Positions 1 through 64,000 of a stretch of DNA of 64,000 nt are shown piece by piece (position 1 is the stretch's first letter; the number at the start of each line of letters is the position of its first letter). Under the pieces are notes generated by a model, which was not told the DNA's origin, did no database searches, and worked only from the letters and a program-made list of their open reading frames with translations. Made by a program: the position numbers and the translations under genes. Source of the DNA: Harmothoe impar (taxonomy: Eukaryota; Annelida; Polychaeta; Phyllodocida; Polynoidae); assembly GCA_947462335.1 (NCBI GenBank), contig OX381704.1, forward strand, positions 20,290,442-20,354,441, in the 5' to 3' direction.

Positions 1-1826
1 TACCCGAGGATGGGGGCTGTCATAAGCAACTTCTGCAACCTTCGGAAGGCCCCCTCGCAGTCCTCGTTCCAGCGGAAGATACGGCCCTTGTCGGCTAGGG
101 ACGTCAGCGGCTTGGCAATGGTGGCAAAGTCGGGCACGAAAGAGCGATAATAGCTAGCTAACCCGACGAAGCTCCTCACTTCCGTGAGGCTCTGGGGTAT
201 GGGCCAGTCCCGAATGGACTTTATTTTCTCCGGGTCGGTGGCAATACCAGCTTCGCTAACCACGTGCCCCAAGAACCCAACCTCCCGGCGGGCCAACTGG
301 CACTTGGATGGCTTAACCTTCAGTCCCGCAGCCTCCAATCGCTCCAAAACCTCTCCCAGGCGCCGTAGGTGACCCTCAAAGTCGTGGGAGAAGACCACTA
401 TGTCGTCAAGGTACACCAGACAGGAGGTCCACTGTAACCCCCGCATGGCTACCTCCATTAGACGCTCGAACGTACCGGGGGCATTGCACAGTCCAAAGGG
501 CATAACAGTGAACTGGAACAACCCCCGGTGCGTCGAAAAAGCGGTCTTCTCCCGATCCTCCGGGGCCATGGCAACCTGCCAATAGCCGCTGACGAGGTCC
601 ATGGTACTGAACCACTTGGACCCCGCCAGGGTGTCCAGCGAATCATCGATGCGAGGCAGGGGGTAAGCATCCTTCACAGTGACCTCGTTAAGCTTCCGGT
701 AATCGACGCAAAATCTCATGCTGCCGTCCTTCTTCCTAACGAGCACCACCGGTGATGCCCATGGTCCCTCTGCCTCCTCGATTACTCCGGCCATAAGCAT
801 CTTGTCCACCTCACTGTCCACCACGGCCCGGCGGTGCGGGGCGAGACGACGCGGCGGCATCCTAATGGGGGGGTGAGTCCCCGTACGGATCTTGTGTTGG
901 ACGGTGTTGGCGCGCCCCGTGTCTCCCGGCCTCAATTGGAAAGCCGCCCTATGGTGCATGAGGAGTTCTTCTAGGGCAGCCTTTCTCTCCTCTTCTACGC
1001 CTTCCGTCAAGGTTTGCAGTAAGGCCGCCGTTTCCTCCGTAGAAGGTTCTTGGGTAGAGGCCACCCTACAGTGCTCCCCTTCGCTCAGTGGAGCCGCCAC
1101 TGTCGTTTCCACCTCTTCTATAGAGGCGAGCGTCATCTCTTTGTACACCACGACAGCATCTTGCCCTGGGTTGAATAGTCGGACCGGGGTTTCCGGCCGG
1201 GTGGTGTCTATAAGTGCTCGTCCGACCAGCAGACCCCTTGTTTCCTCCATTTCCCTCAGCCCTTCCACCAAGCCGAGCTCGCTTCCCTCCCAGTCCCCTA
1301 CCAGATAGCCTGGTATGATGGACTCTTCCCCTGGCTGGATGACAGTAGTATAGGAGCTGATCACACGGCAGAAGGAGAGCTTCTCCTCCTCTTCCCCTCC
1401 CCACGTCTCCCTTAGTAGTCGCTCCCCGGCCACGTCCACCAAGAAGCCGCTTCCCCTCAAGAAGCGGGAACCCAGAATGGCATCGGTGGGGATTTCGGAC
1501 AGTTCAAATCCCACCCGGAAGGAACCGTCGCCTATTTTTACCGAGACCGTCACGTGCCCGAATAGTTGTAAAGCTCTCCCCTCGACCGAGTAGACCCTCT
1601 CTGTGGTCCCGCTTAGTTCGCCTGGCTCACCATGAGTCCGCCACCACGATAAGGAGAGCATATTAACCGTGGCGCCGGTGTCCACCAGACAACCGACGCT
1701 CTCGTTACCCATTCTCCCCTCTATTAGTAGGCCAGACCCTCCTCTTTCCAAGCGACCTTGTACCACCTCGGTCCTTCCCTCTATCGCCTCGACCCTACAG
1801 GGGGTGTCCTGCAGGGTCGATTCTAG
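1..1826 (-). CDS. pol: Gypsy pol, partial: aspartic protease and reverse transcriptase
   Basis: Pol codons are in the -1 frame relative to gag and open directly at the gag stop. The protease active site LVDTGATV lies near 1665-1688. RT follows, with the motif VDYRKLN, the thumb-side FVGLASYY and the catalytic YLDD at 402-413. The entry breaks off at the window edge just after the start of the RNase H connection. By family knowledge the product is a Gag-Pol polyprotein made by ribosomal frameshifting. No premature stop was seen. Confidence 0.9.
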
Positions 1827-1835
1827 TTTTCCGAC
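1823..1835 (-). promoter_or_regulatory. candidate -1 frameshift site at gag/pol junction
   Basis: On the minus strand gag ends TCG GAA AAC TAG. Slipping back one base on G GAA AAC places the ribosome in the open pol frame, which continues without a stop through the protease. A heptamer directly before the gag stop is the arrangement of several retroviral gag-pro sites. GGAAAAC is not the ideal X XXY YYZ heptamer, and I did not fold the downstream RNA, so the exact slip site is inferred. Confidence 0.5.
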
Positions 1836-4054
1836 AGCTGTGCGGTGGGTGGCAGTACGGCTGAAGAGGTCACGGGGACTGGCGCTACTCCGCCTGCATC
1901 CGCTACCGCCATGGCCTGCAGCCAGGATGGGCAATTACCCCTCCGGTGCCCCAGAGCCGCGCAGTGGTAACAGCGCGTTTCCGACAACGGCAACCGAGGT
2001 CGGTCGGGACGAGCCGGCCTGCTTCCGCTGCCCCGGTCACTGCTTCTCTCGCTCCTCCCTTCCCGTCCGGCCAGGGCGGTAGTAACTGTCTCGCGGAATT
2101 TCGCGTTCTCGGCCCTCTCTCGCTGCGCCTCCTTCTGCACTGTTTCCAGCGCTTCCCCCATAGTTTGGCCGGTGGCCCTCACTGTCTGTTGTGTCCCGTA
2201 GGGGCGCATACAGGCCTCCGCGTGGAGGGCCACTTGTACGGCGTCCAGCAAGGTCTTAGCCTGTGACTGGTGTATCCAAAATTGGAGTTGCTGATCCTTC
2301 AAACTCTCAATGAACCGATCTTTGGCCATCACGTCTATGGTGGCCAGGTCGGCTTGTGGGTACGCCAAGCGGGTGTACCTCTCCACCTCCTCCGCATGGG
2401 CCTGGAGGCACTCCCCCTTGTTCCGCTCTTTCGCTCTCAGTTTAGCTTTATACATGGCAGCCTGGTTAGGTGGCTGGAATCGAGAGACCAACCCGGCTCG
2501 TAGCTTCTCATACCCGCTGGTTGCTGGGTCGATCCCCGATAGTATCCGTCGGGCGACTCCCGTGAGACTAAGTCCCAGGAAGATCCCAGCCGTCCTATCG
2601 TCCCAGTTGTTAGCCAGGATGCATAGCCCGAAGTGGGCTAGATACTCGGCCAGGGGTGTAGTCCCATCGTACTTGGAGGGGGTAGTAACTGGTTTCATAA
2701 CCTTTTCATAGCCCCACGGTCCCTGGCCTGAACCGGAAGGGACCCTGCTGTTGTACGATGGTTGGGCTATTTCCTCCCTTGATGGCCACTGCATCACCCC
2801 TCCTGATACCCCGATGGGGTCGGAGGACCACGGAGCAGACTTCATCTCCCCTGGGAAGGAGACCGATGGTGTCGCCCCGGAGGCGGGGGCAGTCAGTATT
2901 CCAGGCCAGCTCACATTACGCACCAGGGAAGAGCGTCCCAAACCTTGTTCGCTCCCGGAGGGCAAGACCCCCCTTACCCGCGGGTCCCCCTCCCTCTCTG
3001 CCTCTCTCCAATTGGAGGGAGCAGAACTCGGCTCGCCTCCGCTGATCCCTCTTCCTGACGCCCTAGACATCTCTGTCTGCACCGCAGCCCTATACGCCGA
3101 CTCCCTACGTGCCACCTCTTCCCTGGCCGCGTCCACCTTGGCTATCTCTTTCCGGACGGCTACGGCCCGTAGGGCCTCCTCCTCTGCTTCCTCAGCCATT
3201 TCCAGCTGTCGAGAGATCTCCTCCTCCCTCCTCCTGTTCTCCTCTTCTGCCTGCCTCTGCTGGATTTCTATCTCCCTCAATCTCTTTTCCCTCTCCTCTA
3301 GGGCGGATCTCTGCTCCCGCTCTAGCCTTTGAGCTATTCCTTCTAACTCCGCCTGCTGTTGTCTCTCTCTGTCCCTGCTTAGCACTGCTTCCCTCACTCG
3401 GGCCCTCACTAGGGCCAAGACGTCCTCTCCCTCCACGTCGGTTGGGCCCCGTGCGGAGGAGCCAGCTGCGGAGGAGACGATGCCGCCCCCTGGCGCTTCG
3501 GATCGGAACGACCGTGCGGAGGAAACCGCTGCGGAGGAGCCAGCTGCGGAGGAAGCAACGCTGGCGCCATCTCTCGGCGCCCCCGGGAACTCGTTAGCTG
3601 CGGAGGAGACGATGCCGCCCCCTGGCGCTTCGGATCGGAACGACTGTGCGGAGGCTACGGCTTCTTTTTGTGACGACGGCGCGGAGGAGTTGCTTGGAAA
3701 AACCTCTGCCCCGGCCTCTTCCCTTCCTTCCGGGAGGGATGTAGCTGGTTCCAAGGGCAAGGTATCCTCTCCTTCCCCTGCTGGTTTTGGTAGCCAGACA
3801 GCTCTTCCATCACCTACGGCGCCCAGGTCCCCTCTCTCTCCTAACCTCCTTCCTTCCTCCAGGGCTGCCATCCTTCTATCCTCTCCTTCTCTCCATCTCA
3901 CTACCCAATCCCGCTGCCTCTGCGCCTCCAGCTCGGTGAGCCTACCGTAACCTGGAGGAGGTATTGCTGAAGGAGTCCCACTAAAAAAAATGTCTTCTCC
4001 TACTGCCATCTCGCAGTCTCCTTTCTCTAACTCAAAAGCCCTCTTGTTCTCCAT
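1823..4054 (-). CDS. gag: Gypsy gag polyprotein with long coiled coil and CCHC zinc knuckle
   Basis: A 743-residue ORF starts at ATG 4054. Residues about 110-210 hold a serine/alanine-rich tract with an internal duplication. Residues about 215-325 are a Glu/Arg/Gln-rich coiled coil. Residues about 445-640 resemble the Ty3-type capsid. A single zinc knuckle, CYHCAALGHRRGNC, occupies residues 695-708 (1931-1972). The long N-terminal extension makes it larger than a usual Ty3 Gag. The stop codon directly follows GAA AAC, a possible slippage site. Expression would be from the LTR at 4093-4387. Confidence 0.9.
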   Translation of the reverse strand: MENKRAFELEKGDCEMAVGEDIFFSGTPSAIPPPGYGRLTELEAQRQRDWVVRWREGEDRRMAALEEGRRLGERGDLGAVGDGRAVWLPKPAGEGEDTLPLEPATSLPEGREEAGAEVFPSNSSAPSSQKEAVASAQSFRSEAPGGGIVSSAANEFPGAPRDGASVASSAAGSSAAVSSARSFRSEAPGGGIVSSAAGSSARGPTDVEGEDVLALVRARVREAVLSRDRERQQQAELEGIAQRLEREQRSALEEREKRLREIEIQQRQAEEENRRREEEISRQLEMAEEAEEEALRAVAVRKEIAKVDAAREEVARRESAYRAAVQTEMSRASGRGISGGEPSSAPSNWREAEREGDPRVRGVLPSGSEQGLGRSSLVRNVSWPGILTAPASGATPSVSFPGEMKSAPWSSDPIGVSGGVMQWPSREEIAQPSYNSRVPSGSGQGPWGYEKVMKPVTTPSKYDGTTPLAEYLAHFGLCILANNWDDRTAGIFLGLSLTGVARRILSGIDPATSGYEKLRAGLVSRFQPPNQAAMYKAKLRAKERNKGECLQAHAEEVERYTRLAYPQADLATIDVMAKDRFIESLKDQQLQFWIHQSQAKTLLDAVQVALHAEACMRPYGTQQTVRATGQTMGEALETVQKEAQRERAENAKFRETVTTALAGREGRSERSSDRGSGSRPARPDRPRLPLSETRCYHCAALGHRRGNCPSWLQAMAVADAGGVAPVPVTSSAVLPPTAQLSEN

Positions 4055-4079
4055 CTTGGGCGTTTTTCTGCTGTTTTAA

Positions 4080-4091
4080 CCGCTGTCACCA
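4080..4091 (-). other. candidate primer-binding site
   Basis: On the minus strand, one base after the LTR end, the sequence TGGTGACAGCGG begins. TGG pairs with the CCA end of a tRNA, as expected of a primer-binding site. I did not assign the tRNA. Confidence 0.6.
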
Positions 4092-4092
4092 C

Positions 4093-4387
4093 TGTAATAG
4101 AACTAGAAGGCGAATGCTTAACTAGGAAAGAAACACGATGAGAGGAAGTAGTATGAGAAGTAAGTATATATTGTCACTAAACATCAACAGTTACATAGGT
4201 GTATATATCAGGTTTGCAAGGAGCGACCGCTATCGATGAGCTCTAGAGTAGAACTGCCGGACTTCCTCCGCACGGCGCCTTATATGCCTCCGCGCGCCAG
4301 TGGCGCCACCTCTCGGCGCCGCCCGGAACCCCTCCTCCGCACGGCGTGCGGAGGAGCGCGGAGCCAGCTATCCTCGGCTCCGCTACA
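4093..4387 (-). repeat. 5' LTR of the Gypsy element
   Basis: Inferred LTR of about 295 bp. It begins TGTAATAG and ends GCTACA on the plus strand, so the termini are the inverted pair TGTA/TACA. One end abuts the primer-binding site. It contains a GC-rich GGCGCC-bearing segment that resembles part of the repeated tract in gag. The outer end is less certain than the inner one because the partner LTR is outside the window. Confidence 0.6.
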
Positions 4388-4512
4388 GTATTGTACTAAA
4401 ATTAGGTACATGGTCCCGAGATCCCACTTCCACGATCCCACTTCCCTTTAAGGGCCGCAATGTGGGGATTAGGCCACCTAACTAAAAAATGAGCCCTCCA
4501 TTTTCCAGGGGT

Positions 4513-4670
4513 CAAATTGATACATTTTAGTAGCGGCAGCAAATTGATACATTTTAGTAGCGGCTGCAAATTGATACATCTTAGTAGCGGCTGCAAATTG
4601 ATACATCTTAGTAGCGGCTGAAAATTGATACATCTTAGTAGCGGCCAAATTGATACATCTTAGTAGCGGC
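4513..4670. repeat. tandem repeat, ~26 bp x 6
   Basis: Six head-to-tail copies of a unit whose core is AAATTGATACATYTTAGTAG followed by CGGC and a variable 0-4 bp linker. It lies between the LTR and the next repeat block, in the same host intron. Confidence 0.9.
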
Positions 4671-4785
4671 GCAAAGTCATGTGACCTCAGTCCTGACTTC
4701 TGATTGGTCAAAAAATGGCGGCGGCTGCAGCGTGATTTCTGAGTGTCCAATCAGCACACAGCTTAGAGGTCACGTGATCAGTAGA

Positions 4786-5449
4786 AATCCAACATGGCGA
4801 GCGCCAACTCGCATCGGTTCGAATCGATAAAATTGCTCAAATTGGTCCAAATAGCCACCATTCCACCCCCCCCCCCACCACATGTTTTCGGCCTAGAATT
4901 CGAAAATAAAGAGAATGGCGCTGGTCGCAACCCTGAAAACGAAGTAGATCCTGAGATATAAGTAAAAAATGTAGAAAGACCGAACGAAATCCAACATGGC
5001 GGGCGTCAATTTCCGAATCTCACGTGACCCCAGCCCTGACTTCTGATTGGTCGAGAGGTGAATCACGCCAGAGCCGCCGTCTTTCTGGCTGCATCGATTC
5101 GAATCGATAAATATGCTCAAAATTACCTAAATAATCATCATTTCAACCCCCCAGCACATGTTTTCGGCCTAGAATTCGAAAATAAAGAGAATGGCACTGG
5201 TCTTAACCCTGAAAACGAAGTAGATCCTGAGATATAAGTAAAAAATGTAGAAAGACCGAACGAAATCCAACATGGCGGGCGTCAACTCGCATCGATTCGA
5301 ATCGATAAATATGCTCTAAATGACCTAAATATTCATCATTTCAACCCCCCAGCACATGTTTTCGGCCTAAAATTCGAAAATAAAGACAATGGGACAGGTC
5401 GCAACCCTGAAAACGAAGTAGATCCGGAGATATCGACTCGTCGGCACGC
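4786..5449. repeat. degenerate long tandem repeat, three copies
   Basis: Three similar blocks carry the landmarks AACATGGCGRGCGYCAA, CGATTCGAATCGATAAA, ACATGTTTTCGGCCT and AACGAAGTAGATCC. The landmark ACATGTTTTCGGCC starts near 4880, 5157 and 5355, so spacing is unequal (about 277 and 198 bp) through internal deletion. No coding content was recognised. Confidence 0.8.
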
Positions 5450-5917
5450 CGAAAATTGTCAAAAAAACAACAATTTGTGAATTACAAAACAATGAAGTAC
5501 GATGAAATAAGCGTATGTGATGTACCATTGAAAGGGCAATACTGATAAAACAGGTGTTGAGGAAAGTAATGGCACTTTACATTATTAGAATACTAATATA
5601 GGAAGGTAGATATAAGGATGGAAACAACCTGTACATTTGTCAGAAAAGTGAGCTGATCCATTTTATTTAGGTCAAGTACAGTATTTACATGATTTACAAT
5701 AATCCAAAGCATTTTATTGCATCAAGTACAGATGGAAAGTTGGGAAACTGGCTTCTGCATCATATTATACCAAAACCTAAGTGATTCACTTAAAATTAAA
5801 GAAAATGGAGAACAATAACAGTTAGGAAAAAGTGTGAAATATTAATCTCGGCGAGATCATGAAGTCTGTGGTAGCTTTCAGAGCTTGAAATCGTGGAATT
5901 ATATCTCTCCTCGATAA
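5450..5917. repeat. 468-bp interspersed repeat, copy A
   Basis: This block is nearly identical, in the same orientation and at the same length, to 23077-23544. It begins with a short inverted repeat (AAATTGT, A-rich loop, ACAATTT) and ends TCTCCTCGATAA. It has no ORF. Intronic. Confidence 0.92.
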
Positions 5918-6091
5918 CAATTTATCTCACACCAGTAGATGTTTTTAACCAAGTAGGGGATTTAGAATCCAAGCATGGCTGGTCCGAAGCGTGGTTAGCT
6001 TTTGGTCCTACAAAAACAGAGTAGAAAAATCATATAGCCATTCGTCATTTCTGTCAGAAGGGACCCCCTGACTGAATGCTTCAAGACCTAC

Positions 6092-6270
6092 CCTGTGTCG
6101 CTCATCTCCAGGGCGCTGTCCGGGTCAGGTTTGCTGTCGGCCTCCTCCTCCATCCAGGTGTCCTCGTACTTCTTAACGAGTGCAGCAGCATCAGCGTTAA
6201 AGTTGGGTTTGGGTGTGCTCCACACGAGGCCGTCCGATACGGAGGGCACCGACCGCAGCGTGGGTTTATC
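6092..6270 (-). CDS. PARP-like gene exon 40: linker before expected WGR domain
   Basis: A 179-nt exon encodes residues about 2000-2058, including LVWSTPKPNFNADAAALVKK and a Glu/Asp-rich tail ending LEMSDT. It ends GACACAGG|GTAGGT. Read straight on, TAG follows at once, so this could be taken for the C-terminus. I favour a donor because the family continues here into WGR and PARP domains and the donor keeps a normal split codon. If it is a true stop, the protein is a truncated ankyrin-only form. Confidence 0.75.
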
Positions 6271-9200
6271 CTACAACCATACCAACCACCATGTTAAACG
6301 AGGTCACAAAGAAGAGTCATCCTTGCACACTAATCAACATTCAAATGGCAGCTTCATGGCTTAAATCTGACAAAACGACCCAAGGCCACAAAATCATGAA
6401 ATGGATTTGATATAATTTGAAATTGTTTAAATCTGAGAAATAAATCACAAACATCATCTGGTTTCCCGAATATTGAAATTCAAGACAGTTCACAAGACTT
6501 ACCCAATGTCCTTTGTTGACGCCTGTGAGTTTCTGCAGGCCCTTGGCCAGGTTGGGGGCGTTCTGCCTGAGGGCGTAGTCAAGGGGGGTGAGCCCGGTCA
6601 TGTCCTTCTCCCCTAAGGGTGCCCCCGCGTCACTCAGCAGCTTCAGCATCTCCACGTTGTCGTAGGTGGCCTCCTCCACGGGGGCCACCACGTGGTGCAC
6701 CAGCGACCACCCCTGCTGGTCCAGCACCGCCAACTTGACGCCGCTCACGTTACGGAACGCCTTGAACTTACTCAGATTGATGTCTGTAGCGATAAATAAA
6801 TTTGTATCGATTATCTTGGCAAGAGATTCTTAATATGTGCAATACAAGACTCCAATTCCAACTACTACTTATATTATGGTGGGGTTTGATAATTTAGTGT
6901 TGGCAGCACTGAGTCTTTCATTGCTGATCTTACCAACAGAGTCTACTATTTCCTGGTGTAACACTAGAGATAGCGCTACCCTTGTTGATGTAATTAAGTG
7001 CTGGATAGAATGCTAGAAGCATTCTAATTTTTCTGATCTATACCTTTGAACTTAGCACAGTTAAAAGCCACAAATTAAATTGAAATCTTACCAGCACACT
7101 GCACTAAGGAGACCCTTTATAAATATGCAGAAAGTGAACTATCTATATATCTGAGTTAGTATGCCAGCTTTAACTACTAGATGGTCCCTGTTTGTACAGA
7201 CACAACACTTACCATTAGAATCGGTCTTCTTTGGACTTCCTTTAGCTTTCTTTACCTCTTCTTCGTCCTCTTCTTCATCCTCCTCATCCTCTTCATCTCC
7301 TTCCTCATCACTATCTGCCACTCTACTCGCGCCAAATAACGAGAACCGCTGTCTTCCCGATGCTTGTGCAGCCCTGCGCTTTACCGCAGCTGTGAGCTTT
7401 TTCTTCTCTACTTCATCGGAGTACAGAATATGTTCGACCTCAGTGACGTCTTCTCCCGGTGGGGTGTACGAGTGGTTCAGGAGAAGCTTCACCAGGTTGA
7501 CATTATTCTGTCAATAGAAGACACTTGTCACTACAACAGCTAACTCCACGTCAGCTTCATCATCTACATGATGAACCTTAACTCCTTAAGGGTTATCGTC
7601 GAAAAAAATACAGTCTACACCATGTCTGATCTAATTTTGCCGCTTGGGATTGTGTAGCCAACATCATAGAGGAGCTGACGTTGACTACTAGTATATTGAA
7701 CACTATTATCTAGGAGCAGGACAATAATTCCAAATAGGCCCGTTCTCTTGGAAACTTGCATTCCTCAGATGTCGCGCAAAATCAAAATACAGTTATTTTG
7801 GTCAGTATTTAAAGGGTTTTAGCTCTCTTAGACAAGCATCAGAGATATTTAAAAAGCTTCAGGTGCAAACTTTGAGAGATAATACTGCTCAGTACAATGT
7901 TCCTACTCAATCTCCTGTTGAAATTTGAAGACAGTATTACACTTCCTTACATACTGACAAATAATACAATGTCAACATATTGGAGTTTTAGCAATTAAAT
8001 AAACATGACTATAGATGTAAGGCTTACCCTGCGGATGGCGTGTACCAGTGGCACCCTCTGTAAGCTGTCTCTGGCGTTAGGATCAGCCCCGTCCGTCAGG
8101 AGGCGTTGTGCCATGTTAAAGTCCTGCATCTGGATGGCCCGTATGAGCGGCGTGCACCGGACGCTCTTCTGTTCTGTCACGTACTCGGCCTCCACCTCGG
8201 TGGCACTACGCTCGTCCTTGGGCACCTTACCAAAGTGCATGATGAGGTCCGGGAAGCTGTACTGGTCATTGAGACTGGCACGCAGCTCGAACAGCGACTG
8301 GTAGATTGGTCTGTCGGTAAGAGACAAGACAAACACGTCAGTATTACCGGTTCATATTCTTGAAAAAATGCTACACCCTCCATTACATTCTTTATGAACT
8401 GATTCCGTAACCCAATCAACCGCACACTCTACTATCTATCAAAATCCTTCATCTTCGAGCAATATAGGCATTCAGATATACTACAGGTACCCAATCGATG
8501 TCATGAATAAACAATTACTGCAATCATGTATACACTAAATGTTAAAAAGCTATATATTCCTGTATGTGAGACTCATCATCAACTTACAGACTCTGGTCCT
8601 TGAACGTCCAGAAGGCTGCGGCCATCGGGGTGCGTCCATATCGGTCACTCTCATTCACGTCAAGGTCAGGCACGTGTTCTGTCAAGGGTAAGTAAACTCA
8701 AATTGAACCACAGCTCCTTAACATGGTTGTCATAAAGGTCTTTTATATCAAAAACATGCAGTGTTACAGTGTGCTATATTCCAGGTTTTATTTCATGTAA
8801 GAACCACAGTCCCTAAGTTAATGTATAGACACAGCCGTCTCATGGTGTTTTTTGTAATAGTAATATACGTATGGTGTATATCTCTTTTCTATACACCATT
8901 GGGTGTACCTACCTATAATAAACTTGACGAGAGCTGTGTTGTGCATGAGGGCGGCGTAGTGTAGCGGTTTACAGCCGTAGTGGTCCTTACTGTTCAGGGG
9001 CACGGTGCGGCGCAGCAGCTCCTTAGCCACCTACAAGACATTAACAGGACATGTCACCTTCAACCTGCCAGTCAAGTATCCCTGTCTGGGATATCAGATA
9101 TCAGAAGTCTATATTTCTCCCTGAGCTGGGGAACCTAACTGAATCATGATTCAAAGTATATGCCTAGAGTTAAGTCTCTCAGATAGTTATGATTAATACC

Positions 9201-12200
9201 ATAGACATACAATATAACATAAATACAATAGTGTATTAATGTCTATGTTAATACTGTAAATCCCCGCGTAATGCACTAGATCTGTATCTTTTAATATATA
9301 TAACTGATCAGTACGATGCATGAATGCAGCCCTGGTGAGTCTACCCACAGTTGATGCATGGATGCAGCACTGGCCACTTGCTCGCCAAGGCCGCATTCTT
9401 ACATCACCATGATAAAAGGACATAATGCATGAAAATAGTATGCGGCCCTTAAAAGGTTACTTTATTAAGTATAAGTTAGTGAACTGACCCTGAGTAGCAG
9501 GTCCTCCTGTACGTTAGGTTTCACCTTAACGGCCAACGTGTGGAACAGGCTGCGGCCCGTGCCGCGGTTTGTCTCCTTGAACTTACGGTCGTCCTTGAAC
9601 TTCCGCATCAAGGTCAGGGCCAGGTTATACTGCCCTGTGTTGAGAGCAGCCTGGGAGAAAGTAGAAATATACAAACTTAATTCATGCACATCGAATATAC
9701 ACGTTTCTTAGAAATACACTTACATTGTTAATAGTTTGAGACGAATTAGATCGCCAGCCAAGCAAAGCATAGATGCCTGGTGCAGTTCTCTGCCATTACC
9801 ATTATTTTCTCTTTATGATCTGATATCTGGAGAATTGATTTTGATTATTTCTGGAGAAATGATGTTGGTATAAATCAGCACCCTGACTTGCACTCATGGA
9901 ATTTGCTATAGTAAGTAAAAGAGGGATGTTAATTAAGTTGGATGTATAAGCAATGAATGTGGAAAATAATTTATTTTATGTATGTGTGGGTATTTATCGA
10001 GTACTACTAACCTCTATGGTGTTGTTGACGGTGAGGTTGGCTTCGTCCATCACCTCCAGCATCATGTAGATGACGCCCGGCCAGTTGTTCTTCACACACA
10101 CCTGCACAATGTAGACACCACTAGTTAGCATTGTAGACACACAAGGATGCACGGATAGCCACTCTAGCTCACATCAATGAATATTGCATAAAATGTTAAT
10201 GCATCTTATATATTATTCAGCTGATTCGAGAGCTCTTACAAGAGGAGCAATTCATTTCCTCTATTTATAAAAGATTGAACATGTGATTTACATCACAAAT
10301 GACTCTGGGTCAGGGTGATTAAGTGATTGAATTGATTGACCCCACATACGCCTACCCCTACCCCACATACCCCAACTCCACATACCCCTACCCCACATAC
10401 CCCTACCCCAATAGCACTGGAGTTGTGTGGACCGTAATGTATACAAAACCCCAATCTAGTACAGTAAAATTCCGTTATAACGAAGTGCTTTGGGCAAGCA
10501 AAAAAGTTCGTTATAAACGAATTTCGTAGTATCCAAATTGAGCATTTTTGAAACCTAAATACAGTCAGAAAATTAGTTATAAACCCCATATTATATACAT
10601 TAACAACATAGGAGTAGACATAATATATACTTCATTAAATTTTTCACGGTTCTGAATAAAAGGTGAATATAGATAATGGGAAATTGAAAACATTAGAGAT
10701 GGAGATTGGATGGGAGGAGAATCACTCTGCCCTAGACTCCCCCCCCCCTCCCCCCCCCCCCCCCCCCCCCAGAAGCCCTGGGGGCGGGGGAGTCGCTGTC
10801 ACACCTGTCTTAGACTCACCCACCCCTCCTGTCGCCTAAAGAAGCCCTGGGGCGGGGGGATTCGCTTTGAACCTGTCTTAGACTCACACAACCCTCCACC
10901 CCTGCCGCCCAAGAAGCCCTGGGGGCGGGGGGAGTCGCTTTGAACCTGTCTTAGACTCACACAACCCCCCCCCCCCCCTGCCGCCCAAGAAGCCCTGGGG
11001 GCTGGGGGAGTCGCTTTGAACCTGTCTTAGACTCACACAACCCCCCCCCCCCCCTGCCGCCCAAGAAGCCCTGGGGGCAGGGGAGTCGCTTTGAATGTGT
11101 CCTAGACTCACACAACCCCTCCTGCCGCCCAAAAAGCCCTGGGGGCTGTCACATCTGTCCTAGACTCACCAACCCCTCCTGCCCACCCCCTCCGACCGAG
11201 GAAGCTAGGGGGGCGGGGGTTGCCCCTAGAACCCACCCACCCCATCAAAATGAGTATTGAAATCAATACACAGCCCAGAAAAATTCGTTATAAACGAATT
11301 TATAACTGAAAAGATTCGTTAAAACAGGATTATTTTACTATAGGAATGTATGGAAAGGGATTTTGGCACAGCAATTTGTTTGTTATATCCGAAAATTCGT
11401 TGTAACAGAATTCGTTGTAGCGGAATTTTACTGTACTTAAAGAGATTAATTTTTATCTGCAACTTTTTGGTCAGATTATGTGACTTTTATTAGATTAAAT
11501 ATTTAGAATGGTTGCAACAGGATATTTGTAATATTTCTTGGTAGAGCATGTAGATGACTGTTAAAATTGGATGTGAAATTGAACTTTCACTATCTTGATA
11601 CAGCCCTCCATGAGGCGTCGTAAAAGACTCTGTGTGGTAACCCAGAGTCAATAAGTTGCATTTGCATACAGCAGTCTCTTGTAGTAATAAACTATGATAT
11701 ATTTTATACAAACGCACCTGGAAAACAGGATATCTCTTGGGTTCAAGACGCTTCTTGCGGTGGACTTTCCATACCCAGGGGTTGGGTTTCACCTGCTCTG
11801 CCTCATCTTCAGAATCAACTTCTTTCTCATTCTCTTTACCCTCTTCTGATTCTGCTTTCTCTTCCTGATCGCTGTTCTGGCTGTCATTGTCCGATTCGTT
11901 GTCCGACTCTTCCTTAGCTTTGTTCTGCTCCTTGCGCTGCTCGGTGGGCAGGATAACGGCGCTCACATTAATGGCGGCATTCTTCTGGATCAGCATGATG
12001 GCACAACTGGAAAGGAAATAAAACAACATTACTGTATGTAAAATGAATTAAATCTTACTGAATAGGTCATTATTGATTCAACCATATATAGTCAACTCAT
12101 CCACCTGCTCGCACATCAGAGGGCCAGAAGCCCCCCCCCCCCCCCCCCAAATAGCCCCAAATACTTAACCCAAACCCCTCCTTCTGCGACCACCTTGCCA

Positions 12201-15200
12201 TTGCGACCACTTGTAGATAGTCCCAAGGGTGGTCGCAATAGAGGGAGTTAAATGTAGTATTATTATCCACCGGATATGTTGTATTTTAGAGCTTTAACGT
12301 AATCTATATCCAACTGAGGACTCTGTTTTCTATGACGAGAATAAGGGATATCACTTTAATGGGTGTACTTGCCTTTCATGTCCATGAATAGCAGCCAGGG
12401 TGAGTGGCGTGTTTCCAACTTTGTCCTTGGCATTTATATTGCATCTTTTCTGTAAAATGATTTATCAGCTTTAAAATCATGTAACCCAGTAACAAAAAGT
12501 ATTAAGATCTCAATTTAATATGAGGATAGTTCTTTTATTTCATCAAAAGAAGTGAATCTTTTATAGTATAGCCTGATCAGGCTAAATCAAAGTTGCCGCT
12601 CTTTGAATAAAAAAGGTTTATCCAATATCAACACACACCTGAACAAGGACAGTGCAACAGACGCCTGCACCGCGTCTGGCGGCTAAGTGTAGCGGGGTCT
12701 GTCCGCGTTTATCCGGCACGTCTATGGGCTGGTGGGCCATGTAACTAGCCAACGTGGTGCACAGCTCGATGGGGTCTGTCCGGTCTGTCTTTGTGTACCT
12801 AAAGTAATCAGAAAGGCATGTTCAGAATAACTCCATGTGTAGAATAGATGTTCTTTCTATTTGTGACATATAGGTACATACGCGGTAGTTAAAATAGCAC
12901 AACTACCCTTATCTACTAGTATTACTGCTTGTCACCCAAAATAATGAAATGTCCTTCTCATCACTTATATACAAACCACAGTAGTTTAACTAAAGTTAAA
13001 GGAAAGTGTAAGTTACTATGATCTGAGCCCATTTTGGGTTTCTTACTCTCCGATCTTGGTGAAGGCGTAGTGGATGGGCAGGCGTCCGCGGTGGTCCTTG
13101 GCTAGAACATCGGCCCGGTGGTCGATGAGGTAAGACTCGAGTTCTGAGGTAGCGTCTGAGTCGCCGCTGTTGGCGTTGACGGCCAGGTGGAGCGGGGTGC
13201 GCCCCTTACGGTTTGTGGCGTTGACGTTAGCACCAGCCTTCAGCAGCTTCTCCACCAGCTGCAGTACGTCAGTACAACCTGCAACACACACACGGTACAG
13301 TGAGGGAGGAATCTAGTACTTCACCCTGTAACCTGCTTAATGCATCATGCCCTTGGTTGTCATGAGGCATTCAAGTCAAGGATGTAAGTCAGTACAGGTG
13401 GAAAAACAGGAAGTCGGACCAGGCCCTCCCGGCCAGCAGAACAGCCTAGGAAGGCCACCCCAGTACTCCTGTGGCCCTCATCGCCTCCCCTCCAGTGAGT
13501 CGCTGGGAACATTCCAGGTCAGTCAAAGAGACCGTCTCGGGGGCGCTCTGCTGGCCGGGAGGGACTGCAGGGGAGGCGGGCAGGGCCTCAGAGGGGACAG
13601 GAGACCGTCCTAGGCCATTCTGCTGGCCGGTAGATCTGCAGGGGAGGCGGGGAGGGTCTTTGGGTAGGGCATGGGGTAGAAAGGGAACTTTTTGTCAATG
13701 GTAGAACAAAAAAGTACAGAAATACAGATAATTTTATGAAAGTGAGATTCCAGGAATTCCTGGAATTCCAGGAAGACTTACATCCCTGATTCAAGGATCA
13801 TGCCGACCCTGCTTGGTTAAGACACTCCCGAAGGGTCTGTAGGGTACTCATCTTTTAGTGACATGTCATCCTCAAAGGGTTAAGAGGGGCGGTGAATGTG
13901 ATACTCGCCAGGGATGCATTCATGCATTATGGCGACCAAGGGCATAACACCTTAAAACAGTATGCAGCACATGAAGTTCAATGATGAAGGGTTAACTATG
14001 ATATGAAATGATAGTAGACATCACATCCATGCACTTCTACAGGACACAGCTTCCTTTCTGACCATCACTAGAAAGACAGGTTGAATAATATTTGCTGATT
14101 GCCCAGCATAGCAGTGGGAAGGAGGTAAGTTTAATAGGTATAAAGGTCAGGGTTGCCACCGACAAGGTAGTTTCAACTTCCCTGACTTTTCCCTGACATT
14201 TCCCTGACGTTATATCAAATTTCCCTGACAATCACAACATAAACCACATGTTTTTAAATGCCCTCCAACTATGAATATGTACTCTTTTTAAAGTTATATC
14301 CTACTTAGCGAGTGGTCATTATTTAAAAATCGAACGTGTGACTGCATCACAAATGACTCAGGGTCGGGGGGGAAATGTAGTATCATCATATAGGAGTATA
14401 CATATAATAATATTGTTCATCCCCAAATCCCAAGCTAATGTCCCAACCCCATGTCCCAACCCCCGAGTCTCACCCCCGAGTCCAACCCCCGAGTCCCACC
14501 CCCGAGTCCCAACCCCGAGTCCCAACCCCGAGTCCCTCCCCCGAGTCCTAACCCCGAGTCCCAACCCCGAGTCCCAACCCCGAGTCCCAACCCCTAGTCC
14601 CACCCCCGAGTTCCACCCCTGAGTCCCAACCCCGAGTCCCACCCCCGAGTCTCACCCCCGAGTCCCAACCCCGAGTCCCTTCCCCTTCCCCTTCCCCCAT
14701 TAACTAGACTCAGGGTCAGGTAGAGGTGTGAAGGGAAATGTATCATTTATCATAGTAAGAAAGTGAAAGGGTGCACTCTTGTATTAATGGGATTCTTAAA
14801 GATGTGACCTTTGACCTTGATTTTGACCTTTTTCCGACCTAGATATCATCCTACACATAACAGAAATGAATTCAGCACCTTTGGTTTACCCTAGTCCACT
14901 ATCCATATCCATCCATTGCTCCCTCTATTATATCCTGGCTGGACTGTTTCGGATAGCATACCCAAATTGTGCGTCACAAGTCAGGAACTCACAACTACCT
15001 ATAGGCCTGCACCACACAACCTATAGGTCGCATGACGCAGGTGCCCTAAGAAAGCCACACCGAGTGAGGCAAGCCGCGCAAAAAAAGGGTATACTCAAAA
15101 AAAATGTGGACATTGACTTTTTTTTGGGGGGGTTCTTAGGCCCAAATTCAAATTTTCATGTCCCCCGATCTTGGCTATCTATGTCTTTTGTCCTCTCACG

Positions 15201-18200
15201 TCTATGTCATACACACACTGAATAAAAAGCTCCCATGTCCATATTGTAAGTAACAGCGAATAGTGCTTAGTAGGGTCTGAGCTATATGGTACTACAGGGT
15301 TGTCTGTTTTTGTTCTCAAAATATTTGTCATGTATTGAACAAGACTGGACAGCAACATATATATTAAATTACCATTAAATTACCATACCGGTATCTAACA
15401 TACTGCAGCGTATGTTGGGCCTAGTATATGATATAGGATGGCATCTCCTTTGGGAAATAGTGTAGTACTTCCCTGTGTTAAATTACCATTGGATCCAGTC
15501 AAAGCTTGCTGAAAAAAAGTGTCTCACCCCGGTTTGGTCGGCTGCCGAGATCTGTCCCATTGACTTAGCACTGAGGCCGTTCAATATGTAACTGTTAAAT
15601 GTCAAGGGTTATCTACAGGCTCCCATAGGGCTCTATGCTGAAGCAAATTACCACCATTTTAGACACAAAATTAAAATCATGCTTTTCAGGGGGAAGCGTT
15701 TGAAAATGGATTAAAGCGCGATTACATAGGAAGGACAACATTGTACCGCATCTAATGTCACAAAATTGAGAGAAAAAGCTCCAATTTTGAAGGAATGACA
15801 GCTGTTTTAAATTTTAGGCTGAGAGACCCCCTGCTACCCGTCGCACAAGACTCAGGGCAACCCTGAGTCAACAACAGGGGTTTTGTGTATTGCGTGCGGG
15901 CTAAATTTTTACCCTTTCCTTTTTGAGGATTTAGATTTTTTTCCTTTAAAATCATAGTAAAATACAGGCTTTTTCAGAGAAAACCGGTGACTTTTTTTTG
16001 TATTTCAAAGATTTTCCCTGACCTGGAACGAAAAATCAGGGCTGGGCATGTTGTGATATGCTGGAGCAAACCTAGAAATCTTAGGAGCAAAGTTTTTCAG
16101 ACAGGCTAGAAATATGTATGTCGGGACCCTCACCCCCCCCCCCAAAAAAAAAAGCACAACAAAAAAAGCCAGAAAAAAAACATCTCATTGAGCTGAATTT
16201 TGGTTGCAAAATAAAGGAGAATTTTGATATTTCTGTCTTTAGTTTGGTGTGTTGTGAGTGGTTTCAGGGCACATTGCTTATAGAAAAACTTTCTCTAAAT
16301 TCCACCTTTAGATTTGTGCATTCTATTTTGGGCACATTGCTCCAGCAAAATAACTTTAGAATGGTGCATTCTGAGAATTTGGTGACATATTGCTCTAGGA
16401 AAATTTTGAAATTCTACATTTAAACTAGTGTTTTCTATGGACTTTTGGGGGGCATATTACTCCAGGAAAACTTGGGATTTTTATTTTTAGAATAGTTTAT
16501 TCTGAGGACTTTGGGAGCATACTTCTCTACCAATATTTAGAACTTCTACTTTTAGATACCGGGTAGATGTATTGTGATGGTTTGGGGAGCGTGTTGTTCC
16601 AGGAAAATTTAGAAGTTTCACCTAATAGTTAACTTAAATGTATTCTTATCATTTTGGAAGCATGTTGCTCCAGGAAAATGTTGAAAATCTACTTTTAGAT
16701 TTATGCATTTTATGGTGTTTTGGGGACATATTGATTGAAAAGAAATTTGTAATTCTATTTGTAGATAGGTACATTTTGAGAGGATCGTAAGACAATGTTC
16801 CAAGAAATTTAAGAAAATTTACTTTTACAGCATGGGCATTTTACTTTCAGATTGGTGCATTCTGTGGGCATATTGCTCCGGGAAAAGTTTGGAATTCCAC
16901 CTTAAGATTGGTGTTTTCTGAGAGGTTTGCAGGTGTACAGATCCAAGAAAAAACATTTTTAGATGGATGGATGCTAGGGGGTTCAGAGGAATGTTGCACT
17001 GGGAACACTGCAAAATCTATTGAAATAGTTCTAACTTTGGTTCTAATTGGAATATTTACAAAATTCTTTCAGCTTAAGAAAGCCCAGACTCTCCCTGATG
17101 TCCCTGTCGCATTTTCTAAGACCCCTGTCGCACATTTCTTGCGACATTGCGACAGCTGCCCAGCCCTGAAAATATTTCCCCTGACAGTGGCAACCCTGAA
17201 GGTGTAAATGTAGACTTCTAAAGCAGGCTTACTTCTGTTCTTGGCTACAGCGAGGTGCAGGGCTGAGTGCTGGTGTTTGGTGTCTGTGAGGTGGATGTCC
17301 GCCTTCAGCAGCCTCTCTATCACATCCAGGGGACACCCACTGAAACAGGGAGTCACTCTCATCACATCTGGTTTGTTTTTGTTTGATTTTTAGATAGTCA
17401 CTATCATAGCTTTAAAAACACAAAATAATATACCGTATTCGACGTAATAAAAATATTTTCAAGGAGTTTTAAGTACTTAAGAGTTTAATTGTCTCTAAAA
17501 TCGGGAAATTTGAGCCTTTGTTCTAGTCTAAAAATGCCCCAAAAAGGGGAGGGGGCGCTTATTAGGAGGAGGGCGCTTATTACGTCGAATACGGTATATG
17601 GATGCTTTGTAAATGAATGGTTTTACGTTTGGTTAATTAAATCCTTGGGCAATATATGTAGAAAATGTTTAATGTGCATGAACGAATACAGGTCTCAAAG
17701 TAACAAGTTGGGATGCAATATGCCAGGAAAAAAATACTTACGATAAAACTGCTATACACAATGGTGTCGCTCCATGATCTGTCTTCACTTTAGACCGCAG
17801 GTTGCAGTCAGCTTCGTGATAAATCTAAAAAGTAAAAACACATATCCCAGCTATCACAACATACTTTTCATTTTCCAATTTTCTCATTTGCTCTACTTAC
17901 TCAATTTGCCTTTCTCAGATCAACCATTATCCTAATGCCACAGCCCTTAACCCTGGTTAATCCATTCCTACAACGGTATAATCATACAATCTACCTCTAT
18001 ATTAAAGGTATAACGAGAGGCGACTGGTACTAATCTCCTGCACATGTTGATCACCTCAGCCAATTTCACGACTGTCCCTCGGCTTAGTACCCAACACGGT
18101 CTGACAGACGGTTACAGACGCTCATCAACCAGGTTTTTCGTTATACAACAGAGATTTCACACACTCCTGGCGGAGTACTAACGGAGATCCACTGTAGAAC

Positions 18201-21200
18201 TATGACCCAATGCACCAGCTTGTACTTACCAGTTTCTTGGCACAGTCTTGGGTGCGGTCCGTGACCTCTTTCAGACAGGCGATGAGTGGTGTAACGCCGC
18301 TCAGATCATGACAGTCCAGGTCGGTACCGGTGACTCGCTTCAGGATCAGGTCTACGACAGGGGAGTAGTTCTCAATATCTCCATTTTTATTCTTAAGTGG
18401 AACTTCGGCGGAGGCTGCCACGAGGTAGTGCAGGGGAGTAAACTTGGCTGTGGGGGAAAGTTGATAAAAAGTTAAAATACGAAATATATTTATTTTCAAT
18501 TCACGATTCGTGGCATGCATGTGTTACAAAAAAATGATTTTACAAAAATGATGAATTATGAGTTAACTTTGAGTTCAGTAATTTGATTAAGCATTTTTAC
18601 CTTCCTCTGGGTTCTCATATTTCTCAGATTCCTTTTTAGGAATATCCTCCCCAGCTGCAAACTTCTTCTCTTGGACCGACACATCACGCTTTGCATGACA
18701 GAGCTCAAACAGCGCCTCGATGAACTTTCTGCCATAGTTCCATGTTGGGTCCACCTTCTCTTTGGATTCATCGCTCTTTGACTGCTTCCGCTTACTTCCA
18801 CCCTAAATAGAGTATGTATTTCATTAAAGTTATAAATGCTCTATCAAATACCATTGAATTTTAATGAGATCATATTGAAACATTTAATATGCATGTGTGT
18901 AATTTATTTTGAAAACATAGAGTATTTCAAAACCAAATAGGATATTTCAAAACCAAAAAAGGCCTACACGAACAGAACTATTTCAAAACGAATATCTTTA
19001 GGATATCAATATCTCTGAAACTCGAGAATGGTTGCAGGATCTGTATCTCTATATGATGGCATTTTGATCTCTATAGATAATAGATGGTAATTTTATCTCT
19101 TATTTAAGATACATTAAAGCAACATCCAATACAATAATAAAAGTTATCTCTACTAGATGAGAACGTATAATACTAAAGCCTTACCTGTGATGGTCGTTTG
19201 CGTTTTACTGCTTTCTTTTTCTTGCCGCCACCGTTACTGTCGTAATCACTATCGTTGTCATCGTCACTCTCTGAGGGCTCGCTCTCTTCTTCATCTTCAT
19301 CGTCCTCATCTTCATCATCTCCATCTTCGTCATCGTCGTTGTTGCCGGAAATGGTCTGTCCCTAAATGTAGTAAATCAACCAAATGTTATTAAAACACCG
19401 CATTGATAAAATATCTGTGGCTTTAGAACTGAAGTCTCGCATATAACCCAACCCTCACCTATGACCCGCATCAGAGGTCTGATTAGAGCTTTTTTAGTAC
19501 ATTATAGCTACTTTAGTAATAGTATATTTTCATATATCCTCGAGCGTTCCCAAACTTCCAATTGTACATAACAGTATCAACTACTAGATGAGATTGAATG
19601 AGTCCCTATCAATAAGTAAACTAATGGTCACGAGACCGTTAATTATTGATAACAGCACTCACGGTCCAGTCGCGGTAGGCCTTGCAGGCATACAGGAGGG
19701 GGGTGTAGCCGGCCTTGTCCACCACCGCCGCCATCTGCTGCAGAATGTTGGTCTCTGGTTTACCAGGTTTCTTCTGGGTGGCCTTCTGCAGATGAAAAGT
19801 ACAAACTCTTAAACACATTAACAAGTAGCATGACATTTGCCTCACGTGGAAGTCAGCAAGTCAACGTGAGGCTTGAGAATCACCCCTACTAAAAACATAA
19901 TATCTACCTCTAAGGCAGTGCTTATTTTTTTGCAACAGGTTGGGGAGGGGGGTGGGGGTAAAGATGTTGACCGTTCTAAGACACATACCGTAAAACCTCG
20001 CATATAAGCCTAACTTGCGTATAAGCCGCACCCCGAGTTTGGGCCGATCCTATAACACGCAGAAGGCTTCTGAATGAGTCCTAGGAGAAACTCGCGTATA
20101 AGCCGCCCCCCCCCTAACTTTGGCCTAGCTGAGCTGATGTTAGGGTCCTCCTAGCGGCCTGGGTTATGTTAAGGCCGTTTTAATGTGATCTTTGAAATTG
20201 ACATTTGGAAAAACTCTCGTATAAGCCGCACCCCGACTTTGAGCCAATCCTATAAGCCGCACTGGCGATCTGATTCGCGTACTAGCCGCAGCTTCTACGG
20301 GAGGTTTTACGGTACTTATTAGGGGAAAACTTACCTTGAGTACTTCCAGGAGTGAGGCCAGGTCTGATCCCATACACTTCTGTGCCATCAGGTGCAGCGA
20401 ATTCTGTCCGTTCTCGTTGGCTGTCATCGAGAACTCACCTCCCCGGGCGATCAGTAGACGCACCAGCTCGGTGTTACCCTGGGTAAGTACAAATGTTTAC
20501 CATCATACCTGAGTGCATATGGATAAGAATATTAAAATGGTAACAAGGAAGGGCTTGAGGGCTAAAATGTAGTGTTCTTAGTCGAATGTCGCGGGACATA
20601 AATAATCTCGTCGAGAGTGGATCCTCTTTTTTCGACTTTTTTCGGACTTTTATTATCCCCTCAAGCTAAAAGTAGGCCTAAAAAAAGTAGGCCTAGTCCC
20701 AATAGGAATTGAATTTATATAGGAAGATTCTATTATCCCCTCAAGCTAAAATGTAGGCCTAGTCCCAATAGGAATTGAATTTATATAGGAAGATTTTATT
20801 ATCCCCTCAAGCCAAAGTAGGCCTAGTCCCAATAGGAATTGAATTTATGTAGGAAGATTTTATTATCCCCTCAAGCTAAAATGTAGGCCTAGTCCCAATA
20901 GGAATTGAATTTATGTAGGAAGATTTTACTATCCCCTCAAGCTAAAAGTAGGCCTAGTCCCAATAGGAATTGAATTTATGTAGGAAGATTTTATTATCCC
21001 CTCAAGCTAAAAGTAGGCCTAGTCCCAATAGGAATTGAATTTATATAGGAAGATTTTTATTATCCCCTCAAGCTAAAAGTAGGCCTAGTCCCAATAGGAA
21101 TTGAATTTATATACAGTAGGAAGATTTTATTATCCCCTCAAGCTAAAATGTAGGTCTAGTCCCAATAGGAATTGGATTTATATAGGAAGATTTTATTATC

Positions 21201-24200
21201 CCCTCAAGCTAAAATGTAGGCCTAGTCCCAATAGGAATTGGATTTATGTAGGAAGATTTTATTATCCCCTCAAGCTAAAATGTAGGCCTAGTCCCAATAG
21301 GAATTGAATTTATATAGGAAGATTTTATTATCCCCTCAAGCTAAAATGTAGGCCTAGTCCCAATAGGAATTGGATTTATATAGGAAGATTTTATTATCCC
21401 CTCAAGCTAAAAGTAGGCCTAGTCCCAATAGGAATTGGATTTATATAGGAAGATTTTATTATCCCCTCAAGCTAAAAGTAGGCCTAGTCCCAATAGGAAT
21501 TGAATTTATATAGGAAGATTTTATTATCCCCTCAAGCTAAAATGTAGGCCTAGTCCCAATAGGAATTGGATTTATATAGGAAGATTTTATTATCCCCTCA
21601 AGCTAAAATTCCTTTTCAAGTAATCTCTCTATAGCAGAATTTTTGCGCGGTCATGATGCTGTCATCGAAATTACGATCAGAGCAGTAGAAACTGAGTTAT
21701 AGGCGATTATCTGATACGGCCGTGAGCGAAATTTCACATTTCTGAAACTTTCGGGAAATTATTTTTTTCTCCAAAATTCCCTTTCAAGTAATCTCTCTTT
21801 AGCAGAATTTTTGCGCGGTCATGATGCTGTCATCGAAATTACGATCAGAGCAGTAGAAACTGAGTTATAGGCGATTATCTGATACGGCCGTGAGCGAAAT
21901 TTCACATTTCTGAAACTTTCGGGAAATTATTTTTTTCTCCAAAATTCCCTTTCAAGTAATCTCTCTTTAGCAGAATTTTTGCGCGGTCATGATGCTGTCA
22001 TCGAAATTACGATCAGAGCAGTAGAAACTGAGTTGTAGGCGATTATCTGATACGGCCGTGAGCGAAATTTCACATTTCTGAAACTTTCGGGAAATTATTT
22101 TTTTCTCGGCTGATACGGCCGTGAGCGAAATTTCCAAACTCGAACCCAGCACCACTCAGCGAGGCCGGAACACTGGGACAGGTGGATTAACATAATTTGC
22201 TGGTCCCCGACCTCTAGGCTCATGAAGCAATTACCAGCGTAAAAACAACCTTGACCTTGGCCGCGCACATGGAAATTCAAACTTTTAATGAATAATAATT
22301 GCTTACGCAATGTCATTTCAATAATCTATCAGGAATCGATTTATATAGGGTAGGGTGCCCATCTCCGATGGGTTGTACTATCCGAACCTGCTCTTATCTT
22401 ATTTAAATACAACTGAAAGGGAGGCATACAGATCGGCACCATGTTGATAAACAACCAAAGTGTAGCAGTGTCTGAATACGACCGGGAAAGAGTCCCAAAT
22501 CAATCCAGCTGTAGCACCCCAAGTAAGATCCAAATACACTTATCATAAATTTTCCCAATATCCGCAGACATCCCTATATTCAATAAATCCTATTTGACAA
22601 GTTTCTAGAAAGAAAAATGGCGTAGAATACAGTGGTGATTATGCTGTGATCCGTGGCATGTCCCAGTGCCACTAGGCTTCGCCTCGTGGTGCTGGAATCG
22701 AGTTTGCGAAATTTCAAAACGATTTCCGAATCTCGAGCTCGTAGAAACCATTTATCCATATATTTAGAAGTTTAACCATCATTTTGACCAGAAACCACCA
22801 GCCAATTCACAGCCCAGCTCACGGGGTGATGCCTGCCTGTCAGTGTCACGTGTAGGGTCAACCTCCCATAATTCCGGACACTTATGTAAAATAAATTGCG
22901 CTTAGAATTGTAAATAAGTGTCGGAGTTAAACTGCAACAAATACAATTACTACAGATGTGATTTGAAAATCAAAAGTAATTGTTTTCATTGTTCGAAGCA
23001 TTAAATATCACATTTCAGAAAATGTCAGTGTCCGAGAAATGCGCTGTTGACCCAAACCGCAGCAACATGGCGAGCGCGAAAATTGTCAAAAAAACAACAA
23101 TTTGTGAATTACAAAACAATGAAGTACGATGAAATAAGCTTATGTGATGTACCATTGAAAGGGCAATACTGATAAAACAGGTGTTGAGGAAAGTAATGGC
23201 ACTTTACATTATAAGAATACTAATATAGGTAGGTAGATATAAGGATGGAAACAACCTGTACATTTGTCAGAAAAGTGAGCTGATCCATTTTATTTAGGTC
23301 AAGTACAGTATTTACATGATTTACAATAATCCAAAGCATTTTATTGCATCAAGTACAGATGGAAAGTTGGGAAACTGGCTTCTGCATCATATAATACCAA
23401 AACCTAAGTGATTCACTTAAAATTAAAGAAAATGGAGAACAATAACAGTTAGGAAAAAGTGTGAAATATTAATCTCGGCGAGATCATGAAGTCTGTGGTA
23501 GCTTTCAGAGCTTGAAATCGTGGAATTATATCTCTCCTCGATAAATATGTCACTCACATTTTAGGAGTGTGGGCACTACTGGGTATACATATTTATTAAG
23601 TTACATGCATAAATGTCGCTAAAAGGTTACATTTTTCGTCATGATGCACTGGGGCTGTGTTGGTGCATCATGCCGACCCTTCAGGAGTGTCTCAACCTCA
23701 TAAGGTCGGCATGATGCATGAATGCAACCCTGGCGAGTTATTCGCCAGGGCTGCATTCATGCATCATGATGACAAAGGACATGATGCTTTAATTCATTAT
23801 GCCGCCCTCAAAGGGTTAAGATATGAATTTGAAAACTAAGAGGGAAACATGAGCACTCACCTGTTCGATGGCGTACATGACTGGCGTGATGCCCTCCTCA
23901 TTGCGGTCGGCCCCACTCGCACCGTTTGAGATAAGGACCTTCGCAATCTGCATGCACTGAGCCAGGCGCTCCTTGCTGATGACGCCATCGTACTACAAGA
24001 ACAAGGGAGTGGTGACTGTTCTCATAACATGGGCTACATTTTTCTGCCCCCCCCCCCTCCTCTAAATTGCAATTCGTAGATATAAATTTGTTGTTGTATT
24101 TAAATACATTTAATGCTGAGATTTGATGAAGATCTATATAAAAATATAAAATGACTTACATTATTGATCGAGCTGTTCTCTGCTAAATGATGAAGCTGAA

Positions 24201-27200
24201 ATATACGTCAAAGGTGATTAATATAAGAGCAAGCGTAACAATACAAGAACAGTGCGTGACAATTGAATATCTGAAACAATTTAATGTTGGCAATCAAAGT
24301 ACAAAAAATGTATCAGGTATGTAGGCTATATGTACCAATCTACAAAAGATAAAATTGGCTCGACTTTCCTGGTGAGTTTAATCAAAGACATTGTCGAGAA
24401 GCTCGTGGATCGTTGCTGTTGTGGAAGTGAATAAACTGTCATAAACTGGGACTTGTTTGATGTTGGTTATCATTTATTGAGGGATGAAGAAATACGTTAA
24501 AGGGGGACTCTACTATAGGTAAGACATAGAAGTTGAATCTTTGAGTACTGACTGGTGTGTTCTTGTTGACGTCGGTGATGGTGACATCGGCTCCTTTCTT
24601 GTTGACCAGGTAGGTCACTTCGTCCGCGATACCTTCCAACAACTCACTGGAGCAGGCCAGCGCCAACAGCGTCTTACCTGAGGTATTAGGGTACAGGGTT
24701 CTCATCAAGACAACAGGACAGGCATTAGGGTACAGGGTTCTCATCAAGACAACAGGACAGGCATTAGGGTACAGGGTTCTCATCAAGACAACAGGACAGG
24801 CATTAGGGTACAGGGTTCTCATCAAGACAACTGGACAGGCATTAGGGTACAGGGTTCTCATCAAGACAACTGGACAGGCATTAGGGTACAGAGTTCTCAT
24901 CACGACAACAGGACAGGCAGTAGGGTACAGGGTTCTCATCAAGACAACTGGACAGGCATTAGGGTACAGGGTTCTCATCAGCACAACAGGACAGGCATTA
25001 GGGTACAGGGTTCTCATCAGGACAACAGGACAGGCATTAGGGTACAGGGTTCTCATCAAGACAACTGGACAGGCATTAGGGTACAGGGATCTCATCAAGA
25101 CAACTGGACAGGCATTAAGGTACAGGGTTCTCATCAGGACAACAGGACAGGCATTGGGGTACAGGGTTCTCATCAAGACAACTGGACAGGCATTAGGGTA
25201 CAGGGTTCTCATCAAGACAGTCTATCTGAGAGTACGGAGGCAGATCAGGTACCACTCAGCCATGTTATAATCCCTGACATTTTAAAATTAAACATGTTGT
25301 CCAGAGGTGATCATCGCGTGAAGAATACAGGCAGTCAGGGCCTTGGGGAAGCGACCATTGTATATGTTTTCTCCACATGTAATATGACTCTAATAAATCT
25401 TATATAGGTAATTACCCGAGGAACTTACCTTGGTTAGTTGTGAAGGGGAATTGATGTTCTAACGATGCCTCAGCACCACTAGTTGGGCTGAGGAGGACGA
25501 GGGAGAAGACACCGGACCGGAAGTCGTCAGTTTAGAGCGGGAGCATCAAGGGGAGAATTACATAGGACCTAAATCATGAATTAGAAATAGGAATTACCTA
25601 AACTTTTATATTAAATTACCAATACAAAAACAATGCCTTAGGGGATGGAGGGTGGGCCCTCGTCCTCCTCAGCCCAACTAGTGGTGCTGAGGCATCGTTA
25701 GAACATCAATTCCCCTTCACAACTAACCAAGGTAAGTTCCTCGGGTAATTACCTATTCTAACTCTCCCGTCAGCACCACTTGTTGTGCTGTCGGAGAACA
25801 AGGGAGAACTTCAAAGCTATTAATTCTTCCCCGGGTCAGACCCTTCTAATTAAATAATAAAAGAGTCATCTTTTAATAATAACAACTTTATTGTTCATAA
25901 AATCGAACAATCCTTAACAGTGTAAAAACCTCTGTCTTTTTGAGGAATAAATAAACATCTTTAAATACCTTCAGTATTTTGATCTAACAGTCAACCATGA
26001 TAACTCTCACTAGATCCACTACCAGTGGTCCATTGTCAACAAAATTAAAACTTATCACTTTTTCATAATACTTATGTTTTGGGAGTAACAGTTTAACAAT
26101 TCCCCAACTCAACAACAGTTTAGGCTGCATCTAACAGCGCTTCTCCAACATCTTTTTGTGGAGCTACTACTACTTTCTTCAAATAGTATTTCGCCATAGT
26201 GGCTTCACTTCTCCAGGATCCATACTGTAACAACAGATCAGTTGAAATCCCTAGTCTAGCACCTGCAGAGCATCCAGCTCCTCTCAAGGAATGCGCTCCA
26301 AAGTTCTTGGTGTTTATGCCACTCGCGCGCATTGTTTGCAGAATCCACCTGGAAATTGAGTCTCTTGACACTCCTTCATATGGAGAAATAAAAGACACGA
26401 ACAATTGCTGAGAAGCTCTGATGTTCGCTGTCCTTTGGATGTAACGCTTTAGCGCTCTTACAACACACAATCTCACATCTTGGTGGTAGGGTTTGAATGT
26501 CACCTTCAGGAGCTTTTCTCCTGTTTTGGCTGTTTTCATCGGGAACAACAATACAAAAGAAATTGAGCCATCATCACTTTCTTCCATTTTGTCAAGACTC
26601 AAAGCCATAGCCATTTGGCCTCTATGTCCCGAAACAAGTAGCATCAAACATAACACTTTCTTGCCTAATCTTTCTAGGCTCATTTGTGAGTTTCTGCCCC
26701 AATACTTCAACGTCTTAAATACTAGTCTTACATCCCAGAACTCAGTATGTTTTGGGCTCGGCGGATTTCTCAAATATGCTGTCCTCACCGCCCTGGTAAC
26801 CCAGTAACGCCTCCCCATCGTATCTTGATTTGTCGTCTTGGGGAGGACCACAGATAAAGCACACCTGGCTGCATTTATTGCACCAAAAGAAAACTTTTGC
26901 TCAGACATTAGTCTCAAAAATTCACAAACCTGTGCCTCTGAGGCGTCAAACTTATCTACGTTCTTAACTAGACAATGAGTAAACCATTTCTTTATGTATT
27001 GGTTATACACTTTTTGAGTACCTCCTTTCCAACTTTCAATTAAGAATTTTGCCGTTGCTCGGCTACATTTTAATTCTCTCATTAGAATGAATTCTAAATC
27101 TCGAAAAAAGTCAAACTTAGTCCTTTTGGAAACATTTTGTCGAAGTCTCTGTTTGGTTTGATGTTTCCCTTTTTCCTTCCGATGACTACTCTTCTGCGTG

Positions 27201-30200
27201 CCCTTCCCGCAAGCCTCGGGTACCAGGGGGCAGCCAACCACTGGGGTGCAACGACAATGGCCTTCCTGGGGGCGTCCACCAGCATCTTCTGGAGCACTCT
27301 GGGCAGTAGTCTGGGAGGAGGAAACACATACACAAAAAGGTCAGTCCATGACGTTGTAAACGCATCCACATGTATAGAAGCCGGGTCAGGTTTATATGAC
27401 ATGTACAAGGGGCATTTTGCATTCTCCCTAGAGGCAAACAAGTCTACGTCTGGAACTCCAAAGATTTCACAGAGTTTTCTGAACAGCTTATCACTGAGAG
27501 ACCATTCTAAATTGTCTGCAAATACTCTCGATGCCTTGTCAGCTGCATCATTCATACACCCAGGTATAAATGAAACAGTGATCCAGTGTCCCTGTCTTTC
27601 TAGCCAGTCCCAGATTTCTCTAGCCTCTTCATGGCACTCTAGTGACTTCACTCCTCCCCCTTTATTAACATACGCCTTTGCTGTAGTGTTATCTGTAGTT
27701 ACATGTACATAGGTTGGTCTTGAAGGAAGAAAAGACTGAATTCCTAAGAGGATAGCTCTAATCTCCAATATGTTAATATGAGCCATTTCTTCAGCCGACC
27801 ATCTCCCATTGGCTTCTACTCCCAAACAGACAGCCCCCCAACCTTCATTGCTAGCATCTGTTTCAATGATCATATCAGGTTCACCCCTGATGACTCGACA
27901 ACCATTTTCAACATTATCATGCCACCATAGAATGTCCTGTCTTGCTTCTGGGGATAACGTCATAGTTTGAGTGTAGTCTCTGCCCGTCCTTACCAGCGCA
28001 GAATTCTTGTTTCTTTCAAGAACTTTGATGTGCGCTATGCCATAGTCTATCGCTGGTGTGTATGCTGTCATCAACCCAACTAATTCAGCTACAGATTGGA
28101 TAGTAGGAAATTCTGTGGACAGCATGTCCGCAGTACTTTCCTTCATCTTTGCCACCTTATCAGGAGGAAGGTAAACAATGCTATTATGAGAATCCAGCAT
28201 AAATCCCAGAAACTTCATAATAGTTGAAGGTACAAGTGAGGATTTCTTGGGGTGAATTACAAACCCAACACTATCCAATAGGTAAGCCAATTCTCTAGTC
28301 GACTCTGCACAACTTTCAAAAGTGTTCCCAATAATGAATACATCATCAATATATTGAAAACACTCAATGCCTCTTCTATGAGCTTCGGCAAACACTGGGG
28401 CCAAAATTTTTGTGAAAATTCTCGGCCCACACGATAATCCATTGGGTAGGGATGTGTATTGATACAGATCCCCTCTCCAATAGAATCTGAGGTATTTCCT
28501 ATCTGATTTAAGGAAATTTACAGAGTAGTAAGCATCCTTAAGATCAAGCGAAGAGAGGTGAGAGTCAAATTGCATGAGTTCCAGGGCTGTATTCAATCCA
28601 TGCATTTTGAAATGCTGGTATTCTACAAATTTATTTAGCTGTGTTAAATCCAGAATAACCCGGACCTCACCATCTGGCTTTGGCCTTGGAAAAATGTTAG
28701 AGATCCATTCCCCAGCACAATGTGTGGCCGGTTCTATCACTCCTTTCTCTAACATCTTGTCAATTTGGATATCAATCGCTAAAGATTCCTCCATCCCAAG
28801 ATTGTATGGGAACGGTACAGAATTTTGAATAGGTTTAGCCACAAAAGGAATCCGCATAGCTCTCACCTGCTCCAACACCCATCTATCTCCCGTAAAGTCA
28901 GACCATACAGCAACATAATGTGTTATTTGTCCTGCTTTAAAGTTCTGGGGTGTATGTACCAAAGCACTAACATCAATGACAGGGGGGATAGACATGAAAG
29001 TAGACACACCTGACGAACCCACCTCTAGCCTCGTCGACGTTTGTAGTCGTCCTTGTCTTTCGGGTATAGGTTGTCTAAAGGGGAGTGGTGATCCAGATCT
29101 TTCCCGTCTCGGCGACCCCCTCGTCCCGAGCCTCCCCGACGTCCTCCCCGGCGCCCTCGACCGGGGGGAGGGGCTCCTCGAAAACCCCCTCGGTTCGAGT
29201 GATACTGGCTGTTTGCTGATTGGCCTCCTCGGCCACGCCCCCCTCTGCCTCTCTGAATACCCCGGCCTCTAGGCTGTCTAGGCGGGCCCATCAAGTCTCT
29301 CACCAGCTTATCTGACTTTTTAGCACTGGCGACCGTTTCCTCAACGTTGCTGCCAAACAGGTTGTCTCCACTCACATCTGCTTCTACCACTGAATGCACC
29401 ACTCTTCTGTCAAGGTTTGGTCTAAGGGCCTGTCTCCTTCTTCTCACCACTGATGTATTAGCATAGAAAGCTAATTGCATTGCATCAATAGCCGCACTGC
29501 CAGTGGCGGCCAACTGGTCATCTCCAGACTCCCCTCGGCTCACCATTAATTCCAACATTGGCAGTATAGCAACAATCGAGGCCAGGATGGCCGATTGGGT
29601 CAGTTGTAACTCCTTATCAGCCCTCTTCGTTGCATAATCGACATCTTCAGATCTATAAAAACCTGGGTCCATCCGGGGGGCCACCAACGAAGCTGCATTT
29701 TTAGGCGGTGGGTATTTTTCAATCAGTTCTTTGGCTTTAGACAAGTCTTTGCAGTTCTTATGAAATGTCGAGAGAAGCTTGGCCATACCTGGGGTAACAC
29801 TGTTGGACACATTTTCACGCTCTGCGTCCCTGACAGCAGCTTGTGCTGCCGCTGCAAATGGGCTGTCATCCCAATCCTGGAACGGGTCTTGCTCTTCCTC
29901 TTCTCCTGCCGTTTCATCTGGTTTCTTGGCAGGTTTGGCCTGTTTAGCTGCTTTCTTGGCCTTAGGCTGAGGAGTAGGAACAGGAGTCACATCCCCCTGT
30001 CCCGGTGGGATTGACTTGTCCGTCGAGGCAGTGGATTGGACCACTGAACTGGGCCGAGTCTCATTGACAGTGCTGTTGACAGGAGTGTTAACCTCGGTCA
30101 ACACCCGGGCCCCCGGCGCCGCTTGTGACACCGAATCTTCATGAGTGATTTCATCAAACAGGAAACTTGCTGCATAGTCAGAATGCTGTGAATTACTCAT

Positions 30201-33200
30201 CCTGCTTTCCCTACGCCTTCTCTTTGGTGGGGGAGAAACAGAATGAGTCGGCAGTCGTCGTCTGTCATGACTGTCATGACTGTCATGACCACCACGTGCG
30301 TCACGAGCAAACCTCTGCAGTCTTTCCTGCCTTAAATGTTCTAAGTCCATTCTCTGTCGTCTCTTTTCTAGCATAATGCTGTAGTCAGCCAGCCTTTGTC
30401 TCTCTCTTCTCAGAAACTCCTCATCATCCATGGACTCATGGTAATCCTCAGAGAGTTGCCAGTCGGCGAAACCACGCCTCCTGGACCGGCCCCTTGACTG
30501 GGATCGGGCCGCATGAGTTGACACCTCGGAGTCAGCTTCAGCCTCGGCGTGCTCAGCCTGCTCAGCCTGCTCTGTCTCCTCCTGAGCATTTTGGGATTCA
30601 GAATACTCCACTTGGCTTGCTTGCTCTTCAGCTTCAGCTTCAGCGTTCACTTCCCCCAGTAACGAACATTCATCGTTGGAGTGTGACATGTTGAGAACCA
30701 AGATGGCGACCTCGTGGTCGCACGTGTCGTCGCAGAGAACTCCGTCTATCTGCAATACACAACAAGAAAACTGGTTAGCGCCGCCAGCCAGAAACGGTAC
30801 AATACTTTAAAAGTAATGTATCGCGTTTTTTAGCTCCAATGAGCGTAAAAATTAAAGAAAAACCGAAGAAAACTCTTCACTTACCACGCTGCTCTTTCCA
30901 CCAACTTCTGTCTGATCCTGATGCGCACGCGCAACTGACGACTTCCGGTCCGGTGTCTTCTCCCTTGTTCTCCGACAGCACAACAAGTGGTGCTGACGGG
31001 AGAGTTAGAATTAATAAATTTTATCACAGATAAAGAATACCGGATTCAACGTAATAAGCGCCCCCCATGGCTGTATCATACAGACTACTTGACCACCTCA
31101 GTAGGCTCTACAGTGCTTCTACTCACCCCTATGCCTTCACACCTGGCTTGGCCTTAACACCTGGACAGGTGTGAAGTGTTTCATGTCACACAAGGTGTGA
31201 AAAACAGTAACAAAATCGGACAAACATCTTGAAAAAATCTGAAAAAGGGGGGGGGGGTGGGCGCTCATTAGGGGGAGGGCGCTTATTAGGTCGAATACGA
31301 TATCTATATTTTCCCTATGAGACGTACCTTGGTCGTCCTGGAAGTTGATGTCTATGCCTGGCTGCTGCAGGAGGAGGTCCACGATCCCCATGTGACCCTT
31401 CAGGAAGGCGATACCCAGCGGCGCCACCTTGATATAGCACAGGAAATAAGGTTACATTCTATGGTAAATACTAATATCTTATTGTCTCAACTACAACTAT
31501 AAACGGTATTTTAATACGTTAAGGGCAGCATAGTACCATAATGATTAGCCTAATGCACTATACTCTTTGTCAACATAATGCATGAATGCAGCCCTGGCGA
31601 CTCGTCAGGGCTACATTCATGCATCATGATGCTTCAATGCAGCTTTGAGTTACTCGCCAGGGCTTCATGAATGCATCATACTGACAAAGGCTCAATTGTA
31701 TTAATTCACAACCTAGCCCTAGAGGGTTTACTATTAGTTGACTGACCTGCCAGTCGTTGGACTTGACGGGGTCTGCGCCGGCCTGTATGAGGGTCTGCAC
31801 ACAGAAGTACCAGCCGTAGGCGGCGGCGTAGTGCAGGCACGTGTTACCGGACGAGTCGGCCTGGTTAGGGTCCGCCCCCAGACTCAGCAGGTAGGAGGCC
31901 ACGTGTGCCTCGCCGTTCATCACTGCGTGGATCAACGGCGTCCTCTGGAGCTTGTCTGAAATAAGGTGTTATGTTTGAGTTTATCGTGCATTAATTGTAT
32001 ATTACACTATTTTACACACTTTTATAGGACCAGCATTATGTAAAGTCGCTATATCCATAATCGAAATCGGTGGATTGTCTCATCAATTGATATCTATCCT
32101 TAGAATTTTGTGCCTTTTATCTCTTGACTTCTCTTGATATTCAGAGATGTAAGTCAGGCATTGACAGAACCTGAAAAGTTACTTGATAATCCTGAAAATC
32201 CCAATATTGAGTGTTGATTTGATGAAAGCAGAACCTTTTTTTCTGGGAAATCTCTGACCACTTCCTTACATCTCTGTATTTGCTAATACGAGTGACTGGG
32301 TAGCAGATGAAACTCATTGAAACCAAAATAGAACTTCGTTCATGAGATTCACTTCAATGAAAAGTTATACCGTAAAACGTCGCGAATCAGACCCCAGTGC
32401 TGATTATAGGATGCCCCAACTTGGGGTGTAGCCTATAAATGAGTTGCAGTATTTCAGAGGTTTTACGGTAATATGTTGACTTGTACCTTTCTCCTCGACA
32501 CGCGCCTTCTCCTTGATGAGCATCTTGATGATGGGCATGTTCCCCCTGGAGGCTGCGATCATTAACGGAGTCACACGGTTCTTTCCCGCGCTGAGTTTCT
32601 TGTGGACGTCTACGCCATACTTTATGAGGGACTTGACCACCTCCTGCACAACACAACAGGCAACAGGTTAGAGCTGTAACCCTTTAAGGACAGATGTCAT
32701 TAAAGATGACATTTGTCATCATGATGCACCAATGCAGCCCCCACGAGTAACTCGCCGGTGCTACATTGGTGCATCATGCCGACCCTTCGGGAGTATAGAT
32801 CTCAACTGTGTAGGGTCGGCATGATGCTTGAATGCAGCACTGGTGAGTTACTTGCTAAGGCTGCATTCATGCATCATGACGACCAAGGGTATGATGCATT
32901 AATGGCTGAACCACATTATACAAACCCAGAGACTGCCAAAACAACAAGTAGCAAATGTTATCATTTTGTTCAACCTTTTGGAGGAAATCACATAAAGTAA
33001 AACATAGAAATTCCTGCCAAACAGCAGGAACTTGCAGAGCTACCAAATGATGCACTTACGGCTTGATCCTTGGCGACTGCCAGGTGAATAGGACAGTAAG
33101 TCTGGTATTGGTTAGGTTTCTGGATGGGGCGGTCAATCCCCCCGATACCGTAACGGCTGACGGTCTGTTTTGGCCCCTCGTCATCACTGCCGTCCTCATC

Positions 33201-36200
33201 TTCGTCCTCGTCCTCCTTCTCGGCCGCCATCTCTGATTTAGCTACAAGAGGGAGGCGGATATTTAGTACTGGTGACGAATTGTTACGTATTGGGCTTGAT
33301 ACGGTCCCAAAGTTGCTCTCTGGGCTGCATTGGTGTATCACGCCATCAAATGATTATGAAACTGAAGGCAGTACCTTTGGCTAAACTAACCCTGGATCAT
33401 CATATCATTTATCGAGTAAGCAGTAGAGTTGGTTATGATACCTACCCTTGGCCTGTCTGAGGAGAAGTTCCACGTTGTGTACACGCCCCATCTCACAGGC
33501 TATCATCAGGGGGGTGAAGCCGGAGCTGTCCGGCTCGTCAGGGTCCACTCCTCTACAGGCAGAAAACACCACTTTATTTTTCAACTAATTCAATATCAGT
33601 TCAAATTTTAGTACAGATACTAGATGGTATAAACACTTAGTAAAAAAGTAATCAATTAAATCTTAATTCCAATTATACATTGTGATACTTTTTGTGATAC
33701 TTTAAAAAATCACTAAACGACAATATAGCATCACACATGGGAGACCCTGTGTTTACTGCAATTTTACTGATACATGTATATAATACCACTGGGGCCAACA
33801 AAGGCAGTGACAACTTGACCCACTTGTTCATGAGGTATTCCAGTGGGCCTGTTCCCTCGCATGCAGCAGCGTAGTGGATTGGCCGACGGTTGTTTTTGTC
33901 GGTTATACCATATTCTGGCAGTACGCTGAACAGTTTACTCATGTATTTGGTGTTTGGATTGATCGCAGCACAATGCAGCGGGGTAATCTGAAAGACATGC
34001 AACGTACAATGGTTTTAATAACAAATATATAAAATAAAAAATAAGACTTTCTAAAACAGAAACAACAATCTTACTAAACTAATTATGTCATACCATCAGA
34101 TAACTAATACTTTTCATCTATCTTTTATCTAAAGTGCTATTTCTAACATCAAAGAAGAATGTAAATAGAATGTACATATACGTGCATGTGGACACATGCT
34201 ACTCTATAAGAAATTGTGACTTACATTCACGTTGTCCCACGACTTCTTTTTGATTGAGGCCTCACGGAGACTGGTCTTCCGTAGTTCCTCCTTGTCAAAC
34301 TCCATCACCTAGAAAGCAGACGACATTTACATAATTGAATACCAAGACATCACACAGACCAGTGTCCTTGTCTGCCGACATATCTGAACCTGATAAGGAG
34401 CCTAGCAAAGAGTTACTTTATAAAGGCAATATATGGGAAAGGGTGTTAAAATTCCATATCGCAAGAGACTTAATTTATCTACAACAGAAGAAAACATCGC
34501 AAAATACGAAAGCTATTCAAAATATGCTTTGAACATGAGCACTATTTTTAATACCATTATTTAAAGAGAAAATAGCAAAAGGTGATTATTTCCTATAACA
34601 TTGCAGTTGTATGGAGACTCTTTGGCCTGTTCAATAGGCATAGCAACAACAAGGCTTCTGCTCCAGAGAATACTACCATTGTGTACCGTTATGTATTTGT
34701 TTGAGTCATGGTTCTATTTCATCATTTCTTCAAAGCGAGATCACAATTCATCAGAGATGCCACTCAGTGGTCGACGACAAGTAGGAAATCTTAGAATTTT
34801 GGTCAATTTTCTGTAGGAATTTGGAAATTAACATAATTTAATACAGGAATGCCAGCCAAAATGTAGGAATTCCTGCAAAAGTAGGAAAAGTGGGATCTCT
34901 GATTCATGTCAGCCAAATAGGAATTGGCTTATTTATGATTCATAACCAACCTCTCGTGCCAATGTGTTAAAGGAGCTGTTTCCTCGCTTCTCGCGCTGTT
35001 CCAATAGTGTGGCCGCAAGCTTCCGGTGGCCGGCACGGATGGCAGCGCTGAGGCTGCTATCGGTGTAATGGTACTGTAATAGATGGCATGAACATGATAT
35101 ATGTATATAAAATGACCATTGGTTATTGAAAATACTAGCCCATTGGATTATTTTTGTCTACCCGCATTCAAACGTGTACCCCCTGTCAATAAGGGACTCA
35201 CCTGTCAATTTAATGATAGCGTCTTGAATAGAATGGGACTTTCTTTTCAAATTCTGGTTCTAGAAGGAAAATCTATGGTGTTTTCAGTTTTGAATTTTGA
35301 GAATAAAGAACAATTTGATTCCATGTTTGTGTAATGGAATGGTTTCCATGGCAACAGAAAAAAGGTATATGTACTCCTTTTCTAAGCAATGCCACAGGCT
35401 CTAAGAATGGATTCCAATAAATAACTAGGGATCGCTTATCACTATTTATGCTCAGAACTCAGACCATAAAGATGCATCAGGATTAATATATTCATGAGAC
35501 CTCAAGAAAAAAAGTGGCATCCCTGTATCCCTATCTGACAATATCCAGGAAGTTAGGTTTGTACTTACGCTGCCTGCATTGTTGGTGCTTATCAGGAGTG
35601 TATCAAGCGTCTTCTTGGATGCCCCTACAGTCATGCCGTATTCTATATACTGTTTAATATTTACACTCCGACGCGTGAAACTGTCATCCTGAAATCAAAT
35701 GTTGTCATAAATTATTTGTTCTACAAAGCTAGCTTCTCTGTTACAGTGTGATTCAATTCTGACTTGTATTTCATGAGCATTACACCAATTAATACAACAG
35801 ATGATTATGAGCATAGGATTACCTCTTGGCTTCAGAATATTTTTGAATGTATAGGAATGTAATTTCCTGTCGAACAGAGTTGCACCAGTAACCGGCACTC
35901 GCTAATGTTGCAATCATGCATAATGCCTATCTTACGATGTTGATCCACTGCTGAAGGGTCGACATGATGCACCAATGCAGCACCTGCGCGTTATTCGCCG
36001 GGGCTGGAATGGTGCATCATGAAGACAATTGCTGCTTTCATTCAACATGTCCTATAAAGTCCCAAAAGGCCAACATACCTTGGTGAGAGCGTTGTTTCCT
36101 TCCTTACTGCCACGACTCATGCTAAGTGCCCTCACTGCTGGGATATGGAGCGACGCCCGGTTGTATCTTTAAACACGAATAAATATGAATGTGTAAGCGA

Positions 36201-39200
36201 ATTGAAAATATCAACCTTTTAACATTGAGTCATACATGTATCATCAAAAGTCATTAAACATACAGCGCCTTTGGTAAGCTAAAACAGGGTTCATTTAAAC
36301 ATGATTCATGTAATTGAGTAGTAATTCTTATTTTGGCAGTTTAGGCTACTTAAAATTGATTATCAGCTTTGAGGACAGCGCCCGCATACTCTAAAAAGGG
36401 CCGCATGGGTGCTTTTTTTCATCATTTGATTTTAAAAAAAGGCCTAAAATGGCCGCATCTAAAAAAATATCATAAGACAAGTTGGAAAATGATCAAGATC
36501 TCAGCTGATAATAAGGGTAGAAACCTAATTTAAAAGGGGTTTTAGACCTAATTTCTAATTGCAAACCATCAATTTCTAGAAAAAAAAGAAAAAGGCCCTC
36601 CCACCCCTCCAGAAAAAAGCGTACCACAAAAAAAAAAGCGCCCTCCCGCATCCTTTTTTACTGAAAAGTGTCCTCAAAGCTGATAATTGATTTTAAGAGG
36701 GCTTAGGATGGCTAATAGCCTGCTGCTAGGTGTCCCTACCTGCCGGTACCGGCCGTCTTCAGCAGGTTCCTGGTGGAGGCGCAGCGGGCGGGTTTCTTGG
36801 GGTCTCGGTCATACACCTCCTTCAGCAGCAGCTGCAGCGCCTTGGCATTCTGACTCTTGATGGCTTTGTGGATCGGAGTCTCCCGAGAATCAAGCGAGTA
36901 AGCACAATCAACCTGAAAGATTTATTCATAGTTTCCAATTAATGTTTAAACATTGTGGCAATTTCTTGAGTTGAGTTTTTGAATTTTGTAAAGTTTATTG
37001 ACAAAAATATACACAACAAGTTGCGACTTTCAATATTATGTTGGTGTTGTCAATATCAAAGGGACACACATTTTCTGTGGTCTTGGTGCTGTTAATAAAT
37101 GACTCACTTTGTGTGTATTTTAGGTTTATGTTTAATATAGCAACTCTCTTAATATATGCTCTTCTTATTGCTAATAAGAATTCGCCATGTTTATATTTTT
37201 GATGTTGTCAATACGGGATTCCTCTGGTCTGTGTTATTAGTGTTGTAAATGTTGATTATATTCTTAACAATGTCAATAAGGGGCTTGTCTCCTTTTGCTC
37301 TTGGTGTTGTCAATGAGAGACTCACTTTGTCTATGTTCTTGGTGTTGTCAACAAGGGACTCACCTTGTCTTTGTTCTTGGTGTTGTCAATAAGGGACTCA
37401 CCTTGTCTATGTTCTTGGTGTTGTCAATGAGAGACTCACTTTGTCTATGTTCTTGGTGTTGTCAACAAGGGACTCACCTTGTCTATGTTCTTGGTGTTGT
37501 CAACAAGGGACTCACCTTGTCTTTGTTCTTGGTGTTGTCAATAAGGGACTCACCTTGTCTATGTTCTTGGTGTTGTCAATAAGGGACTCACCTTGTCTAT
37601 CCTCTTGGTGTTGTCAATAAGGGACTCACCTTGTCTATGTTCTTGGTGTTGTCAATAAGGGACTCACCTTGTCTATGCTCTTGGTGTTGTTAATAAGGGA
37701 CTCACCTTGTCTATGTTCTTGGTGTTGTCAATAAGGGACTCCCCTTGTCTATGTTCTTGGTGTTATCAATAAGGGACTCACCTTGTCTATGTTCTTGGTG
37801 TTGTCAATAAGGGACTCACCTTGTCGATGTTCTTGGTGTTGTCAATAAGGGACTCACCTTGTCGATGTTCTTGGTGTTGTCAATAAGGGACTCACCTTGT
37901 CTATGGTCTTGGTGTTGTCAATAAGGGACTCACCTTGTCTATGTTCTTGGTGTTGTCAATAAGGGACTCACCTTGTCTATGTTCTTGGTGTTGTCAATAA
38001 GGGACTCACCTTGTCTATGTTCTTGGTGTTGTCAATAAGGGACTCACCTTGTCTATGTTCTTGGTGTTGTCAATAAGGGACTCACCTTGTCTATGTTCTT
38101 GGTGTTGTCAATAAGGGACTCACCTTGTCTATGTTCTTGGGGTTGTCAATAAGGGACTCACCTTGTCTATGTTCTTGGTGTTGTCAATAAGGGACTCACC
38201 TTGTCTATGTTCTTGGTGTTATCAATAAGGGACTCACCTTGTCTATGTTCTTGGTGTTGTCGATAAGGGACTCACCTTGTCTATGTTCTTGGTGTTGTCG
38301 ATAAGGGACTCACCTTGTCTATGTTCTTGGTGTTGTCGATGAGAGACTGTAGAAGTTTCATGTCGTTCATTAACACAGCACGGAACACCAGCTTACTGTG
38401 GGCCGTGGGCGACACAAAGGTCACCTTCTCACTGAAAGTAGAACAATTCCGGTTGTATTTGAAATACATCATCTGATTAATTTCTGTGGCAAAAAATACA
38501 TAGTGAACTTATTTTAAAAAAAGTTAAAAATGTCATGATACACTTGGATACAACTGGATCTGAACTATCTTGCAGGCCATTTTTACCAGCCAGATCAAAA
38601 TAAACAACTGAAATCATAATATATTTTCCCAAATGTATTTCCCTATACTGGGGATTTGTAACTGTTGTTGAGCAGCTGTCTGGGCCTTACTTGGTGTTGG
38701 TGAGGGGGTTCTTGTCCCACACAGTGACCTTGGTGTTAGCTTCCAGCAGCAGGTTGGGGTTGGCACGCTCTTCTGGTGTCAGCCGCCGCTTCTTGGGTTT
38801 TTCTGAGATTTAAAATCAAAAGCAGGAATTTATTTTTGATTTCATTGAGCAAAATAGGAACAGACAGAAAGCAAATAGAGGGGAACTCGCCTCTGGACTC
38901 CCATCTTTGTCTAGCTCAACCAGTCTCTTAATTGAGTTTTTATGATTGTTAAAAAAACAAAGCGTTTGTTATACTAAATTGTAGTTTTGAAACCTACCAG
39001 GTTTTGGTTCTTTAACTTTCTTCTCCTTCTTCGGCTTGGCTGCTTTTGGTGGTGTCTTTTTGGTAGCCTTTTTGGGAGTCTTTTTTGGAGCCTTTTTGGG
39101 AGCCTTTTTGACTTTAGAAGCCACCACCTTCTTCTTGCCTCCCTTGGTACCAGCCTTGGTACTGGCAGTAGCCTTCACTCGTGGCTTGGGACGAGACTTG

Positions 39201-41210
39201 GATGGTGCTGTTAACAAAGAATAATGTTCTAATTCTATATGCATGAATTTATATTTCAATATCAAGATTCAATTCCTTTTCAGTACTATAGTAATAACCA
39301 TTTAGTATATTCATTAACTTGGGCAACTCACCTGCCTTCCCCTTCGTGGCCTTCTTAGCAGGCGTCTTTCGTGCTCTCTTTGCCTTAGGTTCTGGAATAG
39401 TAAAGGACAATTTGAATTACTCTTTGAATCACCTCAATTGAAAGACTCATATCGTAATAATCAAGCTATCAGTTATATAGTACTGTACATGCAATTTGCC
39501 TTTGTAATACCAGTTCTTACCTAATTTTCACAAATTCAACGATATATATCTTATTCTACTATAATACTAACTTCTTTTTTTTTTAACAGTGTATATCCAT
39601 CAAAATGCACACCAACCATCATCGCTATCTTCCTCCTCGGGTGTTGACTCCTCAGAAGTCCCAGCAGTCTCTTCCTCCTTCTCCTCCTCCTCTTCCTCCT
39701 CACTCTCCTCTTCTTCTTCCTCACTCTCCTCAGGATCCAGGATCTGCTTCAGCTCCTTGAGGATCTTCTCCTTCTGAGTGTCGGGCAGTTTGTAGGTGTC
39801 CTTGGCCACCTTACTGAGCCGCACGTGGGTGATGATACAGCTCAGCTCGGTGGTGTCGCTGTAGTCGGCGATGTAGGTGTCGGGTTGGTGTCCCAGCTCC
39901 GACAGCCACATGATCTTAAAGCTGCCTGTGGTGGCGTACACATGCTGCTGGCTCTTACACAGGTAGTAGCCATCTGAAACGGATTTATATCAGTTTCAGA
40001 ATATCACTTTCAAAATGATATCTTTTTTTTTGGGGGGGGGGGGGAGGGGGATAAATAGCGAAAAGATCGGGATGAACACACCATCTCTTGGAACATGGAC
40101 AAATATCTTAATGAATATCATGTCCCTCTCCTCCTATTTAATAGAGCATTGATTATCCTTTTGTGGATACATCATTGTTGACATTATGCTTATTGTCAGT
40201 GATTATCAAGATATTTACCATCGTCTGTTCGTAGTGCAAGGTACTCCCCCCGTCGATAGATCAGTTCCTTGGCGGGGGTCTTCGGGGTTTTCTCTGCGCC
40301 TTTCTTGGCGGGTGCCATGCCCAGATTTGGAGTAGGGACGTCACTCGGGTCAAACACAACTGTTTCAGGCTTGGGACGCTTTCCCCGCCCACTGCTAGCA
40401 GTGCTGCTGGACCTCCGCTAAAGCAAATAAACACTATTTAGTTTTAAGACTGTATTTAATTATTATCAAATATAGTATGAAAGTGGGTCTATAACAGATT
40501 GGTGCTTTATATGGAAAAGAATGGATCTACCCATGTATGAATAGGAATTTTAAGCAATGCAATAGTATGAAACGCGAGATAAAGTAGAGACGTGTAGTGA
40601 AAAAATAAATGCTAAAGTATCAATGTATTTTCCTGATATTATAACGCTATAGTGTGCTCCGGGTGATTCATGTGAAAACGACTCGGGTATATTTCAGTTC
40701 TCTAGGTTCATGTACAATCTATACTGTACTAAGGCTGTCTGTAAAGAGACTGTGTGGCAGGAAAGTCTTCTCTAGTTCTTACGCAAATATAATGTAGAGT
40801 GTACGTGGCGTGCAGAGAGTAACAATAATGGCTATACTACACTCAAAAAATAAACTTGTCTCCAGACTCTTCAAAGTGACGGTCATAAAATAAACAAGTC
40901 AAAAACTTGTCTAAGTGACAAGGAAGCGGGTCCTCTAGCTGGAGATAGAAGACCCACTTGGTATGTGCCAGCCCAAAACCCGACATTTGCCAGCTCCAGA
41001 TTCTATTTGTGGGATGGTAACCTGATAAGTTAGACAACTTTTGACTCGTTTATTTCATGACAGTCACTGTGACGAGTCTGGAGACGAGTTTACTTTTTCA
41101 GTGTATAATGACAGTGTGATGGTAGGAGGGAATGTATTAGGAAGCCAAGTCCTAGAAACACTCGGGGGTGTGTGGATTGTTGTATCCCGTGCCTGACTTA
41201 CCAGGGACAT
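6092..41210 (-). CDS. tankyrase-like / PME-5-type ankyrin-repeat poly(ADP-ribose) polymerase, N-terminal ~2,058 residues in 40 exons
   Basis: One gene reads right to left; exon coordinates are in the block entries below. Summed coding length is 6,176 nt and every junction keeps phase. The protein has an N-terminal conserved domain (about residues 55-150), a Glu-rich tract, a Lys/Pro/Ala-rich tract (about 190-285), then many ankyrin repeats from about 310 to 2000, interrupted by acidic linkers near 645-665, 1045-1110, 1490-1535 and 1870-1890. This architecture matches the invertebrate ankyrin-repeat PARPs typified by C. elegans PME-5, which add ADP-ribose chains from NAD+ in the nucleus. The diagnostic WGR and PARP catalytic domains are not in the window, so the enzyme call is inferred. 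A plain ankyrin scaffold is the alternative. Basic tracts suggest nuclear localisation. Confidence 0.8.
6503..7507 (-). CDS. PARP-like gene exons 38-39: acidic linker and last ankyrin repeats
   Basis: Exons 7213-7507 and 6503-6783, residues about 1808-1999. Exon 38 completes a repeat (NNVNLVKLLLNHSYTPPGED), then has a basic stretch and a pure Asp/Glu run ending in KKAKGSPKKTDSN. Exon 39 holds GWSLVHHVVAP, MLKLLSDAGAPLGEKDMTG and LTPLDYALRQNAPNLAKGL, a degenerate ankyrin pair typical of the segment just before the WGR domain in the PME-5 family. Confidence 0.88.
8028..10101 (-). CDS. PARP-like gene exons 33-37: fourth ankyrin block
   Basis: Exons: 10012-10101, 9489-9650, 8913-9030, 8588-8678, 8028-8310, residues about 1560-1807. 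Ankyrin-type segments: GRSLFHTLAVK (34), GCKPLHYAALMHN (35), GRTPMAAAFW (36), RCTPLIRAIQMQDFNMAQRL and ADPNARDSLQRVPLVHAIRR (37). For exon 37 the acceptor at 8311-8313 was chosen over the nearer CAG 13 nt downstream because only it keeps the ankyrin frame (reads SLPIYQSLFELR). Confidence 0.87.
9300..9465. repeat. palindromic GCATCATG-family repeat, diverged copy
   Basis: Carries GATGCATGAATGCAGCCCTGG and its degenerate complement CGCCAAGGCCGCATTCTTAC, ending CCCTTAAAAGGTTAC. Diverged member of the hairpin family best seen at 32676-32905. Intronic. Confidence 0.7.
10330..10412. repeat. microsatellite-like CCCCACATACCCCTA array
   Basis: Imperfect tandem array of a pyrimidine-rich unit (CCCCACATACCCCTA and shorter variants) next to the left end of the foldback element at 10462. 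Intronic. Confidence 0.75.
10462..11433. mobile_element. pogo/Tigger-like non-autonomous DNA element
   Basis: Termini are TA|CAGTAAAATTCCG and CGGAATTTTACTG|TA, an inverted pair with TA duplication, typical of Tc1/mariner-pogo elements whose ends often begin CAGT. Subterminal copies of TTCGTTATAAACGAAT lie inside both ends. The middle has no transposase; it is a GC-rich tandem repeat. It lies in the intron between exons 32 and 33. Confidence 0.8.
10715..11230. repeat. GC-rich minisatellite, ~80 bp x 6
   Basis: About six copies of a unit with the landmarks AAGAAGCCCTGGGGGC, GGGGGAGTCGCTTTGAACC and TGTCYTAGACTCACACAACC, separated by C-runs of varied length. It fills the middle of the element at 10462-11433. 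The Pro- and Gly-rich ORFs on both strands are artefacts of it. Confidence 0.85.
11718..12006 (-). CDS. PARP-like gene exon 32: acidic linker and basic end
   Basis: A 289-nt exon encodes residues about 1463-1559: the close of an ankyrin repeat (CAIMLIQKNAAINVSAV), a Glu/Asp/Ser/Asn-rich linker, then the ordered basic segment PNPWVWKVHRKKRLEPKRYP. Acceptor TTTCCAG and donor GTGCGT keep phase with exons 31 and 33. The acidic part resembles the exon 24 linker in composition but not in sequence. Confidence 0.85.
12373..18447 (-). CDS. PARP-like gene exons 26-31: third ankyrin block
   Basis: Exons: 18230-18447, 17742-17824, 17233-17339, 13047-13278, 12639-12798, 12373-12449, residues about 1171-1462. 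Ankyrin cores: FTPLHYLVAA and GVTPLIACLKE (26), GATPLCIAVL (27), HSALHLAVAKN (28), GRTPLHLAVNA and GRLPIHYAF (29), GQTPLHLAARRG (30), GNTPLTLAAIHGH (31). The intron between exons 28 and 29 (4 kb) is filled by a 3.05-kb foldback element. Exon 31 ends at AAAG|GCAAGT, a GC-AG donor, the only non-GT donor found in this gene. Confidence 0.88.
13325..13990. repeat. GCATCATG-family repeat interrupted by a second foldback insertion
   Basis: The ends (about 13325-13375 and 13795-13990) are parts of the GCATCATG hairpin family. Between them lies a block bounded by the inverted pair GGATGTAAGTC (from about 13379) and GACTTACATCC (to about 13786), with inner CCAGGAATTCCTGG-type palindromes and duplicated GGCCAGCAGAACRGCCT segments. 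I read this as one foldback element inserted into another. Confidence 0.6.
14443..14700. repeat. CCGAGTCCCAACCC minisatellite, ~15 bp units
   Basis: About 17 imperfect units of CCCAACCCCGAGT and variants. Open reading frames rich in Pro/Ser or Gly/Val across it are repeat artefacts. Nested in the 14148-17198 element. Confidence 0.9.
16220..17010. repeat. degenerate ~75-100 bp repeats
   Basis: About eight diverged copies of a unit with the order GCATATTGCTCCAGGAAAA, short A/T linker, TTTTAGATTGGTGCATTCTG, TTTTGGGG. Copies differ strongly, so the array is old. Inside the element at 14148-17198. Confidence 0.75.
17431..17596. mobile_element. short foldback element, TACCGTATTCGACGTAATAA ends
   Basis: Ends TACCGTATTCGACGTAATAA and TTATTACGTCGAATACGGTA are perfect inverted repeats of 20 bp, flanked by TA. 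Subterminal GGGCGCTTATTA repeats. 166 bp, non-coding. A related copy lies at 31038-31302. Confidence 0.85.
18601..19361 (-). CDS. PARP-like gene exons 24-25: acidic and basic linker
   Basis: Exons 19185-19361 and 18601-18802, residues about 1045-1170. Exon 24 encodes a long Asp/Glu run followed by KKKKAVKRKRPSQ, a bipartite-like nuclear signal. Exon 25 continues with KRKQSKSDESKEK and then a more ordered stretch (WNYGRKFIEALFELC). Low-complexity trinucleotide-like DNA makes spurious antisense ORFs here. Confidence 0.85.
19663..24677 (-). CDS. PARP-like gene exons 19-23: second ankyrin block, includes a 36-nt microexon
   Basis: Exons: 24553-24677, 24160-24195, 23861-23992, 20335-20478, 19663-19785, residues about 858-1044. 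Exon 20 is only 36 nt (LHHLAENSSINN) and is needed to complete the ankyrin core NTP-LHHLAE split between exons 19 and 20. Exons 21-22 join as GITPVMYAIEQGNTELVRLL, a textbook ankyrin helix pair. Exon 23 has GYTPLLYACKAY. The acceptor of exon 19 abuts a 39-bp minisatellite. Confidence 0.88.
19986..20314. mobile_element. short foldback element, TACCGTAAAACCTC ends
   Basis: Ends TACCGTAAAACCTC and GAGGTTTTACGGTA. The inside has several copies of CGTATAAGCCGCACCCCGA. 329 bp without an ORF. A shorter relative lies at 32368-32470. These share the TACCGTA terminus with the 17431 family, so they may use one transposase. Confidence 0.82.
20640..21607. repeat. ~67-bp minisatellite, about 14 copies
   Basis: Head-to-tail units with the order TTATTATCCCCTCAAGCTAA, AATGTAGGCCTAGTCCCAAT, AGGAATTGAATTTATATAGG. 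Units differ by a few substitutions and 1-3 bp indels. It lies in the host intron near the acceptor of exon 22. An open 22-residue-periodic frame exists on the plus strand but is antisense to the host. Confidence 0.93.
21609..22108. repeat. 168-bp tandem repeat x 3
   Basis: Three nearly identical units start TTCCCTTTCAAGTAATCTCT (first copy TTCCTTTTC) at 21609, 21777 and 21945. Each contains TTTTTGCGCGGTCATGATGC and GATACGGCCGTGAGCGAAAT. The last copy runs into a further GATACGGCCGTGAGCGAAAT fragment. The block directly follows the 67-bp minisatellite. Confidence 0.93.
22109..23076. other. intron segment, no gene seen
   Basis: Intronic DNA. A degenerate inverted pair (22126-22166 against 22672-22713, sharing AACTCGA and CCAGCACCAC) suggests a decayed foldback element. 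Nothing else was recognised. Confidence 0.6.
23077..23544. repeat. 468-bp interspersed repeat, copy B
   Basis: Near-identical, same-length and same-orientation partner of 5450-5917. I saw only scattered differences, such as AAGCTTATG for AAGCGTATG. Intronic, 17.6 kb from copy A. Confidence 0.92.
23596..23826. repeat. GCATCATG-family palindromic repeat
   Basis: Contains the hairpin CATGATGCATGAATGCA, loop side CCTGGCGAGTTATTCGCCAGG, TGCATTCATGCATCATG. The outer parts are AAAAGGTTAC and CTCAAAGGGTTAAG. See 32676-32905 for the fuller copy. Confidence 0.8.
24680..25215 (-). repeat. 39-bp minisatellite, ~14 copies, open in host frame
   Basis: Units contain ATTAGGGTACAGGGTTCTCA and TCAAGACAACAGGACAGGC (plus strand). 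39 bp equals 13 codons, and the minus strand is open throughout, repeating MRTLYPNACPVVL. The array ends at the exon 19 acceptor CCTCAG and is in the same frame as exon 19. I treat it as intronic because exon 18 splices in phase to 24677. Confidence 0.93.
25406..25754. repeat. 98-bp perfect inverted repeat with 153-bp spacer
   Basis: Arms 25406-25503 and 25657-25754 are exact reverse complements over 98 bp. Each arm carries the hairpin CCTCAGC...GCTGAGG and, inward, CTTCACAACTAACCAAG|GTAAGT, a strong splice-donor-like site. The left arm continues inward as AGAAGACACCGGACCGGAAG, shared with the right end of the adjacent DIRS element. The right arm ends at the exact base before that element's ITR. 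Confidence 0.93.
26120..27241 (-). CDS. DIRS tyrosine recombinase
   Basis: A 373-residue frame, overlapping the RT frame by about 148 nt. The N-terminal core-binding-like part contains GGTQKVYNQYIKKW; the catalytic part has SGHRGQMAMAL (Arg I), AHSLRGAGCS (His-x-x-Arg) and SWRSEATMAKYYLK (the Tyr nucleophile). All four R-H-R-Y positions are present, so it may be active in joining circular cDNA to the genome. The upstream-most codon of the open frame is GTG, so the real start (splicing, frameshift or internal ATG) is unresolved. Confidence 0.88.
   Translation of the reverse strand: MVGCPLVPEACGKGTQKSSHRKEKGKHQTKQRLRQNVSKRTKFDFFRDLEFILMRELKCSRATAKFLIESWKGGTQKVYNQYIKKWFTHCLVKNVDKFDASEAQVCEFLRLMSEQKFSFGAINAARCALSVVLPKTTNQDTMGRRYWVTRAVRTAYLRNPPSPKHTEFWDVRLVFKTLKYWGRNSQMSLERLGKKVLCLMLLVSGHRGQMAMALSLDKMEESDDGSISFVLLFPMKTAKTGEKLLKVTFKPYHQDVRLCVVRALKRYIQRTANIRASQQLFVSFISPYEGVSRDSISRWILQTMRASGINTKNFGAHSLRGAGCSAGARLGISTDLLLQYGSWRSEATMAKYYLKKVVVAPQKDVGEALLDAA
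27094..29022 (-). CDS. DIRS reverse transcriptase and RNase H
   Basis: A 642-residue open frame. RT palm motifs include LSSLDLKDAYYSV and the catalytic YIDDVFIIG. RNase H follows with ETDASNEGWGAV, NILEIRAILLG and TTDNTTAKAYVNKG, giving D, E and D positions. The C-terminal part (VDLFASRENAKCP, YVFPPPRLL) is the extension usual in DIRS Pol. It starts three bases after the gag stop, in the -1 frame. The first codon of the open frame is GTG; the first ATG is at 28995. Confidence 0.9.
   Translation of the reverse strand: MGSSGVSTFMSIPPVIDVSALVHTPQNFKAGQITHYVAVWSDFTGDRWVLEQVRAMRIPFVAKPIQNSVPFPYNLGMEESLAIDIQIDKMLEKGVIEPATHCAGEWISNIFPRPKPDGEVRVILDLTQLNKFVEYQHFKMHGLNTALELMQFDSHLSSLDLKDAYYSVNFLKSDRKYLRFYWRGDLYQYTSLPNGLSCGPRIFTKILAPVFAEAHRRGIECFQYIDDVFIIGNTFESCAESTRELAYLLDSVGFVIHPKKSSLVPSTIMKFLGFMLDSHNSIVYLPPDKVAKMKESTADMLSTEFPTIQSVAELVGLMTAYTPAIDYGIAHIKVLERNKNSALVRTGRDYTQTMTLSPEARQDILWWHDNVENGCRVIRGEPDMIIETDASNEGWGAVCLGVEANGRWSAEEMAHINILEIRAILLGIQSFLPSRPTYVHVTTDNTTAKAYVNKGGGVKSLECHEEAREIWDWLERQGHWITVSFIPGCMNDAADKASRVFADNLEWSLSDKLFRKLCEIFGVPDVDLFASRENAKCPLYMSYKPDPASIHVDAFTTSWTDLFVYVFPPPRLLPRVLQKMLVDAPRKAIVVAPQWLAAPWYPRLAGRARRRVVIGRKKGNIKPNRDFDKMFPKGLSLTFFEI
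29025..30689 (-). CDS. DIRS gag-like protein
   Basis: Open frame from 30755, with the first ATG at 30689 (MSHSNDECS). The N-terminal half is Glu/Ala- and Arg-rich, the middle is Pro/Lys-rich, and an ordered helical block follows (residues about 300-450, including LSTFHKNCKDL and AAIDAMQLAFYANTSVVRRR). The end is RGG-rich (RGRGIQRGRGGRGRGG), a likely RNA-binding tail in place of zinc knuckles. This matches DIRS-type Gag by position and composition. Confidence 0.8.
   Translation of the reverse strand: MSHSNDECSLLGEVNAEAEAEEQASQVEYSESQNAQEETEQAEQAEHAEAEADSEVSTHAARSQSRGRSRRRGFADWQLSEDYHESMDDEEFLRRERQRLADYSIMLEKRRQRMDLEHLRQERLQRFARDARGGHDSHDSHDRRRLPTHSVSPPPKRRRRESRMSNSQHSDYAASFLFDEITHEDSVSQAAPGARVLTEVNTPVNSTVNETRPSSVVQSTASTDKSIPPGQGDVTPVPTPQPKAKKAAKQAKPAKKPDETAGEEEEQDPFQDWDDSPFAAAAQAAVRDAERENVSNSVTPGMAKLLSTFHKNCKDLSKAKELIEKYPPPKNAASLVAPRMDPGFYRSEDVDYATKRADKELQLTQSAILASIVAILPMLELMVSRGESGDDQLAATGSAAIDAMQLAFYANTSVVRRRRQALRPNLDRRVVHSVVEADVSGDNLFGSNVEETVASAKKSDKLVRDLMGPPRQPRGRGIQRGRGGRGRGGQSANSQYHSNRGGFRGAPPPGRGRRGGRRGGSGRGGRRDGKDLDHHSPLDNLYPKDKDDYKRRRG
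30750..30884 (-). other. candidate intron in the DIRS leader
   Basis: On the minus strand CGTG|GTAAGT at 30884 and TTGTGTATTGCAG at 30750 make a 135-bp intron upstream of the gag ATG. Both sites match consensus. This is inferred; no transcript was available. Confidence 0.45.
31038..31302. mobile_element. short foldback element, TACCGGATTCAACGTAATAA ends
   Basis: Ends TACCGGATTCAACGTAATAA and TTATTAGGTCGAATACGATA form a diverged inverted pair, with subterminal GCGCCCC and GGGCGCTTATTA. Relative of 17431-17596. It lies just right of the DIRS element in intron 18. Confidence 0.8.
31328..38431 (-). CDS. PARP-like gene exons 7-18: first ankyrin block
   Basis: Exons: 38314-38431, 36740-36912, 36079-36166, 35569-35688, 34951-35073, 34225-34308, 33824-33987, 33446-33552, 33060-33241, 32487-32643, 31747-31955, 31328-31427. 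They encode residues about 316-857. Clear ankyrin cores include RRPIHYAAAC (exon 13), GFTPLMIACEMG (14), YCPIHLAVAKD (15), VTPLMIAASRGN (16), GNTCLHYAAAYG (17) and APLGIAFLKGH (18). Exon 15 opens with an Asp/Glu-rich insert. Donor of exon 7 is embedded in a minisatellite. The intron after exon 18 hosts the DIRS element. Confidence 0.88.
31505..31735. repeat. GCATCATG-family palindromic repeat
   Basis: Contains AATGCATGAATGCAGCCCTGG, CGTCAGGGCTACATTCATGCA and a further ACTCGCCAGGGCTTCATGAA, ending CCTAGAGGGTTTAC. Two overlapping hairpins. Intronic between exons 17 and 18. Confidence 0.8.
32144..32275. mobile_element. short foldback element, CAGAGATGTAAG ends
   Basis: Ends CAGAGATGTAAG and CTTACATCTCTG are perfect 12-bp inverted repeats, 132 bp in all. 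The termini resemble the GGATGTAAGTC/GACTTACATCC pair at 13379-13786. Confidence 0.75.
32368..32470. mobile_element. short foldback element, TACCGTAAAACGTC ends
   Basis: 103 bp with ends TACCGTAAAACGTC and GAGGTTTTACGGTA. A short relative of 19986-20314. Confidence 0.8.
32676..32905. repeat. GCATCATG-family repeat, fullest copy with two hairpins
   Basis: Begins AACCCTTTAAGGAC. Hairpin 1 pairs CATGATGCACCAATGCAGC with its complement across the loop ACGAGTAACTCGCCG. Hairpin 2 pairs GGCATGATGCTTGAATGCAGC with GGCTGCATTCATGCATCATG. A CCGACCCTTCGGGAGT...GTAGGGTCGG stem separates them. No ORF. Other copies: 9300, 13325, 23596, 31505, 35915, 46740 and 53570. Confidence 0.85.
34755..34905. mobile_element. 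short foldback element, AGAGATGCCACT ends
   Basis: Left AGAGATGCCACTCAG and right AAGTGGGATCTCTGA form an imperfect inverted pair. The inside has AAGTAGGAAATCTTAG and AATGCCAGCCAAAAT, which recur at 42362-42476. Confidence 0.7.
35915..36035. repeat. GCATCATG-family repeat
   Basis: Contains GACATGATGCACCAATGCAGC and GGGGCTGGAATGGTGCATCATG around CGCGTTATTCGC. Intronic between exons 9 and 10. Confidence 0.75.
36361..36685. mobile_element. 325-bp foldback element, TATCAGCTTTGAGGACA ends
   Basis: Ends TATCAGCTTTGAGGACA and TGTCCTCAAAGCTGATA are a perfect 17-bp inverted pair. The inside is A-rich with GGCCTAAAATGGCC and two AAAAAAGCGYCCTCCC-like segments. It lies in the intron between exons 8 and 9. 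Confidence 0.85.
37022..38340 (-). repeat. 38-bp minisatellite overlapping the exon 7 donor
   Basis: About 27 clean units from 37290 to 38340 plus several decayed ones back to about 37022. On the minus strand each unit reads GACAACACCAAGAACATAG, then ACAAG|GTGAGTCCCTTATT: the last codons of exon 7 with its splice donor. Copies nearest exon 7 are most uniform. Exon 7 itself contributes the first copy (38314-38340). Confidence 0.94.
38691..39391 (-). CDS. PARP-like gene exons 4-6: Lys/Pro/Ala-rich basic region
   Basis: Exons are 39332-39391, 38998-39207 and 38691-38802. They encode residues about 189-315. Exon 5 is a histone H1 tail-like run of KKAPKK and KKTPKK repeats, likely nucleic-acid binding and nuclear-localising. 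Exon 6 (KKRRLTPEERANPNLLLEAN) leads into the first ankyrin-like segment. Exons 4 and 5 begin and end in the same phase (each carries one overhanging base), so either could be skipped without a frameshift. Confidence 0.85.
39617..41210 (-). CDS. PARP-like gene exons 1-3: start, conserved N-terminal domain, acidic tract
   Basis: Coding exons are 41202-41210 (only ATG TCC CTG, then GTAAGT), 40219-40417 and 39617-39973. Residues 1-50 are basic and Ser/Pro-rich. Residues about 55-150 form a compact domain beginning RRGEYLALRTDD and including FKIMWLSELG and IITHVRLSKV; the beta-rich look suggests a Tudor/SH3-like barrel, which is inference. An almost pure Glu run follows at about 155-185. ATG 41208-41210 was chosen because it is in phase with all later exons and follows a G/A-rich context. 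The start codon lies only nine coding bases from the first intron. Confidence 0.85.
40838..41105. mobile_element. 268-bp foldback element in intron 1
   Basis: Left TACACTCAAAAAATAAACTT and right AGTTTACTTTTTCAGTGTA are inverted; the pairing continues through GTCTCCAGACTC and GTCAC. TA flanks suggest a Tc1/mariner-type source. It lies about 100 bp from the start exon of the PARP-like gene. Confidence 0.85.
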
Positions 41211-42940
41211 TGTGCCCTCCGTGTCTATTGGTGTCACTTATTGTGTGAATAAGTACTGAAGAATTTGCCTATCAATGAAAATAAAGATAATTGTAAATCT
41301 AACTACACGTGTATATATATATGGGTTCAAGTTATGTTGTTTGGGAATACATCAGTATTATTATGCATTTGTGATGGTTTTCATATATACCCGGCAGGTG
41401 CACTACACTCTTCCTGATAGGCCTATGACTCTCATTATGACCATGTTATCAATGAAAATGACCAGTGATGTAACGGCACCTATGACAAGTTATATGCAAG
41501 TTATATAGAGGGTATCCACTTGGTATGCTTAGTCCGATGCACACACATCGAGTTATCGTTATCATTTAAACACTCCAACACACAGGAACTGCTATGCCGG
41601 GTACCCAGCTAACAAAAAAAACACGTTATTTTACGTCAAAATAGCGTTTTAAAACTTTAGATAACGTTATACCATAGTAAGGAGCCTTAGAGAAACGTTA
41701 TAACGTTATAAAATGTTGTACAACGTTTTTTTGTTTACTGGGTATAGACAGAGGCCCGAGAGAATCTTTCAGAGAGTAAGGCATTCGGTGTTGAATTTGT
41801 CAGAAACATGCAAGAAGGTTTCAAGCCAAATGGAAAATTTCTTCATAACCAAATCTTTTCTATTTTTATAGGGGCGTAGAGCCTCAGTAGTAGAGGTTAG
41901 AGTGATCAGGACTCTTAATGGCAAAGCTGTGGCTCGATCCCTTTCATTAATAAATGTATGACACTATGGTACCGGTAGAGGTCGATATCGACAACTTGTG
42001 AGGGTTTCCTTCAGGCCTGGGAGAAGCTCCAAAAGAGGTGGATCTAGGTCAATTCATTGACAGAATAGAGCCTCTGACCCGTGTCTGGGCGTTTCTTTTT
42101 ATGGCACAGCCTAAAAACGGCGCTGTGACTAGTAGGGGATTCTTACAATGGATCTGGATCAATGAGATACTCTGTAGGCCTACTGTCTGTAATGTAGCTG
42201 ATCAGTTGGTATATACATGCAGTAGGCTACCTACCGAGGCCATAACCCATATCGGGTAGGAGCCATCGGGTAGGGTCTTTCAGATAAAATAGCAAGCTTT
42301 TATGGTGTGACTGTAAAAGTGTATATCAATCAGCGACATACAGACACTGTACTATATATATCCCTGGTTGACAAAAGGTAGGAAATCTTGATGTTTTGGT
42401 AAATCATCTGTAGCAATCAAACATAATTTAATACGACAATGCCAGCCAAAAAAATAGGGAAAGTGGCATCTCTAGTGACAGGAAAATCTAAATAAAATCT
42501 TAATGCCTACCTTTTTTTTATAGAATTCCAAACGTCAACACAGTGTGAGTGTCTCAACCTGTGTGACCTGGTATTACCGTACAATTGTACTGAATGAGAT
42601 CCTATATACCTCTTTGGCAGATTTTGCAACTATTGGCCTATGCCAAGACCTTTTCACCAATGCCTGTTGCAAAAGCCTGCCTGCTTTAGATAATGTATAA
42701 GATCTATACCCAGGATAGACTTGTCCCAGGCACCTGAGGTGGTGTGAAAGCCTGTCACAATACACGTGCATGTACAGTAGCAGGTACATGTAGTAACAGA
42801 CTAGGCACCTGTGCCAAGCAATGAACCAGTGAGCGATCAGTCTAGGCACATTGAGAGCTAAATGCAAGTGAGACTAGGATGCAGAGGTCTTTCACTCTTT
42901 ATATATAAATGGAGGGGAGGTTTGGTGGGATGGGTAGAAT
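41211..42940. other. upstream intergenic region with two foldback elements
   Basis: 41602-41744 is a foldback with ends TACCCAGCTAACAAAAAAA and GTTTACTGGGTA and inner AACGTTATAACGTTATA palindromes. 42362-42476 resembles 34755-34905. No clear TATA box or initiator was seen near the PARP-like start, and no ORF with protein-like character. Confidence 0.6.
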
Positions 42941-42942
42941 AG

Positions 42943-43700
42943 TTGAATCAGCATCGCGTGGTGCAAGACGCACCAACAAGCAGAGACACGTCCACGGTAA
43001 AAACTGTCCCCGTGGGGGAGGAGTGGCACCACAACAACGCCTTGAGGCCGTGCACTGACCTGACACAGGCCGTCACAGGCCGCACACCCCGGCCGGGGCA
43101 CGCTCTGCACGGCCCCGCCCACCCCCCGACCCGAGACGGCCCCTCCCATCCCCTACTTTAACTCCCAACTTTAACCAATCATAATGGTTACAGTGCATTT
43201 TGTGGTTCATAGAGATTTTGACTAGCGTTACTACATGTTGTGTAGGTCTGCTTGTATTGGCAGAATGGAGGATTGCACCACACCATGGGGCTGTCTGGAG
43301 GATCGGCAGCCACTGGAGGCGTTCGGCGCACGGTACCGTGTGCGCATCTATCCATGTCAACAAACCGCCATGTTGTCGGTCGGTTTGCACGGGAAAATCG
43401 TCAAAAATACGGCCTTTTGGGGCTGCAAGAATGTAAATGCATCACGAGGGTTGTTCCTACCTGTATGTCAGCGACATACAATCCGCGATCGGCAGCAGTC
43501 AGAGGCTGTCAGAGGGTGTAAAGACGACGATCCGAGTTGGATCCTTTCCGGCCGGTGCTTTGCTTGCAACCACAGACGGGGTCGTGGTAGTTCGTGTGTA
43601 ACACACCAGGTGGCAGGTGGCACGGTTATCCGGCGCACCTTTCCCGCCAGACGCCCAGGCCAGGGCGTTTGCCGTCGCGTCTGGGGCTAACCGTACATAC
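42943..43700 (+). other. GC-rich island with an unassigned Cys-rich ORF
   Basis: CpG-rich DNA unlike its AT-rich surroundings. The plus-strand frame 43235-43690 could give 151 residues; its inner ATG (AGAATGGAGG at 43264) starts MEDCTTPWGC and the product is Cys/Arg-rich (12 Cys). I do not recognise a family. It could be an exon, a promoter-type CpG island, or chance. Minus-strand frames across it are no better. Confidence 0.3.
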
Positions 43701-44080
43701 GACTAAGACGGTACAACTACCAGTAAACAGAAAAGTACCCTTCGCCCCAGAGCTAGTCTGGGGCAAGCCGTTTGTAAAATTCAATTAACTCGAAGTTTCA
43801 ATTTCTAATTATTCGAAAATCTAGTTGTTCAAATACTGTGAGCTATCATAATACACTATGTATAGATGGTTTAAGCCTACACATTTATCAGGGACCAATG
43901 GAGAAAATTGATTGCAGGCAACCCAACCCTAGATTTTAAAAAAAAGAAAAAAGGGCCGTCCCTAGCATTTTCCCCCGATTATGGGAAATTTAGTGAAAGG
44001 TCCTGACCCATATATAACTCAATGTCTAACTGCAGGAAATTGCTTTTTGACATGAATACGTCCCTATCTATATCCTGATA

Positions 44081-44231
44081 AGGGAGTGTTCGTTATTTTA
44101 TTAATTAGCCTACAGGGGGGAGGGTGGTGAGATTTCGCGCGGAGGCACAAAAAATGTTTATCCCCCCCCTGGAGAGCACGTAAAATGTTTACCCCCCCCC
44201 CCCCCCTGTAACTAATAAATGAACACTCCCT
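44081..44231. mobile_element. AGGGAGTGTTC-family foldback, copy 1
   Basis: Ends AGGGAGTGTTCGTTATTTTA and TAATAAATGAACACTCCCT. G- and C-runs flank a centre with GAGATTTCGCGCGGAGG. The same family recurs at 58854-59605, 59997-60304 and 61425-61699. Confidence 0.85.
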
Positions 44232-46416
44232 AAGTAATATTAGGAAAAAATCAGACCTACCTTAATTTTTGGACCACACCTGCCCTTGTGAAACCCCTTA
44301 CTTTCACATCCCCTTAAAGTTATTTAGTTTATTGTTATTTGGAGGGGGACCGGATAGACCAAACCACACAACCACAACCACCTATATCAACTGTTTGATT
44401 TGCTTGTTTTGTCGGATGTACTTATAATGCATTAATTGTGCTGAATAGCGCTGTTGAATTGGATATACAAATGCACACGTTGCTGAGAAGGTCACAAAAT
44501 GACATATTATCTGTCGAAATTTAATAAGGCTAATTATCAATCACATTGAAAATCCATAGATTGAAAGGGTTAGTCAGTGCAGACTATTCTAGGTTGGTCA
44601 TATGAGTGTTAGTCATAATGGCAAAGTTATATTCAAAAATAACCGAGGGGTCAGTCAGTAGTGGCTAACCAAGGTTCATCATTGGTGTGTTGTATTTGTA
44701 TACCACTAGTTGGGGCCACCTGTCATGACCACTCGGTGGCTCCCCCTGGAAATAAAAAGACTAAGGTGGGTTGGTCAGTACTGACCAACCTGACAATAAT
44801 AACTGACCTAGGTTGGTCGTATAGGGAGCCAAAAAATGACTAACTAGCTTAGGCACTAGTGACTGAGAGGTTGGGCGTATAGGGAGCCTAGGAATATCAG
44901 TGCACTTGGAAGTGACACACATATATTTCTATTATCCCATAGAACATCGTGATTCGAATCACCCATGGACAAACACTATGAACTACTATGAGATAAATAT
45001 TATACGGACACTGCTACTTGTTAGCCACTCTATAGTTGATAGTACAATTTATTTGTTGTAGTCATTCTCTTGTCAATATTCTTGGAGAACACCGACGTTT
45101 TGGTTCAGTTACAATTGAAAACATCACATGACTTGCTCTGTAATACTTTGTAATAAAAGAGTCTCGTTTAGAGCTCACTGAAACGAAAACACCTATGGTT
45201 ATACATTGTACTGCCAGATGGGATACCCCGGGCATGCACAACTGAATAGGCTACATATTGCAGAATATATATGTATGGCTTTGTCCAGTGGCCTCGGATA
45301 ATCGAGTCGGCTTACTTGTATTCAGAGAGATCCCCAATACATGACGACAAGGTGCATGCCTGTTTGGGCAGCGGTTCTCTCTATAGGAGCGCAGGGGATG
45401 ATCTGGATTTGAGAAACATTGGACTGGAGGTAGTTCATCCTACTTCCCCCATCACAACCCTAGAAGGGTATTCTGAGGAATTATTCAGTCTTTGGTTAAA
45501 CAGAGCGATAAAGGTGTGTTCATTAATCAATAACAGGTGTATGATGAACATGCTTACGCCCCCTCCCTCACTCAAGAATATAACAACCTGTTACCAACAG
45601 CATAATACGAATTCCCGGAGATATGAATTACAAGCAATATGTGATATGGGATTATAGAACTACGGGGCATGGGACGTGGGGACAGGGGGTGTGGGGACAG
45701 GGTATGTGAAGACAGGGTATATGGGACGTAGGGTGCGGGGGGAGGGGGGCATAGAATATATATGGGGATGCATCGTATATGGGATGTGGGGACATAATGA
45801 TTATATCCATGGGATGTGTGGACATGGAATTTTGGGATACGGAATGTGGGTACATAATGATATAAAAGTGCCTATTCATGGGTAAAACTCGACACAGCAT
45901 GTATAGAAACCCCTCGGATATACAACTCTTCCAATACACACCCGGTCCTTACCCTCCAATACACGCAAAATCACACCGACTGGTACGGAAACCCTCTCAT
46001 AGTACGCACATGGGTATATCCTCAGTCCCAGCGCCTCCAAGAAAATGAACAGGAGGAAATTTATAAATATATGATTTATTTGATTCAATTACAAAAACAG
46101 GTATTTTGTTACACAAATAGTTAAACATTAAAGTTATATACATACTTCCCCCATCGCTCGGTGGGGCTGGGGCGCATCCCACTCAGCCTGCGGCTTCGTG
46201 GGATACTGCCCCAGCCCCACCTCGGGGGGAACGATACCAAAATATCCTCTGGCCATGGGCCTTTGTCTATGTATATGTACAGATCTTAATACCCGAATCT
46301 CCATATATGATATAAGAAGTGTATACTGGGTATTACTTGTTGGATCCACCAAGCCTTTGATCAACTCAATTTTTGGGCCTGTCAGTCGCATAAAACTGTA
46401 CATTTCGTCTTTAGAA
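44232..46416. other. intergenic, repeats only
   Basis: 44560-44880 has repeated GGTTGGTCAGT and GACCTAGGTTGGTCGTATAG segments in both orientations. 45660-45860 is a loose tandem array of GGGATGTGGGGACAT. No supported gene. Confidence 0.6.
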
Positions 46417-46670
46417 AGGCCAAAAGAAAGAGAGGTTTATTTCAGGTAACATGGGCAGAAAATGTAGGGTCGGTATACCTATAGGTCGGATTTTTTAAAC
46501 TTTATTTTTAACATAAAAATACCAGCCGGCCGGTCCGAATACCATCATATATTGACCAAAAAAAGGGTAAAAATATGGAAATTTCTTCAAAATTGCATAA
46601 AAAGACGTAGGGTCGGCCCTGTTTTGATGTCGGGTGACCTGAAACAAACCTTTTTTTTTCGTTTTGCCTA
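46417..46670. mobile_element. foldback element, AAGGCCAAAAGAAA ends, copy 1
   Basis: Left end AAGGCCAAAAGAAAGAGAGG, right end CCTTTTTTTTTCGTTTTGCC. Inner paired boxes are TTTCAGGTAACATGGG against GGTGACCTGAAA, and TAGGGTCGG in each half. Second copy at 50790-51115. Confidence 0.8.
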
Positions 46671-46739
46671 ATTTAGGCAGGGGCGGACCCAGGAATTTGA
46701 AAAGGGGTGTCCACCAAATACCAGAGTACCGAAAAGGTA

Positions 46740-46885
46740 ACACAGTGCTTTAAACAACTTTTGCGAGCAACTCGTCAGTGCTTTATCCATGCATGCATCA
46801 TGCTGGCCTGAATCAATGCAGCACCCGCGAGCTACTCGCCGTGCAGCACCACTGCGTAGGCGCATCTTGACCACAAATAGACATG
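46740..46885. repeat. GCATCATG-family repeat, diverged
   Basis: Contains AGCAACTCGTCAGTGCTTTA, CCATGCATGCATCATGCTGG and CAATGCAGCACCCGCGAGCT. Lies just downstream of the hypothetical ORF. Confidence 0.65.
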
Positions 46886-46942
46886 ATAATTGAGACATCG
46901 TATGGTTCTAAATTTAAAAGGCTAGCGTTCCTCCATGTTCTG

Positions 46943-47491
46943 TCAATAACAGTCCACCTCCTGGCTGAGGGAGGTGGTGGGTGCCCGCACCGAGCCTTCC
47001 GGTGTGTAGAAGGCTTTATGAGAGTCTATAAAGACTTCCATATTGTTCCAGGCATACTCCTCCAGGGCGCGGGCGTTGCCCTCCTCCGCCCACCCCGCCG
47101 TCCTGCTCCGCTTGGCGGCGCTGGTGGCCGTGGGACGCGACAGACGCTCAATCAGTGACGTCATAGCGGGAGGGCGCGACGGCTTGAGGCGACCGGAACT
47201 GGCTCTGGTGGGCGCGGGCTGGTCGGTTCCGGTGATGGCGGCGGTGGGCGCGGTGTTGGGCGGCCTGGGGGTGCCTGCCTTACCGGCCTGCAGCTTACCG
47301 GAAGTGACGTAGCCGTAGGCGTAGCTGGAGCTGTAGGTGGAGGCAGAGCCGTACTGGTGGGGGCGCGGCGCCGGAAGTTTGTAGCCCGCCGGGATAGACT
47401 TCTGCCGCTCCATCAAGTTCCTCCTGGCGAAGTTAGGTCTGCGCGGGAATCCGCCGGACAACTTCTCAAAGTAGTCAACCATAGTGTTCAA
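46943..47491 (-). CDS. hypothetical protein, 182 residues, GC-rich single ORF
   Basis: Start ATG 47491, or more likely 47482 (MVDYFEKLSGGF). The DNA is strongly GC-rich against AT-rich flanks, which supports real coding. The N-terminus is ordered and basic (RRPNFARRNLMERQKSIPAG), the middle is Ser/Tyr then Pro/Ala/Thr-rich and probably disordered, and the C-terminus is ordered and acidic (ALEEYAWNNMEVFIDSHKAF), ending EVDCY before TGA. No signal peptide, membrane segment or known domain. It may be an intronless gene or the coding part of a longer one. I do not recognise the family. Confidence 0.6.
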   Translation of the reverse strand: MNTMVDYFEKLSGGFPRRPNFARRNLMERQKSIPAGYKLPAPRPHQYGSASTYSSSYAYGYVTSGKLQAGKAGTPRPPNTAPTAAITGTDQPAPTRASSGRLKPSRPPAMTSLIERLSRPTATSAAKRSRTAGWAEEGNARALEEYAWNNMEVFIDSHKAFYTPEGSVRAPTTSLSQEVDCY

Positions 47492-47499
47492 TTCTTAGT

Positions 47500-50400
47500 T
47501 ATACCCTCTAAAGCTGATAGTTCCTCTATATCAGGCGGATATCGCAATATCGACCACCCCGTTTTGAAATGTCCACGTTGAAGAAAGGCTGATATTCACC
47601 AAGAGAAGTTTGCGAGGTAGGTCCGACAGATCCAATCTGTTCCTCTAGATGAGATGTGTGTCATCCAAATATTATTACAAAGGAGCTGAATTTATAACCT
47701 GTCCAACGTGTAGGGTGTGAAATATCCAATACCAGTAGATACATAGGAAGTGATATCAGTAAATCCTATATTTCCGCAATAACCCAACAGTCTGTTATTT
47801 CAATTGAAATATCAATCCCAATTGAAGCTGCTAGAATTTCCAAATCAGTTATTCTGGTAGTATTGTGTAGGGCCCCATACCTACTACCAACGTGTGTAGT
47901 GTCTGTGGATGTTCTGCCCAGTTCAAGCATTAACGCCTTCCTTACAGTTCCACTAAGTCAAGGGTTTAAGTGTACCCGAGGAAAATAAACATGAGTCGGG
48001 GTAATCAAGAGATTTAGACATGTAGGGATCAGTCAGCAATGGTGTTGCACTGCAGACTTACTGCCCAATCTGGGGGCTTTAGGAGTGTTTTGTAGATTTT
48101 ACCTTAGATATCATGTCGGATAAGCCGTCATTATTCTCAGGGGGCAGTAGAGAAAATCCATAGGCCTACATACAAGGGGAAAGTTCTCTCGTGAGTCAGT
48201 TTCTTTCTTTAACTGAATATACCTACACTGTGTATGAAATACATGCATAATGTAGGGTAGATTCACCACGCACGGACGCTCATTGGCAGTGGCAATGTCA
48301 GGGTGTAATTTCGTCATATCTTTTGAAGGTCTCTAAATGATTGTTTCTTTTTCTTAATTAATATGTCTTTGTTACTATGGACGTCAGAATACATATAAAT
48401 TTCCATCTAGCTCATAATATATATCTTAATTATATGTAGATTAAACAGGCAGATTTATGTCACAACACTCCTGTCTGACTTAAGATACCATTTAATTTGA
48501 CATATCAGACATTAGCTCCTCACCCTAAAACAGGCCCATTTGAGGACCTGATTTGATAATACATAGATATATTATTAGCTTAAAGACATGCAATTTCCTT
48601 TGTTGTTAAGAAAACACCTGAATTCTATTGTGATGCCCATACAAATTTCAAATAGTTTGGGATGAATTATGCTTTTTAATGCTAAAGGTGTCCGACATGA
48701 CTTATGTGTCCGTCTTTGGGTGAATCTACTAGTACCCTATAATGAGTACAGGAAGTAAAGCCACTAAGAAACATTGGTTTCTCAGCACTGCATTGCGCGC
48801 GTCATCAAAATCGGTCTTTGAGAATAACCTGTTTCCCCTTTTCTTTTTGCAAGTTTTTTTTTATGAATAAAACAAAATCGATAAATTATTGATATGACAA
48901 AAATCGATAAATTATTAGCATATTTGGTATCAAATTAAAGCGTATACTGTTAGTAATGCAGTTGGCTCTGAATAACATTTGCTCAACATTTAATAATCAA
49001 TAAACTCTTAACTACCAAAATGTAAAATTTGATCACAGAAAGTCTTTACACTTGCTATATGCATATGTACATGTTTTGGCCCCTCAGTATAAGGATATGA
49101 AACTAAAAAACGCCCTCGTCATATTTTTTCAGTTCTTGGTGATGAGAAAGTATTCTTTTTGAGTGGCCTAATTGTTCCCAGATATAAATCTCACTGTTAG
49201 GCTTAGGTGAAACTGAAGATGACATAGGTTCCATGCTGTAAATGTGATGACATTTTTCAAGTTAACTGTAGGCCTATTTTTAAACAGAATTAGAGTGAAT
49301 AGAAAGAAAACCCCATAATATGGCTGCATACATGTAATGGAGCGTGACTGGAGAATATATAGAACCGTGTCGTATTGTATATATATATATACCTAGACAA
49401 ATGACAACGCCCATTCATGCTGTCTCTGAATTATTTCACGAGTGGGGGCTGGGGCCATGGCATATCCCACAAAGCTGCAGGCTGAGTCGGATGTGCCCCA
49501 GCTCCCATGAGTGATTATGACCACATTGTGTTCAAGGGGGGCATTGAATACGGCCCTTCCAGTGCATTTTGTTCTCAAGCATAGTAAATCCTGTATTTCA
49601 AAAGGATAAATGTATATAATTAGGCTGTATGCATTGGTCAAGTAATACAAACACACTGAAATGGGTTTCAGATCAACTATGTTTATTCTGCCACACTGTA
49701 GCGGAAAATCTATCCTTTGTCTAGTCGAGATAAACTCGTCAACTTAAAAAGACAGCAACTGTGCATCATAAAGATACAATCAAACAATATAATACATGGT
49801 TTCATGATTTTGATAATGTCCCCCATATCAATTTATGAATGTTGCAGTTAAGAATAGCTAATACAAAGTACATCTTTGTAAAGGTGCCCTAGCACACGTC
49901 TTAAATACATAGTTATGGAAGTACATGTATATGCGTAGCTACATAAGATAATGAACACTTGCGGTGTCTAATCAGACTTTTATAACATACATGTATAATG
50001 TAATATTTACACAATGACCTTATTTAGGCCAAATATAGGCCAAATTAAAAGAAAGGCTTGTTTCCACGATATTATAACACGATCCGAAAGGTTGCGGCAT
50101 ATGTAAACATTTTCTTAAGAAGACCGTTTGCTCACAGATCTCTGTTGTGGGATTTTCTTTGACAAACAGCATAAACACAAAAGGGAGGTTTGGGGAAAAA
50201 CTCTGGTACTTAGCCTAGATCGTAGAAAATACGTACCAGGTAGACACATAAAATATATTGAAATAGCATAATATAGCCTGAGACCAACTCTGCTCTGTTG
50301 AGTAGTCGGGTGACTGGGAACAAGCTCTGTTATACAATGTGACACTATAATTGTTTAGCTGCATGTTTGAAATATAAAATGATCTCAGTACAAAACCCCT

Positions 50401-50789
50401 TCTTCAGGACAACCTAGTTACAGCTCTATCTCTGATGTAAGTATATACGTATAATGATGTGGTATAGCAGTGGCTTAGACAGTATGCTATCTTAAATACT
50501 CGTTTGATTTAAAGCTTATCGATATTATTCTGAGAGTCAACGGATTTGCCATGTATTTTATTGTCGCGAATTTGCAATTTTTGAAGATCGAAGATCAAAT
50601 ATTTTATTCACTTTTGTATCTTATCACCTAATTTTGATAACACGGTAGTATATTTATATATTTAAAGTATGAATAACTGTATTGAAGAATCGGAGATGAC
50701 ACTACATGTATCTGTACTCCCCAGAATATCCGAAATTTTGAAAATGTTAAAGATTTCACAAGAACCTTTCCCTGAAATATGGATATAAT
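47500..50789. other. AT-rich intergenic region, nothing recognised
   Basis: No ORF with protein-like composition, RNA gene or clear repeat was seen in 3.3 kb. A short AT run (ATATATATATATA) lies near 49380. Confidence 0.6.
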
Positions 50790-51115
50790 AAGGCCAAAAG
50801 AAATAAAAGGTGTGTTTCAGATTACATGGTCTGAAAATCTAGGGCAGGTAGGTCGGATTTTAGATTTTTTTAAAAAAATTTCTTTTACCTTTGGCCTGTA
50901 AAGTACCTAGAAATTGACTCGCAAACTTGAATACTGACTAGCCAATGACCGCATCGACTAGTGAATTATCAGAGCGACTCGTAAATTGCCCCAAAATGGC
51001 CTAAAGTAAAAATAGATTTTCAAAATTGGATGTAAATGTCTAGGGTCGGCCCTGTTTTGCTAAGTAGGGTCGGGTAACCTGAAACATACACGCTTTTTAA
51101 AAAAAATTTGGCCTA
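50790..51115. mobile_element. foldback element, AAGGCCAAAAGAAA ends, copy 2
   Basis: Left TAAGGCCAAAAGAAATAAAA, right TTTTAAAAAAAATTTGGCC, with the same inner boxes as 46417-46670 (TTTCAGATTACATGG, GGGTAACCTGAAAC, TAGGGTCGGCCCTGTTTTG). It lies about 60 bp from the stop of the zinc-finger exon. Confidence 0.8.
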
Positions 51116-51177
51116 AGATAAGAATGATGCAAGGGAGAACCAAGATGAATGTCATCCATCTTGCGAAACTGTGGTAT

Positions 51178-51913
51178 CTATTGAAGCTGCTCTTTCTGGC
51201 ATTTTCTAGAGTGACTCCTTAAGTAGTCCTGCCTTTCAAAAACGGAGCCACACTCTGTACAAACTATCTCCTCCCTTGGCTTGTGCTTTTGTTTCACATG
51301 CCTTGATAGGTTTGATGTCTGCGTGTACGTCAAGCCACAGAAGGCACACGTGAAGCAGCCTTTAGCATGACTCTTGGTCTTCCCCCTTTTGGCACCCCGA
51401 GATATTGGTGAAGGATCCTTCCCTGGCCCGGTGTCGTCGCTCTGTCCTTTTGGTGGATCAGTGGTGCCTTCTGCCCCACCTCCAGGTGTATGCTCACTAG
51501 CACCCTCTGCTCCATCCTTGGATGCATCCCCACCAGCAGCTGCTGCCCCATCCTTAGGTCCATACACCACCCGCATGGTGATGCTGTTAATGACCATAGA
51601 CTCAGGAAGGCTCTCTATAAACCTTATAGCCTCCTCCCGGGTGTCAGCCCCCGACCTGTCCAGCACCACACAGTTCTCTTCACAGTTCTCTTCCTCCACA
51701 TCGTCTTCTACGGTCATTACACTGTCCTCCATCTCGTCGTCTCCTGAAGACTCTTTGGTGCCTTGATCCTCCTCCTCCTGCCCCTTGAGCAGACCGCTGG
51801 CAGGTTCTGGGATGTCCACGTCCTGAGGCACGTCCACCACCACCTCATCCCCTACCAGCAGCACGTCTGGGAGGCTTGGGTGCCACAGATCCATCCTCAA
51901 GGCAGCCTGGTGA
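51178..51913 (-). CDS. C2H2 zinc-finger protein, terminal exon
   Basis: The acceptor TTTTGTTTCCAG ends at 51914, and the exon runs to TAG at 51178. The first ATG in the exon (51894, MDLWHPSLPD) may be the start, or the frame may enter from an upstream exon. The protein has an acidic N-terminal half (EEEDQGTKESSGDDEMED, VEEENCEENCVV), a Gly/Asp linker, a basic patch (RGAKRGKTKSHAKG), then finger 1 (CAFCGLTYTQTSNLSRHVKQKH) of C-X2-C-X12-H-X4-H form and finger 2 (CTECGSVFERQDYLRSHSRKC) ending in Cys in place of the last His. Likely a nuclear DNA-binding protein; partners unknown. Confidence 0.82.
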
Positions 51914-52069
51914 CTGGAAACAAAAGATGTGTCACTGTTTACAGGTGTGAATAGTCTTTGAATTACAATGATGAAGGAAAGAACAAAGGGAAAGTGCTGC
52001 CTCAGGTCCATTTTTTTCTAATTTTTATTCTTTATTGATTGCTCATAACGCAATAGACTGCAAGAGCAC

Positions 52070-53460
52070 ATGGAAGGTCACAATTTGTTAACACCAAGCC
52101 AGCATGGATATAGAAAAAAACACTCAACACAGTCAGCCATAAGTGCTCACTTATGTAATATTATTGATAATATCATATTAGATAAACCGACAATATCTCT
52201 TTACTCGTACTACAAAAAAACATTTGACACAATCTCACATCCCATCCTGATTCAAAAACTACAGGAATTAGGACTCACTGAGAACTCATGTATGTGGTAT
52301 AAAAGCTATTCAAGTGGAAGGACACAATGTGTGATTGCTAATGACACAATTTCAAGTAATAGAGACATCATGAATGGGGCACCACAAGGATCAGTGTTGG
52401 GCCCTGTGCTCTTCTCGATATACATAAACTCACTCCCTGACTTACATAATTATGATATAACATTGTATGCAGATGATGCTGTAATTTCTGTGAGGGAAGA
52501 AATGCTGCCCTAACCAAATTATCAACTTGGTGTGTAACTAATAGTCTGACAATAAATGAAAACAAGACAAAATGGATGATCTTTAATAATGTTGACCATA
52601 TAAATCCTGTCTTTTGCATCAATGCAGTAGTTTTAGATAGAGTGTACAGCTTCAAATACATTGGCTTAACCATAGATCCAGAAATGAAATTTATTGAACA
52701 TAGAAAGGAGGTTTCTCGTAACATAAGAGATAAAGTATAATACAACTGGCTAGAGTCAGACCTTTTGTGGAAGAGGATGTTGCCCTAACCATTTATAAGA
52801 CCATGGTACTACCATCATTCGACTGTGTAGACTATATATGGGATTGACTAAACCAGGGGGAAAACCGTGCCTTACAATTGTTACAGAATAAGTATCTGAG
52901 GATTGTTTATAAAGTTCCACTGGAGGAACATCCATTATATACTACAGCACAGTTGCATACCAAAAGTGGATGTCAGGAACTTGCAATTAGAAGAAAAACA
53001 CATTAAATTTTCTAAGCATATGCTGTTTCTAGAGTGGAGAGATATGTAGATAGAAGGGTTTTACCAACAAGGAGACATGTTGGCAGGAGATTATGTGTTC
53101 CAAGATCATTAAAACCAATAGTCATCAGAAGCTGTCTCTGGAGGGCAATCAATGTGTGGAATAGCCTGAAGGCTGAATACACACTGATTGAACACCTTAG
53201 GACCTTTAAAATTAATATAAGGAAGAACTATAAACTCATCTCATCAATTTATTCACCGCTAGTACGTGATGTATGTGATGTATGTTTGATTTCTTTCTCT
53301 GTGACGGTTTACAAGTATTATGACCGGCATGACTGTGAGTTGTTTCTGTATCCAGGTCCCTACATTACATAAAGGGGTCTTGGAGGCAGAATGGCAATGC
53401 GCCGAATCCAATGTATAACACATATGTTATAACTTATACCCAATAAAACACTTAAAAAAA
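52070..53460 (+). pseudogene. 5'-truncated LINE reverse transcriptase, decayed
   Basis: 52070-52513 encodes RT motifs LTPSQHGYRKKHST, FDTISHPILIQKL, GAPQGSVLGPVLFSIYINSL and YADDAV in one frame. Then a frameshift near 52500 moves the frame (LSTWCVTNSLTINENKTKW). Later parts (FKYIGLTIDPEM, LQNKYLRIVYKVP, LKPIVIRSCLWRAINVWNSL) are broken by stops and shifts. The end is AATAAAACACTTAAAAAAA. The motifs fit a CR1/Jockey-type non-LTR element. The endonuclease is missing, so it is a dead 5'-truncated copy. Confidence 0.88.
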
Positions 53461-56400
53461 TCACGTAGGTACAGATTGTCATGATCTACCCGATCAGTTC
53501 TGACGATATCCAATATCCATCTGAGTTATGAGAAATATAAATGTGTATGCTCCAAATAATGTAGATCATTCTCCCTTTAAGGGCCGCATATTGCTTTAAT
53601 CTAGTGCAAAATGTATGTACTTTATCGTCATGATGCCCTGATAGATAAAACATGACAGATAAAATCATGACGATATGGGACATAACACATGATCATGCCC
53701 ACCCTAGTACAGATGCAGGTTCAGCATACAATGAGACTGTCACATCCCATGCGACTTACATGTAGATTCCATCTACACATTTGATCTCATTATTTGAATG
53801 ATTGTACACTTTTGCACCATATTGCCCCGGGAGGGCATCACTAACTCTGGGAGCTTCTGGCTGTATTCTGTGCGCCCCACCCTTTGCAAACTGAGGTAAA
53901 TTATGGATAGTGACCACCCTCCTAAGCAAGTAAGATGAAATGTAAGCCCCCTGCTTTCATCTCATCTCAGCATCAGGGTACAGACATAACAATGGCAAAC
54001 TTACCAATTAGCATTCCATAACAATCAGAAATCCCAATCAGAAAGGGCAAACTAACCAATTAACCAAAATAATATGCTGTATACAGCCAGTGAATACTTC
54101 ACACGGAGGGTATTTAATCCCATGTATATGTCAGTCACCGACCCTGCTTTTTAGCTTTAGTGTTAATCACCAGTTACCACTCCGAAGGTTGGTACTGCAG
54201 TCAGCATCCAACCCATACTTCATTCCCCCCCCCCCCCCCATCCAAGAAAATGTTGAAAATGTTGATTATCCACACTTGCAATGCTGCCTCAGACATTTTA
54301 GGACCCTAACCCCTATCATTTGGGTTGTGAAATCGTTTTTTAAGGAAAGATTCTTTGATAATTTTCTGAAGAATATTTCATGGCCTCAAGAAAATGTTGA
54401 CAATCTAGATTTGAAATGATGCACTCTCAGGCATTTTGGACCAAAATATATTGAGACTCTAACCTCTATCATTTGGGTTGGGAAATCCCTTGTAAAGGAA
54501 AAATGCTCTGATAACAATCTAAAGGCCCGTCGTCCCCCGGATCCGCCAATGGACGGTTTATGTAGGGTAAATAGTGAATTTTTATAGTTCGTTTCATAGT
54601 TGTCAGCTATTTCTCAACATGCCTTTAAACATGTTTATCTTTCTACACTTTATCACCATAAAATTGCAATTACTCGCTCGCTACAATAAGGCCACTCAAA
54701 AAGAAATAAGATTGAGCCTGTGAGTGGCTTCACAGATGACTCAGGATAAGCTGGGTGTGTGAATGAGTAATGGATGTTTGACACCATTTTGACAAACCTG
54801 GGACTGTAGCTTATCATGTACAGTTAGATATAGTACTCCCTTATACTCATTTATTGGTCAATTCTGGCATCAGAAATGAATTCCTTGTTAAAAGGTACCC
54901 TCAAGTCATGTGTCATACATGTTATTCCATTTCAGGCCAGCAGGTGTGTGTGGGTGAGCAGGTGTGTGTGGGAGAGCAGGTGGGTGTGGGTGTGCAGGTG
55001 GGTGTGGGCGACAGTCGCCGGCTGCGGGCATGTACCGCCTTCTGTCCCTGTCAAAAAGGGAGTTTAAAAATACCAACTGTGACGTACATAGCGCGGCAAT
55101 GGGTGACGACACAGAGCCACGACAGAGGCCCATTGTGGAATGCAGGTATACTAATCCTCTGTCCAACCAACACACTTTGTGAGTAGCAGCGGTAACACAG
55201 GTGGAAATATAAATCAAATTTAAATAAGGTAGATGGTTTTTTTCTATTATCCTGAGGGTATTTTTAATAATGTAGGCCATTTTTAAATGAAAAGAGCAAA
55301 ATAGGACGCAGATTAGCTTAAAACATCATTTCTTTCTTTTTATTGTTGACTTTTAACACTATGTCCTATCCAGAATTCAATTAGAGGGTAGCAATTTAAC
55401 AGTTATTAAGAGTTTAGAGAAAAGAGAGAAATTATTACCCAAAGATCGCAGCTCATTTTCACAGGGGAAAAAAGACATTTTTAATATCTTTTTGAAGGAA
55501 ACATTTGTGTCATCTCATGTCTATCTATAACACAGGCTGAATGATAGACATTCTCCCATGTAACAAAAACGTCTTATATAACTCTGTTTACCCTGAGTCA
55601 ATGACGAGGGCACTTTTTTATGCTACCAATTATATTATTAATATGGGCATACTTGTTTTTTTTTGCAAACTGTATGTTTAATATGTAATAACATGTTCCG
55701 TATCCATCAAGAAACGTTTTGGAACTACTTTTTTTTTTGAAAGCTAGAGAAAAGGTTAAAGGAATGATCTATTACTAGTATAAGGGGACCACATGAATTC
55801 GTATAATATAAATCGGACTGAATTAGCTGCCAACCGACAACTCAAATAGGCCTACGTATAAAGCCTTATCAGTTGTATCAATACAACATCCTCCATACTT
55901 TGCCATGTGGAAACTGCTTATGTCTGTAACGTTGATCGAGTTAGCTTAAACAATTCTTGCCCCATGCTTTTCCATGATACACCGTCTGACTTTTATTTTA
56001 ACCTACCCTTGTAAATAATTGTTTATAATCTGTGATACTATGTGATCATCTGTGATAACTTGTTTATTCAATGTGGTTATTGAGAATCGCATAAAAACCT
56101 TTTGTAATAATCATGTGCTATATGTCATTGATCGTGAGGAATGAATAGATCACCTCGCGAATGGTTAGAAGGCTTTGTATTGACTGTAAAACCAATTACA
56201 CTGTATGTATCTTGTACACACGTATTAGAAACAAAACAAGAAACCTTAATTTTTTTTAAAGTTATAAATTTGGTAGATTAAAATTATATATGAAAAACTG
56301 ATTTTGTAACATGTCTACTATCACTCTGCATACACTATGGAAGACAATAAAGACCTATTCAAACCAAATAAAAACTTGACAGTGTCTGATTGTCAGTGGA

Positions 56401-58853
56401 TTGGGCACGTGGCTTGGGGTTCTGATGAGATGATGCATGTTAACGATGGGCTAGGAGTTATATCTTGGGGGCATAAATTTTAGTACATGAAGTATTATCT
56501 CCTCTTCAGAACACATTAGCCTTTCATCAAGATACAATGTTTGCAAATCTTTGCTCTTTACCTTTTTTCTGGCATTATCACGGTGCTGTAACACCTAACA
56601 TATGCAACACCTACCCGGGTAGCTGCATGGCCTCATTTATATGAAATAGTTCATCAAACTACATTTTGCATTACAGGAACATGAGTACCCCGTAGGCCTA
56701 AATCACACTTGGTGTGGTAGCCCTACATGACTATGGTGGATCCCTTATAGGCCTACACAATTTGAGTACACTTTAGAATGATAAAATGACTATTGGCCTA
56801 TGGCATTGTATTTGAATAAATATACATGTAGCCTTACGACTTCCTGCACCGTAAAATAAGAAAAAAAAAGGTAGTTTTGCTATGATTGCTATGTCTAATT
56901 GGCAATCAAAACGCAACAATCGAAATGGTACCCAAAAATCAATCCTTTGGCATACACTAATTGATTACCCACTCACCCACTAGGTACTTGCGCGTATACA
57001 TTCAGGTGGAAAGGGCTCGTGGCGCTACCCACACTTGAGTCGGTACCCTGGGTGGTCAATTGCCTAGTATACTTGAGCGGGTTGTCGGGATGAAAAAAGG
57101 TGTACATTTCTTTCTGATAGAATAAACGACACTTTAAATACCCTAGTTGAATACCGTTAGCGTTATGGTTGTTGGCCCTGGAGGATGGAGTCGCACTGAC
57201 TCGCGTTTTATTTGCCAACAGGTTCTTTTCCACCATATCGCTCGTCAAAGTACTAGGCCTAATGAGGTGGGCAATGCATTCATAAACGTAAGCATATTAA
57301 ACTAATTTCGGCTTCTTAAATATCTCGCCACCTAGTACAGTGTCCTGCCATAAGTGACAGAGCAAATATCCCAGTTGTATGTCTACATATTCCGTTTCAG
57401 TAAAAATAGCACAGGCTTCAAAACACAGAACAGTCTAGGGTAAACGGTGCACATATTCCCCACCAAAGTTAATTGATTGTGGTCAATGGACCCTGTGTCG
57501 ATTAACATTACAAAAAATAGATAATACACACTCAAAAACTGAACCTGTGCCTATGCCAACTACAAGACAAAATTTTGTTATGAAAAGACCTGCAAAAATA
57601 GTCTGTGTAAACTGGGGCAACAGAGAGAGAGCACCTCCGAAATTACTGCAAGAAAGTCACCAAAATTAACAAGTTGAAATCGTTTTGGGCTGTGACAGTT
57701 GCACCATTAGATCCTGGAGTCAATTATTCTCCAGTTCCAAGCTGTCTATAGACTCATTATGTCGAGATACTTACCTAAAAACCGTTGGTGATAGCAAAAA
57801 CGTAGGCCCCCTTCACACTTTCGATTTTGTGGTCAGTCTTCTACTGGCTGAGACTGGCAAAAACGTTACAACTACAGTGTTAATTTAAACCACAGGGTGG
57901 CGCCACTAGATAGTGTTTAATTAAAACACCAGGTGGCGGAGGTGGCAGAGATCCTGCAGCCAGAATGAAGAAGGGGAACTAGTGGAAACCTGGGTGGAAA
58001 CAGGAGGATAAGATTAGGTCGGACTTGGCATGTTAGGGGTGGGAAACACATGTGAACTATGGAGAGATTATTAAATTGTCCACATGATCATTGAAGTGTG
58101 AATGGTTATGAATATTTAGAGCAGAAATTGTACATGTATACATAAATGGTTTACCTATAAGCCTGTACACTATGTAGGCCTACAAGTATACTATTGTTAA
58201 TATTTGATATTTATTCCAGTTCTTAATTAATGCAAAGAAGAGTGTATCTACGAAAAAAATAAGTGAATCATTCCGAATCAAGAGGTTGTACAACACAGAT
58301 CTCAGTAGACCTAGAGTCTAACGAAGCCCGGAAAGCTAAAAATAATAATTTCTAAACTGTTAGATGAGACCAGACATTGTCCTTAATTTTCCCATCTCAT
58401 TCTTGTTCATTGCTCCATTCGTATACTTATACATGAAGTCAAAGTGCTGCCACACATAAATGTTTGGTCCACCTGTCATCTACCTTCCCCCCTTTCTCCC
58501 CACTCTTCTCTAGTCAGGCTCTACTGATTTAATTCATTTCGGGTGAGCTGGCAAAGCTATTCTATTGGGAGATCATCTTCTTCATTAAACATGGCCATGC
58601 TCTAGAGACTCCCCCATTGGAAATTTATATTGGAAATTAATTTTAGGGCGCTCTCGTGAAAAAACAACAACCCTGTGTGTCCGTGTGAACTTTCACCATC
58701 CCCCTCTTTATAAACAATCATCACGCCCTAATAAAAGAAGAAGTGATCAGGTCACCTTCCATGGGGCATAGGCGTTGATAATACCTTCAGCCTGCTGTTA
58801 GGCCTACGTGTATCTTTTTTTTAACATGACAAGGAGCGCATTTTATAATGATT
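53461..58853. other. intergenic region, no supported gene
   Basis: Holds a diverged GCATCATG repeat (53570-53680), a poly-C run and an imperfect ~200-bp tandem duplication (54225-54530, sharing TCCAAGAAAATGTTGAAAAT-like and CTATCATTTGGGTTG segments), a GGTGTGTGTGGGTGAGCA-type array (54935-55010) and GC-rich DNA at 55000-55150. Short frames at 54854-55186 and 56973-57248 are not convincing. Confidence 0.6.
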
Positions 58854-59605
58854 AGGGAGGGTTCATTATTTATGGCAGGGGGGGGGTGAGCATTTGAGGG
58901 GGGGGGGGCACATTTTTTTAGGGGTATTCAAAGGGGGGGGCCTTTTTTTTTTACCCTATTCTTAGGGGGGGGCCTTTTTTTTTAGGGGTATTCCTAAAAA
59001 TGTCGCGAATTTAGTATGTTGAAATGTCGCGAATTTTGGTAACAGCATGTGTTATATTTTACCAAATTATGTCAATATTTTTTGAATTTTCTAAAATTTT
59101 CCTCAAACTCCCAGCAAATTTCTCACTGCATCACTTTTGACACTCAGAATAGCCCACCGTTTTGTCAGTCTTCAAAAAAGTGCCGGCCTCATGTAAGCAC
59201 TGAGGGTGTGGGAGCTTCCAATTTATAAGCACTGGGGCCCTTAAACTCAACGGTATGTAAGTCAAGTGTCTGAGGTTTGACTATTATCACTCACCAGCGA
59301 GTATCATGAGACGTTTACACTAAAACACCTTACCAATGGATGTATTTGTTGCAAGTTAGAAAATTGTAGGTAAAAAAGTGCCCAGGATTAAATGCATACA
59401 ATTAGTAGACACCAACATCGTTTTTGTAATAAAGTTGAAAACGATCCAGGGTGAGGGGGGGGGGGGCGCTTTTTTTTCAACCTATTCCGAGGGGGGGGCC
59501 TTTTTTTTCCAACCTATTCCGAGGGGGGGGGGGCCAATTATTTTTGACGTATTCGATTTGCCAAACGCTCACCCCCCCCCCTGCCATAAATAATGAACGC
59601 TCCCT
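58854..59605. mobile_element. AGGGAGTGTTC-family foldback, copy 2 (large)
   Basis: Ends AGGGAGGGTTCATTATTTAT and ATAAATAATGAACGCTCCCT. Subterminal GGGGGGGCCTTTTTTTTT blocks occur in both halves. At 752 bp it is the longest copy, with unrelated-looking DNA in the middle. Confidence 0.83.
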
Positions 59606-59996
59606 TATAGGCCTGCGTTTTCTTTTATAGTTGGGGTCCATTTTGCCAAGCTCTTCAATCTTGCTTCTCAGGGTTACTGGCCTACCAAAGACATAGCCCT
59701 ACTTTGTCAGTTTGTCGGTGGCCTGGTAGAAAACAATAGCTGAAAGTGTTACCCCCCCTCTCCCCGAATCCACCACCCGGGTACATGTCGTTAAAAAATA
59801 ATCACTCCGTAAGGTTATCCAACGATTTGAGAGATGCTGGCAACTGAGAGATGTGTATTTAATTAAATTGGAGCCTTTAGTCAACATTCAGATCTGCAAA
59901 TTGTAACGTGGTCGCCTCTGTATTATGTGACTCCAGATGGGTCCAAACCTGGCGACATGGGCTGTCTTCCAGGCGACCTGGCGACCTAGTATACTA

Positions 59997-60304
59997 AGGG
60001 AGTGTTCATTTATTAATTACAGGGGGGAGGGGTGGTGAGATTTCGCGCAGAGGGGCGAACATTATTTACACCCCCCCCCCCTCGAGAGCGCGTGGAACGT
60101 TTTGCCGAAGGAGGCGAACATTTTTCGCCGACCCCCCTTTGAACTATAGTATCGCGCTGGCTTTTTTCCAGTGGGGCTAAATCTTTTATGCCCCCCCCCC
60201 CTCAAGAGGGGTCAGAATTTTTTACGCCTCCCCCTCAGGAGGAGTTTGAAATTTTCCCCCAACCCCCCCCCCCCTCCCTTGTAACTAATAAATGAACACT
60301 CCCT
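59997..60304. mobile_element. AGGGAGTGTTC-family foldback, copy 3
   Basis: Ends AGGGAGTGTTCATTTATTAA and TAATAAATGAACACTCCCT. Contains GGTGAGATTTCGCGCAGAGG, as in copy 1. Confidence 0.88.
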
Positions 60305-60362
60305 AATATAAGCGATCTGGCTACTTTGAAAGATTGGCTATATAGGCCAGTATAGCACTTAT

Positions 60363-60677
60363 GGCTGTGTCTCACGACCTTGGGACAATGCTTTTGTCTC
60401 TGACCGGGTGCCGTCTCTGACCGGGTGCCGTCTCTGACCAGGTGTCAGAAAAAGGTGTTTTAAAAATAATTGTACTCATATATATAAGGATTTAGAAAAG
60501 CGTTATGGCGGTTGTTACATAATCATAATTATAGTTATAATTAGCCTCCTGCTATTGGTATTTTGACCATATCAAGCCAAGCCGGTCAGAGACGGCACCC
60601 GGTCAGAGACGGCACCCAGTCAGAGACGGCACCCGGTCAGAGACAAAAACATTGTCCCAAGGTCGTGAGACACAGCC
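60363..60677. mobile_element. 315-bp foldback with repeated GTCTCTGACCGGGTGCC boxes
   Basis: Ends GGCTGTGTCTCACGACCTTG and CAAGGTCGTGAGACACAGCC are perfect, and pairing continues for about 85 bp per arm. Each arm carries three or four tandem GTCTCTGACCGGGTGCC boxes. The AT-rich centre has no ORF. TAT-like flanks may be the target duplication. Confidence 0.88.
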
Positions 60678-60952
60678 TATACGAGTAGTACAGTATCTAT
60701 GTATAGCATAAGTGACTTTGTGACCTGGGCCCTTTAATTTTACTCTTGTTATTAATAATGTGGTCACTTTTCGAAAATCCCATTGGTAACCGCAATCGTC
60801 AGGCCACAATACAGAAAAGTTGACTGAGCAAGCCGAAATCCCGCTGCGAAAATCCATTATTTTCCTCCACGGGGCGAAGCGCGAAAAGTATTCAGTGGCG
60901 CCCCCTATCCACATGTCAATGTTGTGGAAATCTTCAAATGAGGAAAACAGAA

Positions 60953-60965
60953 TACGTCACTTCCG
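60953..60965 (+). promoter_or_regulatory. candidate CRE/ETS promoter motif
   Basis: TACGTCACTTCCG combines a CRE-like TACGTCA with an ETS core CACTTCCG about 45 bp before the proposed start ATG at 61009. ETS (GABP/NRF-2) sites are common in promoters of nuclear genes for mitochondrial proteins, which would fit the predicted presequence. Motif only; no transcription start is known. Confidence 0.4.
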
Positions 60966-61008
60966 CTCACCATCACAACAACTTGGGAGCGTGGTGGTGA
61001 TCACCACG

Positions 61009-64000
61009 ATGTTACTGCATTTGTTCAAAAGACAAACGTATTCCGTGTTGTCTAGGTCATTAGGGAGGAGGAGTGTGGCAACAACATGTTGCCGGTGCAA
61101 GTTTTTCCAAGTGCCAAGCCCTGAGGAAGGTATGTACACTAAATCGGTTGACTGTTCCACAAGCCGTTACCACCTCTCAGTTACACTCAAAGGCTCACTC
61201 AATGTCACTCAACACACACTGACACAATTACTTCAATGATCATAATGACAATTGGTATTTAGGATCGTTTCCAATAGCATGTTTATATTCATGATACAAT
61301 TTGAAAATGAGTAGTAATTTGGTATAACTACACGGCTACTCTAAGGCTACTGTAAATATATCACATGCCTGATTTGGGACATAGATTTAGCAATATTGAG
61401 TGACTTAATAATTGAGAGAACTTTAGGGAGTGCTCATTTTTTAACATGGGGGCTGGGGGGTGCTGAGATTTTGCGCGGAGGGGTCGAAATTTTTTACCCC
61501 CCCCCCCCCCGGCAGGCCGAAAATCGTGCGTGTTTGCGCCCCTTTGTACTTGTAGCATAGTAACGCGCGGGCTTTTCCCCTCAAAACAGGTTGAATTTTT
61601 TTTACCCCCCCCCCCCAAGAGGGGTCTAAATTCTTTACTGTCAAGGGGTCGAAATTTTTTGCCCCCCCCCCCCCCGCTGTTAAAAAATGAGCTCTCCCTT
61701 ATTTCATGTATTTTCATAGAAATTGTGAGCTGTAAACAGGTCCTGAGAGTCTATTCAATATTGTACCACTCTTGATAGTGTTGTACCTTTCCTGTTCTCA
61801 AGAAATACGTTGGAGTCGCCGATACCCTGATCCCATACGAATTGTCACCACCTTTCTGGAACCGATGACCCAACTGCACCCCGAACATGAGCTCAAGGTT
61901 GAAGTTGTTCGATCCCGCTACCTCATCAAAGACCCACGCTGGAAAGTGACTTTGAAGTTCACATGGCCGCAATGCTTTAAAATATCAGGCGTCAACACTA
62001 CTCAAGACAGGGCCATGACAGGGGCCTTTCTAGTTGCATGTCATACGTTAAAGGTATGATGTCAGTTGATATGGTCAAAATGAATGATCAAATAAACCTT
62101 TAAGCCTTAAAAGTTAATGCTCCAATTTGTGTTGACTCGTTTATACAAAATCTATAGCATGAAAATAAAATAGCCTACTATCAATGTAATGTGAATGTAA
62201 ATTTTAATTCATAAGAATCATGTATGTGTACTATACATTTTCGTATATTCCTTTGCTTCGTACAGAACCTTGGTCTTCTGACGACAACAGGAGAGGAAGT
62301 GCCATTTGTGAAGCATCTTATATTAGCCAAGGAGAAAGCTGCTACCAAGCTGCCCTGTGATCTGATAAATATTAGCAGTAGATGTGAGCTGCTGGAGAGT
62401 GGCTCTAAGGTGTGGCACACGGAGATCAGGCTGCACTGGCCGACCAACATGGTGTGTCCAGGTGTAGGGAACACAGCAGAGGACGCCCTCAGGAACGCAG
62501 CCGTACAAGTCTTTGTCAAATTAAAGGTACTTAAGCAATACCATGGAAGTCAATAATAATTATTTAGATTTATGGCAATACCAATAACTATAAAAGTGTA
62601 TCGATATTCTAAATCCAACTATTCAAGTCTATTGTCCATGGAGAAAGACAGAATTTATTTTATTGTAACAATACAGGGGAAAGTGCATCAGCAATACCAA
62701 CTTGCAAACAGAGAAAATAGTTTACAGCTGGCTAAATGCACACAAAAAAAGGTACAGGTGGTTAAATGCACACACAAAAAGTACAGGTGGTTAAATACAC
62801 ACAAAAAACAGACCCAGTCAATTTCACTTATGTGGAATTTATTGCCGAGAATTTATACAAGGCTGTGGACGGTGGTAGTATGAATAATTGTCGGAAGATA
62901 TCGACGTTTTGACTGAATTCGTTAGTCTTTTTTAAGATATGCTTTTGTTTAACACTATTAATTGTTAGAATACTGTAACAATATCGGACATGGCTGCGAA
63001 GTGGAATTATAGGTCAATAAGACGATTCTGCCTTCTGTCAAAAATAATTATGACTATTTCTATTTCAGGTTGGAAAATATCTGGACAAGGATAATTATAT
63101 CAAGGAGCCGTCCAAAATAGAAATACCCAAGTATCAGGGATCCTCTCCTTTGTTGGCTGATTATGAAGTGCGCGTGGACTCGTCCCTCAGTGCCTATGGT
63201 GCCTACCTCTACTCTAATATGGACGAGGATAAAGATGACGAGGTACCCTGGATAACTGCAGCATGGCCGGAGGGCTTCAAGGTATTCATTGTTATTTTCC
63301 ATTTTCGATTTACAAGTGGCTTTATTTAACATTTGCAATGATGCAAAAATGTAAATGGGGTCGGTAACAGTTGTGTTATCAGTTTAAAAAAAAAGAAAAG
63401 GAAACAGTGATATTACTAACTGAGCAACATTCTAACATTTTACTACATACCATTTAATTTTAAGAATACTCAAGGTATGTAGTTTAAGAATACGCTTCTT
63501 AGATGCCTTTGGGCATGTTTACACTATACATCAATACAGCAAGAAAGGGTGACTCCCCAAAATAGTTGTTGATAAATGTTTGAACATTTCTAAAGTATGA
63601 CTGACAGCGACGTAAATATATTATATTCTCTTTATCCTGCATTCTGACATTTGAAAGATAATTCTCTTGTGAATCTGTTGATATGAAATGTTTGCAATAC
63701 AGACCATTTTATGAGGATTCTGCTCAATCCATTGTACAAACAATTTTGTTATAAAAAAGTCACTCTTTCTTGATACATGGGTCTATAGTCTTCCTTCTTC
63801 ATGTTCAAGGACCAATTCATGTCAGCACAGTCGGACAGCACCCTGTTCGAGCTGTGCGGAGTTCTCTCGGCTGTCTACACATGGAAGAAGAAGTTTGACG
63901 GCAAGCACGTGGTCGTCTACAACGACAACAGCGCCGTCATAGAGATGATTGATAGAGGCCTCACATTCAGAAAGAACGGAGGGAGACCATCGATATACAC
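61009..64000 (+). CDS. dsRBD-RNase H fusion protein, probable mitochondrial, 5' part (five exons)
   Basis: Exons 61009-61129, 61803-62053, 62266-62526, 63069-63281 and 63810-64000 (continuing past the window). All GT-AG junctions keep phase, giving 345 residues so far. Residues 1-30 (MLLHLFKRQTYSVLSRSLGR) lack acidic residues and are Arg/Ser-rich, like a mitochondrial presequence. Residues about 45-125 and 128-212 are tandem dsRBD-like domains with the KVTLKFTWP and EIRLHWP strands seen in DHX30. Residues about 240 onward are an RNase H fold. Predicted role: binding structured or hybrid RNA and cutting the RNA strand. A start further upstream in frame (60820) is possible. Confidence 0.75.
61425..61699. 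mobile_element. AGGGAGTGTTC-family foldback, copy 4 (in intron 1 of dsRBD-RNase H gene)
   Basis: Ends AGGGAGTGCTCATTTTTTAA and TTAAAAAATGAGCTCTCCCT. Contains GAGATTTTGCGCGGAGGGG, like copies 1 and 3, and long C-runs. Confidence 0.85.
61803..62053 (+). CDS. exon 2: first DHX30-like dsRBD
   Basis: 251 nt, acceptor TTCTCAAG, donor AAG|GTATGA. Encodes helix PDPIRIVTTFLEP, strands HELKVEVVRSRYLI and RWKVTLKFTWP, then the C-terminal helix TTQDRAMTGAFLVACHTLK. One exon equals one domain. The Trp-Pro after the last strand is a feature of the DHX30-type domain rather than of classical dsRBDs. Confidence 0.78.
62266..62526 (+). CDS. exon 3: second DHX30-like dsRBD
   Basis: 261 nt, phase 0 at both ends, so it can be skipped or duplicated as a unit. 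It opens NLGLLTTTGEEVP, like the DHX30 linker after its first domain, then CELLESGSKVWHTEIRLHWP and the helix TAEDALRNAAVQVFVKLK. The acceptor is TTCGTACAG. Confidence 0.78.
62700..62810. repeat. short tandem repeat in intron 3
   Basis: Three copies of a ~30-bp unit with GGTTAAATGCACACA and AAAAAGTACAGGTGG. Intronic and non-coding. Confidence 0.7.
63069..64000 (+). CDS. exons 4-5: retroelement-type RNase H domain
   Basis: Exon 4 (63069-63281) has VRVDSSLSAYGAYLYS, giving Asp248, and ITAAWPEGF. Exon 5 (63810-64000) has DSTLFELCGVLSAVYTW, giving Glu296, and GKHVVVYNDNSAVIEMIDRG, giving Asp321. The order D, E (with a tryptophan-ended helix), then YNDNSAV matches the RNase H of DIRS/Ty3-type retroelements, not cellular RNase H1. 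An intron splits the domain between Asp248 and Glu296. The fourth acidic position and the rest of the protein lie outside the window. Confidence 0.75.

Follow-up and report, generated by a model that had tools for sequence, protein, structure and literature searches.

The locus described here looks like an apparently intact gene of six exons, in which DHX30-like RNA-binding modules are joined to an RNase H of retroelement type. It begins near the end of a 64,000-nucleotide window (C1:20290442-20354441), the whole stretch of DNA analysed here, which is part of the 1.51 Gb assembly of Harmothoe impar in 736 contigs. We consider it probable that this is a single-copy host gene that brings together the RNase H of an old Ngaro-like tyrosine recombinase (YR) retrotransposon and DHX30-like double-stranded RNA-binding domains (dsRBDs), that the introns within this RNase H arose later, and that its product most likely binds structured RNA and cuts RNA:DNA hybrids. 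A first-pass annotation of the window had proposed a related interpretation, which overall is partly supported by the results below.

Gene structure

Five exons had been predicted between positions 61009 and 64000, joined in phase at GT-AG borders, and these borders and phases are confirmed (Table 1). Exons 1-5 have open frames without a stop and compatible phases (1,0,0,0). Exon 5 extends 13 bases beyond the end of the window, and extension of the contig beyond 64000, as the first-pass annotation had suggested, completes the RNase H with a sixth exon that carries D377 and the stop codon. Spliced together with the aid of this genomic sequence past the window, exons 1-6 comprise 418 codons. The chance that 418 random codons would be free of stops is about 2e-9, a figure that overstates the case because the exons were picked for being open. 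The exons have a GC content of 0.46-0.51, versus 0.28-0.43 for four introns, and the first AATAAA motif is located 186 bases 3' of the stop codon.

Table 1. Exons and two introns of the gene, in window positions except where stated otherwise.
Feature	Position	Strand	Content
Exon 1	61009..61129	+	Start codon and basic N-terminus, aa 1-40, presequence-like (putative)
Exon 2	61803..62053	+	dsRBD-like domain 1, aa 41-124; nearest is the DHX30 dsRBD
Exon 3	62266..62526	+	Tail of the domain 1 region and dsRBD-like domain 2, aa 125-211
Exon 4	63069..63281	+	Linker, then start of the RNase H including D248
Exon 5	63810..64000 in the window; genome end at window-equivalent 64013	+	RNase H core with E296 and D321
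Exon 6	Window-equivalent 64642-64848 (L002:1242-1448), beyond the window	+	D377 and TAA stop
Intron 1	61130..61802	+	Contains a MITE-like inverted-repeat insertion, 61425-61699
Intron within the RNase H fold	63282..63809	+	Between exons 4 and 5

The splice sites were ranked with a generic score that covered the sites within the window, the donor of exon 5 and the acceptor of exon 6 lying outside it. By this score, all eight in-window sites rank between the top 0.3% and the top 9.5% of the window's GT or AG positions. The weakest is the donor of exon 4 (top 9.5% of GT sites), and this, together with a genome full of Ngaro-like elements, would fit a model in which the locus consists of a DHX30-like gene or pseudogene (exons 1-3) and a separate old element fragment (exons 4-6) that has the mere appearance of being spliced to it. 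We regard this division of the locus as very unlikely. All junctions are phase-compatible, the phase-0 acceptor of exon 4 is among the best 0.3% of AG sites, and no reverse transcriptase (RT) or recombinase of the Ngaro-like, DIRS or Ty3 type adjoins the exons. Moreover, the RNase H coding region is split by two phase-0 introns with its frame intact, and the first of these is the intron that the first-pass annotation had recognized inside the RNase H fold.

The N-terminal half

The earlier proposal of two DHX30-like dsRBDs holds for both domains, each of which exceeds its shuffled controls in comparisons with a DHX30 dsRBD fragment. Domain 1 aligns over 58 residues without a gap to give a score of 77, which is reached by 0 of 5,000 shuffles. 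Domain 2 has a score of 47 (1/5,000 shuffles as high), and it also resembles domain 1 (2/2,000 as high). As a negative control, the RNase H was aligned to the same fragment, and its score of 23 was equalled by 3,055 of 5,000 shuffles. When the dsRBD half was searched against 177,635 distinct PDB sequences, the sole match at E<=10 was 2db2 (E=0.008), which represents KIAA0890 (DHX30).

None of the Pfam dsRBD models matches this half, and Dicer_dimer appears at E 0.12. Domain 2 alone has no Pfam match, and its PDB match is at chance level (a disintegrin, E=2.1). Single-sequence structure models of exons 2 and 3 (mean pLDDT 49.9 and 57.2, respectively) are too weak for a test of fold. With Foldseek, the exon 3 model matches other alpha-beta folds (best E 0.009), and the exon 2 model matches nothing below E 2, with a few dsRBDs among matches of mixed folds. 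Because the models are weak and their matches are both weak and of mixed folds, we count them neither for nor against the assignment. One more dsRBD match, weak (E 0.19) and interrupted by a stop, is located at G000:C3:52729047 and was judged to be due to chance. The alignment evidence thus supports the presence of two putative dsRBD-like domains whose closest relatives are those of DHX30.

DHX30 is an RNA helicase of mitochondria and cytoplasm. It is described as having two N-terminal dsRBDs (PMC8140440), and its mitochondrial isoform as carrying a predicted targeting sequence that comes from an alternative first exon (PMC8430983). The N-terminal layout of the gene, with two dsRBD-like domains and a possible presequence, is like that of DHX30. 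In contrast to DHX30, which has a DExH helicase core after its dsRBDs, no helicase is found among the Pfam matches of the gene product, and the frame ends once the RNase H is complete. Acidic residues (D or E) are absent from the N-terminus up to position 38 (P about 0.015 by composition), but its helical moment is ordinary, being reached by 1,499 of 2,000 shuffles. A mitochondrial location of the protein, which the first-pass annotation had called probable, is possible.

The RNase H domain

The residues D248, E296 and D321 are present in the RNase H block as the first-pass annotation had reported. Exon 6 includes YNIWLTARHVNRRLNQPADHLSK, the C-terminal part of the domain, which contributes D377 as the fourth catalytic aspartate, and so all four catalytic carboxylates are present. 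D377 lies outside the window from which the domain was first recognized, and therefore tests the RNase H reading independently; the reading passed. The score of a DIRS1 RNase H profile rises from 13.8 bits without exon 6 to 27.4 bits with it, versus a best score of 7.5 among 5,000 shuffles. The Pfam RT_RNaseH model gives 20.7 bits, under its cut-off of 24.8. Up to E=10, the Pfam matches include neither the cellular RNase_H model (PF00075) nor the hybrid-binding domain, with the HMMER filters removing most matches above 0.1. A search of the same genome with PF00075 scored at least 150 places and is uninformative on the presence of RNase H1.

Positions that are conserved in both groups of elements are kept in 13 of 18 cases versus 29 of 113 for the others (Fisher p 0.0002). 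The HIN motif has lost its IN, which is among the five altered positions, and alanine replaces two conserved glycines. These changes, along with the long branch of the gene in the tree described below, might reflect a domain that is catalytically silent or put to an alternative use, whereby the RNase H fold would act as a nucleic-acid clamp or decoy within a dsRNA-binding regulator, perhaps one that is a partner or competitor of DHX30. Retention of the four catalytic carboxylates and of the DN and AD motifs makes this unlikely in our judgment.

Ancestry of the RNase H

The block had been assigned to retroelements, and more precisely to the DIRS/Ty3 type. The broader assignment is upheld by two profiles that score far above shuffled sequences, namely the DIRS1 profile noted above and a Ngaro-like profile built from eight elements of the same genome, which gives 45.6 bits (best of 5,000 shuffles, 10.3). 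The narrower assignment requires adjustment, since the nearest relatives are Ngaro-like elements and not DIRS1 or Ty3. It was nevertheless close, because Ngaro-like elements belong to the same wider DIRS order. Local (Smith-Waterman) alignments yield z values of 17.7-22.1 for the eight Ngaro-like elements. Among 51 relatives of DIRS1 the best z is 16.2 and the median 7.7, with 0 of 500 shuffles scoring as high for 35 of the 51, and a single Ty3 sequence has a z of 2.8. We rejected a DIRS1-like or Ty3 RNase H as the closest relative, as both are outscored by Ngaro-like sequences on profile and alignment z.

The window carries a DIRS1-like retrotransposon of its own with long open frames (26120-30806, minus strand), which encodes an RT-RNase H with a weak Dam match, a tyrosine recombinase, and an upstream frame that has no Pfam match and would be gag by position. 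This element was rejected as a close relative of the domain. Its RNase H scores much like shuffled sequences against the in-window part of the gene's domain (1,240/2,000 as high), and it does little better against the full domain (48/1,000 as high).

A phylogeny of 26 rows was built from eight Ngaro-like elements (of 17 loci fetched), 16 of the 51 DIRS relatives, one Ty3 sequence and the gene. In this tree the gene groups with the eight Ngaro-like elements of its own genome (support 97/95), on a very long branch (4.6) of a kind whose placing the program flags as unsure. The Ty3 row is drawn among the DIRS rows. PAT-like, Viper-like and RNase H1 sequences are not part of the tree. In an earlier tree, which held the 51 DIRS relatives and one Ty3 sequence but no Ngaro-like rows, the gene was unplaced on a saturated branch. 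The profile searches and phylogeny suggested by the first-pass annotation, run here with DIRS, Ty3 and Ngaro-like sequences, agree with its retroelement-type reading; the grouping is with Ngaro-like elements, on a long branch.

The very long branch, the unsure placing of long rows and the position of Ty3 among the DIRS rows could also be accommodated if the RNase H were an independent host domain of non-retroelement origin, whose likeness to Ngaro comes from the common ancestry of the RNase H fold. We find this highly doubtful given that scores descend in the order Ngaro-like, DIRS1 and Ty3 (one Ty3 sequence), and given that PF00075 is absent from the Pfam matches, with the tree itself being free of RNase H1 sequences. 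The RNase H appears to be nearest to the methyltransferase-less YR (Ngaro-like) retrotransposons of the same genome, with the caveat of its long branch.

Ngaro-like elements in the same genome

A search of the genome with the RNase H gave 735 candidates, of which 150 were scored. Three of these are the gene's own exons. The other 147 include nine at E<=0.001, and a rough manual tally puts about three quarters of the 147 in open frames of at least 500 aa. The best match, L012, has an RT-RNase H frame (RVT_1, 63.7 bits), in which the RNase H is read in a single open frame, and after it a frame for a tyrosine recombinase, which PF00589 matches at E=0.001 without reaching the cut-off of the model. 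RVT_1 was found in all three element loci that were scanned, and the order of YR after RNase H was examined at one locus, L012, of the 17. No methyltransferase (Dam) match is present in L012. Ngaro and Viper elements are without a methyltransferase (PMC3266345), and for this reason we name L012 Ngaro-like. The name is provisional, because some further elements of the DIRS order may also be without this domain (PMC6681497). On these terms, L012 is provisionally a Ngaro-like element with RT-RNase H and then YR, and no methyltransferase.

Ngaro-like elements (e.g. L012-L028) are abundant in the genome, and the long open frames of many of them are a possible sign of recent activity. The gene shares with them the D, E, D and D motifs and a YNI...AR...N..AD.LS stretch. 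It differs from them in that no RT or recombinase was found beside it, in its six exons and its one copy found, and in the addition of dsRBDs.

One further proposal is that the protein is a defence factor, in which the dsRBDs would aim the RNase H at the RNA:DNA replication intermediates of related YR retrotransposons and so destroy them. The family that would be targeted occurs in this genome and may be active, since 147 of the 150 scored places are outside the gene and about three quarters of those are in long frames. No sequence feature of the gene points to element specificity, and we consider such a role quite unlikely.

Genomic context

The first-pass annotation favoured a host gene over a plain element, and named an RT or recombinase directly after position 64000 as the observation that would speak against it. 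Over 28.5 kb past the stop, no such region of the DIRS, Ty3 or Ngaro-like type is present. The neighbourhood searched by tblastn comprised window positions 45000-64000 and L002-L004, and so extended from 16 kb upstream of the gene to 28.5 kb beyond its stop. Within it there is no match to the window's own DIRS RT-RNase H, YR and gag proteins, to its Ty3 proteins, or to the 51 DIRS relatives. RT-RNase H frames of eight Ngaro-like elements, together with a single YR frame, matched only the gene's own RNase H and one site near 58954-59205 on the minus strand (E 0.087). A fragment of an RT of another type, LINE-like by eye, is located 8.5 kb upstream at 52049-52513 on the plus strand (RVT_1, 61.9 bits). 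In addition, exon 5 matches the 1.51 Gb assembly at a single DNA site, as found with a search tool that skips very common words. This single match, along with the lack of a DIRS, Ty3 or Ngaro-like coding region beside the exons, indicates a gene and not an element. The presence of two phase-0 introns in the RNase H, versus the single frame of L012, favours an old capture of the RNase H followed by intron gain.

Several other features were observed in the window. Three MITE-like insertions (58851-59608, 59997-60304, and the one within intron 1) have terminal inverted repeats with AGGGAG and internal runs of G or C. About 330 bases ahead of the start codon there is an inverted repeat (60363-60677) with 82-nt arms that are 96% complementary and a 17-bp tandem unit inside. 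The minus strand at 51178-52017 is open for 279 aa and encodes a C2H2 zinc finger. A Ty3-type element (3-4075, minus strand, and L008) has a protease-RT frame by Pfam, an upstream frame without a Pfam match that is gag-like by eye, and an RNase H just before the start of the window. A tandem repeat at 24439-25407 is open in three overlapping frames on both strands, and its repeated peptides are VLMRTLYPNACP, GYRVLIKTTGQAL and GIRVQGSHQDN.

Possible function and relatives

In the mechanism we propose, the RNase H of an old Ngaro-like YR retrotransposon would have become joined to a DHX30-like N-terminal part, and introns would afterwards have come to lie inside the captured domain. The two dsRBDs would bind structured RNA, as their anatomy suggests, and the RNase H would cut the RNA strand of RNA:DNA hybrids. 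We infer this activity and its substrate, and likewise transcription, selection and cell compartment.

RNase H1 is built from a targeting sequence, a hybrid-binding domain and an RNase H. The gene product is similar in that a duplex-binding module precedes the RNase H and a presequence is possible, and it differs in that its RNA-binding module is of another type and its RNase H is of retroelement type and not matched by PF00075. By analogy, a likely function is that of a structure-guided RNase H arranged like RNase H1. A more specific version is that the protein is a second RNase H1-like enzyme, in which the domesticated YR RNase H is directed by DHX30-type dsRBDs to structured RNA or hybrids and works, perhaps, within mitochondria or against its parent elements. 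We give this version slightly less than an even chance.

The frame and catalytic residues are intact, and so the gene is likely to be under selection. The retention of conserved RNase H positions (13 of 18) is an indirect sign in the same direction, whereas the altered HIN motif and glycines speak against it. No protein relatives were found in a collection of 5.8 billion proteins, either with a query of 345 of the 418 residues or with a 150-residue composite made of pieces of exons 3, 4 and 5. This absence is weak evidence, because the collection may not hold spliced animal proteins. A scan of viral contigs with exon 4 also gave no match.

It is well known that gag, env, integrase and transposase of retroelements have been domesticated. 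PEG11/RTL1 and Imagin resemble the gene in that an element-derived domain is retained as a host gene, whereas their origin is gag-pol or integrase in place of the YR-element RNase H with dsRBDs proposed here. Among the titles and abstract openings listed in searches of 5.39 million papers, few of them from subscription journals, none mentions a host gene centred on the RNase H of a YR retrotransposon. The reuse of a retrotransposon RNase H by the cell looks like an uncommon case of retroelement domestication. If the protein is active, the RNase H1 layout of a duplex binder plus an RNase H would have arisen a second time, and the gene could be tested as a candidate factor that removes hybrids or controls elements in an animal.
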